Shown in pieces: positions 1-64,000 of a stretch of DNA of 64,000 nucleotides. The DNA comes from Hydrogenophaga pseudoflava (GTDB lineage: Bacteria > Pseudomonadota > Gammaproteobacteria > Burkholderiales > Burkholderiaceae_C). Position 1 is the stretch's first letter; the number at the start of each line of letters is the position of its first letter. A program made the position numbers and the translations under genes. The stretch covers positions 656,751 through 720,750 of the forward strand of contig NZ_JAVHJP010000001.1 in the NCBI RefSeq assembly GCF_031020795.1, given 5' to 3'. Below the pieces are notes generated by a model. The model was not told the origin of the DNA. It searched no databases and saw only the letters and a program-made list of their open reading frames with translations.

Positions 1-47
1 TGGAGCCGCTGGGCGACGCCGAACGGGCACGGGGCCTGACGGCCTGA
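1..47 (+). CDS. C-terminal tail of an unidentified protein (5' end outside window)
   Basis: In the frame starting at base 3 the sequence reads about 14 codons (EPLGDAERARGLTA) and ends at a TGA at 45-47. It is followed closely by the convergent stop of the next gene at 67, a normal convergent spacing. The residue make-up is protein-like but far too short to identify. A second frame also stops nearby, so the choice of frame is uncertain. Confidence 0.3.
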   Translation, partial: EPLGDAERARGLTA

Positions 48-66
48 GCCACGGTCGCCCGATACG

Positions 67-1380
67 TCAGCGCCCGAAGATGCCGCGCAGGATACTGCCG
101 GCCGCGCCGGGCAGGCCCCCCGCGGGCTTCTCTTCCGGTGCCGGGGTGCTGTCGCGGCCGCCGGCCATGCCGGCCATGTCCAGACCGAGCATCGCCATGG
201 TCTGGCTCTTGGCGCGCACGCGCACCGACCACTCGGGCTGCCAGTTGTTCGGGGCCTTGGGCGGGCGCACCGGGTGGCTGAAGTGGCTCTCGGGGCCATA
301 CGCAATCATGCGCAGCATCGCGCCACCCGCCTCGCCCCGGCCACCACCGCCCTGCCCGCCCGCGAAGATGCCCTGGGGCACGGCGCACTGGGTGGTCTCG
401 GGAGAAAGCAGCACCTTGTTCTTCACCCATTGGGTGGCCGTGGTCTCGGTCAGGTAGTCGAACAGGCCCAGACCCGCGTCGCCGTTGTCGGCACTGGACC
501 AGAGCACCATGTCGTCGCCCGCCATGCCCATGGCGTGCAGGTGGTAGGCGGCGGCGCGCGGCACCGGCTGCCAGGACAGGCGGATGCTCTGCGCCGGGTC
601 GCCCTGCTGCTGCAGCTGGATGGCGGGCATCAGGTCCTGCCGCTCGGCCAGGGTGAACTGCATGGACTCGGGCACACCCTCGCCGCGCACCTGGTGCACG
701 CCCTGCAGAAAGGTGTCGGCCCTGGGGTTCACCGTGTTCTTCTCGTTGGGGTAGAGCGCGTGTTGCGCACCCACGCGGGCCGCGCGCTCGGGCGCCATGC
801 GCCCGGCCAGCGCGCCGGCCCAGGCCGCGGGGTTGTTGGAAAGATTGATGACCTTGGGCTGGCCGGCGCGCACCGCCTCGCCGCAACCCCAGTAGATCAG
901 GATGCGGCCCTTGATCTCGGGCATCTCGCCGGGCTGCGCCTCGCCGGGTTCCTTGAAGCTGGGGCTGGGCGGCACCAGCGGCAGCGACTCGCCCATGCCC
1001 ATCGTCAGCGGCACGAAGAGCGCGGCTTCGGTGCCGGGCTTGCGCGGGTTGTAGAGCGCCACGTCGATCACGCGGCTGGGCGGGAGGGCGCCGGTCAGGC
1101 CCGGCTGGCTGCCCTGCTGGATGAAGCGGCCGCTGGCGTGGCCATAGACGTGTGAACCTCCGCCGCCGCCCCTGTTGCCGCCGAAGAGCCCGCTGATGAC
1201 GCCGCCGACGCCGCTCTGCATGAATTCGGGCATGCCCGTCATGGTGGAGGTGGACAGGTCGATCCAGAGCTGGGTGGGTGCGGTCTGGGCCTGCGCCGCC
1301 AGCGGCACACAGACCAGAGCGGCGACGGCCGCCAGCGGTTGAAGGGATTGCACAAGCTGCTTCGAAAAACGGTGCGCCAT
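67..1380 (-). CDS. Secreted protein of unknown function
   Basis: A 437-residue protein starting MAHRFSKQLVQSLQPL and carrying a clear Sec signal peptide: basic N terminus, hydrophobic core around residues 14-28, and an AQA-type cleavage site near residue 32. The mature part begins with TQLWIDLSTSTMTGMPEF, then a glycine-rich stretch near residues 58-68, and contains no motif I recognise. The C terminus is rich in Pro, Gly and Ala. The open frame runs far upstream through the neighbouring gene, but that part lacks protein character; the ATG at 1380 is chosen because the signal peptide begins there and a GAGG-like sequence precedes it. The location is periplasmic or extracellular by inference. 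No function is assigned. Confidence 0.7.
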   Translation of the reverse strand: MAHRFSKQLVQSLQPLAAVAALVCVPLAAQAQTAPTQLWIDLSTSTMTGMPEFMQSGVGGVISGLFGGNRGGGGGSHVYGHASGRFIQQGSQPGLTGALPPSRVIDVALYNPRKPGTEAALFVPLTMGMGESLPLVPPSPSFKEPGEAQPGEMPEIKGRILIYWGCGEAVRAGQPKVINLSNNPAAWAGALAGRMAPERAARVGAQHALYPNEKNTVNPRADTFLQGVHQVRGEGVPESMQFTLAERQDLMPAIQLQQQGDPAQSIRLSWQPVPRAAAYHLHAMGMAGDDMVLWSSADNGDAGLGLFDYLTETTATQWVKNKVLLSPETTQCAVPQGIFAGGQGGGGRGEAGGAMLRMIAYGPESHFSHPVRPPKAPNNWQPEWSVRVRAKSQTMAMLGLDMAGMAGGRDSTPAPEEKPAGGLPGAAGSILRGIFGR

Positions 1381-1587
1381 GGGTTCCTCCGTTGCGGGCG
1401 AGGGCCTGCAAAACCATGATACGCCGCGCCCCTGGCGCCACCAAGACAGTGCGCCGCCCCCCGCTCCCCCGGGCATGGCATGCAGGCGGCGTGTCGGCGC
1501 CGTCCGACACCGCAGCGCGGGCGCGGCCGACACACGCGCGCCGGGGGCGGGCGGAGTATGGGATGACCTGCGACCACGGACCTTGCC

Positions 1588-2787
1588 ATGAACACACACC
1601 CACCGGAGACACCCACCGTGCCCACCATCCCCCAGCCGGTGATGCCCGGTGTGCAACGCTTCGTTCTCTGCGGCGCCGCCCTGGCGCTTGGCATCCTCGG
1701 TCTGCACTTCGGCAAGGCGTTGCTGATCCCGCTGGCGCTGGCGGCGCTGCTGGCCTTTGCGCTCGACCCGGCGGTGAACTGGCTGGAAAGCCGGCGGCTG
1801 CCGCGGGGCCTGGCGGTGGGCGCAGTGATGGCGCTGACCATCGCTGCGCTGCTGGGCGCCGCGGCGGTCGCGACCGTGCAGGTGGGCGAACTGGGGCAGG
1901 AACTCCCCACCCACCGCCAGAACATCCAGAAGAAGTTGCGCGAGTTGCGGCCGGCGCTGACCCCCTCGGGCACCACGCGGGAGATGACCCGCCTGATGGA
2001 CATGGTCTCCCGCGAGTTCGAAACCGCCACGCACGCCTTCGAACCGGCGGGCAGCACCAAGCCCAAGGTGCAGCAGGTCGCGGTGGAAACGCGCAGCGGC
2101 AGCGCCCGCGCCATCGACCTGGTGATGCGGGTGGGCGTGCAGCTGGCCACGGTGGCGCTGGTGCTGATCCTGGCGGTGATCATGCTGCTGCAGCGCGCCG
2201 AACTGCGCGACCGTCTGCTGCGCCTGCTGGGCGGAGACACCGAGCGCATGGCCGAGGCGCTGGCGGAGTCGGGCCGGCGCGTGAGCCGCTACCTCACCGC
2301 GCAGCTGATGGTGAATCTGGGCTATGGCGTGCCCATGGCCCTGGGCCTGTGGTTCATCGGCGTGCCGGGCGCCTGGCTCTGGGGCGGCCTGGCCACGGTG
2401 TTGCGCTTCGTGCCCTACCTGGGGCCGGCGCTGGGTGCGGTGATGCCGCTGGTGCTGGCCTTCGCGGTCGACCCCGGGTGGTCGATGGTGCTGTGGACGC
2501 TGGGGCTGATCGCCACCCTTGAGCTGATCAGCAACAACGTGGTGGAGCCGCTGGCCTACGGCAACTCCACCGGCGTCCTGCCGCTGGCGGTGCTGGTCTC
2601 GGCCGCGTTCTGGGCGCTGCTGTGGGGACCGGTGGGGCTGGTGCTGGCCACGCCGCTGACGGTGTGCCTGGTCGTGATGGGCCGCCACCTGGCACCGCTG
2701 CGCTTTCTGGACGTGCTCTTCAGCAGCGCACCCCGCAGGGCAATGATGCGCCGCACGGTGTCGGCACCGTCCTACACACCGCGCTGA
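1588..2787 (+). CDS. AI-2E family transporter / PerM-like membrane protein
   Basis: A 399-residue polytopic inner-membrane protein with the layout of the AI-2E/PerM (DUF20) family: two N-terminal hydrophobic segments (about residues 20-90), a soluble loop around 95-170 rich in charged residues, and then a block of hydrophobic helices to about residue 375. The C-terminal half contains ELISNNVVEPLAYGNSTG, the conserved family segment. Family members have been proposed to export autoinducer-2 or to be Na+(Li+)/H+ antiporters; nothing here separates these. The ATG at 1588 has only a weak ribosome-binding site and an internal ATG at 1642 is possible. The gene precedes the small envelope operon, and a regulatory motif lies inside its last codons. 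Confidence 0.85.
   Translation: MNTHPPETPTVPTIPQPVMPGVQRFVLCGAALALGILGLHFGKALLIPLALAALLAFALDPAVNWLESRRLPRGLAVGAVMALTIAALLGAAAVATVQVGELGQELPTHRQNIQKKLRELRPALTPSGTTREMTRLMDMVSREFETATHAFEPAGSTKPKVQQVAVETRSGSARAIDLVMRVGVQLATVALVLILAVIMLLQRAELRDRLLRLLGGDTERMAEALAESGRRVSRYLTAQLMVNLGYGVPMALGLWFIGVPGAWLWGGLATVLRFVPYLGPALGAVMPLVLAFAVDPGWSMVLWTLGLIATLELISNNVVEPLAYGNSTGVLPLAVLVSAAFWALLWGPVGLVLATPLTVCLVVMGRHLAPLRFLDVLFSSAPRRAMMRRTVSAPSYTPR
2759..2776. promoter_or_regulatory. Inverted-repeat motif (TGTCGG-N6-CCTACA), candidate regulator site
   Basis: The 18-mer TGTCGGCACCGTCCTACA has arms TGTCGG and CCTACA, an imperfect inverted repeat. It lies in the last codons of the upstream gene, about 98 bases before the DUF1328 start. 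The same arms and spacing occur at 6232-6249, and related copies occur at 5238-5255 and 5272-5289. Assignment to a regulator is inference. Confidence 0.5.
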
Positions 2788-2873
2788 CATTGACCGACAC
2801 CGATGCACCCACCCCACGCGCACACTGGGTCCATCGCAGCACTGGCGCTGCGGTAACCAACTAGGAGATCGCC

Positions 2874-3035
2874 ATGTTGCACTACGCCGTTGTGTTCTTC
2901 GTGATCGCACTGATCGCGGCCCTGCTGGGCTTCGGTGGCATCGCCGCCGGTGCCGCCGGCATCGCGAAGATTCTGTTCTTCGTGTTCCTGATCATGGCCG
3001 CGGCCACGTTTGTCTTCGGACTGATCAAGCGCTGA
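2874..3035 (+). CDS. DUF1328 family small membrane protein (YtjA-like)
   Basis: A 53-residue protein that begins [20 protein letters not shown] and has two hydrophobic helices (about residues 4-27 and 31-50) around the sequence [13 protein letters not shown], which is the signature of the DUF1328/YtjA family. The C terminus is LIKR. A good ribosome-binding site (AGGAG) sits 7 bases before the ATG. It is first in a run of four plus-strand envelope genes (2874-4500) and follows the inverted-repeat motif at 2759. In related bacteria these tiny proteins are found with stress genes; their molecular role is unknown. Confidence 0.9.
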
Positions 3036-3092
3036 CGGGGCCGCTTCGGTACCCGGTTCCATTCCCTTCTTCTTTCAACACAGGAGATCCTC

Positions 3093-3515
3093 ATGAACCC
3101 CCAAGTCAAGACCGCCCTGGACAACGCCCAGCACATGATCGAATCCGGTGCCGACAGCGCCCAGCATGCGGTGGCCCGTACCGCCGACAAGGCCGATGAA
3201 ATGATGACCCATTCGCGCCGGGCCGCCGCCGAAGCGGAGGCCAGCATCCAGGCTGGCCTGCGCCAGGTGCGCGACGCCGTGCCAGCTCACCTGAACCGAG
3301 CCGCCCACCGCGCCGAAGACCTGGCGCGCGCTGGCATCGACAAAGCCCGCGCCGCAGGCTCGGCCGTCGCGAACAAGGCCCACGAGGTGGGCGAACGCAC
3401 CACGGACTATGTGCGCCACGAACCCGGCAAGGCCCTGCTGATGGCGGCCGCCGTGGGCGCCGCGGCCACGCTGCTGTTGACCTGGGCGGCCAACCGCCGC
3501 GCCGAACGCTACTGA
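3093..3515 (+). CDS. DUF883/ElaB-YqjD-like membrane-anchored protein
   Basis: A 140-residue protein, mostly long amphipathic alpha helix rich in Ala, Asp, Arg and Glu (about residues 1-105), ending in a single C-terminal transmembrane segment (GKALLMAAAVGAAATLLLTW, about 112-131) and a short basic tail. This is the plan of the ElaB/YqjD/DUF883 family, whose E. coli members are C-tail-anchored inner-membrane proteins that bind ribosomes in stationary phase. A strong AGGAG precedes the ATG. It is followed by a YqjE-like gene 20 bases downstream, mirroring the E. coli yqjD-yqjE order, which supports the call. Ribosome binding here is not shown by the sequence. Confidence 0.8.
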   Translation: MNPQVKTALDNAQHMIESGADSAQHAVARTADKADEMMTHSRRAAAEAEASIQAGLRQVRDAVPAHLNRAAHRAEDLARAGIDKARAAGSAVANKAHEVGERTTDYVRHEPGKALLMAAAVGAAATLLLTWAANRRAERY

Positions 3516-3535
3516 CGCCGGCCAGGGCCCGCGCC

Positions 3536-3919
3536 GTGATACACCCCGCCTTCATGGCTTTGGCCCGCCAGCCCGGCTTGTTGCTGGAACACGCAGGCGC
3601 CTACGCAGACCTCGCTTCGGCCGAACTGGATGAGTGGGGCGAGCAATGGAAACTGCGGGCCGGGCTGAGCACCATCGCGGCCCTGCTGGCGGTGCTGGGC
3701 CTGGGCTTGGCTGGTGCGGCGGGCCTGGCAGCGGCCGCGGTGCCGCTGTCGGCGATGCCCATGCCGTGGCTGCTGGTGGTCATCCCGCTGGTGCCTCTGC
3801 TGCTGGCGGCAGGGCTCGCCTGGCGCGTGCACCGCCTCGAAAAGGCCGCCCTGTTTGCGGCCCTGCGTGAGCAGATGGCGCAGGACCTTGCGACCCTGCG
3901 CATCCTGGAAGAAGAATGA
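3536..3919 (+). CDS. Phage-holin family (YqjE-like) membrane protein
   Basis: A 127-residue protein with two transmembrane helices, about residues 42-68 and 76-96, between amphipathic ends that are rich in Glu, Arg and Leu. This matches the phage holin superfamily III/YqjE architecture, and the position directly after a YqjD-like gene supports it. The start is taken as the GTG at 3536; an in-frame ATG at 3554 (MALARQPGLL) is an equal alternative, and neither has a convincing ribosome-binding site, so translation may be coupled to the preceding gene. Its stop overlaps the next start by four bases (ATGA). Confidence 0.75.
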   Translation: MIHPAFMALARQPGLLLEHAGAYADLASAELDEWGEQWKLRAGLSTIAALLAVLGLGLAGAAGLAAAAVPLSAMPMPWLLVVIPLVPLLLAAGLAWRVHRLEKAALFAALREQMAQDLATLRILEEE

Positions 3920-4500
3920 ACACACCGCCGGAGCGCGTCCTTCCGACGGCCGAGCGCAAGGCGCGAGCCCTTGCACGGCTGGATGCTTCACGCACCCAGC
4001 TGATCCAGCGCCTCTACCCGGAGCCTTCAGGGCGACGGGCAGAAACCGGTACAGGTGGCCTGCTGGACCTCGCGGCCTCCCTGATGAGTTCAATGATGGC
4101 CCGCTCCAAGCGCGACGGCCTGCCACGAACCGCTTGGCGCACCGCCCGGGCCCTGGCGCGCCGGTGGTGGACCCGCCAGCCCTGGCACGCCTCGGTCGAG
4201 CTGGTGTCGGACACCCTGGCTGGCGACGTGCGGCTGCTCGTGCGCAGACACCCCTGGGCCAGCCTCGCGGCCGCCGCGGCCGTCGGCGCCGCCCTGACGA
4301 TGGCCCGCCCCTGGGTGGCCCACACACTGCGCCGTCAAACCCGCGACCTGCACCTGCGCGTCGGGCGCATGTTGTGGCGGCAGCTTGCACAGGCTCCGGT
4401 GCAACTGGCGCTGCTGGGCGCACTCACCGCCTGGCTCAAGGAACGCCGGCAGGACCCGAGCCACTCCCCGCCGCCGCCGACGCGCCCGGCCGATTCCTGA
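3916..4500 (+). CDS. Uncharacterised protein in the YqjK position of the envelope operon
   Basis: A 194-residue protein translationally coupled to the YqjE-like gene by an ATGA overlap. The N terminus is basic (TAERKARALARLDASRTQLI); a possible hydrophobic segment lies around LAAAAAVGAALTMARPW (about residues 116-132) and another around 154-171 (VQLALLGALTAWL). In E. coli the third gene of this operon is yqjK, a short basic membrane-associated protein; this protein is longer and I see no motif that proves homology. Its function is unknown; a role beside the DUF883 and YqjE proteins at the inner membrane is inferred from the operon only. Confidence 0.7.
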   Translation: MNTPPERVLPTAERKARALARLDASRTQLIQRLYPEPSGRRAETGTGGLLDLAASLMSSMMARSKRDGLPRTAWRTARALARRWWTRQPWHASVELVSDTLAGDVRLLVRRHPWASLAAAAAVGAALTMARPWVAHTLRRQTRDLHLRVGRMLWRQLAQAPVQLALLGALTAWLKERRQDPSHSPPPPTRPADS

Positions 4501-4517
4501 GGGTCCGGCCCAGGGGG

Positions 4518-5150
4518 TCACTGGATCAAGCCATTGGTCATTGCGTAGTAGGTGAGTTCGCTGTTGGTGGAGAGCTTGAGCTTTTCCAGCACGCGGGTGC
4601 GGTAGGTGCTCACCGTTTTCACACTCAGGAACATGGCCTCGGCCATGGCGCCGATGGTCTCTCCCTTGGCCAGCCGCAGGAACACCTGCAGTTCGCGTTC
4701 GGACAGCAGCTCGTGGGGCGGCCGGTCGAGACCGCCGGCCACGCCTTCGGCCAGCAGCGTGGCCACCGCCTGGCTGATGTACTTGCGGCCCATGGACACC
4801 GTGCGGATGGCCAGCACGATCTCGTCCGGCTCGCACTCCTTGTTCAGGTAACCGCTGGCGCCCAGGCGCAGCAGGTTGGTGGCGTAGTGCGCCTCGGGGA
4901 AGCCGCTGAGGATCAGCACCGCCAGATCCGGGAAGCGGGACTTGATGGCCTTGAGCGCGTCCACACCGCTCTGGTCGGGCATGGAGATGTCCAGCAGCAG
5001 CACGTCCACCTCGCCCGTGCGGGCCAGCTCCAGCGCCTCCGCGCCGTTGCTGGCCTCGCCGGTGACGCGCAGGTCCACGTGGTCGGCCAGGTACTGCCGC
5101 AACCCGGCCCTCACCACCGCGTGGTCGTCGACGATACCGATACGGATCAT
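4518..5150 (-). CDS. NarL/FixJ-family response regulator (LuxR-type DNA binding)
   Basis: A 210-residue two-domain regulator. The receiver domain (about 1-120) has the acidic pair D8-D9, the phospho-acceptor D54 in VDVLLLDISMPD, a Ser in LILSGFPEA and the conserved Lys in YLNKECEP. The C-terminal LuxR-type helix-turn-helix (about 145-205) contains LLSERELQVFLRLAKGET and SVKTVSTYRTRVLEKLKL. The ATG at 5150 gives the canonical start MIRIGIVDDH. It is divergent from the BON lipoprotein gene, and the shared 281-base region carries two copies of the inverted-repeat motif, so it may regulate itself and its neighbour. The NarX-type kinase at 6690 is the likely partner, by proximity only. Confidence 0.93.
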   Translation of the reverse strand: MIRIGIVDDHAVVRAGLRQYLADHVDLRVTGEASNGAEALELARTGEVDVLLLDISMPDQSGVDALKAIKSRFPDLAVLILSGFPEAHYATNLLRLGASGYLNKECEPDEIVLAIRTVSMGRKYISQAVATLLAEGVAGGLDRPPHELLSERELQVFLRLAKGETIGAMAEAMFLSVKTVSTYRTRVLEKLKLSTNSELTYYAMTNGLIQ

Positions 5151-5237
5151 GCGTTCGTTCTCCTTGTGTCCGGGTCTCTTGTGCAAACCGCCCCTGGGGC
5201 GGTGCGGACCAATGTAGCGCGCGGTCGCGGCGCTGTC

Positions 5238-5255
5238 CGTCAGACAGTTCCTACA
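5238..5255. promoter_or_regulatory. Inverted-repeat motif copy (CGTCAG-N6-CCTACA)
   Basis: The 18-mer CGTCAGACAGTTCCTACA matches 14 of 18 positions of the best copy at 6232-6249, with the CCTACA arm intact and a degenerate left arm. It lies between the divergent response regulator (start 5150) and the BON lipoprotein (start 5432). Confidence 0.4.
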
Positions 5256-5271
5256 CCCCTCCGACAGCGGG

Positions 5272-5289
5272 GCGGGGCGATGTCCTACA
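5272..5289. promoter_or_regulatory. Half-conserved motif copy (right arm TGTCCTACA)
   Basis: The right half TGTCCTACA is identical to that of the 6232-6249 site, while the left arm (GCGGGGCGA) has drifted. It lies 34 bases after the copy at 5238 in the same divergent intergenic region. A TACAGT hexamer at 5334-5339 could be a -10 element for the BON gene. Confidence 0.35.
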
Positions 5290-5431
5290 GGGGCACAGGG
5301 GGCCGACCGACAGGCCGCGACCCCATCGTTTTCTACAGTGACTGCACAGCACGGCGAGTTTCTTCGCCACCGCTGTTCCGGGCCGGTCGACGCACCGGCC
5401 TGCCACCTCCAACCCATCCAAGGAGCACGAG

Positions 5432-5869
5432 ATGAAACTTTCCAACCGCACACAGGCCGTCGTGGCCACCACCGCCCTTCTGATGTCGCTGGTCGCCTGC
5501 GGCCAGAGGGAAGACGCCACCGTCGGCCAGAAGATCGACGGCGCCATCAACAGCACCGAACAGGCCGCCCAGGAGGCCCGCCAGGACGCGAAGGAAGCGA
5601 CCACCGAGATGAAGCGCGACGGCGAAAAGGCGGCGCAGTCCGTGGCCGACACCGCGTCGGACGTGGCCATCACCACCAAGGTCAAGGCCGCACTGGCCGC
5701 GGACGACCAGCTCAGCGCGCTGAAGATCGAGGTCGACACCGTCGGCGGCGTGGTGTCGCTGACCGGCCCCGCGCCCACCGCCGAAGCGGCCGACCGCGCC
5801 ACCACCCTGGCCAAGGCCGTGGAAGGCGTGACCGACGTGCAGAACAAGCTGGTGGTGGGCCAGGGCTGA
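5432..5869 (+). CDS. BON-domain lipoprotein
   Basis: A 145-residue protein with a lipoprotein signal peptide (hydrophobic core near residues 9-20, lipobox LVAC with Cys at about 22), a charged helical linker rich in Ala, Glu, Lys and Asp (about 30-72), and a C-terminal BON domain (about 74-145). The BON domain shows the family pattern ITTKVKAALAADDQLSAL followed by GGVVSLTGPAPT and a terminal V-NKLVV strand. BON domains occur in OsmY/DolP-type proteins that bind phospholipid or protect the envelope under stress. An AAGGAG site precedes the ATG. It is followed by a second BON lipoprotein. Membrane destination is inferred from the lipobox. Confidence 0.88.
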   Translation: MKLSNRTQAVVATTALLMSLVACGQREDATVGQKIDGAINSTEQAAQEARQDAKEATTEMKRDGEKAAQSVADTASDVAITTKVKAALAADDQLSALKIEVDTVGGVVSLTGPAPTAEAADRATTLAKAVEGVTDVQNKLVVGQG

Positions 5870-5918
5870 CGCCCGCGCAACACCTTCCCGGCTGCCATCA
5901 ACCCATCAGGAGATCCGC

Positions 5919-6227
5919 ATGTTCAGAACCATCGCCCTCGCTTCGGCCCTGGCCCTTGGCGTCGTCACCGTGACCGGCTGCGCCGTGGCGCGCGACCAGC
6001 AGACGGTGGGGTCCTACATCGACGACACCACCATCACCACCCAGGTCAAGGCCCGTTTTGCCGAAGACCCGACCGTCAGCGCCATGTCCATCAAGGTGGA
6101 AACACTCAAGGGCGTGGTGCAGCTCTCCGGTTTCGCCAAGAACAACGCCGAACGCGAACAGGCCGCCACCATCGCGGCCAACGTGAAGGGGGTTTCGCGT
6201 GTGACCAACGACATCATTGTGAAATAA
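5919..6227 (+). CDS. Small BON-domain lipoprotein
   Basis: A 102-residue protein consisting of a lipoprotein signal peptide (core ALASALALGVVTVTGCA, Cys at about residue 21) and a single BON domain from about residue 33 to the end, with DDTTITTQVKARFAEDPTVS, GVVQLSGFAKNNAER and a terminal VTNDIIVK strand. The AGGAG before the ATG fixes the start. It is shorter than its neighbour at 5432, to which it is similar in the BON core, suggesting a tandem duplication. The stop lies four bases before the inverted-repeat motif that precedes the receiver/kinase pair. Confidence 0.9.
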   Translation: MFRTIALASALALGVVTVTGCAVARDQQTVGSYIDDTTITTQVKARFAEDPTVSAMSIKVETLKGVVQLSGFAKNNAEREQAATIAANVKGVSRVTNDIIVK

Positions 6228-6231
6228 AGTG

Positions 6232-6249
6232 TGTCGGACATGTCCTACA
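6232..6249. promoter_or_regulatory. Near-perfect 18-bp palindrome, candidate response-regulator operator
   Basis: TGTCGGACATGTCCTACA is an 18-bp inverted repeat with one mismatched pair, centred on ACATGT. It sits between the BON stop (6227) and the receiver gene (6303). A TATCGT hexamer at 6271-6276 would place the palindrome centre about 42 bases upstream of a start site, a classic activator position. The symmetry and spacing suit a dimeric LuxR-type regulator; the regulator at 4518-5150 is the obvious candidate. Confidence 0.6.
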
Positions 6250-6302
6250 GCGGTGGCCACGCACAGTGGCTATCGTTGCAGGACTGCCCAGGCCCATGTT
6301 CC

Positions 6303-6680
6303 ATGCCGACCCTCAGCGCGTTCATCGTCGAAGACAACCCCACCATCCTCAGCAACCTGGTCGCCACCCTGGAAGAGCTGACCAGCGTGAGGATCGTGGG
6401 GTCCGCACCATCCGAGGAAGCCGCGGTGCGTGGGCTGCACGAGCACGCCACCGACCTGGACCTGGTCATCGTGGACATCTTCCTTTCGGCGGGCAGCGGC
6501 CTGGGTGTGCTGGAGGCCGCCCAGGGCATGCAGATGCGCGCCCGTCGCGTGGTGCTCTCCAACTTCGCCACCCCGGAGGTGCGGCGCCGCTGTCTGGCGC
6601 TGGGCGCGGCCGAGGTGTTCGACAAGTCCAGGGACCTGGACGCCCTGATCGACTATTGCGACAAGCTGGCCGAGGTCTGA
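6303..6680 (+). CDS. Receiver-only response regulator
   Basis: A 125-residue single-domain receiver. Visible conserved residues are E10-D11 (acidic pocket), D58 in DLDLVIVDIFL (phospho-acceptor), S86 in VVLSNFATPE and K108 in EVFDKS. No output domain follows. The ATG at 6303 is preferred over an in-frame GTG at 6231 because the latter would place translation through the operator palindrome and add residues that do not fit the fold. The kinase gene begins 9 bases downstream, so the pair is probably one transcript. Without a DNA-binding domain it may act as a phosphate sink, a relay or a protein-binding switch. Confidence 0.88.
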   Translation: MPTLSAFIVEDNPTILSNLVATLEELTSVRIVGSAPSEEAAVRGLHEHATDLDLVIVDIFLSAGSGLGVLEAAQGMQMRARRVVLSNFATPEVRRRCLALGAAEVFDKSRDLDALIDYCDKLAEV

Positions 6681-6689
6681 CACTGCCAC

Positions 6690-8072
6690 ATGCCCGTGCC
6701 ACCCAGCCCCACACCCGACACCGAACGCGTCCAGCGCATCCGCAACCGCTTTGAAGTGGCCGCCCGCGGCCGCTACACCATGCCCCTGGTCATTGCCCTG
6801 GGTGTGGTCGGCATGGTGGTCAACGAGAGCGCCTACCGCCACTCCGAAGCCACCCTGGACAACGGCATCGCGCTCACCGATGCGCGCGTCAAATCGGCCG
6901 AGACGCTGCAGCGGCTCACCGAGGTCGGTCTGTATGCACGGTCCTACATCCTCACCGCCAGTCCAGAGGAAGCGGTCCGCTACCGCGCAGCGGTGGACGA
7001 TCTGCATGAGATCAAGGACAGCGCCTTGGCCCTGCTCAACCGGGAAGTCCCCGAAGAGTCGGTGTCGGTGGAGCCCATCGAACGACTGATCGACGAGCAC
7101 ATCCGGACCACCGACGCCTGGATGGCGATGGTCGACCGGGGCGAACGCGCCCCCGCCATCGCCGCCGCCGCCAGCCATGCCAGCCTGGAGCGCCGCAATG
7201 CCCTGCGGCAGGCTTTTGCCGAGGTGCTGGAGCAGACGGCCGCGGTGCAGCAGAAGGCACGGATCGACCTCTACGACGCGCTGATGATCAACCGCGTGGC
7301 GGTGCACCTGCTGGCGCTGGCCACCATGCTCGGCCTGTTCCTGTTCCAGCGCCAGCTGCACCGGGGCGACCGGCAGATGCTCGAAGAGGGGCAGCGACTG
7401 GCCGCCCGGGTGAAGGAGCGCACCGCCGAGCTGAGCGAGATGGCCACCCACCTGGTCAATGTGCGCGAAGACGAGCGCGCCCACATCGCCCGCGAACTGC
7501 ACGACGAACTGGGCGGTCTGCTGACCTCGATGAAGCTGGACTTCGCCCGGCTGCGCCGCCAGCCCGACCTGCCGGCCAGGACGGTGGAGCGCATCCAGGC
7601 GATCGAGGCCCGGCTCGGGGAGGGCATCGCCCTCAAGCGCCGCATCATCGAAGACCTGCACCCGTCCGCGCTCTCGCAGCTGGGCCTGGTGCAAGCACTG
7701 GAGATCCTGTGCCGCGAGATGGCGGAGCGGCTGGACAGGCCGGTGCATGCCGAGCTGCAGGATGTGGCGCTGGACCGCCCGGCGCAGCTGGCGCTCTACC
7801 GCATCGCGCAGGAATCACTGACCAACATCGGCAAGTACGCCGGCTGCGCCGAGGCCCGGGTGCGCCTGCAGGCCGAGGGTGCCACGGTGCGCCTGAGCAT
7901 TCACGACAACGGCAAGGGCTTCGACCCGCAGCGCGTGCCGCACGGCCGCCACGGTTTGCTGGGCATGCGCATGCGGGTCGAGTCGCACGGCGGACAGCTG
8001 CAGGTGGACAGCGCGCCCGGCACCGGCACCACCATCGTCGCGATCCTGCCGTCCCGGGCCGAACCGGGCTGA
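6690..8072 (+). CDS. NarX/DegS-type sensor histidine kinase
   Basis: A 460-residue membrane kinase. Transmembrane segments lie at about residues 30-45 and 203-220, enclosing a helical extracytoplasmic domain of about 155 residues that resembles CHASE3-type four-helix sensors. The HisKA_3 phospho-acceptor is H271 in HIARELHDELGGLLTSMKLD, and the HATPase domain (about 365-455) shows an N-box (AQESLTNIGKYA), DNGKGFD and HGLLGMRMRVESHGG. This class normally pairs with LuxR-type regulators such as the one at 4518-5150; the adjacent receiver-only protein may share or buffer its phosphate. The signal is unknown, although linkage to BON and envelope genes suggests envelope stress. Confidence 0.92.
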   Translation: MPVPPSPTPDTERVQRIRNRFEVAARGRYTMPLVIALGVVGMVVNESAYRHSEATLDNGIALTDARVKSAETLQRLTEVGLYARSYILTASPEEAVRYRAAVDDLHEIKDSALALLNREVPEESVSVEPIERLIDEHIRTTDAWMAMVDRGERAPAIAAAASHASLERRNALRQAFAEVLEQTAAVQQKARIDLYDALMINRVAVHLLALATMLGLFLFQRQLHRGDRQMLEEGQRLAARVKERTAELSEMATHLVNVREDERAHIARELHDELGGLLTSMKLDFARLRRQPDLPARTVERIQAIEARLGEGIALKRRIIEDLHPSALSQLGLVQALEILCREMAERLDRPVHAELQDVALDRPAQLALYRIAQESLTNIGKYAGCAEARVRLQAEGATVRLSIHDNGKGFDPQRVPHGRHGLLGMRMRVESHGGQLQVDSAPGTGTTIVAILPSRAEPG

Positions 8073-8180
8073 GCCAGACCCGCTGGCAGCAAATTTCAAA
8101 GCCGGAAAGCGGTTTTCAATCGGCCCGGGCCGCGCCCGCCGGTACGATCCGGGGCATTCCAGCCCACCCGGAGACAACCC

Positions 8181-9335
8181 ATGCCCGTGATCACCAACAT
8201 CGAAGACCTGCGCGTGCTCGCCGAGAAGCGCGTGCCGCGCATGTTCTACGACTACGCCGATTCCGGCTCGTGGACCGAAGGCACCTACCGCGCCAACAGC
8301 GACGATTTCCAGAAGATCAAGCTGCGCCAGCGCGTGGCGGTGAACATGGAAAACCGCAGCACGGCCACGAAGATGGTGGGCCAGGACGTGAAGATGCCGG
8401 TGTGCATCGCACCCGTGGGCCTGACCGGCATGCAGAGCGCCGACGGCGAGATCAAGGCGGCCAAGGCGGCCGAACGCTTCGGCATCCCGTTCACGCTCTC
8501 GACCATGAGCATCTGTTCGATCGAGGACATCGCCCAGCACACCACCGCGCCGTTCTGGTTCCAACTCTACATGATGCGCGACCGCGAGGCCATGGCCCGC
8601 ATGATCGAGCGCGCCCGCCAGGCCAAATGCAGCGCGCTGGTGCTGACGCTGGACCTGCAGGTGATCGGCCAGCGCCACAAGGACCTGAAAAACGGCCTGA
8701 CCGCGCCGCCCAAGCCGACCATCGCCAACATCATCAACCTCATGACCAAGCCGCGCTGGTGCCTGGGCATGGCGGGTACGAAGCGCCGCAGCTTCGGCAA
8801 CCTGGTGGGCCACGTGAAAGCGGTGACCGACATGAAGTCGCTGGCTTCGTGGACCAACGAGCAGTTCGACCCCACCCTGTCGTGGGAGGACGTGGCCTGG
8901 GTGAAGGCGCAGTGGGGCGGCAAGCTGATCCTCAAGGGCATCATGGACGTCGAGGACGCGCAGCTGGCGGTGGCCAGCGGAGCCGACGCCATCGTGGTCA
9001 GCAACCACGGCGGCCGCCAGCTCGACGGCGCGCCCAGCAGCATCGAGGCGCTGCCCGCCATCGTGGCGGCCGTGGGCCAGCAGATCGAGGTCTGGATGGA
9101 CGGCGGCATCCGCAGCGGCCAGGACGTGCTCAAGGCCTGGGCCCTGGGCGCGCGCGGCACCATGATCGGCCGCGCCATGGTCTACGGCCTGGGCGCGATG
9201 GGTGAAGAAGGCGTGCTCAAGGCGCTGCAGATCATCCACAAGGAACTGGACATCACGATGGCTTTCTGCGGCCACACCAACATCCGGAACGTGGACTCGT
9301 CCATCCTGCTGCCGGGCACCTACCCGACCGCCTGA
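8181..9335 (+). CDS. lldD: FMN-dependent alpha-hydroxy-acid dehydrogenase (L-lactate dehydrogenase type)
   Basis: A 384-residue flavoenzyme of the glycolate oxidase/L-lactate dehydrogenase family, expected to oxidise an L-2-hydroxy acid to the 2-keto acid and pass electrons to quinone or cytochrome. The N terminus has the family pattern RMFYDYADSGSWTEGTYRAN; the catalytic histidine is H276 in VVSNHGGRQLDGAPSS; the FMN phosphate site is seen in MDGGIRSGQDVLKA and GARGTMIGRAMVYGLGAMG. Length is normal for LldD (about 380-396). A possible -10 hexamer (TACGAT) lies at 8142-8147. The gene stands alone, so substrate choice (lactate or mandelate/glycolate) is not proved by context. Confidence 0.88.
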   Translation: MPVITNIEDLRVLAEKRVPRMFYDYADSGSWTEGTYRANSDDFQKIKLRQRVAVNMENRSTATKMVGQDVKMPVCIAPVGLTGMQSADGEIKAAKAAERFGIPFTLSTMSICSIEDIAQHTTAPFWFQLYMMRDREAMARMIERARQAKCSALVLTLDLQVIGQRHKDLKNGLTAPPKPTIANIINLMTKPRWCLGMAGTKRRSFGNLVGHVKAVTDMKSLASWTNEQFDPTLSWEDVAWVKAQWGGKLILKGIMDVEDAQLAVASGADAIVVSNHGGRQLDGAPSSIEALPAIVAAVGQQIEVWMDGGIRSGQDVLKAWALGARGTMIGRAMVYGLGAMGEEGVLKALQIIHKELDITMAFCGHTNIRNVDSSILLPGTYPTA

Positions 9336-9367
9336 GCGGTTTCGGGCGCTGCGGCGGAGCGTGGGGG

Positions 9368-10378
9368 CTACAGCAGGTCCAGCACGCGCTTGAGTGCCCA
9401 CCACATGGTGGCCATGTCGTGGGCCCGATCGCCGGTGCGCGCCTCGACCCAGCGCAGGCCGCGCGCCTCGGTGAGGCTCCGGAGTGAATCGCTGAACCAG
9501 CTGTCGGCCCCCAGGCCGACGACGACCGGCCGGTGGTGCACGTGCTGGCAGGCCGTCAGCAGCCGGTCCAGCAGGTGTTCGTTGCGCCCGCTGTCGGTGT
9601 CCAGCAGGACCACCGCGGCGGTGTAGTCGGGCAGGAAGGCATGGGTCATGCCCATCGCCAGGCCCTTGCGGGCGTTGGCGATCAGACGCCGCCCGGCCGC
9701 CGCCTGTCGCGGCAGATCAAGGTAATCGCTCTCCACGTCCAGCGCGTCCCGTGCCGCGCCGGCAAAACGCCGGTGCACCACCGCCCGCTTTTCGCGGGTG
9801 GCCAGCCAGCGCAGCAGGTCGAAGGCGTCGGTGCGGGCGGCCGACATCATCATCACCCGCTGGTAGCTGCCCTCCTGCGCGGCGGCCACCTCGACGTGCC
9901 CCGGCAGCGGTGAACACAGGCTGCGCCAGACGCTGGCCGGTTCGTAGCCCTGGCCTTTGAGGTGGCGCTCGTGCAGCGCCATCACCCGGCGCGCGAATTC
10001 GCCGGTGCTCTCGGTGGCTTCGGCGATGGAGCCGATCCAGGGTTTGAACAGGCGCGGCTTGCCCACGCTCTCGTGGACCACCCGCAGGCTGCGGTGCCGC
10101 TCGTCGAGTGCGACCCGCTCCATCAGCGCCCGGATGCCCTCGGGCGGCCCCTCGATCCACTCCACGAACCAGCCGCAGCGGTGCATCAGCGCGACGCGGA
10201 GGTTGTGGGACTGGTTGTTGAGCACCGCGTGGTCGCGGATGCGGCGCATCTCGCCGAGCACCGGGCCATCGACCTGGCAGATGCTGGCGTAGATGAGGCG
10301 GCCCAGATCTTGGCGGGACAGTTCGGTGCCGCTGTCGGGCCAAAGGGTGGTGTCGGAATCCGGCTGCATGGCGCCCAT
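9368..10378 (-). CDS. BLUF-like protein with degenerate flavin site and unknown C-terminal domain
   Basis: A 336-residue protein. Residues about 26-120 align by eye with BLUF photoreceptors (LGRLIYASICQ, a SHNLRVALM segment, then FVEWIEGPPE and a DERHRS stretch), keeping Tyr30 and Asn59. The glutamine essential for the light reaction in canonical BLUF proteins (FLQ in the copy at 17733) is replaced by Glu73, so photochemistry is doubtful. Residues about 150-336 form an alpha/beta-looking domain (RVMMMSAARTDAFDLLRWL, TAAVVLLDTDSGRN, PVVVGLGADSWFSDS) that I do not recognise. The ATG at 10378 is chosen because it opens the protein-like region; an ATG at 10369 is possible. It is probably cytoplasmic. 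Confidence 0.65.
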   Translation of the reverse strand: MGAMQPDSDTTLWPDSGTELSRQDLGRLIYASICQVDGPVLGEMRRIRDHAVLNNQSHNLRVALMHRCGWFVEWIEGPPEGIRALMERVALDERHRSLRVVHESVGKPRLFKPWIGSIAEATESTGEFARRVMALHERHLKGQGYEPASVWRSLCSPLPGHVEVAAAQEGSYQRVMMMSAARTDAFDLLRWLATREKRAVVHRRFAGAARDALDVESDYLDLPRQAAAGRRLIANARKGLAMGMTHAFLPDYTAAVVLLDTDSGRNEHLLDRLLTACQHVHHRPVVVGLGADSWFSDSLRSLTEARGLRWVEARTGDRAHDMATMWWALKRVLDLL

Positions 10379-10472
10379 GAGAAATTGTCCGATGTATCGG
10401 CCTGCGCCCGCCAGACTTGACGGGAAGGACCGCCGCCCGCAGGGGCTTGGGCCACCCGGCGCGTGGGCGGTT

Positions 10473-11729
10473 TCAGAGGCTGGCCGGCTGGGTCTCGGCG
10501 AGCCAGGGCACCAGCGCCACCGGCGCATCCTGCCGCAACACCCATTGGCGCCGCAGCGCCCGCTCGGGTTCGTCGTGGGCGCGCAGGGCCAGCTGTTCGG
10601 CCAGGTTGATGATGCGCACCGCGGCGGACTCGTCCGTGCCGGCCGGCACCTCGACCACACCGATCGCCACCTCGGGCTGGAATGGCAGCGACAACGGATC
10701 GGGTCCGACGCTGACCGACATGCGCAGCTCGCGCAGCACCCGCTCGGTCACCAGTTCCGCGCGCGTCGGGTCCTGCACCGCCGAGATGGCCAGCACGAAG
10801 CAGCGCTGGTGGTACAGGCCCACGACATTGCGGAACCCCACCTGCTGGCGGATGCGCGCGGACAGCGCCACCAGGATGTCCCCCTCCGGGTTCAGGACCG
10901 GCGACTCGCGGTAGGCGTAGAGGTTGGACACCGACACCGCCGCGACCAGGCAGGGCCGGCCCATGCGCTGGCTGCGCCAGAGCGCGTCCTCCACCCGGGC
11001 CACCAGCTGGGCGCCGCCGGGCAGGCTGGCCGAGGCCAGCGCAGGCACCTGGCCCGCGGCCTGGCGCCGCAGGTGCCGGAAGTGGCGGCTGCGCAGGCGC
11101 ACCAGCACGACCACGGTGATGAAGTAGCCGACGGTGGCGCAGGCGGTGAGCGCCCAGTAGGCATTGCCCATCTCCATGCCCAGGCCCTTGGCGTACAGCC
11201 CGGCCGTCATCTGGGCCAGGCAGAGACAGGCCAGCACCATCCAGCGCGAGAGCTGGTCGCCCAGGGTCACACTGCGCACGGCGATCAGCACACCCATCAG
11301 CACCGCCAGGCTGTTGACCGCGGCCGTCAGCAGGAGCACGGTATCGGCCGGCACACCGGCCACCACCAGGCCCAGCAGGAGGAAGGTGCCGGCCACCAGG
11401 ACCGACGCGCCCGGCCCCATCATGCGCCGCACCAGCAGGTCTTCACGGCGCAGGCCCGACCACAGCCCGAGGTAGGTCATGGCCAGCGCGCCGCACAGCG
11501 GGCCCAGCGTGGCCTTCAGCGGCAACCAGTTGATGTGGTTCCAGGAGGGCCACAGCGCTTCCGGCAGGCCCGACATCAGGATGCAGGCGCCCCCGGTGAG
11601 CACCAGGCTCAGCCACGAGCGGGCCGACGACACGCTCGGGCGGGTGGCCACGTCGAGCGTGGCCGCCGCGGCCAGTGTCAGCAGGACACCCGCCATGGCA
11701 GACCAGATCGCCACTTCAAGAACTTGCAT
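10473..11729 (-). CDS. Multi-pass membrane protein with degenerate GGDEF domain
   Basis: A 418-residue protein: about seven hydrophobic helices in residues 1-220, then a soluble domain (about 240-400) with the size and strand pattern of a GGDEF diguanylate cyclase. The first strand region reads PCLVAAVSVSNLYAYRE. At the place of the GGDEF motif the sequence is VVGLYHQRCFVLAI, so the catalytic loop is YHQRC rather than GGDEF, and cyclase activity is not expected. The terminal segment (AAVRIINLAEQLALRAHDE) resembles the last GGDEF helices. The start at the ATG at 11729 gives a membrane segment immediately. It could be a signalling receptor or GTP/c-di-GMP-binding module; that is inference. Confidence 0.65.
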   Translation of the reverse strand: MQVLEVAIWSAMAGVLLTLAAAATLDVATRPSVSSARSWLSLVLTGGACILMSGLPEALWPSWNHINWLPLKATLGPLCGALAMTYLGLWSGLRREDLLVRRMMGPGASVLVAGTFLLLGLVVAGVPADTVLLLTAAVNSLAVLMGVLIAVRSVTLGDQLSRWMVLACLCLAQMTAGLYAKGLGMEMGNAYWALTACATVGYFITVVVLVRLRSRHFRHLRRQAAGQVPALASASLPGGAQLVARVEDALWRSQRMGRPCLVAAVSVSNLYAYRESPVLNPEGDILVALSARIRQQVGFRNVVGLYHQRCFVLAISAVQDPTRAELVTERVLRELRMSVSVGPDPLSLPFQPEVAIGVVEVPAGTDESAAVRIINLAEQLALRAHDEPERALRRQWVLRQDAPVALVPWLAETQPASL

Positions 11730-11880
11730 GGCTGGCGGTGATTGAGAAAGGACTGCCGCTGCTGTGGCATCGGATGCCGGCGCCGCAGGCGGTGGACGAC
11801 GTTCAGTATGCGGCGCAGTGTACCGCCCCAGGTGTCCGTGAGCGCCCGCACCCCCCGCCTCACGCGGGCATACTTCCGGC

Positions 11881-12417
11881 ATGAACGATCCGCACACCGG
11901 CCAGTCCGACACCCCTCGCTCCCCCGCCAGCCGCCGCGTCTCGCCCTGGTGGCGCGCGCTGGCCATCTTTCTGCTGCTGGCGCTGATGCTGGGCTGGGCC
12001 GCCAGCGCCAGCCTCTACGAACAGCTCAAGGCACAGATCGGCCACCTGCAGGCCAAGGTGGCCAATGTGCCGCAGATCCGCCACATCGCGGTGCTGCTGG
12101 ACGAGCGGGGTGCCCCGGCCCTGCTCGTGACCATGGACCCGCAGGCCGGTGCCCTGACGCTGCAGCGCCTGAACGAGGTCAAGGAAGGCCGCGAGGACAG
12201 CATGCAGCTGTGGGCGCTGAAGGACGGCCAGGCGCCGCGTTCGCTGGGCGTGATCGAGAGCAAGTTCAAGACCCTGCAGCTGCCAGCCCAGGAGGCGGCC
12301 CTGGCCGGCGTGGCCGAGCTGGCGATCAGCGTGGAAGCCAAGGGTGGCGTGCCCGAGGCCCAAGGCCCCCGCCTGCCCTGGCTGTTCAAGGGGGCCCTGG
12401 TGCACAAGGCCATGTAA
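11881..12417 (+). CDS. Orphan RskA-like (anti-sigma-K C-terminal) membrane protein
   Basis: A 178-residue protein with a cytoplasmic N-terminal tail of about 23 residues, one transmembrane segment (WWRALAIFLLLALMLGWAA, about 23-42), a short coiled segment and a periplasmic domain matching the RskA/anti-sigma-K domain: DPQAGALTLQRL, the characteristic MQLWALKDGQAPRSLGVIE, and a terminal AISVEAKGGVPEAQGP. The cytoplasmic zinc-binding anti-sigma domain that usually precedes it is absent, and no ECF sigma gene is adjacent. It may be a remnant or a sensor using a distant partner. There is no Shine-Dalgarno sequence; a CATACT hexamer at 11869-11874 ends six bases before the ATG. Confidence 0.75.
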   Translation: MNDPHTGQSDTPRSPASRRVSPWWRALAIFLLLALMLGWAASASLYEQLKAQIGHLQAKVANVPQIRHIAVLLDERGAPALLVTMDPQAGALTLQRLNEVKEGREDSMQLWALKDGQAPRSLGVIESKFKTLQLPAQEAALAGVAELAISVEAKGGVPEAQGPRLPWLFKGALVHKAM

Positions 12418-12470
12418 GGCCACTCTGGAGCGGGTCGGGCCCGGCGGTGCGGCGCTATGCTCGCAGCACC

Positions 12471-13715
12471 GTGACCGAGTCTGCGCCCCGTCCCCGCCGC
12501 ATCGCCCACCTCGACATGGACGCGTTCTACGCGTCGGTCGAACTGCTGCGCTACCCGCAGCTCAAGGGCCTGCCTATGGTGATCGGCGGCGGGCGCCGGC
12601 GCGAGGCCGAGATGTTCGAGCGCCTGCGCCAGGCCTGGCCGGACCGTGAATGGGGGCCCGACACGCTGGACCGCATCCCGGTGGACTTCTTTCCGCGCCT
12701 GAAGGACTACGTGGGCCGAGGCGTGGCGACCACCGCCACCTACGCGGCGCGCCAGTTCGGCGTCGGTTCGGCCATGGGGCTGATGAAGGCGGCCAAACTC
12801 TGCCCGGATGCGATCCTGCTGCCGGTGGACTTCGAGGAGGTCAAGCGGCTCTCGCGCCTGTTCAAGAGCACGATCCTGGAGATCGCGCCGGTGATGCAGG
12901 ACCGCGGCGTGGACGAGGTCTACATCGACTTCACCCACGTGCCCGGCGGCCAGCGCGAGGGCGGGCGCGTGCTGGCGCGGCTGATCCAGAAATCCATCCT
13001 CCAGGCCACCGGCCTGACCTGCTCCATCGGCGTGGCACCGAACAAGCTGCTGGCCAAGATGGCGAGCGAATTCAACAAGCCCAACGGCATCAGCATCGTG
13101 CGGCCGGAGGACCTGGAAAGCCTGATCTGGCCGCTGCCCTGCCGCAAGGTCAACGGCGTGGGCCCCAAGGCCGACGCCAAGCTGCAAAGCCACGGCATCC
13201 ACACCATCGGCGAGCTGGCGGCGCGCGAGAAGTCCTGGCTGGTGGAACACTTCGGCAAGAGCTACGGCGCCTGGTTGCACGAGTCCGCCTGGGGCCGCGA
13301 CGACCGGCCGGTGGAGACCGAGAGCGAGCCGGTCAGCATGAGCCGCGAGACCACCTTCGACCGCGACCTGCACGCGGTGCGCGACCGCACCGAGGCCGGC
13401 GCCATCCTCACCCGGCTGTGCGAGCAGGTGGCGGCAGACCTGCAGCGCAAGGGCTACACCGGCCGCACCATCGGCATCAAGATCACCTTCGACAACTTCG
13501 AGAAAGTCACGCGCGACACCACCATCGAGGTGGCCACGGCCGACGCGGCCGTGATCCGCCGGCACGCGGGCCTGTGCCTCAAACGGGTGGACCTGTCGCG
13601 GCGCTTCCGGCTGCTGGGGGTGCGGGTGGGCAAGCTGCTGCGGGCCGGAGAGGCGGCCGCGCAGGAAGCGGCCGGCGCCGACCGGCATGAGCCGGCGACC
13701 GATCAGCTGTTCTGA
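12471..13715 (+). CDS. dinB: DNA polymerase IV (Y-family translesion polymerase)
   Basis: A 414-residue Y-family polymerase. Catalytic acidic residues are visible in RIAHLDMDAFYASVE (D15) and RGVDEVYIDFT; the palm, thumb and little-finger regions follow (SIGVAPNKLLAKMASEFNKP, then CRKVNGVGPKADAKL and RRFRLLGVRVGKL). The start is the GTG at 12471, since the frame has no suitable ATG upstream and the next ATG is inside the first motif. Compared with E. coli DinB (351 residues) there are about 35 extra residues between VIGGG and GVATTATYAAR, plus a short tail. The end DQLF resembles a beta-clamp-binding motif (QLx-F type). No LexA box is evident. Confidence 0.93.
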   Translation: MTESAPRPRRIAHLDMDAFYASVELLRYPQLKGLPMVIGGGRRREAEMFERLRQAWPDREWGPDTLDRIPVDFFPRLKDYVGRGVATTATYAARQFGVGSAMGLMKAAKLCPDAILLPVDFEEVKRLSRLFKSTILEIAPVMQDRGVDEVYIDFTHVPGGQREGGRVLARLIQKSILQATGLTCSIGVAPNKLLAKMASEFNKPNGISIVRPEDLESLIWPLPCRKVNGVGPKADAKLQSHGIHTIGELAAREKSWLVEHFGKSYGAWLHESAWGRDDRPVETESEPVSMSRETTFDRDLHAVRDRTEAGAILTRLCEQVAADLQRKGYTGRTIGIKITFDNFEKVTRDTTIEVATADAAVIRRHAGLCLKRVDLSRRFRLLGVRVGKLLRAGEAAAQEAAGADRHEPATDQLF

Positions 13716-13760
13716 GCGGACTGCCGGCCGTTGGTCCCCCGTTGGCGGGACAGCGCATCG

Positions 13761-13789
13761 TTGACCATTCCTGACGCGAGTCTTACATT
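13761..13789 (+). promoter_or_regulatory. Sigma-70 type promoter for the small gene at 13813
   Basis: TTGACC at 13761-13766 and TACATT at 13784-13789 are separated by exactly 17 bases, a good -35/-10 pair. It sits 24 bases before the ATG at 13813, which has an AGGAG ribosome-binding site. Confidence 0.65.
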
Positions 13790-13812
13790 CAAGACCTGTT
13801 CAGGAGAGCGAC

Positions 13813-14082
13813 ATGAACCACCGACTGAACCTGGCCGAGTTGCAGCGCATCAAGCAGTGGCATGTGGACCACCGCGAAGACCATCCGCTGGAGTACCACC
13901 TGTGGGACGGGGTGCTCACGGTCTGGTTGCTGGGCTGGATGGGCTGGCTGCCGGCGGTGGTCATAGATGCGTTCTGGGCCCTGCCGCTGTGCGTGGCGGG
14001 CATCACACTCCCTCGGTTCTACGTGAACTGGCGCGAACGGGCGCACCGGGCCCACCGTCTCAGGTGCGACTGGCTGGGCTGA
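13813..14082 (+). CDS. Small membrane protein of unknown function
   Basis: An 89-residue protein with a charged N-terminal helix (LAELQRIKQWHVDHREDHPL), two closely spaced hydrophobic stretches (LTVWLLGWMGWLPAVVIDAF and LPLCVAGITLP, about residues 35-70) and a basic C terminus (WRERAHRAHRLRCDW). It has a convincing promoter and a CAGGAG ribosome-binding site, so it is probably expressed. Histidine and tryptophan are unusually frequent. I recognise no family. The next gene starts 22 bases downstream but has its own -10-like sequence, so co-transcription is uncertain. Confidence 0.7.
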   Translation: MNHRLNLAELQRIKQWHVDHREDHPLEYHLWDGVLTVWLLGWMGWLPAVVIDAFWALPLCVAGITLPRFYVNWRERAHRAHRLRCDWLG

Positions 14083-14104
14083 CGCGCCGCTCTACAGTGG
14101 ACGG

Positions 14105-14953
14105 ATGAACACGACGCCCACTTGCTTTTCCCTCAGCACCACGCCCGAGGGTGTGGCCCATCTGGTGATGAACCGCCCCGAGGCCATGAACACCATGCAC
14201 CCGACCTTCTGGCGCGAGCTGGACGAGATCGTCAGCCGGTTGCACCGCGAGGGCACTGCGCGCGCCCTGGTCTTCAGTTCCACCGGCAAGCACTTCTCTG
14301 CCGGCATGGCGCTGGAAACCTTCGCCGGCGCCATCCAGATGGACGACCAGAGCCCCGAAGGCCGCGCCGCCATCTTCGACCTGCTGACCGACATGCAGGC
14401 CACGTTCAGCAAGATCGAGGCGCTGCGCTGCCCGGTCATCTTCGCCATCCAGGGCGGCTGCATCGGCGGCGCGGTGGACATGGTCACCACCGGCTGCATC
14501 CGCTACGCGACGGCGGACGCCTTCTTTTGCATCCAGGAAATCAACATCGGCATGGTGGCCGACGTGGGCACCTTGCAGCGCTTGCCGAAGCTGGTGCCGT
14601 TCGCGGTGGTCAAGGAGCTGGCCTACACCGGCCGCCGCCTGCCGGCCGCGAAGGCGCTGGCGTACGGACTGGTCAACGAGGTGTTCGACACGCCCGAGGC
14701 CATGCTGGCGGCCGCACTGCAGTGCGCGAAAGAGATCGCCGCCAAACCGCCCATCGCCATCTGGGGCACCAAGCAGGCCGTGACCTACGCGCGAGACCAC
14801 AGCGTGGAGGACAGCCTGCGCCAGATGGGCTGGCTGCAGGGTGCGATCTGGAGCAACGCGCACGTGCGCGAGTCGATCACTGCGATGAAGGACAAGCGCG
14901 CCGGGCAGTTCACGCCGCTCTCGGCGCTGCAGTCGTTCAAGGAACTGGGCTGA
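14105..14953 (+). CDS. Delta(3,5)-delta(2,4)-dienoyl-CoA isomerase-like crotonase
   Basis: A 282-residue crotonase-fold enzyme. The CoA/oxyanion-hole segments are GKHFSAGMALE and IQGGCIGGAVDM. Three acidic residues match the dienoyl-CoA isomerase ECH1 rather than ordinary enoyl-CoA hydratase: D125 in GGAVDM, E145 in IQEINIGM and D153 in VADVGTLQRLPK, with the same 20- and 8-residue spacings as in the rat enzyme. The predicted role is isomerising dienoyl-CoA during beta-oxidation of unsaturated fatty acids. It begins at the ATG at 14105 with a TACAGT hexamer six bases upstream and no Shine-Dalgarno. It has no beta-oxidation neighbours. Confidence 0.83.
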   Translation: MNTTPTCFSLSTTPEGVAHLVMNRPEAMNTMHPTFWRELDEIVSRLHREGTARALVFSSTGKHFSAGMALETFAGAIQMDDQSPEGRAAIFDLLTDMQATFSKIEALRCPVIFAIQGGCIGGAVDMVTTGCIRYATADAFFCIQEINIGMVADVGTLQRLPKLVPFAVVKELAYTGRRLPAAKALAYGLVNEVFDTPEAMLAAALQCAKEIAAKPPIAIWGTKQAVTYARDHSVEDSLRQMGWLQGAIWSNAHVRESITAMKDKRAGQFTPLSALQSFKELG

Positions 14954-14956
14954 GCG

Positions 14957-14974
14957 GGCGGCGGCCGCGCCGCC
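14957..14974. terminator. GC hairpin between convergent genes
   Basis: GGCGGC and GCCGCC can pair around a six-base loop in the 21-base gap between two convergent stop codons. There is no T tract on either side, so an intrinsic terminator is only possible. Confidence 0.3.
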
Positions 14975-15328
14975 TCAGGGCTTGCAGCTGGCGTTGCCGC
15001 GCACCACGGTGCCGTCGCGGCACTCGGTGATGATGGACTCCTCGCCGGCACGCGAGGCCAGGGTGGCCGCCGGCCGGGCCGGGCGGCCGGTGGTTTGTGC
15101 GCCGCCGGCCCGTACATAGACCAGCTTGCGCGCGCCGCGGGCGCAGGTGCCCACGACCTTGCCGGCCACCTCGGCATCCGCATCCACCACGATCACGGCA
15201 AAGCCGGTGGCACCGGTGCCGGCGATCTGGAACTCGATGTGCTCGCGCAGCGGCTCGCAGATGTCGCCAGCGAAGGCCGCACCTGTCATCAGGCCCAGGC
15301 CCAGGGCGGTCCAGTGTGGGGATCTCAT
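14975..15328 (-). CDS. DUF1161 family secreted protein
   Basis: A 117-residue protein with a short signal peptide (MRSPHWTALGLGLMTGAAFA, cleavage before GDICEPL). The mature N-terminal part (ICEPLREHIEFQI, FAVIVVDADAEVAGKVVGTC, ARKLVYVR) matches the DUF1161 family of small periplasmic proteins with two conserved cysteines that may form a disulphide. The C-terminal extension contains two more cysteines (TECRDGT and ASCKP). The ATG at 15328 places the signal peptide correctly; one at 15340 would add four residues and overlap the preceding stop codon. The function of the family is unknown. Confidence 0.75.
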   Translation of the reverse strand: MRSPHWTALGLGLMTGAAFAGDICEPLREHIEFQIAGTGATGFAVIVVDADAEVAGKVVGTCARGARKLVYVRAGGAQTTGRPARPAATLASRAGEESIITECRDGTVVRGNASCKP

Positions 15329-15339
15329 GGTCCGGCCCA

Positions 15340-15840
15340 TCAGGATGCCAGCAGGCCGTCGAGCCGCCGCAGACCGGCCACCGTCTGCAGACAGGCCTCC
15401 GCGGCCTCGGTGCCTTTGACCGCAAAGTGGCGCAGGAAGTACTTGCGGTGCTCGGCGTGTTCGCGGAAGTGGTGCGGCGTGTGCACGGCCAGGATTGTCG
15501 GCACGCCGGTGTCCAGCTGCACGTTCATCATGGCCTGCACCACGGTCTGCATCAGCGCGTCGAACCGGTAGATGCCGTCGTCCACCACCAGGGCGCTGCC
15601 GACCACGGCGGCGTAGCGGCCCGAGCGCGCCAGACGCTGGGCGTGCAGCGGAATCTCGAACGCACCGGGCACGTCGAACAGGTCGATGCGCTCCGGGCCG
15701 ATGCCGGCCTCTGCCATGCGGGCGAGGAAGGCGTCGCGCGCCTGCTGGACGATGTCGGCGTGCCAGACGGCTTCGACAAAAGCAAAACGCAGACCGGCTG
15801 GCAGGTCGGCGGGAAGGGTGGCGGGGGTGGTGGTGCTCAT
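15340..15840 (-). CDS. ribH: 6,7-dimethyl-8-ribityllumazine synthase, type 2
   Basis: A 166-residue lumazine synthase, the penultimate step of riboflavin synthesis: condensation of 5-amino-6-ribitylaminouracil with dihydroxybutanone phosphate. The sequence has FVEAVWHADIVQQARDAFL, FDVPGAFEIPLHAQRLA, GSALVVDDGIYRFDALMQ and VHTPHHFREHAEH. These features, especially AVWHADIV in place of the usual FN-x4 start and the TPHHF segment, fit the RibH2 group known from Brucella and rhizobia, which form decamers and differ in expression from the housekeeping enzyme. It stands apart from other rib genes. A second, classical ribH elsewhere in the genome would be expected. Confidence 0.88.
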   Translation of the reverse strand: MSTTTPATLPADLPAGLRFAFVEAVWHADIVQQARDAFLARMAEAGIGPERIDLFDVPGAFEIPLHAQRLARSGRYAAVVGSALVVDDGIYRFDALMQTVVQAMMNVQLDTGVPTILAVHTPHHFREHAEHRKYFLRHFAVKGTEAAEACLQTVAGLRRLDGLLAS

Positions 15841-15863
15841 GGGTGCCGGTATTGTCCGGGATC

Positions 15864-16712
15864 TCAGGCGGAGACGATCCAGCCTTCGAGCGGGTCGAAC
15901 GTGGGCAGACCGTAACAGGGGTGACCCGCCGTGTGCTGCTGCAGCGCCCAGGCCGCCTGCAGCAGGCACAGCACCGCGTCAAGGGCGTCCCCGCTGGCGT
16001 CGTCGGCCAGGGCGTCGCGCTGGGCGTGGCTGAGCTTCAGGCGCAGGCCGGCGCTGCGCAGCAGCGGCGCGTCGCCCAGCTCCAGCGCGTGGATCAGGCT
16101 CTTGCGCGCGATCAGGCGCTCGGGCGTCTGCTTCGACCGGTCGTCGCTCTTGTACGAGGCGTTGCCGAGCACCGAGCGCGCCAGCAGGCCGGGGTAGGCC
16201 TCCAGCGCCACGCGCCTCGGGTCGCCGTGATGCAGGCCGGGCAGGCTCGCACCCGCAGCGATCAGGCGCGGCACGCCCGCGTGCAGCATGAAGGCCACCG
16301 GCGGGTTGACCCACTTCATGCTCGGGCTCGACCCGGCCGGGCCGTCGGTGGCGCGGTGGGCGAACTTGCCACCGGCCGGGCGCGCGTCGCAGAAGGCCGC
16401 GAAGGTGTCGCGGATCTGCTCGCGCGAGAGCGCCGCGTAGTGCGCCATGCAGTCGCGCCAGGCGGTCGGCCAACCCAGGGTTTCGACCAGCTCGCGCGGC
16501 AGGCCGAACGGCAGGTCGAAACCGCCCACCCAGCCCTGCCCCACCGGCGCCGCCAGCCGACCCTGCCAGGCGTCCAGCGACTCGAAGGTCTCGATGCGCT
16601 CCAGCAGCACGCGCCCGCGGTCGCTGCGGCCCACGGCCAGCGTGACCGGCTTGCGCTTTGAGGGCGCGCTGGTGAAGTCGCAGCCCAGCAGGGTGACGCT
16701 GTGGGGGTCCAT
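15864..16712 (-). CDS. DUF429 domain protein
   Basis: A 282-residue protein of the DUF429 family, which has an RNase H-like fold and predicted nuclease activity of unknown purpose. Visible acidic positions consistent with that fold are the GCDFTSAP start, FDLPFG near residue 66 and SGDALDAVLCLLQAAW near 240-255. The ATG at 16712 is chosen because the first strand begins immediately after it. It lies five bases after the transporter gene at 16718-17599 on the same strand, so the two are probably co-transcribed. No link between the two functions is evident. Confidence 0.72.
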   Translation of the reverse strand: MDPHSVTLLGCDFTSAPSKRKPVTLAVGRSDRGRVLLERIETFESLDAWQGRLAAPVGQGWVGGFDLPFGLPRELVETLGWPTAWRDCMAHYAALSREQIRDTFAAFCDARPAGGKFAHRATDGPAGSSPSMKWVNPPVAFMLHAGVPRLIAAGASLPGLHHGDPRRVALEAYPGLLARSVLGNASYKSDDRSKQTPERLIARKSLIHALELGDAPLLRSAGLRLKLSHAQRDALADDASGDALDAVLCLLQAAWALQQHTAGHPCYGLPTFDPLEGWIVSA

Positions 16713-16717
16713 CGTCC

Positions 16718-17599
16718 TCACCCGAGCCCCAGCGCCGCCACGCCCGCCGCGATGCAGCACGCCCCGAGGATGCGCAGGCCCCGTTCGCCCTCGCCCAGCA
16801 GCTGGCCGCCGATCAGCGCGGCGAACAGCATCGACACCTCGCGCGCGGGCGCCACATGCGACAGCGGCGCCTGCTGCATGGCGTAGAGCACCAGCACGTA
16901 GGCGATGGGGCTGACCGCCGCGACGGCCAATGCGTGCCGCCACTGGCGCTGCCAGAGCACCCAGGCGGTGGCGCGGTCGCGCAGCACGGCCGGCGCCAGC
17001 AGGGCCACGCGCACGAAGTTGCCCATGTAGTCGACCAGGATGGGCGACATCAGCAGCCACCGCACCGCGTAGCCGTCGACCACGGTGTACGACGCGATGA
17101 AGGCGCCGGTCAGCACGCCGTAGAACATGCCCTTGCGCACCCGTTTGCGGGCCACCGGGTCGTGCGCGGCACGCCACAGGCCCGGGCCGCCCGCGATCAG
17201 GAACACGCCCAGCACCACGCCCACGATGCCCGCCGCGCCCAGTGCCGAGATGCGCTCACCCAGGAAGACGATGGCCACCAGCGACGACAGCAGCGGGCCG
17301 CTGCCGCGCGCCAGCGGATAGACCACCGTGAGATCGGCCTTGCGGTAGCCGCGCAGCAGGATCACGTAATAGAAGACGTGCAGCACACCGCTAGCCACCA
17401 CCAGCGCCCACTCGGTGCGGCCCCAGCCCGGCACCACGTCGCGCCCGAGCCACCAGCCCAGCGGTGCCCAGAGCAGCATCATGATGAAGGCGGTGAAGAA
17501 GGCGAAGCGCGCATCACCCGCGGCCTTCTTGGCCACGATGTTCCAGCCTGCGTGGATCAGGCCGGCGATCACGATGAGCGCGAAGGCGGTCAGCGACAT
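16718..17599 (-). CDS. EamA-family (DMT superfamily) transporter
   Basis: A 293-residue inner-membrane protein with about ten hydrophobic helices arranged as two EamA repeats. Typical features are HAGWNIVAKKA in the first helix, VVYPLARGSGPLLSSLVAIVFLGE in the first repeat and HVAPAREVSMLFAALIGGQLLGEGE in the second; the PLARG/REVS and GE motifs are family hallmarks. Members export amino acids, nucleotides or small metabolites; the substrate cannot be read from sequence. The ATG at 17599 follows a hairpin repeat at 17665-17717 that separates it from the BLUF gene. Confidence 0.85.
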   Translation of the reverse strand: MSLTAFALIVIAGLIHAGWNIVAKKAAGDARFAFFTAFIMMLLWAPLGWWLGRDVVPGWGRTEWALVVASGVLHVFYYVILLRGYRKADLTVVYPLARGSGPLLSSLVAIVFLGERISALGAAGIVGVVLGVFLIAGGPGLWRAAHDPVARKRVRKGMFYGVLTGAFIASYTVVDGYAVRWLLMSPILVDYMGNFVRVALLAPAVLRDRATAWVLWQRQWRHALAVAAVSPIAYVLVLYAMQQAPLSHVAPAREVSMLFAALIGGQLLGEGERGLRILGACCIAAGVAALGLG

Positions 17600-17664
17600 G
17601 CCGAAGCGCGAAGGGACCGATCCAGGGGCACCGAGGGTCCGGCTCCGCCGGCCCGAAGTGCCGT

Positions 17665-17717
17665 CCCCCCTCCCAGCGCCGCAGGCGCGCCAGAGAGGGG
17701 GGAAGCCGCGACGCGGC
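17665..17717. repeat. Intergenic hairpin repeat
   Basis: CCCCCCTC (17665-17672) pairs perfectly with GAGGGGGG (17695-17702), enclosing an inner GCGCC-GCA-GGCGC stem (17676-17688), followed by GCCGCG-A-CGCGGC (17705-17717). Such sequences recur between genes in Comamonadaceae as far as I recall. It lies between the BLUF stop and the transporter start and could terminate or attenuate transcription. Confidence 0.6.
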
Positions 17718-17732
17718 GCAGGGGGGAGTTCC

Positions 17733-18158
17733 TCAAGCCCTTCCGATGATGCTGGCGGTGGCCATCAGCTCTTCCAGCAGCGCCAGCGACACCTTGCCCG
17801 AGACCTGGTAAGGGTCGAACTCGGGCCGCTCGGAGTACTTGAGCACGATGGAGGTGTTGAGCTTGGCCAGGTTGACCGTGCCCATGGTCCAGCCGCCAAA
17901 ACGGCGCTCGCTGATTTCCTCGAAATGCAGCAGCGCCACGTCGGTGTGGCGCTTGTCGAGCACGATGTGGTTGTAGAGCGTGTTGACCGCCTCGCGCCCG
18001 CCCTCGATGGCCTGCAGGAAGATGCCGCCGCCGTAACACAGCACGCCGGTGATGCCGTGGTGCAGGTTGTGGGCGCGGGAGGTTTCCAGGATCGACTCCA
18101 TGGACTTGGCGCAGTCCTTGTCGATCGCGCGACTGACGTAGAGCAGGCGTACCAGCAT
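17733..18158 (-). CDS. BLUF-domain blue-light photoreceptor (short, stand-alone)
   Basis: A 141-residue protein made of one BLUF domain plus a C-terminal helical cap. All residues needed for flavin binding and photoswitching are present: Y7 in RLLYVSR, N31 in SRAHNLHHGITGVL, Q49 in GIFLQAIEGG, and W90/M92 in GGWTMG. It resembles short PixD/BlrB-type proteins that signal through partner proteins. The start at 18158 is 11 bases after the folE stop, so both genes are probably on one mRNA. The link to GTP cyclohydrolase is suggestive (pterin or flavin supply, or light control) but not proved. Confidence 0.9.
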   Translation of the reverse strand: MLVRLLYVSRAIDKDCAKSMESILETSRAHNLHHGITGVLCYGGGIFLQAIEGGREAVNTLYNHIVLDKRHTDVALLHFEEISERRFGGWTMGTVNLAKLNTSIVLKYSERPEFDPYQVSGKVSLALLEELMATASIIGRA

Positions 18159-18169
18159 GGTGGGCTTCT

Positions 18170-18880
18170 TCAGGATTGGCGGGGAATGAGAGAGAGGAAT
18201 TCGCGGCGCAGGTTGGGGTCCTTGAGGAACACGCCGCGCATGACCGAGTTGATCATCTTGCTGTCCATGTCCTTCACGCCGCGCCAGGCCATGCAGTAGT
18301 GGCTGGCCTCCATCACGATGGCCAGGCCGTCGGGCTGCGTCTTCTCCTGGATCAGGTCGGCCAGCTGGACCACCGCCTCTTCCTGGATCTGGGGGCGGCC
18401 CATGATCCATTCGGCCAGGCGCGCGTACTTGGACAGACCGATCACGTTGGTGTGCTCGTTGGGCATGACGCCGATCCAGATGCGGCCGATCACCGGGCAG
18501 AAGTGGTGGCTGCAGGCGCTGCGCACCGTGATCGGTCCGACAATCATCAGCTCGTTGAGGTGCTCGGCGTTGGGGAACTCGGTGACGCTCGGCCCCTTGA
18601 CGTAGCGACCGTTGAACACCTCCTTGAGGTACATCTTGGCCACGCGGCGCGCGGTGTCGCCGGTGTTGTGGTCGTTGGCGGTGTCGATCACCATGGCGTC
18701 GAGCACGCCCTGCATCTTGGCGGTGACCTCGTCCAGCAGCAGCTCCAGTTCGCCGGGTTCGATGAACTCGGCGATGTTGTCGTTGGAGTGGAAACGGTGG
18801 CGCGCGGCCTTCAGGCGTTCGCGGATCTTGACCGAGACGGGCGTGCCTTCGGCGTCGTCCAGCTGTTCGGGATTGCTCAT
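18170..18880 (-). CDS. folE: GTP cyclohydrolase I
   Basis: A 236-residue enzyme converting GTP to 7,8-dihydroneopterin triphosphate, the first step of folate synthesis. Zinc ligands C123 and H126 (RSACSHHFCPV) and C196 (ASHYCMAWRG) are present, with the family segments NDHNTGDTARRVAK, VIGLSKYARLAEWIMGRPQ and QEEAVVQLADLI. It is slightly longer than the E. coli enzyme (222). The ATG at 18880 is preferred; one at 18904 would add eight residues. Downstream it is linked to the BLUF photoreceptor. The next enzyme in the pathway, a NudB-like dihydroneopterin triphosphatase, is encoded separately at 40749. Confidence 0.93.
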   Translation of the reverse strand: MSNPEQLDDAEGTPVSVKIRERLKAARHRFHSNDNIAEFIEPGELELLLDEVTAKMQGVLDAMVIDTANDHNTGDTARRVAKMYLKEVFNGRYVKGPSVTEFPNAEHLNELMIVGPITVRSACSHHFCPVIGRIWIGVMPNEHTNVIGLSKYARLAEWIMGRPQIQEEAVVQLADLIQEKTQPDGLAIVMEASHYCMAWRGVKDMDSKMINSVMRGVFLKDPNLRREFLSLIPRQS

Positions 18881-18950
18881 GGGTGTTCCGGATTTCATCA
18901 GCATCGGGCCATGCTAACACCGCCCCCCCGGCTTGGGGTCCGCGGGGGCT

Positions 18951-20279
18951 TCAGTACCGGTGGCCGGTCAGGAACAGCAGGGTCCGCATGACGCCGAAGG
19001 CGACGCGGTCCAGCACCCGCTGGTACCAGGGGCGACTGCCCAGCGCCTGGGCGTCCAGCTTCTGGCCCGCGTGTTCGAGCAGCACGTCCAGCCGCTGGTG
19101 CAGCAGTTCGGCAAACCGCCGGTCGGTGGTCATGACGTTGGCCTCGCGCGCCAGCAGCAGCGACAGCGGGTCCAGGTTGGTCGAACCGACCGTGGCCCAG
19201 ACCCTGTCCACCACCGCCACCTTGGCGTGCAGGGCGCTGGGGGCGTATTCGCGGATGTCGATGCCCGCGTCGACCAGCTTCTGGTAGACCGGCCGGGCCG
19301 CCCGGTACTGGAGGAAGTTTTCGTAGCGGCCCTGCATCATCAGCCGCACCCGCACACCGCGCGCCGCCGCCATGGTCAGGGCCTTGCGCAGCTTGCGCCC
19401 CGGGATGAAATAGGCGTTGGCGATCACGATGTCGTGCCGGGCCGAGCCCAGCGCCTTGAGGTAGGCGCGCTCGATGTCGTGCCGGTGGCTGACGTTGTCG
19501 CGCAGCAGCAGGGTGGCCCGGGCATCGTTGACACCCAACGGCCCGTCGCTGTGCAGCAGCTGGGCCGCACCTTCGGCCCCGACGCCGCCCCGCGGCCGCC
19601 GTCCGGTGTAGAGCTCGACCTTGCGCAGCAGCCGCGTGAAATCGCCGGCCGGCTGTGCCTCCTTGAACGCCTCCCAGGCGGCCCGGAACTCGCGCTCCCG
19701 CGCCTTGCGCACCGCCTGCAGGCGCCACCACAGCGTCTCCATGGTGTCGACCATGTCGTCCACCAGCGGACCGGCCACCCTGAGAGCGAAATCGAGCCGT
19801 GGCACCTCCAGCCGACCCAGGGCCACGTCGTCCCGGTCGTCGATGAGGTTGATGCCGCCACAGAAGCCGACCAGCCCGTCGACCACACACAGCTTGCGGT
19901 GCAGGCGCCGCCAGCGGCTGGGAATCAGCAGGCCCAGCCGGCCCAGCGGCGCGTAGACGCGCCAGCGCACGCCGGCGGCGGCGAAGCGGCGCTGCCACTC
20001 CTCGGGCACCCGCGGCGTGCCCACGCCGTCGACCACCAGGCGCACCAGCACACCGCGGCGCGCGGCACGCTCCATCGCCTCGGCCACGCTGAGCGCCGAG
20101 CCGGCGAACTCGAAGATGTAGGTTTCCAGATGCACCACACGGCGGGCCGCGTCCATCGCCTCGACCAGTGCGGGGAACAGCGCGTCCCCGCCTTCGAGCA
20201 GCAGCAGCTGGTGACCGGGACGGGGCGGTGCCACGGGCCGGTCGTCCGCCAATGGATCGGCGAACGCGTCCGTCTTCAC
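18951..20279 (-). CDS. clsB: Cardiolipin synthase B-like phospholipase D protein
   Basis: A 442-residue protein with two HKD phospholipase-D motifs: H127-K129-D134 in HRKLCVVDGLVGFCGGINL and H351-K353-D358 in HAKVAVVDRVWATVGSTNLD. There is no N-terminal transmembrane segment, as in ClsB (E. coli YbhO), which makes cardiolipin from phosphatidylglycerol and can use phosphatidylethanolamine-derived intermediates. The start is the GTG at 20279, which overlaps the stop of the preceding endonuclease-family gene (GTGA). In E. coli, clsB likewise follows ybhP of that same family, supporting the assignment. Confidence 0.9.
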   Translation of the reverse strand: MKTDAFADPLADDRPVAPPRPGHQLLLLEGGDALFPALVEAMDAARRVVHLETYIFEFAGSALSVAEAMERAARRGVLVRLVVDGVGTPRVPEEWQRRFAAAGVRWRVYAPLGRLGLLIPSRWRRLHRKLCVVDGLVGFCGGINLIDDRDDVALGRLEVPRLDFALRVAGPLVDDMVDTMETLWWRLQAVRKAREREFRAAWEAFKEAQPAGDFTRLLRKVELYTGRRPRGGVGAEGAAQLLHSDGPLGVNDARATLLLRDNVSHRHDIERAYLKALGSARHDIVIANAYFIPGRKLRKALTMAAARGVRVRLMMQGRYENFLQYRAARPVYQKLVDAGIDIREYAPSALHAKVAVVDRVWATVGSTNLDPLSLLLAREANVMTTDRRFAELLHQRLDVLLEHAGQKLDAQALGSRPWYQRVLDRVAFGVMRTLLFLTGHRY

Positions 20280-21004
20280 AGTTCCAGCTCGGCGATCAGC
20301 GGCAGGTGGTCGGACATGCGCGTCCAGGCCCGGCCGTGGGGCACGTGCGCACTCACGGGCGTGAGCCCCCGCATGTAGATGCGGTCCAGGTGCAGCATCG
20401 GCAGGCGCGAGGGATAGGTCGGCAGGCGCACACCATCGAAGGTGCGCAGGTCCAGCGCCGCCATGGGCTTGAGCAGCTGGGCGCCCCAGTCGTTGAAGTC
20501 GCCGGCCACGATCAGCGGCGCATCGGCCGGCACCTCCTGCGCCACGTAGCGTCCCAGGCGCTGGACCTGGCGCTCGCGGCTGGCATGGATGAGGCCGAAG
20601 TGCACCACCACCACATGGACCTCGCGGCCGTCGACCAGCAGGTGCACGTGCAGCAGGCCGCGCTGCTCGAAGCGGTGGTCGGACACGTCCGAATGCCGGG
20701 TGTCCAGCACCGGCCAGCGCGAGAGCAGCGCATTGCCGTGTTCGCCGTGGCGGGTGACCGCATTGGTGCGGTAGACCGACTCGTAACCCTCGGGCGAGAG
20801 GTAGTCGGCCTGCTCCAGGTCCGGCCAGCGGGTGAAGTGCTTCTCCAGCTTGCGGTGGTGGCGCCGCACCTCCTGCAGACAGACGATGTCCGCATCGAAC
20901 TGCTCCACCGCATGCGCCAGGTTGTGGATTTCCAGACGGCGCACCGGCCCCAGGCCCTGAACGCCCTTGTGGATGTTGTAGGTCGCGACTCGCAGGATGC
21001 TCAT
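20276..21004 (-). CDS. Endonuclease/exonuclease/phosphatase family protein (YbhP-like)
   Basis: A 242-residue protein with the DNase I-like fold motifs: N10 in VATYNIHKG, the metal-binding Glu in IVCLQEVRRHHRK, HFGLIHASR, the catalytic GDFNDWG, a LDRIYMRG strand and the terminal SDHLPLIAELEL. There is no signal peptide. It directly precedes and overlaps the clsB gene by four bases, the same order as ybhP-clsB in E. coli, so a lipid-related phosphodiesterase activity is more likely than DNA cleavage, although the substrate is not known. The ATG at 21004 is used in preference to an upstream ATG at 21028. Confidence 0.85.
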   Translation of the reverse strand: MSILRVATYNIHKGVQGLGPVRRLEIHNLAHAVEQFDADIVCLQEVRRHHRKLEKHFTRWPDLEQADYLSPEGYESVYRTNAVTRHGEHGNALLSRWPVLDTRHSDVSDHRFEQRGLLHVHLLVDGREVHVVVVHFGLIHASRERQVQRLGRYVAQEVPADAPLIVAGDFNDWGAQLLKPMAALDLRTFDGVRLPTYPSRLPMLHLDRIYMRGLTPVSAHVPHGRAWTRMSDHLPLIAELEL

Positions 21005-21041
21005 GCGCGAATGATCGCATGCCAGCAACCCGCGCAGCGCC

Positions 21042-21137
21042 GGAGCGTGGGGGCGACGGGCCAGCCGCCGGGCCGCCCCAAGGCTGGCCCAGCCCCCTCG
21101 GGGGGCAGCGACCCGCGCAAGCGGTGGAGCGTGGGGG
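21042..21137. repeat. Intergenic repeat bounded by two GGAGCGTGGGGG boxes
   Basis: The 12-mer GGAGCGTGGGGG occurs at 21042-21053 and again at 21126-21137; between them are GC-rich inverted segments including GCCCCCTCGGGGGGC (21092-21106). A third copy of the 12-mer lies at 9356-9367, next to another gene end. It occupies nearly the whole gap between the M50/HlyD gene and the endonuclease-family gene and may act as a terminator for the adhesin operon. Confidence 0.6.
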
Positions 21138-21138
21138 T

Positions 21139-23319
21139 CTAGAACCCGCTTTCGCGAATGAAGATGGACGCCACCTTCCGGACCACCCCGGCCGCCAGCG
21201 ACTCGGCCTCGCCCTCGATGCGCACCCGCACGGTGGCCATCTGCTGCGTGGGCAAGGGTTCGTCGAGCACGATGCGCACCCGGAACAGCGCGTCGCGCAC
21301 CACATGCCCCCCTCCCTGCCCGTCCTTCGGCGGCTCGGCCACGGTGGCGATCGGGCCGCCGTTGCTGGCGTCCAGCAGAGGGTTGGGCAGCGCCAGGGTG
21401 CGCGAGACGTCGATGGCCTCGATGCGCCCGTCGACCCAGGCGCGCGGGTCGGCCATCAGCCCGGCGCGCACCGGCTGGCCGACCTGCAGGCGGCCCAGCT
21501 GCGCCTCCTCGACGAAGGCATCGACCACCCAGCTGCGCTGGTCCACCAGCAGCGCCAGCGGCTCGCGCGGCTTGACCCAGACGCCGGGCGCCAGCGCCGG
21601 ATCGATGTCGCGCAGCTCGCCGTCGAAGGCGGCCCGCAGGGTCAGGCGTTCGCGCTCGTCCCCGCTGAGCTTTTCCTCGGCTTCGTAGAAGGCCTTCTGC
21701 GAGGTGAGCGACTGGCGCTGGGCCTCGCCGTCGGGCAGGCCCAGCAGGCCGGCGATCTGCGACTCGCGGGCCTGGGCCAGCTGGCGCGACTTGTCCTGCG
21801 CGATGCCCAGGATCGGCGAGTCGAGCACGAACAGCACGTCGCCGGCCTTGAACGTGCGCTGCGCCGGCATGGACACGATCTGGGCCGCGAACGGCGCGTG
21901 GATCGGCTGCTGTTCCTGCGCGTGGTACCAGCCGTAGCCGGCGACACGGCTGCTGAACGGGATCAGCAGCAGGACCAGGCCGGCCAGCACGAAACCCGCC
22001 AGCCAGCGCTTGCGATCAGCGGCGATCTCCGCGCGGCGTTTTTTCCAGACCTCAAGTTCTCTCATCACGGGACGTCCGATGAACCACACCAGCTCCAGCA
22101 GCATGAGCAGGATGCCCAGCAGTTTGAAGAAGAAGACATACACCAGCAAGGCGATGCCGATGAACACTGTCAGCCGGTACAACCAGGTGATCAGCGCGAA
22201 TGCGATGAGCGCGCGCCGCTTGCCGTCGGGGAAACCTTCGGGCCAGCGGTCCTGGAAGCCCAGCAGGGTGCGGCGCATCCAGGTGCGGGCCAGCGCGCTG
22301 GAACGTTCGTGCAGGTTGGGCAGGTCGAGCAGGTCGCTGGCGATGAAGTAGCCATCGAAGCGCATGAACGGACTGGCGTTGATCGCCACCGTCAGCACCC
22401 AGCTGGTGGTGGCCAGGAAGAACATGCCGTTGCGGAAGGCGCCGTCCGGCGCCAGGCTCCACACCAGGGTGGCGATGCCGGCCAGGGCCAGCTCCACCGC
22501 GATGCCGGCGCTGGCAATGGCCAGCCGCTGGCGCGCATCCTTGAGCCGCCAGCTCTCGCCGGTGTCGGTGTAGAGCATGGGGAACATCACCAGGAAGGCC
22601 ACGCCCATGTGGGCCACGCGCACCCCGTAGCGGGTGGCGGCGAAGGCGTGGCCCAGCTCGTGCAGCATCTTGGCCACCATCAGGGCCACGCCGTAGCCCA
22701 GCAGCCCGTTCCAGGTCATGTTGTCGACCAGGGTGTGGGTGAACTGGTCCCACTGGCGCGACACCAGGAACACGCCCAGCAGCGTGATGGCCAGCACCAC
22801 CGCCGCGATCAGCGGCATGTTCAGCCGGGCCAGGAAGGGCTGCAGCGCCGCCAGCCAGGCCTGGGGCCGCACCAGCGGCAGGCGGAAGAACAGGTAGTTG
22901 TGCAGCAGCGACTCCAGCAGCGAGCGCTTCATGGACTGCGCGCGGGCCAGTGCCTTGGCGACATCGGCCTTGCCGGTCAGGCGCAGCAGCTGGTTGTCCG
23001 AGAGGAATTTCTCCAGCGCGCGCACGTCGTCCGCGGTCACGTTCAGCGGCGTCTGCTCGTTGACCGTGCGCACCAGCGAGGCCAGGTCGTTGTCGGCCCA
23101 GTGCACCAGCAGCTCGAAGTCGAGCCAGCCGATGCGGAAGAAGCGGTTGCTCACCGGGTCCTGGATCATCCAGGCCGGCGTGCCGTCCTCGTTGGGGGCC
23201 GCTGGAAACAGGATCAGCTCGTCGCGGATCGCCGGCAGCGGCTGCTTGCGCGGCGGCGCCTGGACCCGGACCTGCCCGGTGGCCGGCACGGCGGCGCCGG
23301 TGCTCACAGCCCGCTCCAT
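21139..23319 (-). CDS. PqqD-like / M50 metalloprotease / HlyD fusion protein
   Basis: A 726-residue polytopic protein. Residues about 55-115 (NRFFRIGWLDFELLVHW to LSDNQLLRL) look like a PqqD-type winged helix. A site-2-protease (M50) core follows, with zinc motif H220-E221-L-G-H224 in MLHELGHAFAATRYG and the distal NASPFMRFDGYF aspartate motif, set among about eight membrane helices (170-500). After a last helix (about 467-485) comes a HlyD-like periplasmic part: a lipoyl-type strand (HAPFAAQIVSMPAQRTFKAGDVL), a coiled-coil hairpin and a beta barrel. Its start overlaps the GAF/HlyD gene. It probably belongs to the adhesin export machinery; whether the protease cuts the adhesin or a regulator is unknown. 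A GTG at 23307 is an alternative start. Confidence 0.85.
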   Translation of the reverse strand: MERAVSTGAAVPATGQVRVQAPPRKQPLPAIRDELILFPAAPNEDGTPAWMIQDPVSNRFFRIGWLDFELLVHWADNDLASLVRTVNEQTPLNVTADDVRALEKFLSDNQLLRLTGKADVAKALARAQSMKRSLLESLLHNYLFFRLPLVRPQAWLAALQPFLARLNMPLIAAVVLAITLLGVFLVSRQWDQFTHTLVDNMTWNGLLGYGVALMVAKMLHELGHAFAATRYGVRVAHMGVAFLVMFPMLYTDTGESWRLKDARQRLAIASAGIAVELALAGIATLVWSLAPDGAFRNGMFFLATTSWVLTVAINASPFMRFDGYFIASDLLDLPNLHERSSALARTWMRRTLLGFQDRWPEGFPDGKRRALIAFALITWLYRLTVFIGIALLVYVFFFKLLGILLMLLELVWFIGRPVMRELEVWKKRRAEIAADRKRWLAGFVLAGLVLLLIPFSSRVAGYGWYHAQEQQPIHAPFAAQIVSMPAQRTFKAGDVLFVLDSPILGIAQDKSRQLAQARESQIAGLLGLPDGEAQRQSLTSQKAFYEAEEKLSGDERERLTLRAAFDGELRDIDPALAPGVWVKPREPLALLVDQRSWVVDAFVEEAQLGRLQVGQPVRAGLMADPRAWVDGRIEAIDVSRTLALPNPLLDASNGGPIATVAEPPKDGQGGGHVVRDALFRVRIVLDEPLPTQQMATVRVRIEGEAESLAAGVVRKVASIFIRESGF

Positions 23320-24629
23320 TCCCTCAGGTGGGCCAGCGGGCGGCGGAACAGGTAGTAGCCCAGCAGCACCCAGTCGCCGGAGATGCGCGCCGTGCCGCGC
23401 AGGCCGATGCGGGGCAGCTCCGTGCCTTCGTCGAACTTGGCGCGCAGCTTGTAGGAAGCCACGCTGTCGGGGCTCAGGGTGGCCTGGTAGCTCGCCTCGA
23501 CCAGCCGGCCGGAGCGGGGGCTGAGCGGATCGGTGTGCAGGAACAGGCGCACCGGTGCGTCCAGCTCCAGGTTGATCGCATCGGCCACCGCCAGCCAGAC
23601 CTGGATGCCGCCGTCTTCGGGCTGCGCCAGCTGCATCACGCGCTCGCCGGTCATCACCGGGCGCCCGATCCAGTCGTTGGTGTCCGAGAAGATGGCGATG
23701 CCGTCGCGGTCGGCGCGCACCTCGACGCGCTGCGCCTGGGTTTCCACCGCCGCCAGTTCGGCCTCCTTCTCGCGCACGCGGCCCAGGGCCACGGCCACGT
23801 CGGCCTTGCTCTTGAGGTCGTCGAAGGCGCGCTGCTGGGCGATGTGGGCATCGGCCTGGGCGATTTCCAGGGCCTTGCGGGCCACGGCCAGCCGGTTCAG
23901 CAGCGACGAGTCGTCCAGCGAGAACAGCAGGTCGCCGGCCTTGACCTTGGCGTTGGGCGCCACGGCGAAGGAGCCGACCACCCCGTCCTGCGGCGCGGCG
24001 ACGGCGATGGCGTTGAGCGCCACCACCTCGGCCGGCGCCAGCACCGACAGGCGCACCGGCACGAACAGGCTGAGCACCAGCAGGCCTGCGAGGATCCAGC
24101 GGTTGCGCTTTTTCGCCATCGGCCGCAGCCAGCGCCAGCGGTCCTGCGAGGTCTGGCGCATGCCCGCCAGGCAGTAGCCGTAGGTCGCGTGCAGGCGGCC
24201 CAGCAGTTCGCAGGCCCGGTCGGACCAGGGCTGCTCGGCCGCATAGAGCACCATGCCCTTGAAGGCCCCGCGCCGGTCGCGCAGCGGCACCAGGGCCAGG
24301 TGCTCGGGCAGCCACTCGCCCCAGCCCTCCGCGTCGTCGGGTGAGGCGTCGGCGATGTCCAGGCGGTGGATCGCGCCGTCGCGCGGCAGGCGCTGGGCAA
24401 AGCCGCTGAGCCAGACGGCGAACGGCGAGTCGTTGGCCACGCTGACCAGACCGGACGCAGCGACCAGCCGCAGCCGCTCGCCCTCCAGTTCGAACATCGC
24501 GGCCTGCCGGTAGGGCGTGAGCGCGTGAGTTTCGTTGACGATGGTGAACCGCAGCGCGGCCACCGTTTCGGCCTCCAGCGCGCGGGCTTCGATCTGCAGC
24601 AGGACGCCCAGATCCGATGCGTCGCTCAT
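23304..24629 (-). CDS. GAF-like / HlyD membrane-fusion protein
   Basis: A 441-residue protein with a cytoplasmic N-terminal domain (about 1-160) that looks like GAF: RQAAMFELEGERLRLVAASG, LALVPLRDRRGAFKGMVLYA and DRACELLGRLHATYG. One transmembrane segment lies at about 177-193. The periplasmic part is HlyD-like: a lipoyl half-motif (VAAPQDGVVGSFAV and KAGDLLFSLDD), a coiled-coil hairpin (about 255-310) and a barrel ending in ISGDWVLLGYYLFRRPL. A sensor-type GAF domain joined to an adaptor is unusual; it could couple export to a cytoplasmic ligand. It begins 7 bases after the adaptor at 24637 and overlaps the M50 gene downstream. Confidence 0.85.
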   Translation of the reverse strand: MSDASDLGVLLQIEARALEAETVAALRFTIVNETHALTPYRQAAMFELEGERLRLVAASGLVSVANDSPFAVWLSGFAQRLPRDGAIHRLDIADASPDDAEGWGEWLPEHLALVPLRDRRGAFKGMVLYAAEQPWSDRACELLGRLHATYGYCLAGMRQTSQDRWRWLRPMAKKRNRWILAGLLVLSLFVPVRLSVLAPAEVVALNAIAVAAPQDGVVGSFAVAPNAKVKAGDLLFSLDDSSLLNRLAVARKALEIAQADAHIAQQRAFDDLKSKADVAVALGRVREKEAELAAVETQAQRVEVRADRDGIAIFSDTNDWIGRPVMTGERVMQLAQPEDGGIQVWLAVADAINLELDAPVRLFLHTDPLSPRSGRLVEASYQATLSPDSVASYKLRAKFDEGTELPRIGLRGTARISGDWVLLGYYLFRRPLAHLREWSGL

Positions 24630-24636
24630 GTCGGAC

Positions 24637-25452
24637 TCAGCGCATGCCGGTGAACCTGGCGACGCCGCTCATGCCGGGCAGCAGGTCCGGATGGGACTTG
24701 GTCATGGTCGCTTCCAGCTCGATGGTCTGGCTCACCGGGTCGACCCGGCCGTTGATGCGGTGCACCTTGGCCTGGTAGGTCTGGCCGGTCTCGTCGATGG
24801 TGACGTCGAACACGTGGCCCATCTTCAGCGTCGAGATCCAGGCAGAGGGCACGTTCAGCTTCATCAGCAGCAGGCCGGAGCGCACCAGGTCCAGCAGCGG
24901 CTGGCCGGCGGACACCGTCATGTAGCTGCGCACATGCAGCTTGGCGGTGCGGCCATCCCAGGGCGCACGGATCGAGCACTGCGAGATCTGGAAGTTGTAG
25001 AGATCGACCTGGGCCTTGGCCTTGGCCACGGCGCTGGCCGCCAGCGCCACCTCGACGTCGCTGGCCTGCTCCAGGCCCTGCATGCGCAGCTTGGCCTCGT
25101 ACTGTTCGGTGGCGGCGGCCTGGTCGGCCTTGGCCATCGCCAGGCGGGCGCGGGGTTCGTCGCAGTCCATGGACACCAGCACCGCCCCCTGCTTGAAGGG
25201 CACGCCCAGGCCGACGTGCAGCTGGGCGATGCGGCCCGGCACCGGGCTGGCCAGCACCGTCTCGCCCGCCGGCAGCACCAGCACGCGCACCGTGGCCGGG
25301 GCAGGCGCCGCAGCGGCGGCGGTTGCGGCCGTCGCCGCAGGCTTGGCGGGTGCGGCGGGGGTCTGGGCGGACGCGGCCATGGAAGCCGCACCCAGAAGGA
25401 GGGCCGCGCCAGCGGCGCGCCAGGGGTTCAGAGCAGACAGATCAGTCGACAT
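24637..25452 (-). CDS. Periplasmic adaptor (RND/HlyD membrane-fusion family)
   Basis: A 271-residue secreted adaptor. The signal peptide (core AAGAALLLGAASMAASAQ, about residues 13-30) is followed by an Ala-Pro-rich linker and then a membrane-fusion-protein fold: LASPVPGRIAQLHVGLGVPFKQGAVLVSMD (lipoyl domain), a short hairpin helix pair (DEPRARLAMAKADQAAA) and barrel segments ending MTKSHPDLLPGMSGVARF, the usual RND-adaptor signature. Unlike the two HlyD fusions downstream, it has no membrane helix beyond the signal peptide, so it is free in the periplasm. It overlaps the end of the TolC-like gene by 11 bases, which implies coupled translation. Confidence 0.88.
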   Translation of the reverse strand: MSTDLSALNPWRAAGAALLLGAASMAASAQTPAAPAKPAATAATAAAAAPAPATVRVLVLPAGETVLASPVPGRIAQLHVGLGVPFKQGAVLVSMDCDEPRARLAMAKADQAAATEQYEAKLRMQGLEQASDVEVALAASAVAKAKAQVDLYNFQISQCSIRAPWDGRTAKLHVRSYMTVSAGQPLLDLVRSGLLLMKLNVPSAWISTLKMGHVFDVTIDETGQTYQAKVHRINGRVDPVSQTIELEATMTKSHPDLLPGMSGVARFTGMR

Positions 25453-27319
25453 GGAGCCATGATTTGATGTCGCCAAGATTGGCATTGAGCGCGGCCACCA
25501 GGCTGGACTCGTAGACCGAGGCCCGGGCGTTGGCCGGAATGGTAGTGGCAAAGCGCGCCTTCTGCGGCTGGCCCGACCCATCGGTCAGTTCCAGCGTCCA
25601 GGAGGCTTTCTCCACCCCGTTGTTTTCGGCCGCGGCGAACGCCAGCTTGAGTTCAATCCCGTCCTTGGCGTCGGTGGCGATCTGGTGGCGCCCCAGCAGC
25701 TCCGTCACCAGTGCCTTCATGCGCACCTGCTGCACCGGGTCCTGGATGCCCGCCAGGTTCACGTTCACCGTGGCCGCGCGCCCGAACAGGTTGGAGGACA
25801 GCGCGAACGCATCCTTCTCGGTGGCCTTCAGGTGCCCCTTGATGCGTTCGGTCAGCTGGGCCAGGTCGTTGCCCTCGAAGTCGTCGGCGATGGGGTCGAA
25901 GCCCAGCGTGTTGTACAGGCGCCCGAACGCGATGTGGGCGTTGGCGTAGGCGTTGGCGCGCTGGTACTGACCCAGCACGGCGCGGGCCTGGGTGCGGATC
26001 ACCTCCAGCTCGCTCTCGAGCTTGGCGCTCATCGAGGCCTTGGTGAACGCCGCCAGGCGCGTGTCCACCTGGGCGGCCTGGTCCGCCAGCTTGAAGTCCT
26101 CCAGCGCCATCTTGTAGCGCTCGGCGCTCACGCGGGTCTGCGTCAGGATGGCCATGGACAGGGCCATGCGGCGCGCCTCGTCGGTCGCTTCCTGGTACTT
26201 CTGCGCGTCCTTCATGGCCGGCAGGGCCACCAGACGCATCAGGTTCCAGGCCAGGCTCACGCCGCCTTCGGACCAGCTGTTGTTGTAGCTGTAGACGTTG
26301 GAATCATGGCGGCGGCCGTAGTTGAAGGAGATGCCGGGCAGCACGCCCAGGATCTGCTTGCGCGCCTCGTCGGCCGTGATGCGCTTGCGGAAGTCTTCTT
26401 CGCGCAGCTCGGGGCGCTGCAGCAGCGCCATGTCTTCGAGCTTGGCGATCTCGCGCGGCGGGGTGGGCAGCGCGGTTTCGTTGGCCTCGGCCACCTGGAA
26501 CTCCACGCCCGGGGGCACGTTCATGAGCGCGGCCAGCTCGCGCCTGGCGAACTCCAGGTCCTGGCGGCGCTGGTTCAGCAGCGTGGTGGCGTCCAGCAGC
26601 GCGCGCTGGTAGGCCAGCGCCAGGCCCGGCGGGATGACCTTCTGTGTTTCGGCTTCGCGCGAACGGCTCAGAGCCAGCGAGGCGCGCTGCAGGATGTCGT
26701 CGGCCTGCGCGTTCAGGCGCTGCGCGCCCAGGGCGCGCCAGTAGGCCGCGCGCACGTCCTGCAGCAGGTTCTGCACCACCTTGCGGCGGCGCTCTTCGGC
26801 GATGAGGAACTGGTCGCCCTGCTGGCGGGCGCGGTAGTAGGAGACGCCGAAGTCCAGCACGTTCCAGGAGAACTCGATGCCGCGCAGCGAGCGGCTGCGT
26901 TCGTCCGAGGTGGTCGGGCGCTCGGCGATCTCGCCGTCCAGGATGCCCACGCTGACGCCACCGGAGTCGTTGCTGCGGCGGGTGTAGCCGGCCGAAGCCA
27001 CCATCTGGGGCAGCATGTCGTAGGCCGCGTAGTCGCTCAGGCCCATGGCCAGGGCCGACTCCATCTTCTTGAGGCGGTAGTCCAGGTTGTATTTGAGGGC
27101 GCGGGCCACCGCCTCTTCCATCGCGATCGGGGCGGTGATCGGCGCCTGGTCGACGTACATGCGGGCGGTGTCGGCCTTGACGCGATCGCGCACCTCCTCG
27201 GCCGTGATGGCCTTGGGCGCGACCGAACACCCGGCCACCAGGGCAGCGACCGCCAGGGCCATCAGGGTCTGCGGCAGGCGCTGCACCGCGCCGGAGGAGC
27301 TCAGTTGTTCTTGCTTCAT
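25442..27319 (-). CDS. TolC-family outer-membrane lipoprotein with C-terminal extension
   Basis: A 625-residue outer-membrane-factor protein with a lipoprotein signal (LMALAVAALVAGC, Cys31). The TolC fold is suggested by two long alpha-helical repeats; examples are AYWRALGAQRLNAQADDIL, LAYQRALLDATTLLNQRRQDLEFARRELA split across positions 225-255, and AERYKMALEDFKLADQAAQV in the second half. The part after about residue 475 is an extra domain, about 150 residues, with beta-strand character (LELTDGSGQPQKARFATTI) not seen in classical TolC. The ATG at 27319 has AAGGA at a good distance. It follows the adhesin stop by 35 bases and is presumably the outer-membrane exit of the system. Confidence 0.85.
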   Translation of the reverse strand: MKQEQLSSSGAVQRLPQTLMALAVAALVAGCSVAPKAITAEEVRDRVKADTARMYVDQAPITAPIAMEEAVARALKYNLDYRLKKMESALAMGLSDYAAYDMLPQMVASAGYTRRSNDSGGVSVGILDGEIAERPTTSDERSRSLRGIEFSWNVLDFGVSYYRARQQGDQFLIAEERRRKVVQNLLQDVRAAYWRALGAQRLNAQADDILQRASLALSRSREAETQKVIPPGLALAYQRALLDATTLLNQRRQDLEFARRELAALMNVPPGVEFQVAEANETALPTPPREIAKLEDMALLQRPELREEDFRKRITADEARKQILGVLPGISFNYGRRHDSNVYSYNNSWSEGGVSLAWNLMRLVALPAMKDAQKYQEATDEARRMALSMAILTQTRVSAERYKMALEDFKLADQAAQVDTRLAAFTKASMSAKLESELEVIRTQARAVLGQYQRANAYANAHIAFGRLYNTLGFDPIADDFEGNDLAQLTERIKGHLKATEKDAFALSSNLFGRAATVNVNLAGIQDPVQQVRMKALVTELLGRHQIATDAKDGIELKLAFAAAENNGVEKASWTLELTDGSGQPQKARFATTIPANARASVYESSLVAALNANLGDIKSWLHVD

Positions 27320-27354
27320 GGGGATGTCCTTGTCCATTTCAGTATTCAGTGGGT

Positions 27355-30300
27355 TCAGCCGGCGACGGTGGAGCGGGTGATCGGGCGGGCACTGAGCGCC
27401 CGGTCCTTGGCAAAGCGCTGCAGCTGCTGGCGCAGACCCTTGGCCGCCTGGGGCTTGTCCAAGGGTTTTTCGACCGCCTTGAGCGTTTCCTTGACCGGAG
27501 CTTCGGGCGCCACCGGTTCGGCGGCGGCCTTGGTCAGCGGTTCGGTGCCTTGCTCGCGCAGCTGCGCCTGGGTCAGACGGGCGGCCGAGCCTTCGGGCTG
27601 CGGGGCGCCCAGCGCGAACTGGTCGGTCAGCGTCCCGAACCCGGGGGTGGCCGACTGGTTGGCGTCCACGGTGGCCGAGCGCAGCATCGATTCGAGCTGC
27701 GAGGCGCGCACCGCGTGCTGCACCCACAGGCTCGGATCGGTGGTGATCGGCTGGTGGCGCACCGCGTGCTGCACGTACAGCGCCGGGCTCGGCGCCTGCA
27801 GCTCGCCGTAGCCGGGCTCGCGCACCAGCCCCAGAGGCATGCCCTGCGCGTTGTTCGCGAACAGCAGGCTGTCGGGCAGCTGCGCCATGGCTTCGCCCAG
27901 CAGCGGTGCGCCCACGGGCAGTGCACCCAGCGGGGACGAGGACAGTTCCCTCTCTCCGCTGGCATCGGCCACGGCGTACAGCACGTGCAGTTCGCTGACG
28001 GTCGGCGGTGGCGACACCGGCGGGCGCGGCACCTCGGGCACAGGCGCCGGCGCGGGTGCCGGCGCGGGTGCCGGCGCGGGTGCCGGGGCAGGCGACGGAG
28101 CCGGCGCCGGTGCGGGCGCTGGCGGAGGTGCCGGCGGCGCTGGCGGCGGTGCGGTCGGCTCGCCCGGAATCGCGGCGAACGAGAGCACGGCGGACGACGT
28201 GGCGCTGCCATCGCTGATCGTGTAGGTCGCGCTGGGGATCGGCCCTGTGTAACCCGGCAGCGGGGTGAAGGTGAACGAGCCGTCCTGGTTGATCACCAGG
28301 GTGCCCACGCCAGGGATGGTGGCGGTGTCGCCCGGCGGGAAGCTGCCCGGCACACCGGTGATGGTGAAACCGGTGACCGTCAGCGGGTCGCCGTTCGGGT
28401 CGCTGTCGTTGGGCAGCACGTTGCCGGTGACCGGGGTGTCCACCGCGGTCGGCAGCGGGCCGTCGTTGGTCGCCACGGGCGCGCCGTTGGGCACATCGGC
28501 GAAGCTCAGCACCGCACTGTCCGTGCCGCCCTGGCCGTCGCTGAGGGTGTAGGTGGCCGGCGGCACCGGGCCGGCATAGCCGCTGGCCGGGGTGAAGGTG
28601 TAGCCGCCGTTGGTGCCGATCACCAGTGTGCCGACGAGGTCGCCGGCGTTGTCGCGGATCGTGGCAGTCTGGCCCGCGGCAAAGCCCTCGGGCGTGCCAT
28701 CGCCGTTGGTGTCCACGGCAAAACCGGACACCACCAGCGGATCGCCGTCGACATCGCTGTCCACGCCCGAACCGTTGTTGTCGGTGATGACGTTGCCCGA
28801 CACCGGTGTGCCCGGTGTGGTCGGGATCGGTCCGTTGTCGGTCGCCACCGGGGCGTCGTTCACCGGGTCCACCAGCAACCGGATGGTGGCCGTGGCGGTC
28901 AGGCCATCGGGGTCCTCGACGGTGTAGTTGATCGGCACCGGGGTGCCGGTGTTGTAGTAATCGGGCTCGGGCGTGAAGGTGAGCGTGCCGTCCGGGTTGA
29001 GCACCAGCTGGCCGATCGGATCGCCGCTGACCGGGTCGTTGATCACCACGGGCGTGCCGGGGGTCAAGTTGACACCGTTGATCTGCGTGATCTCCAGCGG
29101 CTGGCCTTCCGGATCGCTGTCGTTGGTCAGCGGGTTGAAGGTGACCGGCTGGTCTTCCTGGCCGCGCACGTTGTCGTTCTGCGCGATCGGCGGGTCGTTG
29201 GACGCATCCACCACGATGTTCAGGGTGGCGGTGTCGCTGCCGCCGTTGCCATCCGACACGGTGTAGACCACCGGCGGCACGGCGCCCTCGAAGCCGGGCT
29301 CCGGGTCGAAGGTGTAGCTGCCATCGGCGTTGACCGTCAATTCGCCCACGTTGAGGATGGTCAGCGGTGTGCCCGGCACGCCCGGCACACCATTGACGGT
29401 GAAGCCCGACACCGTGAGCACGTCGCCATCGGGGTCGCTGTCGACGCCGCCCGCGACCGGGCCGTTGCCGTCGTCGGTCAGCAGGTTGCCGCTCACGTTG
29501 GTGTCCGGCGCCGCAATGGCGCTGTTGTCTTCGGCCACCGGCGCGTCGTTCAGGCCGTTGACGGTGATGGTCAGCGTGGCGGCGGCGGTCTGGCCGGCCG
29601 GATCGGTGACGGTGTAGGTGAACACGTCCTGCACCGCCACACCGGTCGGCAGGGCCTGCGCCGCGGCGGTGGGGGTGTAGCCGTAGCTGCCATCGGCATT
29701 CAGCACCAGGGTGCCGTAGCTGCCCACCACCGGCGCACCCACGCCGCCCGCGGCGCCGTTGACGGCGCTCACCGAGAGGCTGTCGCCGTTGGGGTCACTG
29801 TCCACGCCACCCGGTGCCGCACCGCTCTGGATCACGCCGTTGGCGGCCGAGACCGTCAGCGCCGCGTCTTCCGTGGTGCTGTTGGTGTCCGGCTGGGCCA
29901 CGGGGGCAAGGTTGTCCTCGCCCACTTCGATGGTGACCGTCGCGACCGCGGTCTCGCCCGACGGGTCGGCCACCGTGTAGCCGAAGCTGGCCGTGCCGGT
30001 GTAGCCGGTGGCCGGCGTGAACACCAGCTGGCCGCCGACCAGTGCCACCGTGCCATTGGCCACGGGAACGGCCGCGCCGCCCTCGGTGATCGCCTGGCCG
30101 TCCACCGCCGTCACCGCCAGGGTGTCGCCATCCGGATCGCTGTCGTTGCCCCGCACATCGACGCTCACCGGCGTGCCCACCGGCGTCACCGTCGCATCGT
30201 CGCTGGCGACCGGCGGGTCGTTCACCGGCGTCACCGTGACCGTCACCTGGGCATTGAGTTCGTTGCCCAGGCGGTCTTCCACCGTGTAGTTGAAGGCCAC

Positions 30301-33300
30301 CGGGCCGTTGAATCCGGGCGCCGGTGTGAAGACCAGCTGGTCGTCGGTCGGGTCGGCCGGGTCGCCCCCGCTGAGGCTGACCACGCCGATCGGCAGCCCG
30401 GTGCCGCTGTCCACCAGCGTCACCGGAGAGCCCGACGAGATGGGGCTGCCGTTGATCTCGGTGATGGTCAGGGGGCCTTCGCTGCCAGGATCGTCGTTGT
30501 CCAGCACGTCGATGGTCACCGGCGTGTCTTCCGGCGTGGTGGCGTTGTCGCCCACGACCGAAGGTGTCTCGCTCAGCGGCGTCACCGTGATGTTCAACGT
30601 GGCGGTGTCGGTGCCGCCGTTGCCGTCGCTCAGCGTGTAGACCACCTGGGGCGCATTGCCCACGAAGGCGGGCAGCGGGTCGAAGGTGTAGCTGCCATTG
30701 CTGTTGATGGTCAGGTCACCGACACCGGGGATGGTGAGCGGGCTGCCCACCACACCGGACACGCCGCCGACGGTGAAGGCACTCACGCTGAGCGTGCCGC
30801 CATCCAGGTCGCTGTCCACGCCGTCACCGGTGTTGTCCGTGATCAAGTTGCCGCTGACGTTGGTGTCCTGGATCGTCGTGGCCACGTTGTCGGTGGCCAC
30901 CGGTGCATCGTTGACCGGCGCCATCGTCAGCGTCAGCGTCGAGGTGTCCGTGCCGCCCTGGCTGTCGCTCACGGTGTAGGTCACCACCGGAATCGCACCG
31001 GCGTAGTTGGCCGCCGGCACGAAGCTGTAGCTGCCGTTGCCGTTGATCGTCAGTGCGCCCACGCCGGCGATGGTCGCCGTCTGGCCCGCCGTGTAGGCCG
31101 TCGCGTCGCCCGCCACCGTGAAGCCGCTGATGGACAGCGGGTTGCCGTCCACGTCGCTGGCGTTGTTCAGCAGGTCGCCCGCGGCGCCGTCGGCCACCGT
31201 CAGCGTCGTGTCTTCCGTGACCGTGTTGGTCTCGTCACCGTCCACCGGCGCGTCGTTGACCGGCGCGATGTTCATCGTCACCGTCGCCGTGTCCGTGCCG
31301 CCGCGGCCGTCGTCCACCGTGTACTGGAACGTCACCCCGTTGCCGTTGAAGTTCGCATTGGGCGTGAAGGTCAGCGTGCCGTTCGCGTTCAGGCTCAGCA
31401 CGCCCTCGGGCAGCGTCACCGGCGAGCCGGTCGTGATCGGGTTGCCGTTGATCTCGGTGATCGACAGCGGGTCGCCGTCCGGGTCCGTGTCGTTGGACCT
31501 CGGGTCGAAGCTCACCGGGCTGTCCTCACTGCCCGCCACCACGTTGTCCTGCGCCACCGGCGGGTCGTTCACGTCGTCGATCACCACGTGCACGTTGGCC
31601 GTGTCCGTGGCCGTGCCGTCGCTGATCGTGTAGCCGAAGTCCACCGCACCGTTGAAGCCCGCCGCCGGCGTGAACGTGATCGTGCCGTCCGCGTTGAGCG
31701 TGGCCGTGCCGTTGGCCACCGCGATGGGCACACCCACCGTCGCCGCCTGGCCATCGATCTGCGTCACGGTCAGCGTCTCGCCGTCCACGTCCGTGTCGTT
31801 GCCCAGCACCGCAATCGTCACCGGCGTGTCTTCGGCCGTCGTGCGGCTGTCGTCCACCGCCACCGGCGCGTCGTTCAGACCATTGACCGTGATGGTCAGC
31901 GTGGTCGTGGCCGTCAGGCCGCCCGGGTCGCTGACCGTGTAGGTGAACACGTCGCTCTGGCTCTCGCCGGCATCCAGCGCCTGCGCCGCCGCGTTGGGCA
32001 CGTAGGTGTAGCTGCCGTTGGCGTTGAGCGTGAGGTTGCCCCAGGCGCCGGAGAGCACCGCGCCCACCGTTCCAGGCGTGCCGCCGAAGGAGACCGCGCT
32101 GACCGAGAGCGTGTCGCCGTCGATGTCCGTGTCCGCGCCGACCGCCCCCAGGATCACCCCGTTGGCCGCGTTCACGCTCAGCGTCGCGTCTTCCGTCGTG
32201 CTGTTGGTGTCCGGGTTGGCTTCGGGCGCATCGTTGATGCCGCCCACGTTGACCGTCACCGTCGCCATGTCGGTGCCGCCGTTGCCGTCGCTGATGACGT
32301 AGGTGAAGGTGTCGGTGCCCGTGAAGTCCAGGTCCGGCGTGTACACCAGGTTGCCGCTGCCATCGAGCGTCACCGTGCCGTTGGCCGGGTCGGTGAAGCT
32401 GCTGACCGTCAGGCTGTCGCCGTCCACGTCGCTGTCGTTGGAGCGCACCAGGATCGTCACCGGCGTGTCCTCCGGCGTGGTCGTGCTGTCGTCCACCGCC
32501 ACCGGCGCGTCGTTGACCGGCGTGACCATCACGTTCACGTTCGCCGTCACCGGCGTGCTGCCGTCCGTGGCGGTGTAGGTGAAGCTCACCGGGCCGTTGT
32601 AGTCGGGCGCCGGCGTGAAGGTGATGGTGCCGTTGGCGTTGAGCGTGGCGCTGCCGTTGGCCACCGCCACCGGCACCCCCACCACCGCCGCCTGGCCGTC
32701 GATCTGCGTCACGGTCAGCGTGTCGCCGTCGGCGTCGCTGTCGTTGAGCAGCACATCGATGGTCACCGGCGTATCTTCCGGCGTGGTCGCCACGTCGTCC
32801 GAGATCGAGGGTGTGTCGTCCAGCGGCGTGACCGTGATGTCCAGCGTGCTGCTGCTGCCCGTGTTGGTGGTGTACGTCACCTGCGGCACGCTGCCGTTCC
32901 AGTCCGTCTCGGGCGTGAAGGTGTAGTCGCCGTTGCTGCCCAGGGTCAGCGTGCCCACGCCGGCGATCACCGCCGTCTGGCCCGCCGTGTAGGCCGTCGC
33001 GTCGCCCGCCACCGTAAAGCTGCTGACGCTCAGCGCATCGTCCACGTCCACGTCGTTGGCCAGCACGTTGCCCGTGGCCGGGATGTCCTCGGGCGTGGTG
33101 TCCGTGTCCGCCGTGAGCACACTCGGATCGTTGACCGGCGCCATCGTCAGCGTCAGCGTCGAGGTGTCCGTGCCGCCCTGGCTGTCGCTCACGGTGTAGG
33201 TCACCACCGGAATCGCACCGGTGTAGTTCGGGGCCGGCGTGAACGAGTAGGAGCCGTCGGGGTTGATCGTCAGGTCGCCGACGCCCGCAATCGTGGCCGT

Positions 33301-36300
33301 GTCGCCTGCGGTTCGCAGGCTGCCGTTGACGGTGAAGTCGGTGATCGTGAGCGGGTTGCCGTCCACGTCGCTCGCGTTGTTCAGCAGATCGCCCGCAGCG
33401 CCGTCGGCCACCGTCAGCGTCGTGTCTTCCGTGACCGTGTTGGTCTCGTCGCCGTCCACCGGCGCGTCGTTGACCGCCGCCATGGTCAGCGTCAGCGTCG
33501 AGGTGTCGGTCCCCCCGTTGCCGTCGCTCACCGTGTAGGTCGCCACCGGAATCGCACCCGTGTAGTTGGCCACCGGTGTGAACGAGTACGAGCCGTTGCC
33601 GTTGATGGTCAGCGCGCCCACGCCGGCAATCGTCGCCGTCTGGCCCGCCGTGTACGCCGTGGCGTCGCCCGCCACCGTGAAGCCGCTGACGCTCAGCGCA
33701 TCACCATCGACATCGCTGGCGTTGGCCAGCAGGTCGCCCGCGGCACCATCGGCCACCGTCAGCGTGGTGTCCTCCGTCACCGTGTTGGTCTCGTTGCCGT
33801 CCACCGGCAGATCGTTCACCGGCGCCATCGTCAGCGTCAGCGTCGAGGTGTCCGTGCCGCCGTTGCCGTCCGTGACCGTGTAGGTCGCCACGGGAATCGC
33901 CCCCGTGTAGTTGGCCACCGGCGTGAAGCTGTACGAGCCGTTGCCGTTGATGGTCAGCGCGCCCACGCCGGCAATCGTCGCCGTCTGGCCCGCCGTGTAG
34001 CTGGTCGCATCGCCCGCCACCGTGAAGCCGCTGATGCTCAGCGCGCTGCCTTCGACGTCGCTGGCGTTGTTCAGCAGGTCGCCCGCAGCGCCATCGGCCA
34101 CCGTCAGCGCCGTGTCTTCCGTGACCGTGTTGGTCTCGTCGCCGTCCACCGGTGCGTCGTTGACCGCCGCCATGGTCAGCGTGAGCGTCGAGGTGTCGGT
34201 CCCCCCGTTGCCGTCGCTCACCATGTAGGTCGCCACGGGAATCGCACCCGTGTAGTTGGCCACCGGAGTGAACGAGTACGAGCCGTTGCCGTTGATGGTC
34301 AGCGCACCCACGCCGGCAATCGTCGCCGTCTGGCCCGCCGTGTAGGCCGTGGCGTCGCCCGCCACCGTGAAACCGCTGATGCTCAGCGCATCACCATCGA
34401 CATCGCTGGCGTTGGCCAGCAGGTCGCCTGCAGCGCCGTCAGCAACCGTCAGTGTGGTGTCTTCCGTCACCGTGTTGGTCTCGTTGCCGTCCACCGGCAG
34501 ATCGTTCACCGGCGCCATCGTCAGCGTCAGCGTCGAGGAGTCCGTGCCGCCGTTGCCGTCCGTGACCGTGTAGGTCGCCACGGGAATCGCCCCCGTGTAG
34601 TTGGCCACCGGCGTGAAGCTGTACGAGCCGTTGCCGTTGATCGTCAGCGCGCCCACGCCGGCGATGGTGGCCGTCTGGCCCGCCGTGTAGGCCGTCGCGT
34701 CGCCCGCCACCGTGAAGCCGCTGATATTCAGCGGATTGCCGTCCACGTCCGTGGCATTGGCCAGCAGGTCCTGAGGCGAGCCGTCGGCCACCGTCAGCGC
34801 CGTGTCTTCCGTGACCGTGTTGGTCTCGTCGCCGTCCACCGGTGCGTCGTTGACCGGGGTCATGGTCAGTGTCAGCGTGGACGCATCGGTGCCGCCGTTG
34901 CCGTCCGTGACGGTGTAGGTCGCCACCGGAATCGCACCCGTGTAGTTGGCCACCGGCACGAAGCTGTAGCTGCCGTTGCCGTTGATGGTGAGCGCACCCA
35001 CGCCGGCGATCGTCGCCGTCTGGCCCGCCGTGTAGCTGGTGGCATCACCGGCCACCGTGAAGCCGCTGATGCTCAGCGCATCACCGTCGACATCGCTGGC
35101 GTTGGCCAGCAGGTCGCCTGCAGCGCCGTCGGCCACCGTCAGTGTGGTGTCCTCCGTGACGGTGTTGGTCTCGTCACCGTCCACCGGTGCATCGTTGACA
35201 CCGACCACGTTGATATTGACGACCTCGGTTTCCGTCACGCCACTGGGGCTGGTGACGGTGTACGTGAAGCTGTCCGGGCCGGTGTAGTCGGGTTCGGGTG
35301 TGTAGGTGAACTCGCCGTTGCTGCCCACCACCAGCGTGCCATGACTGGGACTGGTGTTGCCAGTCACCGTGGGCGTGCCCTCGAAGTTGTCCGCGCTGGC
35401 ACCACCGGTGCCGGTCAGTACGTTGAAGGTGACCGGGGTTTCCTCGTTGGTGCTGACGTTGTCGGTGACGGTGTCCTGCACCGGCGTGATCGCCACCTGC
35501 ACGACGTCGGTGGTGGTGGCGGACCCCGAAATGTTGATGGCGTCCAGGAAGTTGCCGAACGTGGGGTTTCCTCCGGCGGCGCTGACGCTGTTGAACTGGA
35601 GCACCACGGCATTGCCGGTGGCCGGCCCCAGATTGGCCTGGTACTGCTGCCACGCGGCGTTGCCGGTGGTGTAGTTCTGGCTGAACAGCACGGTGTCGTC
35701 GCCACCGCCCAGCACCCCATCGGCCCCCAGGTCGATGGCGGTGACGTTCATGGTGTCGTCACCGGAACGGCCCCGGTGGGCGAACGACAGTTCGAGGTCG
35801 CCACCGGCGATGGACGGGGTGAAGGTCTGCGACAGGGTGGACACCAGGTTGGCGTTGAGCTCCGCGAACTGGTCGCCCTCGAAGGCCTCGACGCCGTTGT
35901 GGCCGGAGTCCCAGATTTCGATGGTGTTGTCGCTGGCCGAGGTGTCCCAGCCAGGCACCAGCGACTCGTTCACCGCGTGGTAGGCATTGGCGTCCGCAAA
36001 GTCAGGGCTCTCAAAGCCTGCGTTGACAAAACCCAGGTCCAGTGGACGCTTGAGCGTGACTTCGAGGTCCGCGGTGGTCGCGCTGTTGTAGTCGGCCGTC
36101 GGCGTGAGCGTGAGTCCGTTGAGGGCGGCGTTGACCGATGTGATCGTGCCGGTCAGGATGATCTGGTTGCTGCCGTTGCCGCTGACGCTGACCAGGCCCG
36201 CGGTGCCCGAGAGCTGCAGGCTGCCGATGTCGGCCGGAATTTCCAGCGTCACCTGGACCACGGCATTGGTGTTGTCGGGGTCGGTGATGGAAATGGCATT

Positions 36301-39300
36301 GCCGTTGGCGTCGGAGAACACCAGTGGTGTGTCCTCGGTGGTGGACACCGTGGGCGGGGCGTTGGTTTGCGGAGCGGAGGTGATTGACACATCCACCGTG
36401 TAGGTGTTGCTGCCGCCCAGACCGTCGCTGACGGTGTAGGTGAAGCTGTCCGATCCGCTGTAGCCGGGTTCGGGGGTGTAGATGTAGCTGCCGTCGGCAT
36501 CGACGACCACGGTCCCATGGCTGGGCGCGGTGGTCTGCGTGTAGGTGATCGGGTCACCTTCCGGGTCGCTGGCCGTCGGCAGGTTGCCGGCAAACGGTAG
36601 GTCCTGGGGAGTGGAGATCTGGTCGTTCGATGCCACCGGAGGGTCGTTGACCGCCGCCATGGTCAGCGTCAGCGTCGAGGTGTCGGTCCCCCCGTTGCCG
36701 TCCGTGACGGTGTAGGTCGCCACCGGAATCGCCCCCGTGTAGTTGGCCACCGGAGTGAACGAGTAGCTGCCGTTGCCGTTGATGGTCAGCGCACCCACGC
36801 CGGCGATCGTCGCCGTCTGGCCCGCCGTGTACGCCGTGGCGTCGCCCGCCACCGTGAAGCCGCTGATGCTCAGCGCATCACCATCGACATCGCTGGCGTT
36901 GGCCAGCAGGTCGCCCGCGGCACCATCGGCCACCGTCAGCGCCGTGTCCTCCGTCACCGTGTTGGTCTCGTCACCGTCCACCGGCAGATCGTTCACCGGC
37001 GCCATCGTCAGCGTCAGCGTCGAGGTGTCCGTGCCGCCGTTGCCGTCCGTGACCGTGTAGGTCGCCACGGGAATCGCCCCCGTGTAGTTGGCCACCGGCG
37101 TGAAGCTGTACGAGCCGTTGCCGTTGATGGTCAGCGCGCCCACGCCGGCAATCGTCGCCGTCTGGCCCGCCGTGTAGCTGGTCGCATCGCCCGCCACCGT
37201 GAAGCCGCTGATGCTCAGCGCGCTGCCTTCGACGTCGCTGGCGTTGTTCAGCAGGTCGCCCGCAGCGCCGTCGGCCACCGTCAGCGTCGTGTCTTCCGTG
37301 ACCGTGTTGGTCTCGTCGCCGTCCACCGGAGGGTCGTTGACCGCCGCCATGGTCAGCGTCAGCGTCGAGGTGTCGGTCCCCCCGTTGCCGTCGCTCACCG
37401 TGTAGGTCGCCACCGGAATCGCACCCGTGTAGTTGGCCACCGGTGTGAACGAGTACGAGCCGTTGCCGTTGATGGTCAGCGCGCCCACGCCGGCAATCGT
37501 CGCCGTCTGGCCCGCCGTGTACGCCGTGGCGTCGCCCGCCACCGTGAAGCCGCTGACGCTCAGCGCATCACCATCGACATCGCTGGCGTTGGCCAGCAGG
37601 TCGCCCGCGGCACCATCGGCCACCGTCAGCGTGGTGTCCTCCGTCACCGTGTTGGTCTCGTTGCCGTCCACCGGCAGATCGTTCACCGGCGCCATCGTCA
37701 GCGTCAGCGTCGAGGTGTCCGTGCCGCCCGCGCCGTCGGACACGGTGTAGGTGATCACCGGGACGGCATCGTCGAAGTCGGGCAGCGGCGTGAAACTGTA
37801 GCTGCCGTTGCTGTTGATGGTGATCGATCCCACACTGGGAATCACCAGGGGCGTGCCCACCACGCCCGCGCCGACGCCGGGCACAGTGAAACCGGTGACG
37901 GTGGCCGTGCCGCCGTCGATGTCGACGGTGTTGTTCAGCAGATCGCCCGCGGCGCCGTTGGCCACCGTCAACGTGGTGTCTTCCGTGACCGTGTTGGTCT
38001 CGTTGCCGTCCACCGGTGCGTCGTTCACGGCACTCACGGTGATGTTGACCGTGTCGCTGTCGAAGAGCCCGGCCACGTCGGTCGAGCGGACCGTCAGCAC
38101 GGCCGGACCGAAGTAGTTGCTGGTCGGCGTGTAGGTGATGGACGCCAGAGCGGCGTTGATCTGTGCCGAGGTGCCCGACAAGGTCAGCGTGCTGGTGCCG
38201 TTGGTGCCCGACGAGATGGTGGCCCCTCCCGCCAGGCTCACGTTCAGCACGCCGTTGGTCACAGTCAGCTGGGTGGTGGCCAGATTGCCGTCCGGGTCGC
38301 TGGTCGACACACCGGTGATGGTCAGCGTGCCGTCTTCGGCCACGGTCTGTGCCCCCGGCACCACGTTGACTGGCGGCCGATTGTTCAGACCGAAATCGAT
38401 CGCCAGGTTGCTGGAACCGATCTGGCCGACGTCCGCAGTGGCATTGGTGTTGCCACCGGCCGTGGTGTAGGTCCGACCGGCCCCCAGCACGTTGCCGGTG
38501 TCGGTCACCTGCACGATGTAGCTGCCCGGCAGCGCGCCGGTGAACAGGTAGAAGCCGTTCGCATCGGTGGTGTCGGTCGCCAGCACCCGCTCGCCGGCGT
38601 CTACCACGCCGTTGTTGTTCACGTCGTCCACCAGCCGCACAGTCACACCCGCGATGCCGGAGTCGGTGCCGTCGAAGCTGCCGTTGCCATTGGTGTCGGT
38701 GAAGACGCGGTCACCGATCTGCGCAGTGGGCGGAGTCCAGCTGGCGGCGTCGTTCAGCGCGCCCAGCGAGGTGGTGCCGTTGGTGGTGATGCTGATCGCC
38801 GACCCGATCAGGGCCCCGGTGGTGGGGTTGTACTGCTGGATGGCGGTGCTCAGCAGGTAGTTGCCACCGGCCTGGGTCTCGGCACCCTGGGTGTTGGTGG
38901 TCGCCACAGACAGCGTACCGGCGTTGGTTGCGGACGTGCCCGCACCGTTCAGGGTGTAGCGCGTGACGTTGACCGCCGTGCCCGCGCCGTTCAGCGACGA
39001 GCTCTGCAGCGAGTTGGTGGCGGCGTCGTAGCCCAGGTCGCCCCAGTCGTTGCCGGTGATGTTGGTGACCAGGGCGGCGATGCCGGTCACGGTGCGCCCG
39101 TCGGCCGAGAAGGTGAGGCGGTAGATGGTGTCGTCGGACGTGGTCCCGAAGCCATCGCCCCCCAGGTTGTTCTCGACGCCCAGGTACAGGAACCCCGTGC
39201 TGTCCACAAAGGTGGCCGCGCCACTGCCCACACCGGTGGCACCCACGGTCACGTTGGTGGCCAGGCCCGTGGTCAGGTTGCTGTCCACGACGATGTGGAC

Positions 39301-40527
39301 ATTGTTGATGTAGTCGTACGCGAACAGCGCAACGTTGGTGTTGGCGGACGTGTTGGACGTGTAGTAGATGAGGCCTGCGTTGTGGTTGACGGACAGCGAG
39401 TTGATGCCGTTGGCGGTGTTGAGCGCCACACCCCCGACGGTCGCCGGCACCGTGGTCAGCAGCGTGGCTTTGCCGGTGGTGGCATCGATGCTGTAGATCG
39501 ACATGCCCACCGAGCCGAGGAATGCACCGCTGCCGACGTTGACCGCCGTGGTCAGCAGACCCGCCCATTCGGAGGCGGAAATCACCGTGGTCTCGATGGC
39601 ATCGCCCACCTGGGTCTCCAGCACCCAGTCGCCACCCAGGGCCTCGGCCCCCGTGTCGTCGCTGGAAGCCGCCACATCGGCGCCCGTGGCATCGGCCAGG
39701 GCCTCGACAAACGCCAAACCGTCTGCAGACGACGATACGTCGCAGCCGTACAGAAGAATGTCCGCCTCCTCGGCAAGCGCCGCACGGATGATGGCCAGCT
39801 CGTCGGCATGCATCCCCGTGATCGAGGTGGTGTCCAGGGCCGCGTTGCCCAGTTCCAGACGGCCCGGTGTCCCGTGGCTGATGATGTGGATCGCGTCGAT
39901 GCCGGTGCGGCCGTTGAGGAATTCGGCCATCTGCTCCAGGCCGTCCCGGTCCGCGTCCAGCACATACACCTCGCCCGGATGCCAGCTCAGCTGCCCGGCC
40001 ACATCAGCGGCCACCGCGTCCACGAAGATGATCTCCACTCGCTCGTCGGTGTCGGCCACGGAGGCTTCGTCTGTTGCCAGATCGTCCGCGGCCGTGGTCT
40101 CCGCAGCCTCCCCGGCTGCTGCATCCGCGTCGGGATCCGCGTCCGCTTGCACCGACTCGTCCGGCGCGGCTGCAGACCCGGCGTCTGTGTCAGCGTCCAC
40201 TTCGTCGGCCGCTGGCGTCTCATCGGACGCCGTGCTGGTGGCCGCAGGCACGACCACGGGCTGTTCGGCCTCGGGTTCCTCCGGCGCCTCGTCCACCGCA
40301 GCGTCTGTTGTCTCGGTTTCAGCCGCGACGTCGAGTACGGTGGCTGGCAGCGCAGCATCGAAGACGATCCGCTGCTCCAGGACGATCTGGCTCGACAGGG
40401 CCCGTTCCGGCGCTCTGCGCGCCTTTCGCCCCGACGAGACCCTGCGACCACCGGACGTCGCCACTTCAGAGGCGGCCACGTAGGTTCCCAGGGACTCGTT
40501 CCAGATCGACTTGTATGACTTGTTCAT
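27355..40527 (-). CDS. Giant repetitive adhesin (ESPR-like, DUF4347, cadherin/Ig-like repeats)
   Basis: A 4390-residue surface protein. Order: ESPR-like start (MNKSYKSIWNESLGTYVAAS, 1-20); LEPR-type motif LEQRIVFDAA (50-59); acidic Ala/Asp/Glu linker (60-163); DUF4347 (about 165-322, with IHIISHGTPGRLELG and ILLYGCDVSSS); a propeller-like segment (325-590); SdrD-B-like domain (602-690, IGDRVFTDTNGNGSFDG); then about 30 cadherin/Ig-like (VCBS/tandem-95) domains to about 4120, eleven of them near-identical 115-residue units; a lectin-like insert (about 1499-1672); a Pro-Ala linker (4120-4179); and a 210-residue C terminus. There are no RTX nonapeptides and no autotransporter barrel. It presumably exits through the TolC/HlyD/M50 set encoded immediately downstream. 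It was probably built by repeat expansion, and assembly of this gene should be treated with care. Confidence 0.9.
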   Translation of the reverse strand: MNKSYKSIWNESLGTYVAASEVATSGGRRVSSGRKARRAPERALSSQIVLEQRIVFDAALPATVLDVAAETETTDAAVDEAPEEPEAEQPVVVPAATSTASDETPAADEVDADTDAGSAAAPDESVQADADPDADAAAGEAAETTAADDLATDEASVADTDERVEIIFVDAVAADVAGQLSWHPGEVYVLDADRDGLEQMAEFLNGRTGIDAIHIISHGTPGRLELGNAALDTTSITGMHADELAIIRAALAEEADILLYGCDVSSSADGLAFVEALADATGADVAASSDDTGAEALGGDWVLETQVGDAIETTVISASEWAGLLTTAVNVGSGAFLGSVGMSIYSIDATTGKATLLTTVPATVGGVALNTANGINSLSVNHNAGLIYYTSNTSANTNVALFAYDYINNVHIVVDSNLTTGLATNVTVGATGVGSGAATFVDSTGFLYLGVENNLGGDGFGTTSDDTIYRLTFSADGRTVTGIAALVTNITGNDWGDLGYDAATNSLQSSSLNGAGTAVNVTRYTLNGAGTSATNAGTLSVATTNTQGAETQAGGNYLLSTAIQQYNPTTGALIGSAISITTNGTTSLGALNDAASWTPPTAQIGDRVFTDTNGNGSFDGTDSGIAGVTVRLVDDVNNNGVVDAGERVLATDTTDANGFYLFTGALPGSYIVQVTDTGNVLGAGRTYTTAGGNTNATADVGQIGSSNLAIDFGLNNRPPVNVVPGAQTVAEDGTLTITGVSTSDPDGNLATTQLTVTNGVLNVSLAGGATISSGTNGTSTLTLSGTSAQINAALASITYTPTSNYFGPAVLTVRSTDVAGLFDSDTVNITVSAVNDAPVDGNETNTVTEDTTLTVANGAAGDLLNNTVDIDGGTATVTGFTVPGVGAGVVGTPLVIPSVGSITINSNGSYSFTPLPDFDDAVPVITYTVSDGAGGTDTSTLTLTMAPVNDLPVDGNETNTVTEDTTLTVADGAAGDLLANASDVDGDALSVSGFTVAGDATAYTAGQTATIAGVGALTINGNGSYSFTPVANYTGAIPVATYTVSDGNGGTDTSTLTLTMAAVNDPPVDGDETNTVTEDTTLTVADGAAGDLLNNASDVEGSALSISGFTVAGDATSYTAGQTATIAGVGALTINGNGSYSFTPVANYTGAIPVATYTVTDGNGGTDTSTLTLTMAPVNDLPVDGDETNTVTEDTALTVADGAAGDLLANASDVDGDALSISGFTVAGDATAYTAGQTATIAGVGALTINGNGSYSFTPVANYTGAIPVATYTVTDGNGGTDTSTLTLTMAAVNDPPVASNDQISTPQDLPFAGNLPTASDPEGDPITYTQTTAPSHGTVVVDADGSYIYTPEPGYSGSDSFTYTVSDGLGGSNTYTVDVSITSAPQTNAPPTVSTTEDTPLVFSDANGNAISITDPDNTNAVVQVTLEIPADIGSLQLSGTAGLVSVSGNGSNQIILTGTITSVNAALNGLTLTPTADYNSATTADLEVTLKRPLDLGFVNAGFESPDFADANAYHAVNESLVPGWDTSASDNTIEIWDSGHNGVEAFEGDQFAELNANLVSTLSQTFTPSIAGGDLELSFAHRGRSGDDTMNVTAIDLGADGVLGGGDDTVLFSQNYTTGNAAWQQYQANLGPATGNAVVLQFNSVSAAGGNPTFGNFLDAINISGSATTTDVVQVAITPVQDTVTDNVSTNEETPVTFNVLTGTGGASADNFEGTPTVTGNTSPSHGTLVVGSNGEFTYTPEPDYTGPDSFTYTVTSPSGVTETEVVNINVVGVNDAPVDGDETNTVTEDTTLTVADGAAGDLLANASDVDGDALSISGFTVAGDATSYTAGQTATIAGVGALTINGNGSYSFVPVANYTGAIPVATYTVTDGNGGTDASTLTLTMTPVNDAPVDGDETNTVTEDTALTVADGSPQDLLANATDVDGNPLNISGFTVAGDATAYTAGQTATIAGVGALTINGNGSYSFTPVANYTGAIPVATYTVTDGNGGTDSSTLTLTMAPVNDLPVDGNETNTVTEDTTLTVADGAAGDLLANASDVDGDALSISGFTVAGDATAYTAGQTATIAGVGALTINGNGSYSFTPVANYTGAIPVATYMVSDGNGGTDTSTLTLTMAAVNDAPVDGDETNTVTEDTALTVADGAAGDLLNNASDVEGSALSISGFTVAGDATSYTAGQTATIAGVGALTINGNGSYSFTPVANYTGAIPVATYTVTDGNGGTDTSTLTLTMAPVNDLPVDGNETNTVTEDTTLTVADGAAGDLLANASDVDGDALSVSGFTVAGDATAYTAGQTATIAGVGALTINGNGSYSFTPVANYTGAIPVATYTVSDGNGGTDTSTLTLTMAAVNDAPVDGDETNTVTEDTTLTVADGAAGDLLNNASDVDGNPLTITDFTVNGSLRTAGDTATIAGVGDLTINPDGSYSFTPAPNYTGAIPVVTYTVSDSQGGTDTSTLTLTMAPVNDPSVLTADTDTTPEDIPATGNVLANDVDVDDALSVSSFTVAGDATAYTAGQTAVIAGVGTLTLGSNGDYTFTPETDWNGSVPQVTYTTNTGSSSTLDITVTPLDDTPSISDDVATTPEDTPVTIDVLLNDSDADGDTLTVTQIDGQAAVVGVPVAVANGSATLNANGTITFTPAPDYNGPVSFTYTATDGSTPVTANVNVMVTPVNDAPVAVDDSTTTPEDTPVTILVRSNDSDVDGDSLTVSSFTDPANGTVTLDGSGNLVYTPDLDFTGTDTFTYVISDGNGGTDMATVTVNVGGINDAPEANPDTNSTTEDATLSVNAANGVILGAVGADTDIDGDTLSVSAVSFGGTPGTVGAVLSGAWGNLTLNANGSYTYVPNAAAQALDAGESQSDVFTYTVSDPGGLTATTTLTITVNGLNDAPVAVDDSRTTAEDTPVTIAVLGNDTDVDGETLTVTQIDGQAATVGVPIAVANGTATLNADGTITFTPAAGFNGAVDFGYTISDGTATDTANVHVVIDDVNDPPVAQDNVVAGSEDSPVSFDPRSNDTDPDGDPLSITEINGNPITTGSPVTLPEGVLSLNANGTLTFTPNANFNGNGVTFQYTVDDGRGGTDTATVTMNIAPVNDAPVDGDETNTVTEDTTLTVADGAAGDLLNNASDVDGNPLSISGFTVAGDATAYTAGQTATIAGVGALTINGNGSYSFVPAANYAGAIPVVTYTVSDSQGGTDTSTLTLTMAPVNDAPVATDNVATTIQDTNVSGNLITDNTGDGVDSDLDGGTLSVSAFTVGGVSGVVGSPLTIPGVGDLTINSNGSYTFDPLPAFVGNAPQVVYTLSDGNGGTDTATLNITVTPLSETPSVVGDNATTPEDTPVTIDVLDNDDPGSEGPLTITEINGSPISSGSPVTLVDSGTGLPIGVVSLSGGDPADPTDDQLVFTPAPGFNGPVAFNYTVEDRLGNELNAQVTVTVTPVNDPPVASDDATVTPVGTPVSVDVRGNDSDPDGDTLAVTAVDGQAITEGGAAVPVANGTVALVGGQLVFTPATGYTGTASFGYTVADPSGETAVATVTIEVGEDNLAPVAQPDTNSTTEDAALTVSAANGVIQSGAAPGGVDSDPNGDSLSVSAVNGAAGGVGAPVVGSYGTLVLNADGSYGYTPTAAAQALPTGVAVQDVFTYTVTDPAGQTAAATLTITVNGLNDAPVAEDNSAIAAPDTNVSGNLLTDDGNGPVAGGVDSDPDGDVLTVSGFTVNGVPGVPGTPLTILNVGELTVNADGSYTFDPEPGFEGAVPPVVYTVSDGNGGSDTATLNIVVDASNDPPIAQNDNVRGQEDQPVTFNPLTNDSDPEGQPLEITQINGVNLTPGTPVVINDPVSGDPIGQLVLNPDGTLTFTPEPDYYNTGTPVPINYTVEDPDGLTATATIRLLVDPVNDAPVATDNGPIPTTPGTPVSGNVITDNNGSGVDSDVDGDPLVVSGFAVDTNGDGTPEGFAAGQTATIRDNAGDLVGTLVIGTNGGYTFTPASGYAGPVPPATYTLSDGQGGTDSAVLSFADVPNGAPVATNDGPLPTAVDTPVTGNVLPNDSDPNGDPLTVTGFTITGVPGSFPPGDTATIPGVGTLVINQDGSFTFTPLPGYTGPIPSATYTISDGSATSSAVLSFAAIPGEPTAPPPAPPAPPPAPAPAPAPSPAPAPAPAPAPAPAPAPVPEVPRPPVSPPPTVSELHVLYAVADASGERELSSSPLGALPVGAPLLGEAMAQLPDSLLFANNAQGMPLGLVREPGYGELQAPSPALYVQHAVRHQPITTDPSLWVQHAVRASQLESMLRSATVDANQSATPGFGTLTDQFALGAPQPEGSAARLTQAQLREQGTEPLTKAAAEPVAPEAPVKETLKAVEKPLDKPQAAKGLRQQLQRFAKDRALSARPITRSTVAG
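28049..28084. repeat. Three 12-bp tandem repeats encoding Ala-Pro
   Basis: GGCGCGGGTGCC is repeated exactly three times (28049, 28061, 28073) inside the Pro-Ala linker of the adhesin, with degenerate copies on both sides. Slippage would change linker length in frame by four residues per copy. Confidence 0.8.
30903..31247. repeat. Isolated copy of the 345-bp adhesin repeat
   Basis: A single 115-codon unit beginning PVDGDETNTVTEDTTLTV and ending in TLTMAPVND, close to those in the two large blocks, but with a few different residues (VPAANYAGAIPVVTY). It lies about 1.9 kb from the nearest block. Confidence 0.8.
33124..35187. repeat. Tandem block of six adhesin repeats (345-bp period)
   Basis: The anchor TGGTCTCG occurs at 33441, 33786, 34131, 34476, 34821 and 35166, exactly 345 bases apart. 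Five units are nearly identical; the sixth (lowest coordinates) has drifted and is 113 codons long. Units alternate between two variants (for example ANASDVDGDALS and NNASDVEGSALS), giving a 690-bp higher-order period. Confidence 0.9.
36640..38016. repeat. Tandem block of four adhesin repeats
   Basis: The same anchor occurs at 36963, 37308, 37653 and 37995, with spacings of 345, 345 and 342 bases. The three lower-coordinate units are nearly identical to units in the 33124-35187 block (33566-33860 and 37433-37727 look almost the same), while the unit at the top has drifted. Confidence 0.9.
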
Positions 40528-40575
40528 GCTGGTGCTCTATTTGCAACAAGGCGATACAGGACGCCCAATTTGTTA

Positions 40576-40603
40576 CTTATGAAGTACCAGCCGAGGGTAT
40601 CAA
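40576..40603 (-). promoter_or_regulatory. Possible promoter of the adhesin operon
   Basis: On the minus strand TTGATA (40603-40598) and CATAAG (40581-40576) are 16 bases apart, about 50 bases before the adhesin start. They lie in an AT-rich island (about 40530-40660) that stands out from the surrounding high-GC sequence. The rest of the 221-base gap between the adhesin and the Nudix gene holds no gene that I can see. Confidence 0.35.
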
Positions 40604-40748
40604 AATTGATGAAGTCTCAGCGACCGCATAGCCCTTTTGGTTCACATTTCCGTAATTTCCTGCACAGGTGAGCGGCGACCGCTGTACATCTTCGACGACG
40701 GAAAAGCACACACAGTCTGACACCGCTCCGCTTGCGGCGGCGCCACTT

Positions 40749-41213
40749 CTATGGCTGGAAAATGCGTGGCAGCAGAAGAATCGCCTCCGCGTTGGAGAAC
40801 GAGAAACAACGGTCCGCAGCTTCCAGCCAGGGCAGCCATGCCTGTGCCTGGTGTTCCCGCGGACTGAGCACCACCGGCCGCGCCTCCGGCACGCACAGAC
40901 CGAACACCCGCTCGGTGTTCAGAACCACGCCGGGCGCGTACCGGTGGCGCCACTGCGGGTAGATCTCGTAGATGTTCTGCAAGCCCCAGTCGCTGAGGCG
41001 GTGCCCCGGCGCCGAGACGTCGAGCCCGGTTTCTTCAGCCACCTCGCGCGCAGCCGTCGCTTCAAACGGCTCCTCCCACGCCTCCTTGGAACCGGTCACC
41101 GACTGCCAGAAGCCCGGCGACTCGGCCCGCTCGATCAGCAACACCTCCAGCGCCGGGGTGTGAATCACCACCAGCACCGATTCAGGAATCTTGTAGGGCG
41201 GGGAGGACGGCAC
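40749..41213 (-). CDS. nudB: Dihydroneopterin triphosphate diphosphatase (Nudix, NudB-like)
   Basis: A 154-residue Nudix hydrolase expected to remove pyrophosphate from dihydroneopterin triphosphate in folate synthesis, the step after FolE. The Nudix box is GSKEAWEEPFEATAAREVAEE followed by TGLD; family-specific segments are ESPGFWQSVTG near the start and RHRYAPGVVLNTERVFGL, closely like E. coli NudB. The start is the GTG at 41213, close after the aspS terminator and without a Shine-Dalgarno sequence; no better start is visible. Upstream on the same strand is aspS, and NudB-type genes commonly follow aspS, which supports the call. Confidence 0.88.
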   Translation of the reverse strand: MPSSPPYKIPESVLVVIHTPALEVLLIERAESPGFWQSVTGSKEAWEEPFEATAAREVAEETGLDVSAPGHRLSDWGLQNIYEIYPQWRHRYAPGVVLNTERVFGLCVPEARPVVLSPREHQAQAWLPWLEAADRCFSFSNAEAILLLPRIFQP

Positions 41214-41233
41214 GGCGGTTCGGTGGGTTGAAC

Positions 41234-41259
41234 AAAAAAAGGCGCCCGCAGGCGCCTTT
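41234..41259 (-). terminator. Rho-independent terminator after aspS
   Basis: On the minus strand AAAGGCGCC-TGCG-GGCGCCTTT forms a 9-bp stem ending in a run of seven T. It lies 20 bases beyond the aspS stop and just before the nudB start, so nudB is either read through or has its own promoter. Confidence 0.88.
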
Positions 41260-41279
41260 CATTCTGGCCGAAGTCCGGC

Positions 41280-43082
41280 TCAGGCCGTCTTCACCGCGTC
41301 CGGGTTGCGCAGGCGGATGTGCAGCTCGCGCAGCTGCTTTTCGTCCACCGGGCTCGGCGCCTGCGTGAGCAGGCACTGGGCGCGCTGGGTCTTGGGGAAG
41401 GCGATCACGTCGCGGATGGACTCGGCACCGGTCATCAGGGTCACGATGCGGTCCAGACCGAAGGCCAGGCCGCCGTGCGGGGGCGCGCCGTACTGCAGGG
41501 CATCCAGCAGAAAACCGAACTTGAGCTGCGCTTCGTCGGGCGTGATCTTCAGCGCGTCGAACACCTTCTGCTGCACGTCGGCACGGTGGATACGGACCGA
41601 GCCGCCACCGATTTCCCAGCCGTTGAGCACCATGTCGTAGCCCTTGGCGATGCACTTCTCGGGTGCGGTGACCATCCAGTCCTCGTGGCCGTCCTTGGGC
41701 GCGGTGAAGGGGTGGTGCACCGCCGTCCAGCGGTCCTCTTCCTCGTCGTGTTCGAACATTGGAAAGTCCACCACCCACATCGGCGCCCAGCGGTCCTCGA
41801 ACAGACCGTTCTTCTTGCCCAGTTCGCTGTGGCCGATCTTCAGGCGCAGCGCACCGATGGCGTCGTTGACAATCTTGGCCTTGTCGGCGCCGAAGAAAAT
41901 GATGTCGCCGTCCTGTGCGCCGGTGCGGGTCAGGATCTCGGCAATCGCCTTGTCGTGCAGGTTCTTGACGATGGGCGACTGCAGGCCGTCCTTGCCCTTG
42001 GCCACTTCGTTGACCTTGATCCAGGCCAGGCCCTTGGCGCCGTAGATCTTGACGAACTCGGTGTAGGCGTCGATCTCGCTGCGGCTCATTTCGGCACCGC
42101 CGCGCACGCACAGCGCGACGACACGGCCGTTCTTCATGGTGGCGGGCGCGCTGAAGACCTTGAAGTCCACATCGGCCATGACGTCGGTGAGCTCGGTGAA
42201 CTCCATCTTCACGCGCAGGTCGGGCTTGTCGGAGCCGTAGCGGTGCATGGCTTCGCTGTAGGCCATGACCGGGAACTCGCCCAGGTCCACGTTCAGCACG
42301 TTCTGGAACACCGTCTTGATCATGCCCTGGAACATGTCGCGGATGTCCTGCTCGGTCAGGAACGAGGTCTCGATATCGATCTGCGTGAACTCGGGCTGGC
42401 GGTCGGCGCGCAGGTCCTCGTCACGGAAGCACTTGGTGATCTGGTAGTAGCGGTCGTAGCCGGCCACCATCAGCAGCTGCTTGAACAGCTGGGGCGACTG
42501 GGGCAGCGCGAAGAAGTGGCCGTCGTGCACGCGGCTGGGCACCAGGTAGTCGCGCGCGCCTTCGGGCGTGCTCTTGGTCAGCATCGGCGTCTCGATGTCG
42601 ATGAAGCCGTTGGCGTCCAGGAACTTGCGCACCTCCATGGCCACGCGGTAACGCAGCATCAGGTTGTTCTGCATGTACGGGCGGCGCAGGTCCAGCACGC
42701 GGTGCGTCAGGCGGGTGGTCTCGCTCAGGTTGTCGTCATCCAGCTGGAATGGCGGCGTGACCGAGGGGTTGAGCACCTTGAGTTCGTGGCACAGCACTTC
42801 GATCTGGCCGCTCTTGAGCTTGTCGTTGGTGGTGCCGGCGGGGCGGGCACGCACCAGACCGGTGACCTGCACGCAGAACTCGTTGCGCACGTCCTCGGCG
42901 GTCTTGAACATGTCCGGACGGTCCGGGTCGCAGACCACCTGCACATAACCTTCGCGGTCGCGCAGGTCGATGAAGATCACGCCGCCATGGTCGCGGCGGC
43001 GGTTGACCCAGCCGCAGAGTTGCACGGTTTGCCCCATCAGGGCTTCGGTCACCAGACCGCAATAGTGGGAACGCATGGCCAT
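41280..43082 (-). CDS. aspS: Aspartyl-tRNA synthetase
   Basis: A 600-residue class II synthetase that charges tRNA-Asp. The N-terminal OB-fold anticodon domain reads [26 protein letters not shown]; motif 2 region has [22 protein letters not shown]; motif 3 is [15 protein letters not shown]. The GAD insertion of bacterial-type AspRS (about 285-420) is present. Length is close to the E. coli enzyme (590). An ATG at 43082 and another at 43076 are both possible; a GAAGAA-like site suits the first. The gene precedes nudB and follows a DUF502 gene on the same strand. Confidence 0.97.
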
Positions 43083-43130
43083 ATCGGTTCTTCTTTCAGC
43101 AGGCGGGCTGCAAGGCTGCAGCCACGGATG

Positions 43131-43796
43131 TCAGGCGGTCGCGGGAGCGGTCGCCTTGAGGTTGGGGTTCTTGGGTCCACCGGGCACGATCACGCCCATG
43201 GAGACGATGTAGGTCAGGGCTTCGTCCACCGACATCTGCAGTTCCACGCAGTCGCGCGTGCGCACCATGACGAAGTAGCCGCCCGTGGGATTGGGCGTGG
43301 TGGGCACGTAGACGCTGACGAAGTCTTCGTCGGGACCACTGCCAGGGCGGGCGCGCAACTGCTGCAACACCTCGCCCTGCGGCGTACCGGTCAGGAAGGC
43401 GATGGTCCACATGCCGTCCTGTGGCCACTGCACCAGCAAAGCCTTGCGGAAGGCGTTGCCCTTTTCGGAAAACAGGGTGTCGGAGACCTGCTTGACGCCC
43501 GAATAAATGGAGCGCACCACCGGGATGCGATGCAGCAGGGCGTGCCACCAGTTCACCAGCCGGTTGCCGATGATGTTCGAGGCCATGGCGCCGATGGACA
43601 GGACCACGACCAGCGCGAAGATCACCCCCAGACCGGGCACATGGAAGCCGAACAGCTGGTCCGGTTGCCAGGCGCCGGGCAGGATGCGCAGGGTCTGGTC
43701 CAGCGTGGAAACGACCCAGTCCAGCACCCAGAGGGTGATGATCAGGGGCACCAGGACGAGCAGGCCCGAGAACAGCCACTTGCGCAGATTGGCCAC
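43131..43796 (-). CDS. DUF502 family membrane protein
   Basis: A 221-residue inner-membrane protein with two transmembrane segments (about residues 6-28 and 57-78) and a conserved DUF502 soluble part: RIPVVRSIYSGVKQVSDTLF, FRKALLVQWPQDGMWTIAFLTG, VYVPTTPNPTGGYFVMV and the C-terminal DEALTYIVSMGVIVPG. Family function is unknown; related plant proteins (LCV-like) are membrane proteins. The start is a GTG at 43796 (MANLRKW). It lies between the FmdB zinc-ribbon gene and aspS, all on one strand and closely spaced, a common arrangement in betaproteobacteria. Confidence 0.88.
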   Translation of the reverse strand: MANLRKWLFSGLLVLVPLIITLWVLDWVVSTLDQTLRILPGAWQPDQLFGFHVPGLGVIFALVVVLSIGAMASNIIGNRLVNWWHALLHRIPVVRSIYSGVKQVSDTLFSEKGNAFRKALLVQWPQDGMWTIAFLTGTPQGEVLQQLRARPGSGPDEDFVSVYVPTTPNPTGGYFVMVRTRDCVELQMSVDEALTYIVSMGVIVPGGPKNPNLKATAPATA

Positions 43797-43817
43797 AGGG
43801 CAGGTCTTTCCGCTGGC

Positions 43818-44114
43818 TCAGTGGCAGGCGCAGGAACCGCCGCAGGGCGTGGCCGGCGCGGCGCTGGCCGTTTCCGCCGGCTTGGACTCGGTCGAGGCGG
43901 CGGCCGTGCCGCTGGCCGCCGAGCCGCCCGCGCTGCCCTTGAAGTCGGTCGCGTACCAGCCCGAGCCCTTGAGCTGGAAACCGGCGGCGGTCAGCTGTTT
44001 GCTGAACGTGGCCGCACCGCAGGCGGGGCATTCCGTCAGCGGCGCGTCGGAAATTTTCTGCAGGACGTCCTTGGCATGGCCGCAGGACTCGCACTTGTAG
44101 GCATAGATCGGCAT
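43818..44114 (-). CDS. FmdB-family zinc-ribbon protein
   Basis: A 98-residue protein. The N-terminal part (MPIYAYKCESCGHAKDVLQK, ECPACGAATFSKQL) is the FmdB/CxxC regulatory zinc ribbon with two CxxC pairs. The C-terminal half is low-complexity (Ala, Ser, Thr, Gly) and ends CGGSCACH, a cysteine/histidine-rich tail that could bind a further metal. It was first named for a regulator of formamidase, but the general function is unknown. The ATG at 44114 is unambiguous. It is the first of the FmdB-DUF502-aspS run. Confidence 0.88.
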   Translation of the reverse strand: MPIYAYKCESCGHAKDVLQKISDAPLTECPACGAATFSKQLTAAGFQLKGSGWYATDFKGSAGGSAASGTAAASTESKPAETASAAPATPCGGSCACH

Positions 44115-44273
44115 GGCGTGAACGGTGGAATGGTCCGGCGACCACAGCCCCAAGGGCCCGAAATGCACCGCGGGGGTGCAAGAACGGCAGGGCGCCGGGA
44201 AGTTGAACAAAACCCGTCATTATAGGTGGGGCACCCCGCCCGCACCTTCAAGGGCGGCCCGCCGGTCGGCCCC

Positions 44274-45839
44274 TCACCACAGGCGGATGCGCAGCATCAC
44301 CTGGGTGACGATCAGCCCCAGCACGAAGCCGATGCCGCCGTAGATGATGGCCTGCAGCAGCCGGTTGGTCCGCCGCTGCTCGGCCATCAGCTGGTCGAGT
44401 TCGGCGCGCAGCTGGTGGGGCCGGTGCTGCAGGTAGTCCTGCAGCAGGCGGGGCAGGGCCGGCAGCAGCTTGGCGTACTGCGGCGCTTCCGCCTTGAGCT
44501 GCTGCAGCAGCTTGTGCGGCCCGACCTGTTCCAGCATCCACTTCTCCAGGAAGGGCTTGGCGGTGTTCCAGAGGTCCAGTTCGGGGTCGAGGTCGCGGCC
44601 CAGGCCCTCGATGTTGAGCAAGGTCTTCTGCAGCAGCACCAGCTGCGGCTGGATTTCGACATGGAAGCGGCGCGAGGTCTGGAACAGGCGCATCAGCACC
44701 ATGCCCAGCGAGATCTCCTTGAGCGGCCGGTCGAAGTACGGTTCGCACACCGCCCGGATGGCCGACTCCAGTTCGTCCACCCGGGTTTCAGGCGGCACCC
44801 AGCCGCTCTCGATGTGCAGCTCGGCCACGCGCTTGTAGTCGCGCCGGAAGAAGGCGGTGAAGTTCTGCGCCAGGTATTCCTTGTCGAATTCGGTCAGCGT
44901 GCCGACGATGCCGAAGTCCAGCGAGATGTAGCGGCCAAAGGTGGCCGGGTCGACGCTGACCTGGATGTTGCCCGGGTGCATGTCCGCGTGGAAGAAGCCG
45001 TCGCGGAACACCTGGGTGAAGAAGATGGTGACACCGTCGCGCGCCAGCTTGGGAATGTCCACGCCCTTCTGGCGCAGCTCTTCCACCCGGTTGATCGGAA
45101 CACCGTGCATGCGCTCCATCACCATCACTTCGGTGTGGCAGTAGTCCCAGAACATCTCCGGAATCAGCACCAGGTCCAGCCCCGCCATGTTGCGGCGCAA
45201 CTGGGCGGCGTTGGCGGCCTCGCGCAGCAGGTCGAGTTCGTCGTGCAGGTACTTGTCGAACTCCGCCACCACCTCCAGTGGCTTGAGCCGCTTGCCGTCG
45301 GCCGAGACCTTCTCGACCCAGCCGGCCATCATGCGCATCAGGCTCAGGTCTTTCTCGATCACCGGCAGCATGTTGGGCCGCAGCACCTTCACCGCGACCT
45401 CGCGGCCGCCGTGTCGCCCATCGCGCAGCGTGGCGAAGTGCACCTGGGCGATGGAGGCGCTGGCCACTGGCGTGCGATCGAAATGGCCGAACACGGCGTC
45501 CAGCGGCTTGCCAAAGGCCCGCTCGATGGTGGCCACGGCGATGTCACTGTCGAATGGCGGCACCCGGTCCTGCAGGCGGGCCAGTTCGTCGGCGATGTCC
45601 GGCGGCAGCAGGTCGCGCCGGGTGGAGAGCACCTGACCGAACTTGACGAAGATCGGTCCCAGGCGCTCCAGCGCCTCGCGCAGGCGCTGGCCCCGCGGCG
45701 CGTCCAGGTTGCGCCCCACGGACACGATGCGCGTCAGCAGCCGCAGGCCCGGCCGCTGGAAACTGGACAGCACCAGTTCATCCAGGCCGTGCCGCAGCAC
45801 CACCCAGACGATGAACAGGCCGCGGAGCAGCCGCGTCAT
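44274..45839 (-). CDS. ubiB: Ubiquinone biosynthesis ATPase/kinase-like protein UbiB
   Basis: A 521-residue member of the ABC1/ADCK/UbiB family needed for ubiquinone production. Features are [20 protein letters not shown] (the family KxGQ motif), the Ala-rich nucleotide loop region [25 protein letters not shown] with the conserved Lys, [10 protein letters not shown] and SLDFGIVG (metal-binding), and two C-terminal membrane helices (about 490-520) that anchor it in the inner membrane. The family behaves as an atypical kinase/ATPase rather than a normal protein kinase. Its start overlaps the ubiJ stop (ATGA), typical of this operon. Confidence 0.95.
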
Positions 45840-46408
45840 GCCGAGCGTCCGTCGCTGTGACCCGGTTCGGTGGGTGCGCGGCGACCGACAAATGCCTTCA
45901 GACCGGCGGCGGCCGACTTCGCGCCGCTCACCAGGGTGTGCGCGACAGCGTCACCGACGAGGCGGGACAAGTCTTCCTCGACGTCCCAGCGCACGTTGTC
46001 CACCAGCCAGGCCACCTCGGCCGCCAGTTGCACATCGCCCTGGATGTCCACGTTCGGGCGCTCGCCGCCCAGCACCTGCTGCGCCAGCGCAAAAGGGGAG
46101 GTCTGGGTCACGGTCACGTGCAGTTCGGGCTGCCGGTCGCCGGAGGGACGCTCCAGCAGGCCTGCGGGGGTGGGCGCGAGGCTGAGGTGGAAGTCGCCCC
46201 AGGCCACGCGCACCGGCTTGCCCTGCTGGCGCTTGAGGCGCTGCTGCGCCTGGGGTTCCTGCATCAGGACATGGTTGAGGAACAGCACCACCCGGTTCTG
46301 GACCTCGTCCACCACCCATTCGGGTGGGCGGACACTGCCCAGCAGGGACTGCAGCATGCCCAGAGGGGAACGGGGAGCGGTCGAGGGGTTGGGGGATGCA
46401 CTGTTCAT
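45836..46408 (-). CDS. ubiJ: UbiJ-like ubiquinone biosynthesis accessory factor (SCP2 domain)
   Basis: A 190-residue protein with an SCP2-type lipid-binding fold: [60 protein letters not shown] and [19 protein letters not shown]. In E. coli UbiJ scaffolds the soluble Ubi complex and binds quinone precursors. Overlap with ubiB by four bases and proximity to ubiE (with a Tim44-like gene between) match the ubiE-ubiJ-ubiB order. The E. coli protein is about 200 residues, so the length is normal. Confidence 0.88.
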
Positions 46409-46442
46409 GATCCCCCGATTCTGACGGATAACCGGAGCGCTT

Positions 46443-47057
46443 CTACCGCAACGCCTGCACGCCGGCCACCAGCCAGCCGCCGTCGCCGGACTTGGGGCGC
46501 GTGATGTTCCAGATCTCGCGGAACGGGTTCGGGCCGGCTGACGGCTCCTCCCGGATCAGACCGGAGAACTCGACGCTCGCCAGGTAGGCCTCGTCCTGTT
46601 CTTCCAGACCGAGCAGCTGCGCTTCCAGCATCACCACCTCGGTCTTGTTCGGAGCGGCACCGGCGCGCTCGCGCTCGGCCAGCTGACTCTGGATCTCGGC
46701 GAGCATGCCGCCGGTCATCATGGCGCGCAGGCTGGCAATGTCGGAGCGGTCCCAGGCGTCCTGCAGGTTCACGAAGTTCGCCTTGGACGCCCGCAGAAAG
46801 CCTTCGGCATCAAAACCGCCGCGCTGCTGGCCTGCCGGGTCGGCTGCCGGCGGGGCATCCGCCAGCGACTCCCAGGGCCGCGCCGACGCGTCGTTTCCCA
46901 CGTTCTTCGGGCTGTAGCCGCGGGGTGCGGACACCACGCTGTCCGGACCCGCACCAGCAGGTGGGACGGCCGACCGGGTCGCGGACTCGTCGCGGCGAAG
47001 CGCCTTGCGCAGCGTCCGCCGCCCCCCGAGCCAATCCGACCACCACCGAGCTTCCAT
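46443..47057 (-). CDS. Tim44-like domain protein lacking the usual membrane part
   Basis: A 204-residue protein whose C-terminal part (about 85-204) is a Tim44/TIM44-like domain: FDAEGFLRASKANFVNLQDAWDR, LRAMMTGGMLAEIQ, NKTEVVMLEAQLLGLEE and the terminal REIWNITRPKSGDGGWLVAGVQ. Family members at this position in related bacteria usually have a signal peptide, a glycine/serine-rich region and two membrane helices before the domain. Here the first 80 residues are short, hydrophilic and Arg/Ala/Pro-rich, beginning MEARWWSDWLGGRR, so the protein looks soluble. It may be an N-terminally shortened or reannotated form; no frameshifted remnant is visible upstream. Confidence 0.75.
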   Translation of the reverse strand: MEARWWSDWLGGRRTLRKALRRDESATRSAVPPAGAGPDSVVSAPRGYSPKNVGNDASARPWESLADAPPAADPAGQQRGGFDAEGFLRASKANFVNLQDAWDRSDIASLRAMMTGGMLAEIQSQLAERERAGAAPNKTEVVMLEAQLLGLEEQDEAYLASVEFSGLIREEPSAGPNPFREIWNITRPKSGDGGWLVAGVQALR

Positions 47058-47092
47058 GACCCTGTCCTCCTTGCGTCCCTGACGTCAACCCA

Positions 47093-47824
47093 TCAACACT
47101 TGATACCGACGTGAAGCGCCACCACCCCCGCACTGAGGTTGTGCACGTCCACATGGCCAAAACCCACCGACTTCATCAATTGGCGCAGCTCCTCCTGCCC
47201 CGGATGCATTCGGATCGACTCCGCCAGGTACTGGTAACTCTGGGCATCGCCCGCCACCAGTTGCCCCAGCTTCGGCAGCACGTTGAACGAGTACCAGTCA
47301 TAAGCCTTTTCCAGCGGCTTGGCGACACGGGAAAACTCCAAGACCAGCAGCTTGCCGCCCGGCTTGAGGACGCGGCGCATCTCCGACAGGGCCTGGTCCT
47401 TGTGCGTCATGTTGCGCAAACCGAAGGCCACGGACACGAAATCGAAGCTGTTGTCGGCAAATGGCAGCTTCTCGGCATCGCAGACCATGGTCGGCAGCAC
47501 CAGGCCTTCGTCGAGCAGGCGGTTGCGGCCTTCTCGCAACATCGCCTCGTTGATGTCGGTGTGCACGACACGGCCAGCGGGGCCGACGCGCCGCGCGAAG
47601 GCCCGCGAAAGATCGCCCGTGCCACCAGCGATGTCCAGCACCTGCTGGCCCGGCTGCGGATTGGCGACGGTGATGGTGTAGCGCTTCCAGATGCGGTGCA
47701 GGCCGGCCGACATGAGGTCGTTCATCACGTCGTACTTGGGTGCGACCGAATCGAACACGCTGCGCACGTGTTTCGCCTTCTCCTGTTCGTCGACGGTCTG
47801 GAAGCCGAAATGGGTGGTGGCCAT
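47093..47824 (-). CDS. ubiE: Ubiquinone/menaquinone methyltransferase UbiE
   Basis: A 243-residue SAM-dependent C-methyltransferase acting on demethyl-ubiquinone intermediates. Motif I is [15 protein letters not shown]; other conserved segments are [21 protein letters not shown] at the start, [31 protein letters not shown] and [15 protein letters not shown]. Length and start ([11 protein letters not shown]) are typical. It begins 20 bases after the DUF971 gene and precedes the Tim44-like, ubiJ and ubiB genes on the same strand, forming a ubiquinone operon. Confidence 0.96.
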
Positions 47825-47844
47825 GGAATGGGTCTCCGTCGGGG

Positions 47845-48258
47845 TCAGTGGCTGCCGCAGGCGTGTCCGCCCTTTTCCGGCATGGGTGCGTCGCGGTCCA
47901 CACCGGCCGCCTGAAGCCGCTGGAGGTAATCGTTCCAGAGTTCCGCCTGTTGCGATCCCAGGAAATACAGGTAATCCCAGGCGTAGATGCCGGAATCGTG
48001 GCCGTCCGAAAAGGTCGGCTGCACCGCATAGTTGCCCACCGGCTCCAGCGCCACCAGGGTCACGTCGCGCTTGCCGGTCTGCAGCGTCTCCTGGCCCGGG
48101 CCGTGGCCCTGCACCTCGGCCGAGGGCGAGTACACGCGCATCAGCTCAAACGGGATGCGGAAGCTCGCCCCGTCCGAAAAGGACACCTCCAGCACGCGCG
48201 AAGCGCTGTGCACTGTGATGTCCTGCGGTGTCGGGGTGTCCTTGTTCAGTCCTGCCAT
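47845..48258 (-). CDS. DUF971 domain protein
   Basis: A 137-residue protein with the DUF971 (GBBH-like N-terminal) fold: [67 protein letters not shown]. The same module forms the N-terminal zinc-binding domain of gamma-butyrobetaine hydroxylase; stand-alone copies have been linked to iron-sulphur or metal handling. The C terminus is Gly/His/Cys-containing (GGHACGSH), possibly a metal ligand. It is 20 bases before ubiE and close behind the large dehydrogenase gene, so probably in the same transcript. Confidence 0.88.
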
Positions 48259-48270
48259 GGGGTTCTCCGT

Positions 48271-51200
48271 TCAGACCAGCACGCGTTCGATGCCGCCCTG
48301 GTTGGCTTTTTCGACATAGGCCGGCAACCAGTTCTCGCCCAGGATCTGGCGCGCCATCTCGACCACGATGTAGTCGGCCTCCAGCAGGCCGTTCTGCAGG
48401 TCGTCGGTGTAACGCGACAGGCCCTGCAGGCAGCTCGGGCACGAAGTCAGCATCTTGATGTTGGCCTTCTCGCCCACCGTGCCCGCCGCGCGCAGGGCGG
48501 CTTCTCCCTTGCGGATCTCCTCTTCCTTGCGGAAGCGGATCTGGGTCGAGATGTCGGGCCGGCTCACGCCCAGCGTGCCGCTCTCGCCGCAGCAGCGTTC
48601 GCTCTTGACCACGCCATCACCGACCAGGGCCTTGACGGTCTTCATCGGGTCCTGCAGCTTCATCGGGCTGTGGCAGGGGTCGTGGTACAGGTAGCCGCCC
48701 TGCCCGGCCGGCAGCGTGATGCCTTTCTCCAGCAGGTACTCGTGGATGTCGATGATGCGGCAGCCCGGGAAAATCTTCTCGAACTCGTAGCCCGCGAGCT
48801 GGTCGTAGCAGGTGCCGCAGGAGACCACCACCGTCTTGATGTCCAGGTAGTTCAGCGTGTTGGCCACGCGGTGGAACAGCACCCGGTTGTCGGTGATCAT
48901 CTTCTCGGCCTTGTCGTACTGGCCCGAGCCGCGCTGCGGGTAGCCGCAGCACAGGTACCCCGGCGGCAACACGGTCTGCACGCCCGCGTGCCAGAGCATG
49001 GCCTGGGTGGCCAGGCCGACCTGGCTGAACAGGCGTTCCGAACCACAGCCGGGGAAGTAGAACACCGCCTCCGTCTCGGCTGTGGTGACCTGGGGATTGC
49101 GGATGATCGGAACGTAGTCCTTGTCCTCGATGTCCAGCAGCGCGCGCGCCGTCTTCTTCGGCAGGCCACCCGGCATTTTCTTGTTGATGAAGTGGATCAC
49201 CTGCTCCTTGACCGGCGCCGTACCCAGGGTGGCGGGCGGCGCGCTGGTCTGCGCCCTGGCGGCGGGCTTGAGCAGGTTGTTGGCCAGTCGCTGGGCCTTG
49301 AAGCCCACGTCCACCATGGCCGAGCGCATGAACTTGATGGTCTCGGGGTTGGTCGCGTTCAGGAAGAACATGGCCGCCGCGTTGCCCGGGCGGAAGCTCT
49401 TCTGGCCCATCTTGCGCAGCAGGTTGCGCATGTTCATCGACACGTCGCCGAAGTCGATCTTCACCGGGCAGGGCGAGAGGCACTTGTGGCACACCGTGCA
49501 GTGGTCGGCCACATCTTCGAATTCTTCCCAGTGCTTGATGCTGATGCCGCGGCGGGTCTGCTCTTCGTACAGGAAGGCCTCGATCAGCAGCGAGGTCGCC
49601 AGGATCTTGTTGCGCGGGCTGTAGAGCAGGTTGGCGCGCGGCACGTGCGTGGCGCAGACCGGCTTGCACTTGCCGCAGCGCAGGCAGTCCTTGACCGAAT
49701 CGGCGATGGCGCCGATGTCGCTCTGCTGCATGATCAGCGACTCATGGCCCATCAGGCCGAAGGACGGCGTGTAGGCGTTGGCCAGGTCGGACTGGCGCAC
49801 GCTCGCGTCCTGCGCCATCAGCGCCTGGTGCGCCGCACCGCGCAACAGCTTGCCCTTGTTGAAGCGGCCCTCGGGGTCGACCTTGGCCTTGTACTCGGCA
49901 AACGGGTTCAGCTCGTCGTCGGTCAGGAACTCCAGCTTGGTGATGCCGATGCCGTGTTCGCCCGAGATCACGCCGTCCAGACTGCGCGCCAGCACCATGA
50001 TGCGGGCCACCGCCTCGTGCGCGGTTTGCAGCATCTCGTAGTCGTCGCTGTTGACCGGGATGTTGGTGTGCACGTTGCCATCGCCCGCGTGCATGTGCAG
50101 CGCCACCCAGACGCGCCCCTTGAGCACGCGCTTGTGGATCGCGTTGCACTCCGCGAGGATGGGGCCGAAGGCGGCGCCGGTGAAGATCTGCTGCAGCGGC
50201 GCACGAATCTGCGTCTTCCAGCTCGCACGCAGCGAGTGGTCCTGCAGCTGCGGGAACAGGGTTTCCACGTCGCGCAGCCAGCCGGCCCACAGCGCGCGCA
50301 CCTCGCGCACCAGGGCCAGCGCCTGCTGCACGCGGTCTTCCAGCAGTTCGGCGCTGGGAATCTCGTTGGCGTCGTCGGTTTTGCCCAGTGGCAGGTTGCC
50401 CCGGGCAAAGAAGGCCTCCAGCGCCTCGCACAGCTTGAGCTTGTTGCGCAGCGAGAGTTCGATGTTGATGCGCTCGATGCCCAGGGTGTACTCGCCCATG
50501 CGCGGCAGCGGAATCACCACGTCCTCGTTGATCTTGAAGGCGTTGGTGTGCTTGCTGATGGCGGCCGTGCGCTTGCGGTCGAGCCAGAACTTCTTGCGCG
50601 CCTCGGCGCTGATGGCGATGAAGCCCTCGCCGCTGCGGCCGTTGGCCAGGCGGATCACCTCGCTGGTGGCGCGCGCCACAGCGTCGGCGTTATCACCGAC
50701 GATATCGCCGATCAGCACCATCTTGGGCAGGGTGCCGCGCTTGCTCTTGGTCGCGTAGCCCACCGCCTTGAGGTAGCGGTCGTCCAGGTGTTCCAGGCCG
50801 GCCAGCAGGGTGCCGCTGCGCTTCTGTTCGGCGAACATGAAGTCCTTGATCTCGACGATCGAGGGCACGCCGTCCTTGGGGTTGCCGAAGAACTCCAGGC
50901 ACACGGTGCGGGTGTGTTCGGGCATGCGGTGCACCACCCAGCGGCCGCTGGTGATCAGGCCGTCGCAGCCCTCTTTCTGGATGCCCGGCAAGCCGCTGAG
51001 GAACTTGTCCGTCACGTCCTTGCCCAGGCCTTCCTTGCGGAAGGTCTTGCCCGGGATCACGAGCTGCTCGGTGCGCAGGGGCGTCTTGCCATCGGCCGCG
51101 AAGTACTTCAGTTCGAAGCTGGCGACCTCGGCGTCATGGATCTTGCCCAGGTTGTGGTCGAGGCGGGTGACCTCCAGCCACTCGGCTTGGGGAGTGACCA

Positions 51201-52161
51201 TGCGCCAGCTCACCAGGTTGTCCAGCGCCGTGCCCCAGAGCACGGCCTTTTTGCCACCGGCGTTCATGGCGATGTTGCCGCCCACGCAGGAGGCTTCGGC
51301 CGAGGTCGGGTCCACCGCGAACACATAGCCCGCTCGCTCGGCCGCATCGGCCACACGCTGCGTCACCACACCGGCCTCGGTCCACACGGTGGCCACCGGC
51401 TGCTCGTGCCCGCCGATGCGGATGTGCTCCACCTCGGTCATGGCTTCGAGCTTTTCGGTGTTGATGACCACACTCTTCCAGGTCAGCGGGATCGCGCCAC
51501 CGGTGTAGCCGGTGCCACCCCCCCGCGGGATGATGGTCAGGCCGAGCTCCACGCAGCCCTTGACCAGGTGCGCCATCTCGGCCTCGGTATCGGGTGTGAG
51601 CACGACGAACGGGTATTCCACGCGCCAGTCGGTCGCATCGGTCACGTGCGACACGCGCGAGAGGCCGTCGAACTTGATGTTGTCTTTGGCCGTGAGCTTG
51701 CGCAGCACCTTGTTCGTGCGCTGGCGCAGCGCCGCCATTTCTTCAAACGACCGGGCAAACGACTCGACCGCCCCCTTGGCAGCTTCCAGCAACTGGCCCA
51801 CCGACTCGTCACGCACCCGGTCATCCTGCGGCGTGCGGCGCTTCTGCACCTCGCCCAGGCGGTGGTGCAGGGCATCCACCAGCGCCGCGCGGCGCTTGGG
51901 GTTGTCCAGCAGATCGTCCTGCAGGTAGGGATTGCGCTGCACGACCCAGATGTCGCCCAGCACCTCGTACAGCATGCGGGCGGAACGGCCGGTGCGCCGC
52001 TCGCCACGCAGTTCGTCCAGCAGCGTCCAGGCTGGGGAGCCCAACAACCGCATCACGATTTCACGATCCGAGAAAGACGTGTAGTTGTAGGGGATCTCGC
52101 GCAAACGGGGCGATTCGTCTGCGGCGGTTTCCAGAAGCGGAAGCGGCGTGGGGGCGTTCAT
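48271..52161 (-). CDS. Large FAD/Fe-S dehydrogenase (DUF3683; D-2-hydroxyacid type)
   Basis: A 1296-residue fusion. Order: DUF3683-type N-terminal domain (about 1-170); FAD-binding type-4 domain with [18 protein letters not shown] (about 205-225); FAD-oxidase C-terminal region with [17 protein letters not shown] and [13 protein letters not shown] (to about 760); two [4Fe-4S] motifs [11 protein letters not shown] and [11 protein letters not shown] (about 820-890); and two cysteine-rich CCG domains ([37 protein letters not shown]). The fusion combines what are usually separate subunits of D-lactate or glycolate dehydrogenases. The substrate is unknown, though a D-2-hydroxyacid such as D-lactate is likely. 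It begins at the ATG at 52161 and is divergent from ugpB. Confidence 0.9.
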
Positions 52162-52351
52162 GAGGGAAATGGGCCAGCAAACGGAGCTGAACCAAGGATG
52201 GTACCGCAGCGCAACATGCGCGACACCGACTCATGGAAAGCCCCTGTTGTCACCCTTCGGAAAGACAGCTGCAATGGGTTCGTCACATCCGTTGCCTAGG
52301 CTGGCTTGTTTTGTGTCATCACAGCCATCCCCCCACTGAAGGAGATCCACC

Positions 52352-53677
52352 ATGCCCATGCGCCAACACCTCTCGACACTCGCCGCCGCCCTGTGTGTGC
52401 TCGGCTTCAGCAGCAACGCCCAGGCGCAGACCGAGATCCAGTGGTGGCATTCGATGGGCGGCGCGTTGGGCGAGTGGGTCAACGACCTGGCCAAGGACTT
52501 CAACGCCAGCCAGACCCAGTACAAGGTGGTCCCCACTTTCAAGGGCAGCTATGACGAGTCCATGACTGCCGCCATCGCCGCCTTCCGTTCCGGCAATGCT
52601 CCGCACATCCTCCAGGTGTTCGAGGTCGGCACCGCGACCATGATGGCCAGCAAGGGCGCCATCGTGCCGGTGGGCAAGGTCATGGGCGACGCAGGCGTGA
52701 AATTTGATCCGGCGGCCTATGTCCCCGCGGTGGCGGGCTACTACACGGCGCCCAATGGACAGATGCTCAGCTTTCCGTTCAACAGCTCGACCCCGGTCTT
52801 CCACTACAACAAGGACGCCTTCAAGGCGGCCGGCCTGGATCCGGAGAATCCGCCCAAGACCTGGCCCGAGGTGGCCCTCGCCGCGGGCAAGCTCAAGGCC
52901 AGTGGCCACAAGTGCCCCTTCACCACCAGCTGGATCAGCTGGACCCAGCTGGAGAGCTTCTCGGCCTGGCACAACACCGAGTTCGCCACCAAGGGCAACG
53001 GCATGCGCGGCATCGACGCCCGCCTGACCTTCAACACCCCGCTGCACGTGCGCCACATCGAGAACCTGGCCAACATGGCCCGGACCGGCCTGTTCGTCTA
53101 CAAGGGCCGCGGGAACGCCGCCGATGCGGTGTTCGTCTCGGGCGAGTGCGCCATGATGACCGGCTCGTCGGCCCTGTACGGCAACATCAAGCGCAACAGC
53201 AAGTTCGCGGCCGGCATCGGTACCCTGCCCTACTACCCCGACGTGGCCGGCGCGCCGCAGAACACGGTGATCGGCGGGGCCAGTCTCTGGGTGATGTCGG
53301 GCAAGAAGGCGGAGGAGTACAAGGGCGTGGCCCAGTTCTTCGCCCACCTCTCCAAGCCCGAAGAGGCCGCCAAAAGCCACCAGCGCACCGGTTACCTGCC
53401 CGTCACCGTCGCCTCGTTCGAGCTGACCGACAAGAGCGGCTTCTACAAACAGAACCCGGGCACCGACGTGTCGGTGACCCAGATGATCCGCAAGACCACC
53501 GACAAGTCGCGCGGCATCCGCCTGGGCAACTTCGTTCAGATCCGCACCATCAACGACGAGGAACTGGAGCAGGTGTGGGCCGGCAAGAAGGGCGCCAAGG
53601 AGGCCCTCGACGCGGCCGTGACCCGCGGCAACGAGCAGCTGGAGCGCTTCCAGAAGGCCAATCAGGGCAAGATGTGA
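52352..53677 (+). CDS. ugpB: sn-Glycerol-3-phosphate ABC transporter, substrate-binding protein
   Basis: A 441-residue periplasmic binding protein with a signal peptide (core LAAALCVLGFSSNAQAQ, cleavage near residue 26). Typical UgpB features are TEIQWWHSMGGALGEWVNDLAKDF, PFNSSTPVFHYNKDAFKAAG, GECAMMTGSSALYG and IGGASLWVMSGK. It captures sn-glycerol-3-phosphate or glycerophosphodiesters for the UgpAE-UgpC transporter encoded downstream. AAGGAG precedes the ATG at 52352. The 190-base region upstream is shared with the divergent dehydrogenase and contains GTCA-rich stretches, but no convincing PhoB box was found. Confidence 0.95.
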   Translation: MPMRQHLSTLAAALCVLGFSSNAQAQTEIQWWHSMGGALGEWVNDLAKDFNASQTQYKVVPTFKGSYDESMTAAIAAFRSGNAPHILQVFEVGTATMMASKGAIVPVGKVMGDAGVKFDPAAYVPAVAGYYTAPNGQMLSFPFNSSTPVFHYNKDAFKAAGLDPENPPKTWPEVALAAGKLKASGHKCPFTTSWISWTQLESFSAWHNTEFATKGNGMRGIDARLTFNTPLHVRHIENLANMARTGLFVYKGRGNAADAVFVSGECAMMTGSSALYGNIKRNSKFAAGIGTLPYYPDVAGAPQNTVIGGASLWVMSGKKAEEYKGVAQFFAHLSKPEEAAKSHQRTGYLPVTVASFELTDKSGFYKQNPGTDVSVTQMIRKTTDKSRGIRLGNFVQIRTINDEELEQVWAGKKGAKEALDAAVTRGNEQLERFQKANQGKM

Positions 53678-53775
53678 GCGCCCGCAGGCCATCCGTCCCT
53701 GCCTGCATCCGTCCCTACTGAACGCACCACCCGCAGGACCGACTTGCGGGTGGGGTTGCCAACCTCCCGGCCCCC

Positions 53776-54657
53776 ATGGAAAAACGCGTCCGATTCCGAT
53801 CCTCCTGGCTGCCCTGGCTGCTCGTGGCGCCGCAGCTGGTCATCGTGCTGGTGTTCTTTTTCTGGCCGGCCGCCCAGGCGCTGTTCCAGAGCCTGCTCCA
53901 GCAGGACGCCTTTGGCACCTCGACCGAGTTCGTCGGCCTGCAGAACTTCCAGCGGCTCTGGGAAGACGACACCTACCTGGCCTCGTTCAAGATCACCGCG
54001 CTGTTCTCGGTGCTGGTCGCCGTGTGCGGACTGAGCATCGCGCTGCTGCTGGCGGTGATGGCGGACCGCGTGGTCCGGGGCGCCGGCGTCTACAAGACCC
54101 TGCTGATCTGGCCCTACGCGGTGGCGCCCGCCGTGGCGGGCGTGCTGTGGGTGTTCATGTTCGCATCGCCCATGGGCATCGTGGCCTACGCGCTGCAGTT
54201 CGTGGGCATCGAGTGGAACCACCTGCTCAAGAGCGAACACGCCATGGCCCTGATCGTGATGGCGGCGGTCTGGAAGCAGATCTCCTACAACTTCCTGTTC
54301 TTCCTGGCAGGCCTGCAGTCCATCCCCAAGTCGCTGATCGAGGCCGCGGCCATCGATGGCGCCTCGCCCGCCCGGCGCTTCTGGACCATCGTGTTCCCGC
54401 TGCTCTCGCCCACCACCTTCTTCCTGCTGGTGATCAACGTGGTGTATGCCTTCTTCGACACCTTCGCCATCGTCGACGCGGCCACGCAGGGCGGCCCCGG
54501 CAAGGACACCGCCATCCTGGTCTACAAGGTCTACTACGACGGCTTCAAGGCGCTGGACATGGGCGGCTCGGCGGCCCAGTCGGTGATCCTGATGGTCATC
54601 GTGATCGCGCTGACGGTGGTGCAGTTCCGCTATGTCGAGCGCAAGGTGCAGTATTGA
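53776..54657 (+). CDS. ugpA: Glycerol-3-phosphate ABC transporter permease UgpA
   Basis: A 293-residue inner-membrane permease with six hydrophobic helices (first at about residues 10-32). The EAA loop that contacts the ATPase is visible as [20 protein letters not shown] (about 193-212), and [20 protein letters not shown] is typical of UgpA. It starts 98 bases after ugpB and ends 9 bases before ugpE. The pair UgpA-UgpE forms the transmembrane channel of the importer. Confidence 0.95.
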
Positions 54658-54666
54658 GGCACGCCC

Positions 54667-55521
54667 ATGATTGAACGCCGCCCCGTCCTCGACTTCGTGG
54701 CCCATGCCGTGCTCATCCTCGGCGTGGCCATCGTGGCCTTCCCGGTCTACCTCACGCTGGTGGGGTCCACCCAGACCGCTGAGCAGATCGCCCAGAGTCG
54801 TCCGATGTCGCTCGTGCCGGGCTCGCACTTTCTGGAAACCTACCGCCTGGCCCTCTTCGGCGGCAAGACCAGCCTGGGCAGCACCTTTGCCGCCGGCGGT
54901 CCGATGATGCTGGTGAGCCTGGTCAGCGCACTGGTGATTGCCATCGGCAAGATCGCGATTTCGCTGCTCTCGGCCTTTGCCATCGTGTACTTCCGGTTTC
55001 CGCTGCGCAACCTGGTGTTCTGGATGATCTTCGTGACCCTGATGCTGCCGGTGGAGGTGCGCATCGGCCCCACCTACGAGGTGGTGGCCAGCCTGGGCAT
55101 GCTCAACACCTACGCCGGCCTCACCGTGCCGCTGATCGCCTCGGCCACGGCCACCTTCCTGTTCCGCCAGTTCTTCCTCACCGTGCCGGACGAGCTGGTG
55201 GAGGCGGCGCGCGTGGACGGTGCCGGGCCGATGCGCTTCTTCAAGGACATCCTGCTGCCCATGTCCGCCACGTCCATTGCGGCGCTGTTCGTGATCCAGT
55301 TCATCTATGGCTGGAACCAGTACCTCTGGCCTCTGCTGGTGACCACCGACGAGAGCATGTACCCGGTGGTGCTGGGCATCAAGCGCCTGATCTCCGGCGA
55401 GGCCTACACCGAATGGAACGTGGTCATGGCCACCGCCATGCTGGCGATGATCCCGCCGGCGCTGGTCGTGATCCTCATGCAGAAGTGGTTCGTCAAGGGC
55501 CTGGTCGACACCGAAAAATAA
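54667..55521 (+). CDS. ugpE: Glycerol-3-phosphate ABC transporter permease UgpE
   Basis: A 284-residue permease with about six membrane helices; the EAA motif is [20 protein letters not shown] (about 176-195). The family segment [20 protein letters not shown] and the C-terminal [18 protein letters not shown] are typical of UgpE/MalG-type proteins. It ends nine bases before ugpC. No frameshift or missing motif was noticed. Confidence 0.95.
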
Positions 55522-55529
55522 GCACCCTC

Positions 55530-56534
55530 ATGGCCTCTCTCTCCTTCCGAAACGTCGTCAAGCAATACCACCAGGGCAAGCAGTCGCTGCAGGTGATTCA
55601 TGGCGTCAATGCCGAGATTGCGGACGGCGAGTTCATCGTCATCGTCGGCCCCTCGGGCTGCGGCAAGTCCACGCTGCTGCGCATGGTCGCCGGGCTTGAA
55701 GAGGTCAGCGGTGGCGAGATCCGCATCGGCGAGCGCGTGGTCAACCAGCTCGAACCCGCCGACCGCGACATCGCCATGGTGTTCCAGAACTACGCGCTCT
55801 ACCCGCACATGAGCGTGTTCGAGAACATGGCCTACGGGCTGAAGATCAAGAAGCTGCCGGCCGCCGAGATCCGGCAGCGCGTGGACAAGGCCGCGGCGAT
55901 CCTGGAGCTGGGTCACCTGCTGGACCGCAAGCCGCGCCAGCTCTCGGGCGGACAGCGCCAGCGCGTCGCCATGGGCCGTGCCATCGTGCGCCAGCCCCAG
56001 GTGTTCCTGTTCGACGAACCGCTGTCCAACCTGGATGCCAAGCTGCGCGCCCAGACCCGGCTGGAGATCCAGAAGCTGCACCGCGAACTGGGCATCACCT
56101 CGCTCTTCGTCACCCACGACCAGGTCGAGGCGATGACGCTGGCCGAGCGCATGATCGTGATGAACGCCGGCCGCATGGAGCAGTTCGGCACGCCCGAAGA
56201 GGTCTACTCCCGCCCCGCCACCACCTTCGTCGCCAGCTTCATGGGATCGCCGCCGATGAACCTGCTGGAGAACGCGCCGGGCGGGCAGCCTGGCCGCACC
56301 CTGGGCATCCGCCCCGAGCACATCGATCTCGCGCCCGAGGGCTGGAGCCTGCGGGTCGAGACGGTGGAGATGCTCGGCGCCGAGCGCCTGATCCACACCC
56401 GCCTGGGCGACGAGGCGCTGATCATCCGCACCCACGAGGACCAGGGTGCACCCGAGGTCGGCAGCACCGTGGTGGCGCGCCCCCGCGAAGACAGGCTGCA
56501 CTGGTTCGACCGGGCGACAGGAGCACGCCTGTGA
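55530..56534 (+). CDS. ugpC: Glycerol-3-phosphate ABC transporter ATPase UgpC
   Basis: A 334-residue ABC ATPase. Walker [10 protein letters not shown] is at 40-48, the signature [14 protein letters not shown] at 138-151, Walker [16 protein letters not shown] at 159-173, and the switch histidine lies in [12 protein letters not shown]. The C-terminal regulatory domain (about 245-334) of MalK/UgpC-type ATPases is present ([15 protein letters not shown]). The ATG at 55530 is chosen over frame-open sequence further upstream because it starts the [13 protein letters not shown] segment expected for UgpC. The stop overlaps ugpQ by four bases (GTGA). Confidence 0.95.
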
Positions 56535-57277
56535 ATCACTCCCCCACCCCCTGGCCCTACCCGCGCTGGATCGCCCACCGGGGCGCCGGCCAGTTGGCCC
56601 CGGAAAACACCCTGGCCGCGTTCCGTCTGGGCGCGCAGCACGGCTACCGCATGGCCGAGTGCGACGCCAAGCTCAGCGCCGACGGCGTGGTGTTCCTGCT
56701 GCACGACGACACGCTGGACCGAACCACCGACGGCCAGGGCCTCGCCGGTGACCACGCATGGGCCGAACTGAGCCTGCGCGACGCCGGCAGCTGGCACTCG
56801 CGCCAGTACGCGGGCGAGCGCCTGCCCACGCTGGAGGGTGTGGCGCGCTTCTGCCGTGCCAACGCCTGCCTGCTCAACATCGAAATCAAGCCCACACCCG
56901 GTCTGGAAGAAGAGACCGGGCGGGTGGTGGCGCGGGAGGCGGCGCGACTCTGGGAGGGCGCCCCGGTCCCGCCGCTGCTGACCTCGTTCCAGCCGGAGGC
57001 GCTGGCCGGCGCCCAGGCCGCCGTGGCGCCGCTTCCCCGTGGCTTGCTGCTGGAGACGCTGTGGGACGGCTGGCTGGACGTGGCCCGGCAGCTCGGCTGC
57101 GTGGCCGTGGTCTGCGACCAGGTGCTCTGGGATGTGGAGGTGATGGCCGCGGTGCACGGCAGCGGCATGCGTGCCCTGGCCTACACCGTCAACGAACCGG
57201 TCTCGGCCGAGCGTCTCTGGGCGCTGGGCATCGACGGCCTGATCACCGACCGGGTCGACCTGTTCGCGCCCGACTGA
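56531..57277 (+). CDS. ugpQ: Glycerophosphodiester phosphodiesterase
   Basis: A 248-residue cytoplasmic GDPD enzyme that hydrolyses glycerophosphodiesters to glycerol-3-phosphate plus alcohol. The motifs are [22 protein letters not shown] (with HRGA), [26 protein letters not shown] around residues 42-67 (HD pair), [10 protein letters not shown] and the terminal [21 protein letters not shown]. It starts at the GTG at 56531, which overlaps the ugpC stop, so translation is coupled. It completes the ugpBAECQ operon: import plus breakdown of phosphodiesters as carbon or phosphate source. Confidence 0.95.
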
Positions 57278-57292
57278 CCTTCTGCGGCCCGG

Positions 57293-57562
57293 TCAGCGCT
57301 GGCGCAACCACCAGCCCAGCGAACCCTGGGCCAGCACGAGTGCGGCATAGGTCAGCATCTTGCCGTCGCGGCCGAACACGATCAGGCCCGCCAGCAGCAC
57401 ACCCACACCGAGGGCGCACAGCGCCACCAGTTCCCGGCGCGCACCCCAGCGCCCTGCGCGCGCCTTGGGCCAGATCCGCGGCAGGCCCCACAGCATGACC
57501 GCCAGCCCGACGGCCGGGGCAGCGAAGTTGGCAAGGTGAGTGATCAGGGCCAGAAATGACAT
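57293..57562 (-). CDS. Small membrane protein of unknown function
   Basis: An 89-residue protein with three hydrophobic stretches (about residues 4-27, 43-63 and 68-84) separated by basic loops (RIWPKARAGRWGARREL). It resembles other short uncharacterised Burkholderiales membrane proteins; no motif identifies it. Its ATG is 48 bases from the divergent hemA start, and its stop is 16 bases from the convergent ugpQ stop, so it is tightly fitted between two real genes. Confidence 0.7.
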   Translation of the reverse strand: MSFLALITHLANFAAPAVGLAVMLWGLPRIWPKARAGRWGARRELVALCALGVGVLLAGLIVFGRDGKMLTYAALVLAQGSLGWWLRQR

Positions 57563-57596
57563 GAATATGAAGGCGTCCGTCCGCGGCGGCGAATTT

Positions 57597-57602
57597 TATA
57601 AT
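57597..57602 (+). promoter_or_regulatory. Consensus -10 element (TATAAT) directly before hemA
   Basis: A perfect TATAAT ends seven bases before the hemA ATG at 57610, which puts the expected transcription start at or next to the start codon. No clear -35 box is seen and no Shine-Dalgarno sequence lies in between. Confidence 0.6.
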
Positions 57603-57609
57603 CGCGGCC

Positions 57610-58884
57610 ATGTCTGTCTGGGCGCTCGGCATCAACCACCACACGGCTCCGCTTGATCTGCGGGGCCGTTTCGCGTTCGCGCTCGACCAGATCCAGCCCA
57701 CGCTGCACGGCTACCGCAGCAGTCTGGCCCGCCAGCCCGAGGCCACCCTGCTGTCCACCTGCAACCGCACGGAGCTGTACGCCGCGGGCGAACAGTCGGC
57801 CGTGGAACCCACGCTGGAGTGGCTGGCCCAGACCGGCGGCGTCAGCACCCATGTGCTCAAGGACCACGCCTACATCCTGCGCGAAGGCGAGGCCGCGCGC
57901 CACGCCTTCCGTGTCGCCAGCGGGCTCGACAGCATGGTGCTGGGGGAGGCCCAGATCCTGGGCCAGATGAAGGACGCGGTGCGCGCCGCCGACGAGGCCG
58001 GCGCCCTGGGCACCACACTGCACCAGCTGTTCCAGCGCTCCTTCGCCGTGGCCAAGCAGGTGCGCACCTCGACCGAAATCGGCGCCCATTCGATCAGCAT
58101 GACCGCCGCCGCCGTGCGCCTGGCCAGCCAGCTGTTCGAAGACCTCAAGGACATCAAGGTGCTGTTCGTCGGCGCTGGCGAGATGATCGAACTGGCGGCC
58201 ACTCACTTCGCGGCCAAGACGCCCAAGAGCATGGCGATCGCCAACCGCACGCTGGAACGCGGCGAGGCCCTGGCCGGCCGCTTCGGCGCCCAGGTCCTGC
58301 GCCTGGCCGACATCCCCGAGCGCCTGCACGAGTTCGACGCCGTGGTCAGCTGCACCGCCAGCACCCTGCCGATCATCGGCCTGGGCGCGGTGGAACGCGC
58401 GCTCAAGAAGCGCAAGCACCGCCCCATGTTCATGGTCGACCTGGCCGTGCCGCGCGACATCGAGATCGAGGTCAAAGGCCTGTCCGACGTCTACCTCTAC
58501 ACGGTGGACGACCTGGCCAGCGTGGTGCAGACCGGCAAGGAAAACCGCCAGGCCGCCGTCGCACAGGCCGAAGCCATCATCGACGCAGGCGTGCTCAGCT
58601 TCATGCACTGGCTGGACCAGCGCGATCCGGCCAAGGGCGGCGTGGTGCCTCTGATCCAGCAGATCAATGCCCAGGCCGACGCCTGGCGCGCCGCCGAACT
58701 GGCACGCGCCAAGAAGCTGCTGGCCCGGGGCGAGCCGGTCGAGGCCGTGCTGGAGGCCCTCTCCAAAGGTCTGACGCAGAAGATGTTGCACGGCACCCTG
58801 GCCGAGCTGCACGCGGGCGACGCCGAGACCCGCGCCGCCACGGCGCAGACCGTCTCGCGCCTGTTCCTGCGCGAGAAGTCCTAG
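57610..58884 (+). CDS. hemA: Glutamyl-tRNA reductase
   Basis: A 424-residue enzyme reducing glutamyl-tRNA to glutamate-1-semialdehyde, the first committed step of tetrapyrrole synthesis by the C5 route. The catalytic cysteine is C51 in [12 protein letters not shown]; the N terminus [20 protein letters not shown], the segment [16 protein letters not shown], the NADPH-binding [12 protein letters not shown] and [15 protein letters not shown], and the C-terminal dimerisation helices are all typical. The start is fixed by homology, leaving no room for a ribosome-binding site after the TATAAT element. prfA and prmC follow on the same strand, the usual gene order. Confidence 0.97.
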
Positions 58885-58974
58885 CGGCGCCGACCGCGCA
58901 CCGGCCGGTGCGCCCCGGGCACGGTCCGTCGGCCCCGTGCATGCCCTCCCGCCGTCGCCTTTTTCCGCTTCCGC

Positions 58975-60072
58975 ATGAAACCCTTCGTCCGCGACACCCT
59001 GCTGCGCCAGAAAGCCCGCCTGCACGAGCTGGACGCCCTGCTCTCCGCCCCCGACGTGGTGAACGACCTGGAGCGCTTCCGCACCCTCAGCCGCGAGCAC
59101 GCCGACGCCTCGGTGATCGTCGAGGCCTTCAACCGCCACCAGCAGCGCGAGGCCGATCTGACCGCCGCCCAGGAGATGCTGGCCGACCCCGACATGGCCG
59201 AGATGGCACAGGAGGAAATCGACGCCGCCCGAGCCGACCTCGAACGGCTGGACGCCGAGTTGCAGCACCTGCTCCTGCCCAAGGACCCGGACGACGAACG
59301 CCCGGCCTTCGTCGAAATCCGCGCCGGCACCGGCGGTGACGAGTCGGCCCTGTTCGCGGGCGATCTGGCGCGCATGTACACCCGCTACGCCGACAGCCAG
59401 GGCTGGACCACCGAGATCGTGAGCGAGTCGCCCAGCGAACTCGGCGGCTACAAGGAGGTGGTGTTGCGCATCGCCGGCCGCGGCCCGGGGACGAACGTCT
59501 ACGGCCAACTGCGCTTCGAATCGGGCGGCCACCGCGTGCAGCGCGTACCCGCCACCGAAACGCAGGGCCGCATCCACACCAGCGCCGCCACCGTGGCCGT
59601 GATGCCCGAGCCCGACGAGACCGAGGCCGTCAAGCTCAACCCGGCCGACCTGCGCATCGACACCTTCCGCGCCAGCGGCGCCGGTGGCCAGCACATCAAC
59701 AAGACCGACTCGGCCGTGCGCGTGGTGCACCTGCCCACCGGCATCGTGGCCGAGTGCCAGGACGGCCGCAGCCAGCACAGCAACAAGGCCAAGGCGCTGC
59801 AGGTGCTGCAGGCGCGCATCCAGGAAAAGGAGCGCAGCGAACGTGCCGCCAAGGAAGCCGCCACCCGCAAGGGCCTGGTGGGCAGCGGCGACCGCAGCGA
59901 CCGCATCCGCACCTACAACTTCCCGCAGGGCCGCCTGACCGACCATCGCATCAACCTCACGCTCTACAAGCTGCTGCAGGTGATGGAGGGCGACCTGGGC
60001 GACGTGGTCCACGCGCTGCAGGTGGCGCGCGGGGCGGAGCTGCTGGCCGACCTGGAGCAGCAGAACAGCTGA
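58975..60072 (+). CDS. prfA: Peptide chain release factor 1
   Basis: A 365-residue class I release factor recognising UAA and UAG. The GGQ motif is at 237-239 ([18 protein letters not shown]) and the anticodon-like tripeptide PAT is at 192-194 ([13 protein letters not shown]), the PxT form diagnostic for RF1. The domain-1 helices and the [20 protein letters not shown] segment are present. It starts 91 bases after hemA, and its stop overlaps the prmC ATG by one base (TGATG). Confidence 0.97.
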
Positions 60073-60911
60073 TGAGCACGCTGACCGATGCCCTGCGGCA
60101 AGCCGCGGCCGCCGGCCTGGACCGGTTGGACGCTCAGATGCTGCTGCTGCACGCACTGGGCCGCTCGCCGCACGGGCGCGCCTGGCTGATCGCGCACGAC
60201 AGCGACCCGCTGCCCGCCGAAGCCGCGGCCCGTTGGACCGGGCTGCTGCAACGGCGGCAACAGGGCGAGCCGGTGGCCTACCTGCTGGGCGAAAAAGAGT
60301 TTGCCGGCCTGACGCTGCGGGTGGATGCGCGCGTGCTGGTCCCGCGCCCGGACACCGAGGTGCTGGTGGAATGGGCCCTGGACGCCCTGCCCCCGCCCGG
60401 CGGCGGTGCGCCCCGCCTGCTGGACCTGGGCACCGGCAGCGGCGCCATCGCGCTCAGCGTCGCCAGCCGCCGCCCCGACGCACAGGTCACCGCCACCGAC
60501 GCCAGCGCCGATGCGCTCGCCGTCGCCCGGACCAATGCGCACACACTGAACCTGCCGGTGCGCTTCGCCCAGGGCGCCTGGCTGACCCCTGTTGCGGGCG
60601 AGCGCTTTCACGTCATCGCCAGCAACCCACCCTACATCGCAGAGGGGGACCCTCACCTCACCGCCCTCACCCACGAACCCATCAGCGCGCTGACCGCCGG
60701 CCCCGACGGGCTGGACGACATCCGCCAGATCGCCACGCAGGCGCCAGGCGCCCTGTGTCCTGGCGGCTGGCTGCTGCTGGAACACGGGCACGACCAAGCC
60801 GCCGCGGTGCGGGCACTGCTGGTGGCGCAGGGCTTTCAGGACGTCGGCAGCCGCACCGACCTGTCAGGCATTGAACGTTGCAGCGGCGGCCGCTGGCCTG
60901 GCGCGCGATAA
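60072..60911 (+). CDS. prmC: Release factor glutamine methyltransferase PrmC
   Basis: A 279-residue SAM-dependent enzyme that methylates the glutamine of the GGQ motif in RF1 and RF2. It has the N-terminal helical domain, SAM motif [16 protein letters not shown] (about 117-132), the catalytic NPPY in [13 protein letters not shown], and the C-terminal [16 protein letters not shown]. The start overlaps the prfA stop, giving translational coupling with its substrate. Length is normal for the family (about 277). Confidence 0.95.
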
Positions 60912-60968
60912 TTCAGCCATTGGCCGGAGCGTTCCGGACACCCTTCAACGAACCGACAGGACCCCCCC

Positions 60969-61292
60969 ATGAGCGACGTGCAGACCCAGATCGACCAACT
61001 GGTCAAATCCAACGACATCGTGCTGTTCATGAAGGGCAGCGCCAGCTTCCCCATGTGCGGTTTCTCGGGCCGCGCCATCCAGATCCTCAAGGCCTGCGGC
61101 GTGGACACCAAGGCGCTCAAGACCGTCAATGTGCTCGAAGACGACGGCATCCGCCAGGGCATCAAGGAATACAGCAACTGGCCCACCATCCCCCAGCTCT
61201 ACGTCAAGGGTGAGTTCATTGGCGGCTCGGACATCATGATGGAGATGTACGAGTCGGGCGAGCTGCAGAAGACCATCAGCGGCCAGGCCTGA
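60969..61292 (+). CDS. grxD: Monothiol glutaredoxin Grx4
   Basis: A 107-residue monothiol glutaredoxin with the active site C30-GFS in FMKGSASFPMCGFSGRAI and the conserved NWPTIPQLYVKGEFIGGSDI. It carries [2Fe-2S] clusters with glutathione and partners such as BolA proteins in iron-sulphur trafficking. A GATAAT hexamer at 60905-60910, at the end of prmC, may give it its own promoter. A strong terminator follows at 61317. Confidence 0.96.
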   Translation: MSDVQTQIDQLVKSNDIVLFMKGSASFPMCGFSGRAIQILKACGVDTKALKTVNVLEDDGIRQGIKEYSNWPTIPQLYVKGEFIGGSDIMMEMYESGELQKTISGQA

Positions 61293-61316
61293 GCATCGCC
61301 GCTCGCGCCCGCACAC

Positions 61317-61346
61317 AAGCCGCCTTCGGGCGGCTTTGTGCTTTCT
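61317..61346 (+). terminator. Rho-independent terminator after grxD
   Basis: AAGCCGCC (61317-61324), loop TTCG and GGCGGCTT (61329-61336) form an 8-bp perfect stem with a stable tetraloop, followed by a T-rich stretch. It ends the hemA-prfA-prmC-grxD group. Confidence 0.85.
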
Positions 61347-61487
61347 GGGATGCCTGACGGCGTGAGGCTTTGCATACTTTGGTCTCATCGCTCGGGAAGC
61401 CCCGGTTTTTCAGGGTTCTTCCTGCGTTACGGGTGGGCACGTCTTGTGCTTGAATGAACGCGTCGCTGAACCTTCAAGGAGAACCGA

Positions 61488-62492
61488 ATGAGCTCTTGCA
61501 GCCTGGTCGCTTCCCCCACCCTCGGACTGCCCATCGCCCGGATGCGCAGCGTGTTCGACGCCGACGCGGTCGAACGCAAGCTCGCCCACCTGCAGGCCAG
61601 CGGCAATGAGCGCGAATACGAAGGCCTGCGCAACACCTGGCAGCGCATGCTCGAACGCGGCCCGCAGCGTTTCGCGGTCAAGCCCTCGGGCGTGCCCGAC
61701 ATGGCCCCCCTCTACGAGCTCCTGCCCAACTTCACCGAGGTACTGGACGACGTCAAGCGCCATGTGGCGCTCAGCCAAGACAGCCACGACAGCCTGGAGG
61801 TCACGCCCATCCTCCTGCTCGGCCCGCCGGGTGTGGGCAAGACCCACTTTGCCAAGCAGATCGCCGACCTGCTGGGCACCGGCATGAGCCTGGTGCCAAT
61901 GAGCAGCATGACGGCCGGCTGGCTGCTGTCGGGTTCGTCCTCGCAGTGGAAAGGCGCCAAGCCGGGCAAGGTGTTCGAGGCCCTGGTGGACGGCCAGTAC
62001 GCCAACCCGGTGATCGTGGTCGACGAGATCGACAAGGCGGCGGCCGACGCACAGTACGACCCGCTCGGGGCGCTGTACGGCCTGCTGGAACACGACACCG
62101 CGCAGAACTTCGTCGACGAGTTCGCCGAGGTGCCGATCGATGCCAGCCAGGTGATCTGGATCACCACGGCCAACGACGAGCGCAGCATCCCCGACCCGAT
62201 TCTCAACCGCATGAACGTGTTCGAGATCCAGCCGCCCTCACCCGAAGCGGCACGCCGCATCGCCGCCCATCTCTACGACAGCATCCGCGGTGAACACGAC
62301 TGGGGCAAGCGCTTCGATCCTGAGCCCGCCGACGACGTGCTGGACCTGCTTGCCACCCTGGCACCCCGGGAAATGCGGCGCGCGCTGGTCACGGCATTCG
62401 GGAACGCCCGGCTGGCGGACCGTTTCACCGTGGAAGCTGCGGATCTGCCCAAAGCGGGCAGTGGCAAGGCGCGGATCGGTTTCCTGCAGTGA
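61488..62492 (+). CDS. AAA ATPase, Lon-like, without protease domain
   Basis: A 334-residue AAA+ protein. Walker A GPPGVGKT is at 112-119, Walker B NPVIVVDEIDKAA at about 164-176, sensor 1 VIWITTANDERSIPDP and the arginine-finger region ILNRMNVFEI follow. The sequence of the ATPase domain resembles Lon, but there is no N-terminal substrate domain of Lon type and no serine-lysine protease domain after residue 334. It is probably a chaperone-like unfoldase or a regulator of a partner protease. AAGGAG precedes the ATG at 61488, and the gene stands alone between a terminator and a convergent transglycosylase. Confidence 0.85.
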   Translation: MSSCSLVASPTLGLPIARMRSVFDADAVERKLAHLQASGNEREYEGLRNTWQRMLERGPQRFAVKPSGVPDMAPLYELLPNFTEVLDDVKRHVALSQDSHDSLEVTPILLLGPPGVGKTHFAKQIADLLGTGMSLVPMSSMTAGWLLSGSSSQWKGAKPGKVFEALVDGQYANPVIVVDEIDKAAADAQYDPLGALYGLLEHDTAQNFVDEFAEVPIDASQVIWITTANDERSIPDPILNRMNVFEIQPPSPEAARRIAAHLYDSIRGEHDWGKRFDPEPADDVLDLLATLAPREMRRALVTAFGNARLADRFTVEAADLPKAGSGKARIGFLQ

Positions 62493-62504
62493 GCGTCCTG
62501 GTGC

Positions 62505-63125
62505 TCAGGCGGCCGGAGGCAACCACTGCCTCGCCGCGGCGTACACCGCGTTGGGGTATTCGGCGCGCCCCCGGCTGCCGTTGTAGCGCCCCAGTGCCAT
62601 GAAGGTGTCGCCGCGCTCGCGGTCCAGGTAGTGGCGCAGGATGACGCAGCCGAAGCGGATGTTGGTCTGCATGTGGAACAGCCTGCCCGGGTCGCCGTCG
62701 CCGATCAGTCGCGACCAGAACGGCATGATCTGCATGTAGCCACGGGCGCCGACGCGCGAGATCGCAAACTTGCGGAACGCGCTCTCGACCTGGATCAGAC
62801 CCATCACCATGGTCGTGTCCAGGCCGGCGCGTCGGGTCTCGTACCAGACAGTCTGGAGAAACTCGATGCGGGTCTGGAAATCCGGTTTGCGCTTCTTGAG
62901 CCGCTCGCTCATCGCCCCAAGCCAGCGCAGGTAGGCCAGGCGCTTGTCGGTGTCGGTGAACTCGGGCACCGGCGGCGCGCTGTTGGCAATGGCCGAGCTG
63001 AGCGCCGTGCGCACCGAATCGGCCAGGGGCTCTTCCACCTGCCCGCCCGCATGCACCCAACCGGTGCCCAGCCAGCCGGTCGAGCCGAAGGCCGCCGCAC
63101 GAGCCAGCCACTGGCGGCGGTCCAT
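62505..63125 (-). CDS. Lytic murein transglycosylase (SLT domain)
   Basis: A 206-residue peptidoglycan-cleaving enzyme. The catalytic glutamate is in GLIQVESAFRKFAISRVGARG, followed by GYMQIMPFW, NIRFGCVILRHYLDRE and ALGRYNGSRG, the usual SLT/goose-lysozyme segments. The N terminus MDRRQWLARAAAFGSTGWLG carries a twin arginine before a hydrophobic stretch, suggesting export through Tat. The ATG at 63125 is used; a GTG at 63140 that overlaps the proS stop (GTGA) is also possible, and either way it is coupled to proS. Confidence 0.85.
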   Translation of the reverse strand: MDRRQWLARAAAFGSTGWLGTGWVHAGGQVEEPLADSVRTALSSAIANSAPPVPEFTDTDKRLAYLRWLGAMSERLKKRKPDFQTRIEFLQTVWYETRRAGLDTTMVMGLIQVESAFRKFAISRVGARGYMQIMPFWSRLIGDGDPGRLFHMQTNIRFGCVILRHYLDRERGDTFMALGRYNGSRGRAEYPNAVYAAARQWLPPAA

Positions 63126-63136
63126 CACCCGCGGTC

Positions 63137-64000
<864 letters not shown>

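Follow-up and report, generated by a model that had tools for sequence, protein, structure and literature searches.

A recurrent 18-bp palindrome and its associated promoter elements in the window (the whole stretch of 64,000 nucleotides that was analysed) are probably the operators and promoters of an envelope-stress regulon that is small, controls itself and depends on a two-component system of the NarL/FixJ type. The motif, its spacing, its conservation, the promoter register and the neighbouring target genes are computed results, and the geometry of the promoters is the strongest of them.

A proposed palindromic operator in an envelope gene cluster

The palindrome lies in and around a cluster of ten genes:

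1588–2787, plus strand: permease of the AI-2E transporter family (PF01594)
2874–3035, plus strand: DUF1328 small membrane protein (YtjA-like)
3093–3515, plus strand: YqjD/ElaB-like protein, without a Pfam or NCBIfam match
3536–3919, plus strand: YqjE-like or holin superfamily III-like membrane protein, under the Pfam cut-off
3916–4500, plus strand: DUF883_C-like glycine-zipper protein, under the Pfam cut-off
4518–5150, minus strand: response regulator (REC and GerE domains), NarL/FixJ family, UvrY/GacA-like, the proposed operator binder
5432–5869, plus strand: BON-domain lipoprotein (OsmY-like)
5919–6227, plus strand: second BON-domain lipoprotein
6303–6680, plus strand: stand-alone receiver domain protein
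6690–8072, plus strand: HisKA_3/HATPase sensor kinase with a weak CHASE3-like sensor region

The product of 3093–3515 is presumed to be YqjD/ElaB-like by resemblance, and the name YqjE for the product of 3536–3919 is presumed in the same way. The product of 4518–5150 is a phosphorylation-type NarL/FixJ response regulator, with matches to PF00072 (94.3 bits) and PF00196 (49.6 bits) that both exceed the cut-offs and place it in the NarL/FixJ (LuxR_C) class. A profile search of the kinase found both HisKA_3 and HATPase_c, the combination of two-component kinases of the NarX/UhpB type.

An earlier note on this DNA had reported exact copies of TGTCGG-N6-CCTACA at 2759–2776 (TGTCGGCACCGTCCTACA) and 6232–6249 (TGTCGGACATGTCCTACA), and both are present. 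A third full copy, of the form TGTMGG-N6-CCKACA, had been overlooked at 1492–1509 (TGTCGGCGCCGTCCGACA), and a further regulator site fits this position in the predicted promoter of the AI-2E family permease gene. Two weaker copies had also been listed; that at 5238–5255 (CGTCAGACAGTTCCTACA; two mismatches, 19.3 bits with the position weight matrix, PWM) stands, while that at 5272–5289 is reduced to its right half (3.9 bits), which coincides exactly with one rung of the ladder in the BON promoter described below. The sites had been placed before envelope genes or the receiver/kinase pair, which holds except that 5238–5255 best fits the minus-strand promoter of the regulator itself. Another copy at 6931–6948 (12.7 bits) is within the kinase gene; it was set aside as coding and is probably due to chance.

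With at most one mismatch, TGTMGG-N6-CCTACA has eight matches in the window (four places, read on both strands), whereas 100 shuffles give 0.17 on average and never more than 2. Exact TGTMGG-N6-CCKACA is found at 10 places in the whole 4.98-Mb genome, and three of these are inside 4.8 kb of the window.

A 23-bp ladder between operator and promoter

The operators, half-sites and −10 elements assigned to the five promoters of the cluster are as follows, where the register is the number of bases from the end of the palindrome to the start of the −10-like element:

1492–1509, plus strand: operator palindrome TGTCGGCGCCGTCCGACA, 19.0 bits, AI-2E-family permease promoter
1527–1532, plus strand: second half-site CCGACA, 23 bp 3′ of the right half of the 1492–1509 site
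1554–1559, plus strand: proposed −10 element GAGTAT, permease promoter, register 45
2759–2776, plus strand: operator palindrome TGTCGGCACCGTCCTACA, 20.0 bits, DUF1328 operon promoter
2794–2799, plus strand: second half-site CCGACA (+23), DUF1328 operon promoter
2821–2826, plus strand: proposed −10 element CACACT, DUF1328 operon promoter, register 45
5211–5216, minus strand: proposed −10 element TACATT, regulator's own promoter, register 22
5238–5255, minus strand: operator of the regulator's own promoter, 19.3 bits
5261–5266, plus strand: half-site CCGACA, rung 1 of the BON promoter
5284–5289, plus strand: half-site CCTACA, rung 2 of the BON promoter, part of the listed copy 5272–5289
5307–5312, plus strand: half-site CCGACA, rung 3 of the BON promoter
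5334–5339, plus strand: proposed −10 element TACAGT, BON promoter
6232–6249, plus strand: operator palindrome TGTCGGACATGTCCTACA, 26.9 bits (the best in the window), receiver-kinase operon promoter
6271–6276, plus strand: proposed −10 element TATCGT, receiver-kinase operon promoter, register 22

A ladder with 23-bp steps fits all five promoters. The four strongest ladders in the window are four of these promoters (scores 22–30), and the best score in 20 Markov windows was 14.6. The BON promoter has no full palindrome in the window, and its ladder score of 12.9 is within the chance maxima.

The same geometry is found around relatives of the regulator. Among 329 site-gene pairs, in which a site between divergent genes is counted for both genes, a −10-like element begins exactly 22, 45 or 68 bases past the palindrome in 203, whereas 23 alternative register triples yield 16–51; when the four core gene clusters are left out, the figures are 69 of 141 pairs versus 2–23. 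These registers are what would be expected if an activator of the NarL/FixJ type were bound near −42, −65 and −88. In 73 of the 329 pairs an extra half-site CCKAY follows 18 bases past the palindrome, at the next 23-bp step, against a mean over all offsets of 3.6. Half-sites 21, 44 and 67 bases before the −10 element occur in 55, 114 and 19 of 208 promoters, counts that are partly built in since these promoters had been chosen by register, which leaves the half-site at 18 bases as the independent part. As judged from sequence only, the promoters have the fixed operator-to-−10 distance and the operator at the −35 position that characterise activator-dependent sigma-70 promoters.

The same layout bears on whether the regulator could instead act as a repressor that covers the −35 region and blocks transcription. 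The register-22 sites do overlap the −35 position, as in the regulator and receiver promoters of the window, but the commonest register is 45 (148 of 329 pairs; about −65, 5′ of the −35 region), often with a further half-site at the place of the −35 hexamer, which is the layout of an activator-dependent promoter and makes repression very unlikely.

Conservation and distribution of the proposed operator

The regulator-operator arrangement looks, from sequence comparison, to be kept across a large family of bacteria. A scan of relatives had been proposed in the earlier note, and the motif is retained with strict spacing in the loci around the regulator's relatives. With a spacing of 6 there are 52 matches in 44 of 110 loci (L016–L125; some genomes are possibly present twice among them, and one identical pair, L019/L059, was found), compared with 0–3 matches for each of the spacings 0–5 and 7–20 and 0–1 for reversed halves. 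The PWM and the site counts per locus refer to L017–L125 together with the window's first 12 kb, with genes in the relatives' loci called by our own simple predictor. At 12 bits or more the PWM, which was trained on the same loci in which its matches were counted, yields 230 intergenic and 74 coding matches (1.26 versus 0.066 per kb), and each of eight column-shuffled PWMs yields 0–5 intergenic matches. The consensus has G at position 5 in 86% of sites and A or C at position 4.

An intergenic site is present in 103 of 110 loci, and a site with a register in some direction in 96. Sites precede the receiver gene in 69 of the 90 loci that have one, the regulator gene in 42 of 101, BON genes in 30 of 64 and DUF1328 in 25 of 42. 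The recognition helix of the regulator, LSVKTVSTYR[TSA]R, hardly varies across 102 loci. Seven of the 110 loci have no intergenic site although the recognition helix there resembles the others; an altered helix was considered as the cause and rejected, the helices there being unaltered. No site of at least 9 bits was found in one locus inside the family (L218), nor in one outside it (L219; regulator 57% identical), where the receiver and YqjD/E-like neighbours are nevertheless kept.

The operator might instead belong to another NarL/FixJ regulator, such as the paralogue G000:C1:917070 (45% identical to the regulator and near flagellar genes), with the local regulator merely one of its targets. 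This paralogue has a similar recognition helix (LSPKTVSVYRARVLEKL) and could bind too, and some regulator match at E 1e-40 exists in 101 of 120 family genomes, many of them, among the matches listed, at the paralogue's level of 44–50%. Nevertheless, of the 158 sites found in the 61 long loci, 133 are no more than 2 kb away from the local regulator, sites precede that regulator and its receiver-kinase operon, and the paralogue's own 9-kb locus contains a single weak match (12.0 bits). Genomes G049, G050 and G056 lack the regulator but carry DUF1328 and have matches at E 4e-43, 5e-41 and 5e-63; in the four near-complete genomes of this kind, these three included, an in-register site precedes DUF1328 in none. 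We therefore regard control by another regulator as unlikely, and infer that the regulator at 4518–5150 is the binder.

Co-occurrence of regulator and operator across genomes gives weak support to this reading. The 120 family genomes were divided into 63 with and 57 without the regulator at a 59% identity cut, which is imperfect because G056, placed in the group without, carries a homologue of 50% identity some 2 kb away from its DUF1328 gene. By hand count, DUF1328 is present in 56 of the 63 and 5 of the 57. Its promoter was analysed at 70 of 87 listed places, one stretch without a tblastn match being dropped, and has a site with register in 47 of 64 stretches with the regulator versus 1 of 5 without (p = 0.027). 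In the first set of 50, mostly the closest copies in regulator-bearing genomes, the figures were 36/45 and 1/5 (p = 0.013), and some operator match preceded DUF1328 in two of the five stretches without; the 20 stretches added later were mostly second or more distant copies. The sole positive stretch without the regulator comes from a 76%-complete genome. For DUF1328 copies below 70% identity, a small group of stretches, the counts are 7/16 and 0/4. CsbD promoters do not separate the groups (10/39 versus 1/9, p = 0.66; 2 of the 50 stretches, each in a genome that lacks the regulator, were dropped for want of a tblastn match), and the sole genome without the regulator that is positive for CsbD is G056. 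The strictest pattern, with TCC on both sides, has matches in only 9 of the 120 genomes. With a wider pattern there are 28 sites where the regulator is present (63 genomes; reversed control 20) and 4 where it is absent (57 genomes; control 15; p = 0.007, hand count), and 27 of these 32 sites were analysed, with a register in 11 of 23 and 0 of 4, respectively.

Within its own genome, the regulon seems small, comprising the cluster, one conserved remote target and one doubtful target. The expectation that the motif would be commoner than random genome-wide fails for the looser matches examined outside the cluster. None of the seven remote exact matches has the ladder register, and among 38 of 93 one-mismatch places it occurs three times, versus 1–11 for other registers with both directions counted. 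For the conserved remote target, 7 of 26 homologous loci carry a site at −82 to −97 that is in register 45. Two candidates were rejected. C16:505806 (CGTCGGCCCTGTCCTACA), before a small membrane protein, has no −10 element in register; genes for OpuAC-type osmoprotectant-binding proteins are preceded by a site in all 8 loci that have them, but a receiver gene is on the other side of the site in six of the eight, and no OpuAC promoter has the register.

It is extremely improbable that the palindrome is a dispersed repeat or a by-product of codon usage with no regulatory meaning. This GC-rich genome has many loose matches (103 with at most one mismatch, versus 63 for the reversed pattern, an uninformative difference), but those examined elsewhere lack the register, and the strict spacing, intergenic placement, fixed −10 register and conserved remote target argue against such an origin. 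The best-supported reading is the small regulon suggested in the earlier note, with the LuxR-type regulator whose gene lies among the sites as its probable controller; the spacing, the −10 register, the sites at the regulator's own and receiver-kinase promoters, and the conserved remote target all favour it.

Known systems and a proposed mechanism

The best NCBIfam match of the regulator is UvrY/SirA/GacA (NF007018), with similar lengths, at 176 bits against an equivalog cut-off of 280. Its identity to E. coli UvrY is 39% and the recognition helices are similar, but it has no uvrC neighbour, unlike E. coli UvrY with its uvrC/pgsA neighbourhood. BarA, the partner of UvrY, is a hybrid kinase, whereas here there are a HisKA_3 kinase, a separate receiver and protein-coding envelope targets. 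No Rfam match was found within the 64,000-nt window, in which small RNAs of the CsrB/RsmZ type, the targets of GacA-type regulators, were looked for. The UvrY box is TGTAAG-N6-CTTACA, an 18-bp palindrome with TGT...ACA arms (PMC4682653); its frame and outer arms agree with the operator here, while the inner AG/CT is replaced by GG/CC.

RcsB is a NarL/FixJ regulator too, but the regulator here scores far below its cut-off (67 versus 235 bits). The RcsB phosphorelay of enterobacteria is tied to envelope stress, and its site sequence is unlike this operator; RcsC/D/F-type parts are absent from the cluster. Half-sites of EvgA and BvgA resemble TCCTACA. The best solved-structure relatives over the full length are VraR (E 2.6e-33) and DevR (5.9e-29). 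VraR and DevR/DosR act through palindromic sites that are arrayed near −42 and at more distant upstream positions, but differ from the present system in organisms, site sequence and targets. Enterobacteria have a sigma-S envelope and osmotic set (ytjA, osmY, yqjD/elaB) with target genes alike, placed here under a dedicated two-component operator. Published studies describe RcsB structures with 18- and 22-mer DNA (PMC5829831) and list ytjA (DUF1328) in a table of sigma-S controlled Salmonella genes (PMC5437024). EupR of Chromohalobacter (ectoine uptake) is a NarL/FixJ regulator in osmoadaptation; the kinase proposed for it is of the hybrid type and carries an SSF-type sensor domain, unlike the kinase here, and the available part of that source mentions neither a receiver nor a BON/DUF1328 cluster (PMC2964678). 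Searches of one open-access library found nothing on this two-component system in the family.

We infer activation, the signal and a role for the receiver, and propose the following course. An envelope or osmotic signal would act on the kinase (6690–8072), leading to phosphorylation of the regulator (4518–5150, minus strand), which would bind YGTMGGAC-NN-GTCCKACR as a dimer. Dimers could stack in 23-bp steps (about two helical turns), the last lying over the −35 region with its end 21 bases before a sigma-70-type −10 element. It would thereby bring RNA polymerase to five promoters, those of the permease gene, DUF1328 operon, BON lipoprotein genes, regulator gene and receiver-kinase operon. Because the stand-alone receiver would itself be produced from one of these activated promoters, it may damp the response by draining phosphate.

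We are evenly divided on the wider proposal that a single Burkholderiales family has an undescribed but widespread envelope-stress two-component system, that its GacA-like regulator, equipped with an operator of its own, has acquired control of genes that are sigma-S-controlled in enterobacteria, that the output is set by one to three rungs, and that a co-induced receiver acts as a brake. The family in question includes Hydrogenophaga, Roseateles, Rubrivivax, Ideonella and others. For a stress response of this large family, the analysis predicts the regulator, its operator, the layout of the promoters and the target genes, and small envelope proteins (DUF1328, BON, CsbD and unnamed families) would gain a regulatory context.

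Gene cluster and putative operator motif

The regulator is 98% identical to those of Hydrogenophaga pseudoflava and H. flava, which places the source genome close to both. It lies in a cluster that spans 1.5-8.1 kb of the window and contains:

AI-2E-family permease
DUF1328, YqjD-like, YqjE-like and DUF883_C-like small envelope proteins (YqjD-like and YqjE-like are names we presume from resemblance)
4518-5150 (-): NarL/FixJ-type response regulator
two BON lipoproteins
6303-6680 (+): stand-alone receiver domain
6690-8072 (+): HisKA_3 sensor kinase, whose sensor region gives a weak CHASE3 match, under the Pfam cut-off

The earlier note had suggested that an inverted repeat found upstream of envelope-type genes and of the receiver/kinase pair may define a small regulon of this regulator. 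Both exact copies that it named (2759-2776 and 6232-6249) were found. Its two weaker copies differ: the one at 5238-5255 matches well, whereas 5272-5289 amounts to a half-site. A third full copy at 1492-1509 had been overlooked. Elsewhere in the window, a very long open frame (27355-40527, -; 4390 aa) has two stretches of 345-bp tandem repeats (33127-35199 and 36633-38016), of the kind found in large repetitive surface proteins. This frame accounts for most recurring TGTAGGT...CCACCGGAA matches in the window.

Across 110 loci that surround relatives of the regulator (L016-L125; 1.30 Mb in total), TGTMGG and CCKACA are separated by exactly six bases in 52 matches from 44 loci, as against 0-3 matches for every other gap from 0 to 20 and 0-1 for reversed half-sites. 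An iterated palindromic position weight matrix (PWM) gave the consensus YGTMGGAC-NN-GTCCKACR. At a threshold of at least 12 bits it detects 230 sites in intergenic DNA and 74 in coding DNA, a density nineteen times higher for the former, in the same loci on which it was trained; column shuffles and the promoter register serve as controls. Eight column-shuffled matrices found 0-5 intergenic sites. An intergenic site is present in 103/110 loci, and in the 61 long loci the regulator is at most 2 kb away from 133 of 158 sites.

Promoter register and the 23-bp ladder

Alignment of the sequences downstream of the sites in 329 site-gene pairs revealed a -10-like ANNNT at fixed positions; this register was not used in building the PWM. 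ANNNT starts 22, 45 or 68 bases past the palindrome in 203 pairs, compared with 16-51 for 23 other register triples. The same holds outside the four core gene clusters (69/141 pairs; 2-23 for other triples). An extra half-site occurs 18 bases past the palindrome in 73/329 pairs (mean over all offsets, 3.6). The half-sites form a ladder of 23-bp steps, each of about two helical turns, with the last rung on the -35 position.

At the permease and DUF1328 promoters of the window, a palindrome is followed 23 bp on by CCGACA and then by a proposed -10; those of the regulator and the receiver-kinase pair have a single palindrome immediately before the proposed -10. These are the window's top four ladders (scores 22-30; best of 20 Markov-1 windows, 14.6). 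The BON promoter has three half-sites at 23-bp steps followed by TACAGT. Its score of 12.9 is insufficient on its own; register 45 is found in 23/30 BON site-gene pairs of the loci.

Genes downstream of the operator

Among loci having the gene concerned, a site lies upstream of the receiver gene in 69/90, the regulator in 42/101, BON genes in 30/64 and DUF1328 in 25/42. Further genes with an in-register site, some of them single cases, encode a beta/gamma-crystallin glycine-zipper protein, CsbD, PRC-barrel, DUF3309 and WXXGXW proteins, and several small family-less proteins. A 61-residue protein without a Pfam or NCBIfam match (cluster 12; e.g. L061:8668-8853, plus 12 other loci) has a register-45 site upstream in 13 of the 14 loci having it. 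OpuAC-type osmoprotectant-binding genes (L026, L030, L095, L107, L112, L120) diverge from the receiver gene over a common operator in 6/8 loci, where a single operator might serve both genes.

The window's own genome (G000) has 10 exact occurrences of the pattern, three of them in the cluster, and none of the seven others has the register. Among remote sites from wider patterns, only G000:C18:337290 combines register and half-site. It precedes an ORF of 70 residues that matches neither Pfam nor NCBIfam; in 7/26 loci, homologues of this ORF have a site located between -82 and -97 and in register 45. Another remote site, C16:505806, is a doubtful case. Elsewhere in the genome, 38 of the 93 one-mismatch matches were examined, and they showed no register above chance.

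The candidate regulator and its proposed action

The regulator is a REC-GerE protein whose best match is the UvrY/SirA/GacA model, yet under its cut-off. It has 39% identity to E. coli UvrY, and the recognition helices of the two proteins are similar; that of the regulator is nearly invariant across 102 loci. The site bound by UvrY is the 18-nt palindrome TGTAAG-N6-CTTACA (PMC4682653); the operator here has the same frame and outer arms but other inner bases.

Relatives at ≥59% identity occur in 63/120 genomes of the family (hand count). At class level, a match at E 1e-65 was obtained for 4/229 genomes, of which three belong to the family. DUF1328 is present in 56/63 genomes with the regulator versus 5/57 without, and its promoter has site and register in 47/64 stretches with the regulator versus 1/5 without (p=0.027). 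For DUF1328 copies of like divergence (<70% identity) the counts, 7/16 with and 0/4 without, are too small to discriminate. CsbD promoters do not differ significantly (10/39 with and 1/9 without).

No site was found at L218 or L219, loci of more distant regulators. L219 (67-2127), outside the family, encodes a 57% identical regulator with receiver and YqjD/YqjE-like neighbours kept and no recognisable operator, which may have diverged. A 74% identical regulator (L105:8001-8630) and a TGTAGGACTAGGCCTACA site also occur on a contig that bears the name Balneatrix alpica DSM 16621, presumably a gammaproteobacterium, and probably reflect transfer or contamination. The window's genome encodes a second UvrY/GacA-like regulator (L168, G000:C1:912500-921500), which is 45% identical, has a REC-HisKA_3-like kinase of its own and lies beside what we take to be flagellar genes.

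We propose the local regulator as a candidate binder on the grounds of autoregulation, position and family resemblance, with co-occurrence adding weakly. Our searches of an open-access paper library yielded no account of the system. Its kind, a NarL/FixJ two-component regulon, is already known; the member, the operator and the ladder geometry appear new. DUF1328 (ytjA) appears among the Salmonella genes tabulated as being under tight sigma-S control (PMC5437024). The stand-alone receiver would act as a phosphate sink, which is a guess. Most likely, regulator dimers stacked at about -42, -65 and -88 would activate the envelope genes as well as those of the system itself, and from these targets we infer envelope or osmotic stress as the signal.
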